The notes under the pieces are model-generated. The model searched no databases and was not told the origin of the DNA. It saw only the letters and a list, made by a program, of their open reading frames with translations. A DNA stretch of 13,754 bases from Thermoflexales bacterium. GTDB lineage: Bacteria; Chloroflexota; Anaerolineae; S140-20. This document shows, piece after piece, positions 1-13,754 of this stretch; the stretch's first letter is position 1, and every line of letters starts with the position of its first letter. Where the stretch lies: assembly GCA_015484715.1 (NCBI GenBank), contig WFUY01000073.1:1-13754 (forward strand). Reading direction: 5' to 3'. The position numbers were made by a program, and so were the translations under genes.

Positions 1-30
1 TTCATCACCAGAATCCCTTGGGAGAGCCCG

Positions 31-1206
31 ATGGAGAGCTCGGAGGTCCGCCACCTCATTGACCAAGGTGAAGGGCCAACGGTCGAGTTCAAAGAGGACT
101 TCACGACGGCCATCGTCCGGGAGATCGTCGCCTTCGCCAACGGCAGCGGCGGGGTGATCCTCGTCGGTGTGGCAGACGATGGAACCCCGGTGGGCGTGGA
201 CGATCCCCGTCGGATCGCCGACCGGGTGATGGGCCTCTGCCGCACCGGCATCAAGCCGGCCCTGACACCCCAGACCGAGGTCGTCACCGGCGAGGGAAAA
301 ACGCTCCTCCTCATCCGCGTGCCGGAGGGAACCCAGAAGCCCTACACGGCCAACGACATCTGCTACGTGCGGGCCGGCGCCACGACCCGGCGTGCCCGAC
401 CCGATGAACTCCGACGCCCGAGTCTGGAGAGCAGCTACACCGAGTACGAGCGCACGCCGGTGGCCGAATCCAGCCTGGAGGACCTGAACCTGGCCCGACT
501 CCAAGCATACATCGAACGGCGTGCACCGGGGGCGATTCAGATCAACGGCCTGCGCCCCTCGGACGTAGCCGTGAGTTGGGGGTTGGCCCGGCGGGAGGCC
601 GGGCGCGTGGTCCCCACCGTGGCCGGCCTTATCCTGTTCGGGTTGGACCCACAGCGAGAGCGCCCCCAATGGGGGCTGGGCGCTGTACGGATCCACGGCA
701 CCGAGTTAACGGATCCCATCGTAGACCGGGCGGACCTGGAGGGCACGGCAGACCGGATCATCGAGCAGGCCCTGGCCTTCGTGCGACGCAACATGCGCGT
801 CGCGGCCCTCTTCGAGGAGGATGCATCGGCCCGCCGACGTGACCTGCCGGAGTATCCCCTGGGAGCCGTCCGGGAGGTGTTGACCAACGCCGTGGCTCAT
901 CGGGATTACAGCAGCACCGGGCGCATCCTGTTGCGCATCTTCACCGACCGGCTGGAGGTCACCAACCCAGGGGGGCTTCCGCCCGACCTGACGCTGGAGG
1001 AGATCACCCAACGGGGCGGGGCCTCCTACCCCCGCAATCCGATCATCGCCCGGGTGCTCAGGGAGTGGGGCTATGAAGTGGGTCGAGGCCTGATCCGCAT
1101 CCGCCGGGAGATGGAGGCGTTGGGGTCCGCACCGCCCCGCTTCGACGCGAACCGGGTGCGCTTCACCGTAGTGCTGCCTTCTCGCCACCGCAAGGGGAGC
1201 TTCTGA
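31..1206 (+). CDS. AlbA_2/Schlafen-like ATP-binding protein (RecG C-terminal-like family)
   Basis: This 391-aa protein has the two-part layout of the AlbA_2 plus HATPase_c_4 family, often annotated as putative transcriptional regulator or RecG-like C-terminal protein. Residues about 12-130 match the AlbA_2 (Schlafen-type, nucleic-acid- or nucleotide-binding) domain: a TVEFKEDF start, then a [17 protein letters not shown] strand-turn and a Y-V-R-x-G-A-T segment. Residues 281-293 ([13 protein letters not shown]) are the GHKL-type N-box with Asn and His, followed by a [11 protein letters not shown]-box region, so ATP binding is likely. The reading frame stays open to the window edge, but the ATG at 31 follows a GGGAG and begins just before the domain, so it is the best start. 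The stop overlaps the pstB start by one base, so the two are co-transcribed. Its physiological role is unknown; a regulator of the phosphate genes is only an inference from position. Confidence 0.82.
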
Positions 1207-1976
1207 TGCGAGGAATGTCCATCGAGAACCTCAGCGCCGGGTTCGGCGGGTTCACTGCCATCCGCGACATCACCCTCACCATCGTGCCCAACAAGGTCAC
1301 CGCCATCATCGGCCCCTCGGGGTCGGGCAAGTCCACCCTCCTGCGCTGCCTGAACCGGATGCACGAGGAAGTGCGGGGGGCCTGGATGCGCGGGCGGGTG
1401 CTCCTGGACGGAGAGGACATCGACGCCCCGGAGGTGGACCCGGTGCAGGTCCGACGCCGGGTGGGGATGGTCTTTCAGCGCCCCAACCCCTTCCCCACGA
1501 TGTCCATCTTCGACAACGTGGCGGCGGGGCTGCGGCTCGGCCACTGGGGGCGTGTGCCCGACCTGGAGGAGCGGGTGGAACGCTCCCTGCGCCAGGCGGC
1601 CCTCTGGGACGAGGTCAAGGACAAGCTGCACGAGCCGGGCACCGCCCTCTCCGGCGGTCAGCAGCAACGGCTTTGCATCGCCCGGGCCCTGGCCGTGGAG
1701 CCGGAGGTCCTCCTGATGGATGAGCCGGCCTCCGCCCTGGACCCCATCGCCACCCTGCGCATCGAGGACCTGATGCGGGAGCTGGCCCAGACCTACACCA
1801 TCATCGTCGTGACCCACAACATGCAGCAGGCCGCCCGGGTCTCCGACTACACCGCCTTCCTGATGATGGGCGAGGACCGGGCCGGCGTCCTGGTCGAGTA
1901 CGGGCCGACCGAGCAGATCTTCACCAACCCCAAGGACAAGCGTACCGAGGACTACATCACGGGGAGGTTCGGATGA
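1206..1976 (+). CDS. pstB: Phosphate ABC transporter ATP-binding protein PstB
   Basis: This is the cytoplasmic ATPase subunit of the high-affinity phosphate importer PstSCAB. The protein is 256 aa, normal for PstB. Walker A is GPSGSGKST at residues 36-44, followed by the PstB-typical LRCLNRM. The Q-loop region reads [12 protein letters not shown], a hallmark that separates PstB from other ABC ATPases. The ABC signature is LSGGQQQR, Walker B is [13 protein letters not shown], and the switch His lies in THNMQQA. The start at 1206 has AAGGGGAG 5-6 nt upstream and overlaps the preceding stop codon (TGATG). An in-frame ATG at 1215 is a less well-spaced alternative. The stop overlaps the arsC start. 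PstS, PstC and PstA are not in the window and would have to lie upstream or elsewhere. Confidence 0.93.
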
Positions 1977-2431
1977 GCCGCAAGCGGCGTGTGCTCTTCC
2001 TCTGCACCGGCAACTCGGCCCGGAGCCAGATGGCCGAGGGGCTGGTCAACCACTTCCGAGGCGACCGGTGGGAGGCCTACTCGGCGGGCACGAAACCGGC
2101 CGGCTACGTCCATCCCCTGGCCATACGGGCGATGGCCGAGCTGGGGGTGGAGATCGGCACCCAGCGCTCCAAGTCGGTGGACGAGTTCCGGGATGCCCAG
2201 TTCGACCTGGTCATCACCGTCTGCGACGACGCCGACCGGAACTGCCCCGTCTGGCTGGGGCGCGGCCGGCGGGTGCACATCGGCTTCCCGGACCCGGCAG
2301 CGGCGACGGGCAGCGAGACCCAGCGGCTGGCCGTCTTCCGAGAGGTGCGGGATGGTCTGCGCCGGCGCATCCTGAGCTACTTGGATCGGTTCGAGCGCTC
2401 TGCGGGAGAGGAGGGGATGGATGATCCGTAA
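1973..2431 (+). CDS. arsC: Thioredoxin-coupled arsenate reductase (LMW-phosphatase fold)
   Basis: This 152-aa protein reduces arsenate to arsenite in the cytoplasm with electrons from thioredoxin. The active-site loop CTGNSARS (residues 11-18) is the C-X5-R phosphatase-type anion loop. Two further cysteines, C84 and C91 in [13 protein letters not shown], match the second and third members of the redox triad of the Staphylococcus pI258-type ArsC (Cys10, Cys82, Cys89), so this is a reductase rather than a plain tyrosine phosphatase. A FPDPAA segment holds the conserved general-acid region. The ATG lies inside an ATGA overlap with pstB, and GGGGAGG sits 5 nt upstream. The 3' end overlaps phoU by 11 nt. 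Placement between pstB and phoU fits detoxification of arsenate taken up with phosphate. No arsenite pump or ArsR is visible nearby. Confidence 0.9.
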
Positions 2432-3092
2432 AGCTTTCGAGCAGGACCTGCAGCGGTTGCAGGAAGAGGTGTTGGTCCTAGGGAGCATGGTCGAAGAGGC
2501 GCTGACCGCCTCGGTGGACAGCCTCAAGCGGCGGGATATGGAGGCCTCGCGCCGGATCATCGCCAACGATCGGCAAATTAATGAAAAGCGCTTCGCCCTG
2601 GAGGCCCAGGCGCTAACCTTGATCGCCACCCAACAGCCGATGGCCAGCGACCTGCGCACTCTGGCGGCGGTGTTGGAGATCGTCACCGAACTGGAACGGA
2701 TGGGCGACTACGCGAAGGGCATCGCCAAGATCAACCTGATGATCGGGGACGAGCCGTTGATCAAGCCGCTCATTGACATTCCCCGGATGGCGGAGAAGGC
2801 GCGGGATATGCTGCACCGGGCGTTGGAGGCGTTTATCCGGCGGGACGTGGAGTTGGCCCAGGCCATTCCCGAAGAGGATGACGAGGTGGATGCCCTCTAC
2901 AACCAGGTCTATCGGGAGCTGATGACCTTCATCATGGCCGACCCCCACACCATCGAACAGGCCAACTATCTCCTGTGGGCGGCTCACAACCTGGAGCGCA
3001 CCGCCGACCGGGTGACCAACATCTGTGAACGGGTGATCTTCACCGTCACGGGCGAGATGATCGAGATGGACGTGGACGAGGAAGAGGTTTGA
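2421..3092 (+). CDS. phoU: Phosphate signalling/transport accessory protein PhoU
   Basis: PhoU is a cytoplasmic helical-bundle protein that restrains Pst transport and links it to PhoR-type signalling. This 223-aa protein has the usual two repeated three-helix PhoU domains. Each ends in the metal-binding signature: ELERMGDYA at about residues 90-98, and LERTADRVTNICERV at about 190-204. The N-terminus (F-x-x-x-L-x-x-L, then V-x-x-M-V-E-x-A-L) is typical. The ATG at 2421 is preceded by GAGGAGGGG and overlaps the end of arsC, so translation is probably coupled. The acidic tail (residues 217-223) is rich in Asp and Glu. It is the last gene of the phosphate/arsenate unit, and a promoter for the next unit overlaps its stop codon. 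Confidence 0.93.
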   Translation: MIRKAFEQDLQRLQEEVLVLGSMVEEALTASVDSLKRRDMEASRRIIANDRQINEKRFALEAQALTLIATQQPMASDLRTLAAVLEIVTELERMGDYAKGIAKINLMIGDEPLIKPLIDIPRMAEKARDMLHRALEAFIRRDVELAQAIPEEDDEVDALYNQVYRELMTFIMADPHTIEQANYLLWAAHNLERTADRVTNICERVIFTVTGEMIEMDVDEEEV

Positions 3093-3117
3093 CCGAACCA
3101 TAACCTTGGAGTATAAT
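3089..3117 (+). promoter_or_regulatory. Consensus sigma-70 promoter for the ATPase cassette
   Basis: The -35 box TTGACC (3089-3094, 5 of 6 bases of consensus) and the -10 box TATAAT (3112-3117, 6 of 6) are separated by exactly 17 bp. The -35 box overlaps the phoU TGA stop. Transcription would start near 3124, giving a leader of about 210 nt before the ATG at 3335. Confidence 0.8.
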
Positions 3118-3122
3118 TCAAT

Positions 3123-3146
3123 GCGGGTTGGCGAACCCCGCTTTTT
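3123..3146 (+). terminator. Intrinsic terminator-like hairpin after phoU
   Basis: GCGGGTT and AACCCCGC pair around a GGCG loop with one bulged C, and TTTTT (3142-3146) follows directly. This is the layout of a rho-independent terminator and would end the pstB-arsC-phoU transcript. It lies at the predicted start point of the promoter at 3089-3117, so it could also act on that transcript. Confidence 0.65.
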
Positions 3147-3334
3147 GCACGGCCCCCCCGCCCCTGGAAGGTCAGCAAGGCACCTCGGTGATCAAAGGAT
3201 CCTGCGTAACGACTTGGACAGAAGGGCAACGGTACCAACGTCCGTTGCCGGTAGCGGTTCGCCGATCGTTCAAGATCTGTTTCCCCCTCTCCCGAATACT
3301 GCAACAGATCTGTGAAAAGGAGGGAAGAGACCGT
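3147..3334 (+). promoter_or_regulatory. Structured 5' leader of the ATPase cassette
   Basis: This non-coding stretch between the hairpin and the 91-aa gene has two perfect inverted repeats. GGCAACGG (3225-3232) pairs with CCGTTGCC (3242-3249) across 9 nt. AGATCTGTT (3273-3281) pairs with AACAGATCT (3303-3311) across a C-rich 21-nt loop. The second hairpin ends 5 nt before the ribosome binding site AAGGAGGG (3317-3324), and its CCCTC loop bases could pair with GAGGG of that site. An open frame runs through the region from 3128, but its translation looks random, so I treat it as untranslated. I do not recognise a known riboswitch class. Confidence 0.45.
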
Positions 3335-3610
3335 ATGACCGAAGAGAAGCTCAGCCTCTGGGAACGGGCCAAACGATCCGTTCAAGACCTCATCTACGGC
3401 ATGGCAGCACACGAGATGACCCGCCAGGCCCTGAAGACGCGGGGAAGTATGGAACATCTTTTCATCCTCATCACGATGGGCGACCTGCTAGGTGTGCCCA
3501 TCCTGCCGCCCTACTACTCCCTGCGTCTGCTCCCCTACGTGGTGCCCCAGATCGCCACCTGGAAACGGCGCATGCTGCGCGAGAAAGACTTGACCGACGC
3601 TCTGGCTTAG
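3335..3610 (+). CDS. Conserved small protein A (unknown function, paralogue of the 7091 gene)
   Basis: This is a 91-aa protein of unknown function. The frame is open from 3128, but ATG 3335 is chosen because AAGGAGGG lies 10 nt upstream and because similarity to the second copy (7091-7396) begins just inside it. Residues 1-37 form a charged, probably helical segment (W-E-R-A-K, then LIYGM). Residues 40-88 form the conserved core, with GDLLGVPILPPYYSLRLLPY (49-68) identical in both copies. The core is hydrophobic and proline-rich and ends in a basic W-K-R-R-M-L-R-E segment followed by DLTD. It could be a membrane-embedded hairpin, a surface-bound amphipathic element or a protein-binding motif; it does not look like a classic single transmembrane helix. 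It is the first gene of the unit, 51 nt before the ATPase genes, which suggests a partner or client role. No known name is assigned. Confidence 0.82.
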   Translation: MTEEKLSLWERAKRSVQDLIYGMAAHEMTRQALKTRGSMEHLFILITMGDLLGVPILPPYYSLRLLPYVVPQIATWKRRMLREKDLTDALA

Positions 3611-3661
3611 TCCCGCCTGGACCCCCATTCTTGAGACAAGCCATCAAACGAGGAGCAAGCA

Positions 3662-4645
3662 ATGTCGCTCAAGCGCATTTTCGAGGAAAACCCTGAACGA
3701 CGCTACATTATGTTTGGCGGTAAGGGAGGGCTGGGCAAGACGACCTTCTCCGCCGCCACGGCCTACTACCTGGCTCAACAGGGCCATAAAGTGCTGGTCT
3801 TCTCCGTGGACCCCCAGGCTTCGCTCTCTGACATCTTCGAGCGGGACATCTACGGCAAGGGGGCCGTTGAAATCATCCCTAATCTCTTCGCTCAGGAGAT
3901 TGATGCCGACCAGCGGATCCGAGAGTACCAGGAGGAAATCCGCCAGAAGATCCGCGATATGTACGGGATGGACGAGATTCCCGATGAGATCGAAAGCTAC
4001 ATCCGGGCTGCGGCGGCAGAGCCCGCGATGGAGGAGAGCGCCATCTTCGATCAGGTCGTGGACATCGTGGTGGCCGGCGAGTACGACTACTACATCTACG
4101 ACCTGGTCCCGCTGGGCCACGCCCTCTACTACCTGAGCATGGCCAGTGTCTACGACGAATGGATCACCAAGATCACAGCCTTGCGTGAGGAGATGCGGGA
4201 ATACGAGGAGATGGCAGCCCGCTACGCCCGGGACAAGGAGCTCCAAGAGGACCTGATCCTCAAAGAACTCCAGTACATCAAGCACCGCATCAACACCTCC
4301 TCCAGCATCTTGACCGATCGGGAACGGACAGCTTTCTTCTTCGTCCTGGTGCCCGAGGAGATGATCTTGATAGATACGCAAAAGGCCGCAGGGCTCTTCG
4401 CCAAGTATCAGGTGCCCCTCAGCGGCTACATCGTCAACCGGGTGCTACCCGACTCCCTGATGCAGCAGCCCAATATTCCGGCCTACCTGCGCAACCGGTA
4501 CGAGATGCAACAGAAGTACCTCGCCGAGATCAAGCGGCTCTTTGGGGATCAGGTGCTGGCCTACATCCCCGAGTTCGAGCGGGATGTGACCGGCCTGCCG
4601 ATGATCGAGCGGATGGCCGAGGTCATGTTTGGGAACGGAGCGTGA
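3662..4645 (+). CDS. Get3/ArsA-like ATPase 1 (cysteine-free)
   Basis: This 327-aa protein belongs to the Get3/ArsA branch of deviant Walker A P-loop ATPases. The P-loop is GGKGGLGKTT (19-28) with signature Lys21 and P-loop Lys26. Switch I is SVDPQASLSD (48-57) and keeps the catalytic Asp (D50). Switch II is DLVPLGHA (147-154), where family members normally read DTAPTGHT: the GH is kept but the Thr-Ala-Pro-Thr part is altered. An EPAMEES element (120-126) precedes switch II, and a charged helical insert spans roughly 165-215. The base-recognition region reads VNRVLPD. The protein contains no cysteine, so the ArsA metalloid site and the Get3 CxxC zinc motif are both absent. The start has GAGGAG upstream. 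Three nucleotides separate it from ATPase 2. Arsenite transport is unlikely; protein targeting or an unknown chaperone-like role is inference. Confidence 0.9.
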   Translation: MSLKRIFEENPERRYIMFGGKGGLGKTTFSAATAYYLAQQGHKVLVFSVDPQASLSDIFERDIYGKGAVEIIPNLFAQEIDADQRIREYQEEIRQKIRDMYGMDEIPDEIESYIRAAAAEPAMEESAIFDQVVDIVVAGEYDYYIYDLVPLGHALYYLSMASVYDEWITKITALREEMREYEEMAARYARDKELQEDLILKELQYIKHRINTSSSILTDRERTAFFFVLVPEEMILIDTQKAAGLFAKYQVPLSGYIVNRVLPDSLMQQPNIPAYLRNRYEMQQKYLAEIKRLFGDQVLAYIPEFERDVTGLPMIERMAEVMFGNGA

Positions 4646-4648
4646 ACG

Positions 4649-5629
4649 ATGCGCATCGAGAAGACCCTCTCCCAATTCCTGGATGAACATCCCCGGTTGA
4701 AGTACACCTTCTTCGGCGGCAAGGGGGGCGTGGGCAAGACGGTGATGGCCGGTGCAGCGGCCGTTGGCTTCGCCCGCCGAGGCCGGCGCACCCTCCTCGC
4801 CTCCACCAACCCGGTCCATAGCCTGAGTGGCATGCTGGAGCAGGACGTCTTTGGCGCCCCCACACCTGTGGAAGGCGTCCCCAACCTCTGGGCTTACGAA
4901 ATTGACACCCGGGAGACCATTGAGAAGTCCAAACAGGAGATCCGGGAGAAGATTGACTGGTTCCTCAAGTTCGCCGAGATCCGCACCAAGGCTGACGAAT
5001 TCATCGAGTCGGCCACAATGAACCCGGCCTTCGAGGAATCGGCAATGTTCGAGAACATGATTGACATCATGTTCAAGGACGAGTATGACGTCTATGTCTT
5101 CGACACCGCGCCTACCGCCAACGCCCGTCGTCTGTTGGGGATGTCCTCCGTCTATTCCCTTTGGGTCAACAAGATGATGCAGAGCCGGGAGGAGGCCCGC
5201 AGCCTACGGGAGATGCTTTCCTACAGCAAGAAAAAAGAAGAGAAGGACCCGCTGATGGAGTACCTCCTCAACTTCCGAGAGCGCATGCAGCATGCCAAGG
5301 AACTGCTGACCGACCCAGAACTGACGGCCTTCTTCTTCGTCACGCTGCCGGAGGCCCTGCCCATCGCCGTCATCCGCCGCTTCATCAACTGGTTCCACGA
5401 CTTCGGCATCCCCGTGGGCGGGGTGGTCGTCAACATGGTCATTGACAAAGAGAGGATCGGAGCCGATGCGGCGGAGTTCGTGCTGAACCGAGTGGCGATG
5501 CAAGACGAGTACATGGAGGTCATCGAGCAGGAGTTCGACGGTCTGGTTCGCAGCATCGTCCCCCTCTTCGACACCGAGGTGAAGGGGGTGCCGATGCTCA
5601 TTGAGACCGCCGAGCGGATGTTCGCCTAG
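4649..5629 (+). CDS. Get3/ArsA-like ATPase 2 with Asp-to-Asn switch I
   Basis: This 326-aa relative of ATPase 1 has P-loop GGKGGVGKTV (23-32), with signature Lys25, Lys30 and Mg-site Thr31 intact but the following Thr replaced by Val. Switch I reads STNPVHSLSG (52-61): the family's STDP Asp is Asn54 (AAC at 4808-4810), and the later LSD Asp is Gly61. Switch II is DTAPTANA (152-159), with a normal start but GHT replaced by ANA. It shares with ATPase 1 the NPAFEES element, the acidic EYDxYxxD approach to switch II, a charged helical insert and the TAFFFV strand. It has no cysteine. GGAG lies 8 nt before the ATG, and the preceding stop is 3 nt away, so the two are co-translated. It probably binds ATP but hydrolyses it poorly or not at all. 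A heterodimer with ATPase 1 is inference. Confidence 0.9.
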   Translation: MRIEKTLSQFLDEHPRLKYTFFGGKGGVGKTVMAGAAAVGFARRGRRTLLASTNPVHSLSGMLEQDVFGAPTPVEGVPNLWAYEIDTRETIEKSKQEIREKIDWFLKFAEIRTKADEFIESATMNPAFEESAMFENMIDIMFKDEYDVYVFDTAPTANARRLLGMSSVYSLWVNKMMQSREEARSLREMLSYSKKKEEKDPLMEYLLNFRERMQHAKELLTDPELTAFFFVTLPEALPIAVIRRFINWFHDFGIPVGGVVVNMVIDKERIGADAAEFVLNRVAMQDEYMEVIEQEFDGLVRSIVPLFDTEVKGVPMLIETAERMFA

Positions 5630-5714
5630 CGAACCAAGCCGTCCACCGGATTGAATGGGTCGGATCAAACAGCCGATCGTTGCTGAGGGGCAGGGTGGTA
5701 GCAGGAGGTCTGTG

Positions 5715-5751
5715 GCCGTCGGGGGATAACGCTCCCCGGCGGTCGCCTTTT
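5715..5751 (+). terminator. Possible terminator after ATPase 2
   Basis: GCCGTCGGGG (5715-5724) can pair over ten positions, two of them G-U, with CCCCGGCGGT (5734-5743). A TTTT run (5748-5751) follows four bases later. The T run is short and set back, so termination may be partial, with read-through into the 5788 gene. Confidence 0.45.
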
Positions 5752-5787
5752 AGAGTTCATCGGAACGTCCGTTCAAAGGAGACCAAT

Positions 5788-6279
5788 GTGCAGCCGACCG
5801 ATCTGGTGCGCCACGACATCGCAGCCAGCAACCTGCTGTTAGGCGATTCCCTATTCCTCTCGCTCGGCTTACCGCCGGGCTGGGAGTTGGCCCCCGGAGT
5901 AGGGCGACCGGAGGTCATCGCCAACCACGAGCGAGGGGGCAAGAAGTGGGTCGCCTCAGGCCGGGCCTGGTATGTGGTCTTCGATGCCGAGCGCCGCTGG
6001 GCGATGGAATTGATGCTGCAGGTGGGGGCATTGTCCCGGCGATGGAACCGGGCTCCGGTCGGGGAGGTGGCCGAGGTCACCGTCCATGGCCATCCAGCCA
6101 CAGTGCGCTGGCGAGAGGGGCGACGGGGGCTCTTCCGGCGCCACACCATCACCTTCCTGCGGGTGGAGTTCGACTGTCCGGTGAGCGAGCGACACCTGGT
6201 GGTGGAGTTCAGCGGGCGATGTCCCCGGGAGGGGTTCGAGGAGATGCTGGCGGCGATCCCCTACCTGCGCTGTCACTAG
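5788..6279 (+). CDS. Unknown 163-aa cytosolic protein with Cys/His-rich C-terminal half
   Basis: I do not recognise this protein. GTG 5788 is the likely start: AAAGGAG lies 6 nt upstream, while the longer frame from 5680 runs through a hairpin and has a random-looking N-terminus. There is no signal peptide or membrane helix. The mix of Trp and short alternating hydrophobic strands (WYVVF, AEVTVHGHPATVRW, HTITFLRVEFDC, HLVVEFSG) suggests a mainly beta or alpha/beta fold. Three cysteines (130, 145, 162) and five histidines (100, 102, 119, 136, 163) fall in the last 64 residues, and the chain ends in Cys-His. This could be a metal site, but no standard zinc motif is formed. It follows the ATPase pair on the same strand after a possible partial terminator, so it may be part of the same functional unit. 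Confidence 0.72.
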   Translation: MQPTDLVRHDIAASNLLLGDSLFLSLGLPPGWELAPGVGRPEVIANHERGGKKWVASGRAWYVVFDAERRWAMELMLQVGALSRRWNRAPVGEVAEVTVHGHPATVRWREGRRGLFRRHTITFLRVEFDCPVSERHLVVEFSGRCPREGFEEMLAAIPYLRCH

Positions 6280-6354
6280 TCCGATTGCGCCCAGTCCTGG
6301 GGAGCGGCCCTGAAAGGACCTCCTTCACTTTTGGCTTTGGGGAGGGACCGAGGA

Positions 6355-7011
6355 CTACAAACTACCCTGACGGGGATGGGTGAGGGCTGTGCGCAGGGCG
6401 CTGAAGAGATCGCTGGCCGGGCGCTCGGTCAGCCCGGACAGGCGTAGGTGGAGCAAGAGGTGGGGCTTGCTACGCCGCCAGGAGAGACGGTAGAGAGAGG
6501 TGCCATAATCCTGGAGAAAGGCTCCGATGGCCTGGCTGAGGGCTTTCCCCTGGGAGCCCCGGCGGGCAATGCGGAGCCCGTGGGGGCCTTCCTCCCACTC
6601 CCAGGGAGGCTGCTCTTCGCGCCGCAGCGAGCGCTCCAACCGGCTGCCGGCCGGAACCACTTCGATCTCTCCTCGGCGAGAGGAGCGAAGCTGGGCCCTG
6701 ATGATCAGTTCATCCCGCCGGCCTCGCAGCCGGTTGATCGCCCAGAGGGGGAGGATCTCCCGCGACTCCAGCAGGAAGATAGCCTCTAGGTGGCGGAAGG
6801 GCGGGTTGGCCTTGCTGACCATCGCCTTGGCTCCCGAAGCGGCGGAACCGATCCACACCATCTCTAGCCGACCCCCTAGCCGCTGGAGGCCCTCGCGCAG
6901 CCAGGTCAGCGTGCGGATGCCACGACGGCGGTTATACCAGGTCCCCCCAACGTACCAGAGGGCCATCAGGATGGCGATGGCCCAGATGACGCGCTGAGCA
7001 GCGAGGGACAT
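6355..7011 (-). CDS. Unknown single-pass membrane protein (218 aa)
   Basis: I do not recognise this protein. Residues about 8-25 (start VIWAIAIL) form one N-terminal membrane helix, followed by a basic NRRRG stretch, so by the positive-inside rule the N-terminus is outside and the rest cytoplasmic. The soluble part has a GGRLEMVWIGSAASGAKAM segment, then an LEAIFLLESREILPLWAINRLRGRRDEL block and a long basic and Trp-rich tail. It has no cysteine and no nucleotide-binding motif. On the minus strand GAGG lies close before the ATG. It is convergent with the 5788 gene and divergent from the second small protein, with only 79 nt between the two starts. It lies between the two small-protein paralogues, which hints at a shared role, but nothing in its sequence proves this. 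Confidence 0.72.
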   Translation of the reverse strand: MSLAAQRVIWAIAILMALWYVGGTWYNRRRGIRTLTWLREGLQRLGGRLEMVWIGSAASGAKAMVSKANPPFRHLEAIFLLESREILPLWAINRLRGRRDELIIRAQLRSSRRGEIEVVPAGSRLERSLRREEQPPWEWEEGPHGLRIARRGSQGKALSQAIGAFLQDYGTSLYRLSWRRSKPHLLLHLRLSGLTERPASDLFSALRTALTHPRQGSL

Positions 7012-7090
7012 CTTCTACCTCATACCCACCAATTCGTCACACTCACGATCTACTGTGCACCGGGTCCACTAGGGCGGAAAGGAGTTCGCG

Positions 7091-7396
7091 ATGACCACAA
7101 CTCCGGCAGGCCGCATCAACCGCTGGCGAGAGCGGGCCAGAGCCGTTGGGGAGTGGGTGGCCGGCTTCATCTATGGGATGACGGTGTTCGAAATCGTCCG
7201 CCACTTCCGCCGTCAACGGGCGGACCTGGAGCACCTCTTCGTCCTCATCAGCTTCGGCGATTTGCTGGGCGTGCCCATTCTCCCCCCCTACTACAGCCTC
7301 CGCCTGCTCCCTTACATCGTCCCCCTGATTCAGAAGTGGAAGTACCGGATGCTGCGGGAGCGGGACTTAACCGACCTGGCGGCCGATCTGGGGTAA
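7091..7396 (+). CDS. Conserved small protein B (unknown function, paralogue of the 3335 gene)
   Basis: This 101-aa protein is the second copy of the small protein at 3335-3610. Its core (residues 47-95) matches residues 40-88 of copy A at 40 of 49 positions, including GDLLGVPILPPYYSLRLLPY in full. Upstream both have a W-x-E-R-A-R/K element and an IYGM motif; copy B has about seven extra N-terminal residues. AAAGGAG lies 7 nt before the ATG. The pattern of strict identity over a proline-rich hydrophobic core with diverged N-termini suggests a common binding surface and different partners. It is transcribed away from the 6355-7011 membrane protein and converges on livF. Function unknown; not a recent duplication, given the diverged DNA and ends. 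Confidence 0.85.
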   Translation: MTTTPAGRINRWRERARAVGEWVAGFIYGMTVFEIVRHFRRQRADLEHLFVLISFGDLLGVPILPPYYSLRLLPYIVPLIQKWKYRMLRERDLTDLAADLG

Positions 7397-7403
7397 TAAG
7401 GCT

Positions 7404-7427
7404 CCGAGGCCCCTCGCTGGGCCTCGG
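7404..7427. terminator. Hairpin between convergent small protein B and livF
   Basis: CCGAGGCCC (7404-7412) and GGGCCTCGG (7419-7427) form a perfect 9-bp stem with a 6-nt loop. It lies 7 nt after the TAA of the 7091 gene and 34 nt beyond the livF stop. Neither side has a clear T run, so it may slow or end transcription in both directions rather than act as a classic intrinsic terminator. Confidence 0.5.
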
Positions 7428-7461
7428 AAGCTGAGTTGGCTGGGGCTTCCTCCCGTTTTCC

Positions 7462-8172
7462 TCAGATCCCGCCCAAGTAGGCCCTGCGCACGTCGGGATT
7501 CTCCCGCAGTTCCTTGGCGCTACCCTCCAGCACCACCTCTCCCGTCTCCAGCACGTAACCCCGATGGGCCACGCTCAGGGCCATCAAAGCGTTCTGCTCC
7601 ACCAGCAGGATGGTCACCCCCTCCTCGCTGTTCAACTGCTGAATGGTCTCGAAGATCTCCTCCACCAGGAGAGGGGCCAGCCCCATGCTGGGCTCATCCA
7701 GCAACAGGACCCGGGGCTTGCCCATCAGGGCCCTTCCAATGGCCAGCATCTGCTGCTCGCCTCCCGAGAGGGTGCCGCCCAACTGATTGCGTCGCTCGGC
7801 CAGCCGGGGGAAGAGGTCGAAGACCCGTTCCATATCCAGACGGATGCCCTCTTTGTCGGTGCGGGTGTAGGCCGCGATCTCCAGGTTCTCCATCACCGTC
7901 ATCCGGGCAAAGATGCGGCGACCTTCGGGGGCCTGGACGACTCCCCGCTTGACGATCTCGTGGGGAGGGAGGTCGGTGATCTCCTCCCCCTCCAGCAAAA
8001 CCCGCCCCTCCCGGGGCTTGAGCAGCCCGGAGATGGTGTTCAACGTGGTCGTCTTGCCAGCCCCATTGGCTCCGATTAACGTGACGATCTCCCCTTCGTC
8101 CACGGTGAGGGAGATCCCTCGCAGGGCATGGATGTTACCATAATAGGTGTGCAGGTTTTGTACTTCCAGCAT
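7462..8172 (-). CDS. livF: Branched-chain amino acid ABC transporter ATP-binding protein LivF
   Basis: This is the second cytoplasmic ATPase of the LIV-type (HAAT) importer. It is 236 aa, standard length. Walker A is GANGAGKTT (34-42), the Q-loop region reads VVQAPEGRRIF as in LivF, the ABC signature is LSGGEQQ (134-140), and Walker B is VLLLDEPSMGLAP (from 154). The switch His is replaced by Gln in LVEQNA, as is normal for LivF. The ribosome binding site is weak (purine-rich GAGAAGAAG). Unlike the other liv junctions, a gap of 141 nt separates it from livG. It is the last gene of the operon. Confidence 0.94.
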   Translation of the reverse strand: MLEVQNLHTYYGNIHALRGISLTVDEGEIVTLIGANGAGKTTTLNTISGLLKPREGRVLLEGEEITDLPPHEIVKRGVVQAPEGRRIFARMTVMENLEIAAYTRTDKEGIRLDMERVFDLFPRLAERRNQLGGTLSGGEQQMLAIGRALMGKPRVLLLDEPSMGLAPLLVEEIFETIQQLNSEEGVTILLVEQNALMALSVAHRGYVLETGEVVLEGSAKELRENPDVRRAYLGGI

Positions 8173-8313
8173 CGTCTTCTTCTCGCAGGAGGTATCAGGG
8201 GGAACGCCAGATCGCAGGCAGGCCCGCGATACCGTGACTCCCCAGACCTTCGGTCGGATGGACAGACGTCAGAGAAAGCGCCGGAGCACAGGAGGCTCCC
8301 CCCAAAAAAGCGG
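8173..8313 (-). other. livG-livF intergenic region with inverted repeats
   Basis: This is the only sizeable gap inside the livHMGF block apart from livK-livH. It holds GGTATC (8191-8196) against GATACC (8228-8233), an overlapping ATCGC/GCGAT pair that would compete with it, and a GGAGC/GCTCC hairpin just after livG. No convincing promoter boxes were found. It may be an RNA-processing site or simply a spacer. Confidence 0.35.
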
Positions 8314-9099
8314 TCAGACGGCCTGGAGGGCTGTGGCTGCCCCTGTCCCCAGATAAGCCTCGATCACCCGAGGATCACGCTGCACCTCGGCCGGCGTCCC
8401 TTCTGAGATCTTCCGACCGTAGTCCAGCACCGTCACCACATCGGAGATGCCCATCACCACACGCATATCGTGCTCGATGAGCACGATGGTCAGTCCCAGC
8501 TCATCGCGCAGACGCCGGATGAACTGCATCGTCTCCTGGGTCTCGGCGATGTTCATCCCCGCCGTAGGCTCATCTAGAAGCAAGAGCTTCGGCTTGGTCG
8601 CCAGAGCTCGGGCGATCTCCAGGCGGCGCTGCTCACCGTAGGGCAGGTTCTTGGCCAGGAACTCCTCCCGTCCCAAAAGGCCCACGAAGCGGAGCAACTG
8701 GCGGGCCTCCTCCAGAGCCTGTTCCTCCTCGTCGCGCATCCGGGGCGTCTTGAAGATAGCGTCGAAGATGGTCGAACGCAGGTGCAGGTGCATCCCGACC
8801 AGGACGTTCTCCAGAACCGTCATATTGGCAAAGAGCCGGATGTTCTGGTAGGTCCGGGCGATCCCCAGCCTCGTCACGTGGTCGGGAGAGAGGAAGTGAA
8901 TAGGACGACCTTCGAAGAGGATCTCTCCCTCATCGAGACGGTAAAACCCCGTCACACAGTTGAAGAAAGTGGTCTTGCCGGCTCCATTGGGGCCGATAAT
9001 GCTGTGGATGGAGCGCTCCTGCACATCCAGGTCCAGGCTGTCCACAGCGACCAGCCCGCCGAAGCGCTTGGTGGCATTGTGGGCTTCCAGAATTCCCAT
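8314..9099 (-). CDS. livG: Branched-chain amino acid ABC transporter ATP-binding protein LivG
   Basis: This is the first ATPase of the LIV-type importer, 261 aa as usual. Walker A is GPNGAGKTT (36-44), and the Q-loop segment reads ARTYQNIRLFANMTVLENV, characteristic of LivG. The signature is the degenerate LPYGEQRRLEIARAL typical of this subfamily in place of LSGGQ. Walker B is LLLLDEPTAGMN, and the switch His is in IEHDM. GGAGGCGAGGA directly precedes the ATG. It starts 10 nt after the livM stop, so it is co-translated with it. Confidence 0.94.
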   Translation of the reverse strand: MGILEAHNATKRFGGLVAVDSLDLDVQERSIHSIIGPNGAGKTTFFNCVTGFYRLDEGEILFEGRPIHFLSPDHVTRLGIARTYQNIRLFANMTVLENVLVGMHLHLRSTIFDAIFKTPRMRDEEEQALEEARQLLRFVGLLGREEFLAKNLPYGEQRRLEIARALATKPKLLLLDEPTAGMNIAETQETMQFIRRLRDELGLTIVLIEHDMRVVMGISDVVTVLDYGRKISEGTPAEVQRDPRVIEAYLGTGAATALQAV

Positions 9100-9109
9100 T
9101 CCTCGCCTC

Positions 9110-10837
9110 CTATTCGCTGGCTACCGTGGCGGCGGGCGCTTTTTTGGGGGAAGGTTCCGGCACAGGTTCCCGGGATTCCTCTTGCCTGAGGGCCCGCACG
9201 TGGGTGGCCTCCGGCCACAGCCCTTCCGGCTTGTAGAGCATCATCACTACCATCGCAGCCCCGTAGACCAGCATCCGGTACTCGGCGAACTCCCGCAGCA
9301 GTTCCGGCAGCCCCATCAGGGCGAAGGCCCCGACGACCACGCCGGGCAGGCTTCCCATGCCGCCGACGATGATGAGACTGAGGACGTAGATGGAGATGAG
9401 TAGGTTGAAGCTATGGGGGGCCATCGAGTTGATCTTGGAGGCGAAGATCGCCCCACTCAGGCCGGAGAGGGCAGCGCCAGTGGCGAAGGCCAGCAGCTTC
9501 GTGGTGACCAGGTTGATCCCCATCGCCTCGGCAACATCCTCATCCTCACGGATGGCCATCCAGGCCCGCCCTAGGCGGGATGCCTTCAGGCGGATAGAGA
9601 TGAAGAGAGCAATCAAACAGCCGATCAGGATCAGGTAGTAGAAGTGGGGTGGGTCTTTGATCACGATCCTCCCGATGATGGGGCCCTCAATGACGGGCCG
9701 GGCAATGCGGGTTAGCCCCTGGGCCCCCCCCAGGATCGGCTTGAGGAAGTCGGAGAGGACCAGAATTCGGATGATCTCGCCGAACCCCATTGTGACGATA
9801 GCCAGGTAGTCCCCCCGCATCTTCAGCACCGGCACACCCAAGATAACGCCAGCAGCGATAGAAGCCAGGATGGATAGGGGTAGGGCTTCCCAGAAGGTCA
9901 AGTTGAAGAAGCCCAGCTCCGTCGAGGTCAACACGGCCATGGTATAGGCACCAATGGCGAAGAAAGCCACGTACCCCAGGTCTAGCATCCCGGCGAACCC
10001 CACCACGATGTTCAGCCCCAGCCCCATCAGAATGTAGAGGCCCACCGTGTCCAGCACCTCGCTCATATAGGAGCCCACGATCCGAGGCAGCACAAGCAAG
10101 AAGAGGAGCACAAAGGTCCAGACCGCGATCTGGACCGTCATCGGCCGGCGCTGTTGGAGCTGTCGGTGCTCCTCCCGCAACCTACGGCCATACTGATGCC
10201 AGAGGGCCGCCAGGACAATCGTGACTATGAAGATGAGCAGAGCACCGACCGGCTTGAATCCCGAGCGGGCGAAGAAGAACTTGATGATCTTCCCTCGGAA
10301 GATGGGCAGGGTGGAGATAATGTCCTGGAGCAGCCCAACGATGAGGGTGACCAGGAAGCCGGTCGTTAGGGGACCTCGGATCAGCAAGGGGATCAAGGGG
10401 AAAAGGGTGCCGATCAGCCCGCTGACGACACTGAAGAGGAAAAGCAGCAGAGCCCCCGTGCGCTCCCCCCGGCTAAAGGTCAGGACCTCGATCAGCGCAG
10501 GGGAGGCGTTGGGGAAGATGCTCCGCAAGTCCCAGGGCTTGGGGATCAACGCCTTGGTCAGAAAAACGAGTACCACCAGGACAATGCCGCTGACCCCTCC
10601 GATGACGATGCCGCTGATCGTCGCATTCAGGGGAGAAGGGGACTTCTGACGGCGCTCAAAGAGGTAAGCTGCGATCAGGATGGAGAGGAAGAGCAACACA
10701 TGCCCCACGGAGACGGCCTCGCCGATGAGCCCCCGTTTGCTGAACGCCTCTACCATCCCTGTCAGGGCCAAAAGCAAGGGAACCGTGCTGCTGATCAGGG
10801 CTGTGCGAAAGAGTTGAGAGGGCTGAAGATCGCGCAT
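9110..10837 (-). CDS. livM: Branched-chain amino acid ABC transporter permease LivM, N-terminally extended
   Basis: This is a membrane permease of the LIV-type importer. The C-terminal part from about residue 265 is canonical LivM: GLGLNIVVGFAGMLDLGYVAFFAIGAY, then the ATPase-contact loop RGDYLAIVTMGFGEIIRIL (341-359). At 575 aa it is much longer than common forms (about 300-425 aa). Residues 1 to about 235 add a hydrophobic region with perhaps five or six membrane segments (about 13-30, 45-60, 72-96, 126-150, 156-172, 196-213), followed by a charged RRLREEHRQLQQRR linker. The ATG at 10837 has GGAG 7 nt upstream; the internal Met233, at the start of the canonical part, has no ribosome binding site, so the long form is favoured. 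The C-terminal tail is a Pro/Glu/Lys-rich cytoplasmic stretch. It lies 14 nt after livH. Confidence 0.9.
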   Translation of the reverse strand: MRDLQPSQLFRTALISSTVPLLLALTGMVEAFSKRGLIGEAVSVGHVLLFLSILIAAYLFERRQKSPSPLNATISGIVIGGVSGIVLVVLVFLTKALIPKPWDLRSIFPNASPALIEVLTFSRGERTGALLLFLFSVVSGLIGTLFPLIPLLIRGPLTTGFLVTLIVGLLQDIISTLPIFRGKIIKFFFARSGFKPVGALLIFIVTIVLAALWHQYGRRLREEHRQLQQRRPMTVQIAVWTFVLLFLLVLPRIVGSYMSEVLDTVGLYILMGLGLNIVVGFAGMLDLGYVAFFAIGAYTMAVLTSTELGFFNLTFWEALPLSILASIAAGVILGVPVLKMRGDYLAIVTMGFGEIIRILVLSDFLKPILGGAQGLTRIARPVIEGPIIGRIVIKDPPHFYYLILIGCLIALFISIRLKASRLGRAWMAIREDEDVAEAMGINLVTTKLLAFATGAALSGLSGAIFASKINSMAPHSFNLLISIYVLSLIIVGGMGSLPGVVVGAFALMGLPELLREFAEYRMLVYGAAMVVMMLYKPEGLWPEATHVRALRQEESREPVPEPSPKKAPAATVASE

Positions 10838-10851
10838 CGCATCGCTCCGTT

Positions 10852-11913
10852 TCAGGCTCGCTTGGTGGCCAGCCGCTCACCCAGGATCCCCGTCGGTCGG
10901 AAGATAAGCACCATCACCAGCATCGTGAAGGCGATCACGTCCTTCAGCTGGTAGGGGGCGGGGATGCCCAGACCGTCAAGGAAGAGGTTGGGACCAATGG
11001 ACTCGAAGATGCCCAGAAACATCCCGCCCAGCATCGCGCCGGGCACGTTGCCGATCCCACCCAATACAGCGGCAGTGAAGGCTTTGATGCCGGGCACGAA
11101 CCCCATCAGGAAAAAGACCTGTTTGAAGAGCAGGGCGTAGAGAAGTCCTCCGGCACCAGCCATCAGGCCGCCCAGGGCGAAGGAGACTGCGATCGTCCGA
11201 TCCACGTCAATCCCCATCAGCGCGGCAGCCGCCCTGTCTTCAGCTACAGCCCGGACCGCCTTTCCCATTTTCGTGCGCTGGATGAAGGTGTAGAGCCCGG
11301 CCATCAGCAGCACCGCCGCGATGATCACCACCAACTGGGTCTTCAAGATCTGGACCCCCAGGATGGGCACCTTGCCGCTCAGAATATCCCAGTCGGGATA
11401 GACCTTGACGTCGGCGCCAAAGAGCCCGCGAAAGAGGTATTGGAGGAAGAAGGAAGCCCCGATGGCAGTGATGAGGGGGACCAGGCGAGGCGCGCCCCGC
11501 AAGGGACGATAGGCCACCCGTTCCAGCAGAACGGCTATTGTCGTGGAGGTGATCATAGCCACTGCTAGAACGATGAGCAGACTGAGGATCGGCTGGCGGT
11601 CTACGAACCCGCTACGTGCCATGCGGATGGCGAAGAAATACCCGATCATCGGCCCGCTCATAAAGATCTCGCCGTGGGCGAAGTTGATCATCCCTAGGAT
11701 ACCGTAGACCATCGTGTACCCCAGAGCGATGAGGGCGTAGATCCCCCCTTGGGCCAACCCGAAGACGATGAAGTCCAACCACTGTTTGCTGGTATACTTC
11801 CCCACCGCGAGGGTGCGGACAGAGCCGATGAGCACCATAGCGAGGAGCCCTCCGCCAATAAGCCAGAGGGCAATCTGAGTACCCGTTAATTCCATTCTCA
11901 GGCGTTGCTGCAT
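10852..11913 (-). CDS. livH: Branched-chain amino acid ABC transporter permease LivH
   Basis: This is the partner permease to LivM. The hallmark stretch GGIYALIALGYTMVYGILGM, then INFAHGEIFM, begins near residue 56, and the ATPase-contact region KMGKAVRAVAEDRAAAALMGID is present. The protein is 353 aa, with about 45 residues before the canonical start, including one extra membrane segment (about 14-31). AGGAG lies 8 nt before the ATG at 11913; an in-frame ATG at 11895 (MELTG) is possible but has no clear site. A long inverted repeat lies upstream, between livK and this gene, so livH may be expressed below livK. Confidence 0.93.
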   Translation of the reverse strand: MQQRLRMELTGTQIALWLIGGGLLAMVLIGSVRTLAVGKYTSKQWLDFIVFGLAQGGIYALIALGYTMVYGILGMINFAHGEIFMSGPMIGYFFAIRMARSGFVDRQPILSLLIVLAVAMITSTTIAVLLERVAYRPLRGAPRLVPLITAIGASFFLQYLFRGLFGADVKVYPDWDILSGKVPILGVQILKTQLVVIIAAVLLMAGLYTFIQRTKMGKAVRAVAEDRAAAALMGIDVDRTIAVSFALGGLMAGAGGLLYALLFKQVFFLMGFVPGIKAFTAAVLGGIGNVPGAMLGGMFLGIFESIGPNLFLDGLGIPAPYQLKDVIAFTMLVMVLIFRPTGILGERLATKRA

Positions 11914-11962
11914 AGTAGTCTCCTACCCTGTTCGAGGAGGTGGTCACGTCACAGGACAGGTG

Positions 11963-11998
11963 AACCTTCCCGGGGGCTTGGAAGCCCCCGGGAAGGTT
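11963..11998 (-). repeat. Long perfect inverted repeat between livK and livH
   Basis: AACCTTCCCGGGGGCTT (11963-11979) is followed, after GG, by its exact 17-nt reverse complement (11982-11998). The RNA would form an extremely stable hairpin of about 15 bp or more with a small loop. It lies 36 nt after the livK stop and about 50 nt before the livH start. No T run follows on the livK strand, so it is more likely a 3' RNA-stabilising or attenuating element than a full terminator. Such hairpins commonly keep the message of a binding protein more abundant than that of the permease genes. Confidence 0.75.
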
Positions 11999-12034
11999 GA
12001 AGTCAGCAGACCAAGGCCGCGCACTGCCAGGAGG

Positions 12035-13351
12035 CTACTTCCCACCCTTGGTGTAGACGACGGGGGGCGGCCAACCACCAGCCACGACCTCCTCCGTGAT
12101 CTGGAAGACACCCAGCGCCTCGCCGGTGGCGCAGTCGCCCGTCTCCGTGCAGGAGAGCGTCCCCGTCAGCCCCTTGAAGCCCTTGGTGGCGTAGAGGGCA
12201 TCCCGCAGCGCCTGGCGCGGAATGTGCAGCGTCCCATCCGCCTCCTGCACCGCCACCTTCTTGATCGCCTCAAAGAGCATCATCGTCGCATCGTAGGCGT
12301 GGGCGTGGAAGGCGCTGGGCGGAGGACCACCGTACTTGGCCTCGTGCTTCTTCAGGAACTCGTCGTAGGCCGCGCCAGCAACGTAGGGTCCACTCAAGTA
12401 CATCCCCACCGCCGCGTCGCCAGCCGCCTCCACAAAGTCGGGCGTGAACATCCCGTCCGCACCCATCAGGATCACGTCCTCCAGGCCGCTCACCTCCTTG
12501 GCCTGCCGGGTGATGAACCCACCCTCGGCCACGAAGATGGGATAGTAGATCAACTCCGGCCCGGTAGCCGCAATCCGCGTCAGCACAGGGCGCATATCGG
12601 TGTCACCCACGTTCACCGCCTCCTGGGCGGTGATCTCCCCACCCAACTCCTGGAAGCGCTTGGCGAAGACGTTCGCCAACTGCTCGGCGTAGACACTCCC
12701 GTCGTGGATGGTCGCCGCCTTGCGCACCCCCAACTCGTTGTAGGCGAACTCAGCCGCCAGAGCCCCCTGGAAGAGATCGTTGTGGGCCGTGCGCAGATAG
12801 CCCGGCGAGTGGGTCTCCGGATCAGTCAGGTAGGGTGCCGTGTTGGAGGGCGAGATCATCACCATCCCAGCGTCGCTGATGACGGGAGCCGCCACCTTCG
12901 CCGCGCTGGAGCAGTTGGTGCCGATCACCCCGATGATGCTCTCGTCCGCCGCGATCTTCTGAGCCGCCGCCTGACCACCCTCCGGACTGCACAGCGAGTC
13001 CTCGCCTACCAGCTCGATGGGATGCCCCAGCAACTCACCACCCACATCGTCTATGGCGATCTCGATGCCGTTCCGGGAGTCCTCACCCAGCGAGGCGTTA
13101 GGACCGGAAACCACCAGCATGTAGGCGATCCGGATCGGATCCCCAGGCGCGATGTCCACACAGCCTAAGGGATCCGTGCACTCGAACTCCGCCACAGGGG
13201 GCTTGGTCGGTTCGGGTGCCTTGGTCGGCTCAGGTGCCTTGGTGGCCTCGGGAGCCTTGGTGGCCGTGGGCTGGGCTCCACCACCACAGGCCGTCAGGAC
13301 CAATGAGAAGACCGTCAGCAAGGTCAGCAGGCCAAACGTGAACTTTCTCAT
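12035..13351 (-). CDS. livK: Branched-chain amino acid ABC transporter substrate-binding lipoprotein LivK-like
   Basis: This is the extracytoplasmic binding protein of the importer, a periplasmic-binding type 1 (Peripla_BP_6) fold. The frame is open from 13399, but ATG 13351 is preferred: AGGAGG lies 8 nt upstream, and the product then starts with a clean lipoprotein signal (MRKFTFGLL, lipobox LTAC, lipidated Cys22). From this start it is 438 aa. Residues about 23-50 form a linker of TKAPE-type repeats. The mature domain starts with CTDPLGC, whose cysteines may form a disulphide, then PIRIAYMLVVSGPNASLGED, the usual first strand and ligand loop. Later landmarks are GVIGTNCSSAA and YAEQLANVFAKRFQELGG. 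The substrate is probably Leu/Ile/Val, but amides or other amino acids are possible, as this family is broad. Confidence 0.9.
   Translation of the reverse strand: MRKFTFGLLTLLTVFSLVLTACGGGAQPTATKAPEATKAPEPTKAPEPTKPPVAEFECTDPLGCVDIAPGDPIRIAYMLVVSGPNASLGEDSRNGIEIAIDDVGGELLGHPIELVGEDSLCSPEGGQAAAQKIAADESIIGVIGTNCSSAAKVAAPVISDAGMVMISPSNTAPYLTDPETHSPGYLRTAHNDLFQGALAAEFAYNELGVRKAATIHDGSVYAEQLANVFAKRFQELGGEITAQEAVNVGDTDMRPVLTRIAATGPELIYYPIFVAEGGFITRQAKEVSGLEDVILMGADGMFTPDFVEAAGDAAVGMYLSGPYVAGAAYDEFLKKHEAKYGGPPPSAFHAHAYDATMMLFEAIKKVAVQEADGTLHIPRQALRDALYATKGFKGLTGTLSCTETGDCATGEALGVFQITEEVVAGGWPPPVVYTKGGK
13202..13265 (-). repeat. Tandem 18-bp repeats encoding the LivK linker
   Basis: About three and a half imperfect copies of an 18-bp unit encode the repeated Thr-Lys-Ala-Pro-Glu-Pro/Ala hexads of the LivK linker. 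In-frame units like this can gain or lose copies by slippage, changing the tether length between membrane anchor and binding domain without breaking the frame. Confidence 0.75.
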
Positions 13352-13710
13352 CTCCATCTCCTCCTTTGTGGTCCAACGGAAGTGATCTGCAAGGGCCATC
13401 CGAAAGATCGAAGATCACCTCATCGGATCTTCAGGCGGCCAACTAGCTGGAGAGAGACCGGTCGGTCCGCCCATCTTTCGGACAGGCGCTCACGGCAAGA
13501 GGGTGATCCTATCTAGAGCCTATCACCTCCTTTCAACGGTCAAATCGGTTGGGGGACGATAGTAACCTGCCCTCCAGAGGAAGGGCAGAAGGAAGGGGTG
13601 GCGTCAGCAGTGGAGAGGAGGAATGACTTTCCGGCTGGTCTCATAGCTGCCATCGGGATTGTGCAAATCGCTATGGTGAATGGTCACCAGCCTGGACAAA
13701 TAGCTGACGT
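13352..13710 (-). promoter_or_regulatory. Long structured 5' leader of the liv operon
   Basis: No gene is supported in this stretch of about 350 nt, which is untranslated leader downstream of the promoter at 13711-13739. From the 5' end it holds four structures. First is a nested hairpin at 13633-13692: GGCTGGT/ACCAGCC outside, CATAGC/GCTATG and GATT/AATC inside. Second is a hairpin at 13567-13588 (CTGCCCT/AGGGCAG). Third is a GGTGAT/ATCACC pair at 13502-13507 and 13522-13527. Fourth is a perfect 10-bp pair, 13399-13408 with 13473-13482, enclosing GAAGATC/GATCTTC (13410-13416, 13426-13432). A GTCCG/CGGAC hairpin would compete with the 10-bp pair. This fits a cis-regulatory RNA, class unknown. 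Confidence 0.5.
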
Positions 13711-13739
13711 ATTATATCGGGTCAGACTTCCTTTGTCAA
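13711..13739 (-). promoter_or_regulatory. Perfect consensus sigma-70 promoter of the liv operon
   Basis: On the minus strand TTGACA (13739-13734) and TATAAT (13716-13711) are both exact consensus and lie exactly 17 bp apart. Transcription would begin near 13704 and run through the structured leader into livK. This is one of the strongest-looking promoters possible for a housekeeping sigma factor, in line with high demand for a binding protein. Confidence 0.88.
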
Positions 13740-13754
13740 GGAGTTGCTCCCACA

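Follow-up and report, generated by a model that had tools for sequence, protein, structure and literature searches.

A conserved gene block with two diverged Get3/ArsA-type ATPases, a candidate ATPase module for a carrier complex of the CstA family

The window, a stretch of 13,754 nucleotides from a Thermoflexales bacterium, holds a block of six genes, all of which sit at the positions given in a preliminary description of this DNA. The block opens on the forward strand with the small protein S-A (91 aa, 3335..3610), whose ATG start is preceded by AAGGAGGG. It continues on the same strand with ATPase 1 (327 aa, 3662..4645), ATPase 2 (326 aa, 4649..5629) and orf4, the 'Cys/His protein' (about 163 aa, about 5788..6279), which has a C-terminal Cys-His-stop and a GTG start picked from the AAGGAG upstream. 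The fifth gene, orf5 (218 aa, 6355..7011), lies on the reverse strand, and the second small protein, S-B (101 aa, 7091..7396), is encoded on the forward strand, divergent from orf5. Upstream of S-A, overlapping the 3' end of phoU, is the promoter-like site TTGACC-N17-TATAAT (3089..3117, forward strand). The consensus promoter that had been ascribed to the block is present, with 11 of 12 positions matching, but shuffles of the same region contain 0.7 such sites on average against the one found, and the site by itself is not significant.

Both ATPases belong to the Get3/ArsA family. The Pfam ArsA_ATPase model scores 246 bits with ATPase 1 and 225 bits with ATPase 2, and TIGR00345 (GET3/ArsA/TRC40) lies above its cut-off for both. 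The best PDB match of each is 3ug6 (222 and 187 bits, respectively), which, like 3zq6, we take to be an archaeal Get3. The two proteins are 36% identical and neither contains cysteine. Switch I reads SVDPQASLSD in ATPase 1 and STNPVHSLSG in ATPase 2, with YDLVPLGHALYYL and FDTAPTANARRLL as the respective switch II; the catalytic aspartate of Get3 switch I is kept in ATPase 1 (Asp50) and replaced by asparagine in ATPase 2 (Asn54). This position, placed via alignments to 3ug6 and 3zq6, is Asp57 in the numbering of yeast Get3. An aspartate is found there in 70/70 readable ATPase 1 features and an asparagine in 66/66 readable ATPase 2 features (gene features, fragments included, with seven lacking a readable P-loop left out); aspartate also occupies it in all seven single-ATPase relatives and in the three plasmid ATPases. 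In Get3, hydrolysis needs Asp57, and the D57N variant traps ATP (PMC12506534).

A tree of the ATPases, a quick one on 48 of 133 rows and with long-branch warnings, supports two old groups, with both subtypes inside each group. The CxxC zinc motif occurs in none of the 59 aligned ATPase 1 and none of the 55 aligned ATPase 2 sequences. The client-binding stretch was compared in 31 ATPase 2 and 21 ATPase 1 sequences parsed by pattern from the 133, single-ATPase rows being absent. Its Kyte-Doolittle hydropathy is -0.64 in ATPase 2 and -0.66 in ATPase 1 (3ug6, -0.60; 3zq6, -0.53), and its methionine content 8.3% and 4.6% (3ug6, 14.1%; 3zq6, 9.7%). Read from composition, these values do not tell client binding apart from other uses.

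S-A and S-B share 56% identity over 91 columns. Both match NF041419 (cory-CC-star, NCBI), S-A with an E-value of 5e-9 (36 bits) and S-B with 1.9e-8 (34 bits), against a cut-off of 80; with scores under this cut-off, the profile identifies them as relatives of cory-CC-star, not equivalogs. S-B has 6111 homologues, and the name 'cory-CC-star' was not found in the literature searched. In the tree of the S proteins, which has few columns for 82 rows and whose 'single' label covers 14 rows including seven truncated pairs, the two fall into two old paralogue groups, 'prox' for S-A, which adjoins ATPase 1, and 'dist' for S-B. They had been described as two copies of a small conserved protein; related they are, but as members of separate old groups and not as alike copies. 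A C-terminal CC, which we read from the family name as the cory-CC-star feature, is absent from S-A and S-B and present in 5 of 160 S sequences, all five from single-ATPase loci. Two long helices are predicted for S; as the pTM of the model is low (0.39), their packing into a hairpin is something we only infer. A Foldseek search with this model gave no match up to E 10.

The number of S copies tends to track the number of ATPases. One S is present in all six genomes with a CC-type single-ATPase locus, and at least two copies in 30 of the 33 S-positive genomes of the window's phylum; the exceptions with one S are the other three of these genomes, two of the eight genomes with paired ATPases in the other phylum sample (G018 and G020) and 13 of 57 paired loci.

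For orf4 there is no Pfam match; the C-terminal CH end recurs in 19 of the 20 members of its family found in mapped loci. The orf5 protein has one N-terminal hydrophobic helix followed by an α/β domain. Its predicted fold matches eukaryotic CCDC47, a component of the translocon/PAT complex, at 13% identity, the predicted common features being the membrane helix and the cytosolic α/β fold. The match spans residues 135-401 of the CCDC47 chain only, and the luminal domain and C-terminal coiled coil of CCDC47 are missing from orf5. A sequence-profile search (A3 profile) found no translocon chain at E-values of up to 10. The family of orf5 itself counts 805 scored hits.

The block of S-A, ATPase 1, ATPase 2, orf4, orf5 and S-B recurs across phyla. 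Organism names given with the loci may be mistaken: those titled 'Acetobacteraceae' (L061) and 'Aneurinibacillus' (L062) belong to genomes of a single phylum sample. Among 79 S loci of the genome collection, both ATPases lie within 5 kb of S in 57, one in five and none in 17; an ATPase 2 relative is present elsewhere in each of the 17 genomes of the last group. Restricted to the 29 loci in which S is flanked by 5 kb or more on each side, the count is 28 with both ATPases and one (L026) with none. The clustering of S with the ATPase pair is far more than chance, and the small protein is not found mostly apart from these ATPases, the one pattern of occurrence named as speaking against the preliminary description. 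The proposal made there of the small proteins and the single-pass membrane protein as partners of the pair is borne out at the level of conserved genetic association.

The same loci point to a further partner. A gene of about 590 aa, from a single cluster, is present in 53 of the 79 S loci, and the three members scanned all match Pfam CstA. CstA is a bacterial pyruvate carrier; that of E. coli carries pyruvate (or peptides). No solved CstA structure was found up to E 0.01. In the window's phylum, S is present in 33 of 251 genomes, S-positive meaning an NF041419 match with an E-value of at most 0.001 (the cut-off set for the model itself is reached by none of the 251). Of these 33, 31 have CstA and 32 the ATPase 2 group, while each of the two is found in 0 of 20 compared S-negative genomes; these 20 (of 218) are all from the window's class, while 23 of the 33 positives come from other classes. 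Within the window's class, each of the two is present in 10/10 S-positive and 0/20 S-negative genomes. The Fisher values of 1e-12 and 1e-13 for this co-occurrence are overstated, the genomes not being independent, and the counts hold repeats, as some genomes are in both the locus set (L011-L089) and the genome set and some loci share a genome.

CstA and the S/ATPase genes co-occur even at a distance (G479) or when split between contigs (G463 and the window's genome). In the latter, cstA is absent from the window and lies on a different contig, which is why the preliminary description missed this main partner. A CxxC thiol protein is often encoded beside cstA. In three named plasmids, a single ArsA-family ATPase accompanies CstA and cory-CC-star; the plasmid search returned six plasmids with a single-ATPase S as query and no match with S-B. 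CstA occurs without an S-family match in six of seven CstA-bearing control genomes.

An ATP-driven or ATP-assembled CstA complex is the likeliest explanation of these observations. We give about an even chance to its specific form, in which the block supplies a CstA-family carrier complex with its ATPase module and is a version of the cstA-cstX-arsA systems with a pair of ATPases. ATPase 1 and ATPase 2 would be obligate partners in a heterodimer with two bound ATP and hydrolysis at the ATPase 1 site only. S-A and S-B may be hairpins whose hydrophobic turn inserts at the membrane beside CstA and whose helices dock the ATPase subunits. ATP binding and hydrolysis would then drive or gate the movement of the CstA substrate, as ArsA does with ArsB; orf5 would be a putative accessory subunit anchored in the membrane, and a possible role for the thiol protein is that of a redox accessory. 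This proposal draws on the linkage and co-occurrence of S, the ATPases and CstA, also where they are unlinked, and on the Asp/Asn asymmetry, the ATPase tree and the ATP trapping described for Get3 D57N (PMC12506534). It draws further on the tendency of S copies to follow ATPase number and the gene content of the three plasmids, and on the need of E. coli CstA for the small YbdD (PMC5847655), in view of the lack of the YbdD family in S genomes.

Several points count against the carrier complex: a search for biochemical evidence that ATP drives transport by CstA found none, the partner with which CstA works in E. coli is YbdD, and most CstA-bearing controls have no S-family match. In addition, the window's block is not linked to cstA, homology between S and YbdD is not detectable, S copy number has its exceptions, and the modelled CCDC47-like fold of orf5 would point rather to membrane-protein assembly. 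It is possible, if somewhat unlikely, that the heterodimer, S and orf5 help as an insertase or chaperone to insert and assemble the multi-pass CstA carrier and are dispensable for transport itself. The PDB match to the presumed archaeal Get3 speaks for such an assembly role, which gains some weight from orf5, since CCDC47 belongs to the multipass translocon (PMC9630114 and PMC7505659); strict tracking of one multi-pass client fits it too. The broader proposal of the preliminary description, a general machine for membrane-protein targeting or assembly with the small proteins as partners or clients, could likewise appeal to Get3-like ATPases beside a CCDC47-like membrane protein. We regard it as very unlikely, because the set follows a single carrier family, a tie unexpected of a general machine, and the zinc site is missing from every aligned ATPase. 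A switch in which the half-active pair reads the ATP state and makes CstA active or inactive, but does not drive it, is somewhat less improbable than the general machine, yet still quite unlikely; one hydrolysis-type and one trap-type switch I would suit a timer, and the CxxC protein often near cstA suggests redox control.

A more elaborate picture can be drawn, although as a whole we hold it to be fairly unlikely: a CstA-dedicated bacterial machine that joins an obligately asymmetric Get3-type heterodimer, with one hydrolysing and one ATP-locked site, to adaptors shaped as hairpins and to a CCDC47 counterpart of prokaryotes. If true, this assembly or pumping machine would be a case, from outside the eukaryotes, of a GET-like ATPase combined with a PAT-like subunit, and its ATP-locked site would be a natural counterpart of yeast Get3 D57N. 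Should the explanation through CstA be right, few genes would suffice to test whether ArsA-type ATPases power carriers besides arsenite pumps, and for what reason a Get3-type dimer would have to keep one of its sites dead. Being natural, the Asp/Asn pair tells the roles of the two ATP sites apart without mutants. For the large S family, so far named only 'cory-CC-star' or hypothetical in the sources, the block provides a functional neighbourhood. The fold of orf5, if right, bears on the published statement that PAT components are lacking in prokaryotes (PMC9630114), and through it on how the multipass translocon arose. In the literature searched, mainly titles and abstracts with few subscription journals and of correspondingly little weight, neither an asymmetric pair of this kind nor a prokaryotic CCDC47-like protein is reported.

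Among known systems, the E. coli pair of CstA and YbdD resembles the present set in joining CstA to a small partner; the accessible part of PMC5847655 names no ATPase for it. YbdD has an RCC-stop end, which is also seen on the small proteins encoded in three plasmid operons with a single ATPase; S as a YbdD homologue was rejected (hhalign probability 0.2 against one YbdD), and the YbdD family (PF04328) is found in 0 of 39 S genomes. BagA/BagB (Rv3679/Rv3680, PDB 6bs3) are likewise two different Get3-like ATPases in one operon, but their NCBIfam models score 43/38 bits with ATPase 1 and 46/40 bits with ATPase 2 against cut-offs of 400/521. Get3d was set aside as well: there is no Pfam match to its C-terminal α-crystallin domain, and in these proteins of 326-327 aa the ArsA_ATPase domain reaches the C-terminus. 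With Get3/TRC40 the two ATPases share the P-loop, the switch motifs and the full domain length, and differ in the missing CxxC zinc site, the two different subunits, the D57N-like residue of ATPase 2 and the CstA companion. CCDC47 itself is, in eukaryotes, part of the PAT complex and of the multipass and SND3 translocons. In the ArsA-ArsB and ArsA-Acr3 pumps, a secondary carrier is thought to be energised by two ATPase units that belong to this family too. The ArsA pump ATPase has two fused halves and three metal-site cysteines; here the units are separate genes without cysteine, TIGR04291 (ArsA pump ATPase) gives 98 and 105 bits against a cut-off of 650, and no arsenite carrier is matched among the nine window proteins scanned, so an arsenite pump was rejected. 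That the set is distinct from Get and Ars, as had been suggested, holds for the features compared, namely CxxC, ATPase fusion and an arsenite carrier.

The closest likeness is to the cstA-cstX-arsA operons, which Castillo & Saier (2010) predicted, with cstY in archaea, proposing that the ArsA homologues energise CstA (PMC2963123); the kind of system had thus been known from genome context since 2010, and was not undescribed as first supposed. Such operons unite a single-domain ArsA-type ATPase of ~330 aa, a small protein of ~90 aa (CstX) and CstA, and a small protein of about this size beside a single-domain ArsA homologue is present in the window. S fits CstX, and orf5 is similar to CstY, a protein of about 210 aa with one TMS, the comparison in both cases being one of size, topology and neighbours only. 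According to the same source, adjacent ArsA pairs exist in Pyrobaculum arsenaticum and Symbiobacterium thermophilum (cluster 15), and the ATPases of these operons may be homodimers. The present set differs in that its two ATPases have diverged, with Asp in one and Asn in the other throughout, and in the presence of two paralogues of S, of orf4 and orf5 and, frequently, of a thiol protein; the block in the window is, moreover, unlinked to cstA. Systems of carrier and ATPase had already been predicted in 2010, and it is the built-in asymmetry and the partner of predicted CCDC47-like shape that look new.

The block at 3335–7396 consists of a small protein (S-A, 3335–3610, forward strand), two ATPases (ATPase 1, 3662–4645; ATPase 2, 4649–5629; both forward), orf4 (approximately 5788–6279, forward), orf5 (6355–7011, reverse) and a second small protein (S-B, 7091–7396, forward). 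All six genes of the preliminary description were found where it had placed them, and recurrence across loci encoding the small-protein family S shows that the bracket it drew is a truly conserved block. The source is a draft genome of 3.0 Mb in 588 contigs, 70.6% complete, and the nearest relatives of the window's genes are held by Anaerolineae (Chloroflexota). Profile matches identify both ATPases as full-length members of the GET3/ArsA/TRC40 family; the closest solved structure to each is 3ug6, followed by 3zq6 and the ARSA1 protein 5zme, the first two of which we take to be archaeal Get3. S-A and S-B match NCBIfam 'cory-CC-star' with scores below the cut-off. S-B has 6111 homologues in a search over 5.8 billion proteins, and all 120 of those listed carry Pfam PF25952. 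The conserved CH C-terminus of the orf4 family is unusual; a Cys-His-stop end is present in 19 of the 20 members found, the exception being locus L058.

Upstream, the window encodes a Schlafen/AlbA_2 plus HATPase_c_4 protein (31–1206) and, at 1206–3092, an ABC ATPase of pstB type (as judged from its ORF), a low-molecular-weight arsenate-reductase-like phosphatase (TIGR02691, 126.8 bits, below the cut-off of 174) and phoU; as these three overlap head to tail, the ArsC-like gene lies within a phosphate operon. The reverse strand at 7462–13399 holds a putative ABC transporter cluster for branched-chain amino acids, made up of two ATPases, two permeases and a lipoprotein binding protein; it converges on S-B and seems to have no relation to the block.

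One genome per species was scanned, giving 438 places that encode an S relative, and the best 80 of these yielded 79 loci. The expectation that the small protein neighbours paired ATPases was borne out: both types lie within 5 kb of S in 57 of the 79 loci, one type in 5 and none in 17, and where at least 5 kb was available on each side of S, both are present in 28 of 29 loci (none in L026). All 17 genomes with ATPase-less loci encode an ATPase 2 relative elsewhere (74–80% identical), with an ATPase 1-like gene near it in 16. By record title the S loci come from Chloroflexi, Methylomirabilota, Rokubacteria, Deltaproteobacteria, Latescibacterota, Bacillota and others. The genomes of L061 (Acetobacteraceae) and L062 (Aneurinibacillus) share one phylum sample; at least one title is likely to be wrong.

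Profile mapping gave a frequent order of cstA, thiol protein, S, ATPase 1, ATPase 2, orf4, orf5 (opposite strand) and S, often followed by a short-chain dehydrogenase; many mapped loci have two S genes upstream of ATPase 1, without orf4. In a divergent subtype (L152, L153, L155, L156, L159) the parts are kept, including orf4, orf5 and the second S, and the order is changed; its switch I reads STDPQASL / SLNPVHSL. L150 and L151 belong to a CstA-S-ATPase type more distant still, the third seen, in which the locus encodes one ATPase (SVDPAHNL / SIDPAHNL) and the S has neither CC nor PPYY. Of 98 mapped sequences, 15 (including one weak match) have near the block a gene for a TPR protein whose family carries a hydrophobic stretch at its N-terminus (for example L049, 10519–11385).

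The missing partner of the block is CstA. A gene of about 590 residues, belonging to one cluster, is present in 53 of the 79 loci on the same strand as an S, usually shortly upstream, and the three members scanned all match Pfam CstA. In a phylum sample of 251 genomes, including that of the window, 33 are S-positive (match at E 0.001). CstA is found in 31 and the ATPase 2 group in 32 of these 33, whereas each is found in none of the 20 S-negative genomes among those listed, all of the window's class; within that class alone, each is present in 10/10 S-positive and 0/20 listed S-negative genomes. The misses occur where assemblies are incomplete or fragmented: CstA was not found in G273 (73% complete, 370 contigs) or in G504 (89%, 680 contigs), nor ATPase 2 in G408 (88%, 600 contigs), where an ATPase 1 gene is cut off after its start by the end of its contig. 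S and CstA co-occur even though they lie far apart in G479 (one contig), and on separate contigs in G463. The distribution of CstA is wider than that of S, and an S family match is absent from six of seven CstA-bearing control genomes. In the window's own genome cstA lies on contig C119, followed by two tandem thiol-family proteins (locus L092, 2212–3067), the first with CxxC and the second without; a CxxC member next to one lacking the motif is seen again at L012, L022, L025 and L047.

What is new here is the asymmetry of the ATPase pair. The switch-I residue is Asp in 59/59 aligned ATPase 1 sequences and Asn in 55/55 of ATPase 2. Since alignments of both ATPases to solved relatives place it there, this position corresponds to Asp57 of Get3 in yeast numbering. 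PMC12506534 gives this Asp as essential for hydrolysis, with D57N used to trap the ATP state. Switch II differs with equal consistency, reading DLVPLGHALYYL in 58 of 59 ATPase 1 sequences and DTAPTANARRLL in 54 of 55 of ATPase 2 (one position varies in two), the remaining one being gapped. In Get3 a CxxC zinc site bridges the dimers; none of the aligned sequences has it, in 59 of ATPase 1 or in 55 of ATPase 2. With the divergent subtype added, Asp is found in 70/70 ATPase 1 and Asn in 66/66 ATPase 2 readable gene features, counts that include fragments and repeats and from which seven without a readable P-loop were dropped. All seven single-ATPase relatives among the mapped loci have Asp, as have all three on plasmids. 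In a quick tree (48 of 133 sequences, with long-branch warnings), ATPase 1 and ATPase 2 form two groups (SH-aLRT 98 and 99), and six single ATPases are separate (SH-aLRT 97). Because each of the two groups holds both subtypes, the pair and its asymmetry seem to predate the subtype split.

The copy number of S tends to follow that of the ATPase. One S is present in all six genomes with a CC-type single-ATPase locus ('single' refers to the locus; five were read over 10–12 kb, one over 3 kb), and at least two in 30 of the 33 S-positive genomes of the window's phylum. Exceptions are two of eight paired genomes in the other phylum sample, with one S, and 13 of 57 paired loci, with one S nearby. In an S tree built from few columns, 27 of 34 'dist' rows (the S-B group) form one group (SH-aLRT 95); it also contains a single mislabelled row, and the 34 'prox' rows (the S-A group, beside ATPase 1) all lie outside it. 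These patterns are read as a duplication of both ATPase and adaptor, which would give a putative heterodimer with two adaptors.

The system had been put forward as a candidate undescribed one; this does not hold, since its kind was predicted in 2010. Castillo and Saier (PMC2963123) report 26 CstA-ArsA associations, 24 with a small protein, CstX; in their proposal CstA is energised by ArsA homologues, and CstX is the linker. They also note two organisms in which ArsA genes stand side by side as a pair, and an SXD motif whose D is replaceable by N only, and suggest that CstA-linked ArsA ATPases may be homodimers. RefSeq annotates 'carbon starvation protein A', 'cory-CC-star protein' and 'ArsA family ATPase' together on Paracoccus, Cytobacillus (one hypothetical gene intervening) and Pseudochrobactrum plasmids. 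S is therefore very probably CstX, a match made on size, topology and gene neighbourhood. Pyruvate uptake by E. coli CstA requires the small protein YbdD (PMC5847655). YbdD ends in RCC, an ending shared by the small proteins that the three plasmid operons encode; homology between the YbdD and S sequences was sought and none was found. The YbdD family was detected in none of 39 S genomes by a search that was positive in E. coli and C. glutamicum.

Powering or gating of CstA by the ATPases is the best supported reading, to which we give about one half. In such an ATP-coupled complex ATPase 1 would hydrolyse ATP and ATPase 2 would hold it, the S proteins would connect the ATPases with CstA, and accessory roles would fall to orf5 and the thiol protein. 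The tie to one carrier, the asymmetric pair and the ArsA-ArsB precedent (PMC2963123) argue for this; against it, most control genomes have CstA without these parts, and orf5, with one N-terminal membrane helix, has a predicted CCDC47-like fold that hints at assembly. We give dedicated assembly of CstA about a quarter and regulation an eighth, and rate a general targeting machine at less than a tenth.

Compared with the kind of system predicted in 2010, the block is a new variant by virtue of its ATPase pair, two putative adaptors, orf4 with a C-terminal CH and an orf5 of predicted CCDC47-like fold; with the pair invariantly asymmetric and putatively half-dead, it is a variant worth experiments.
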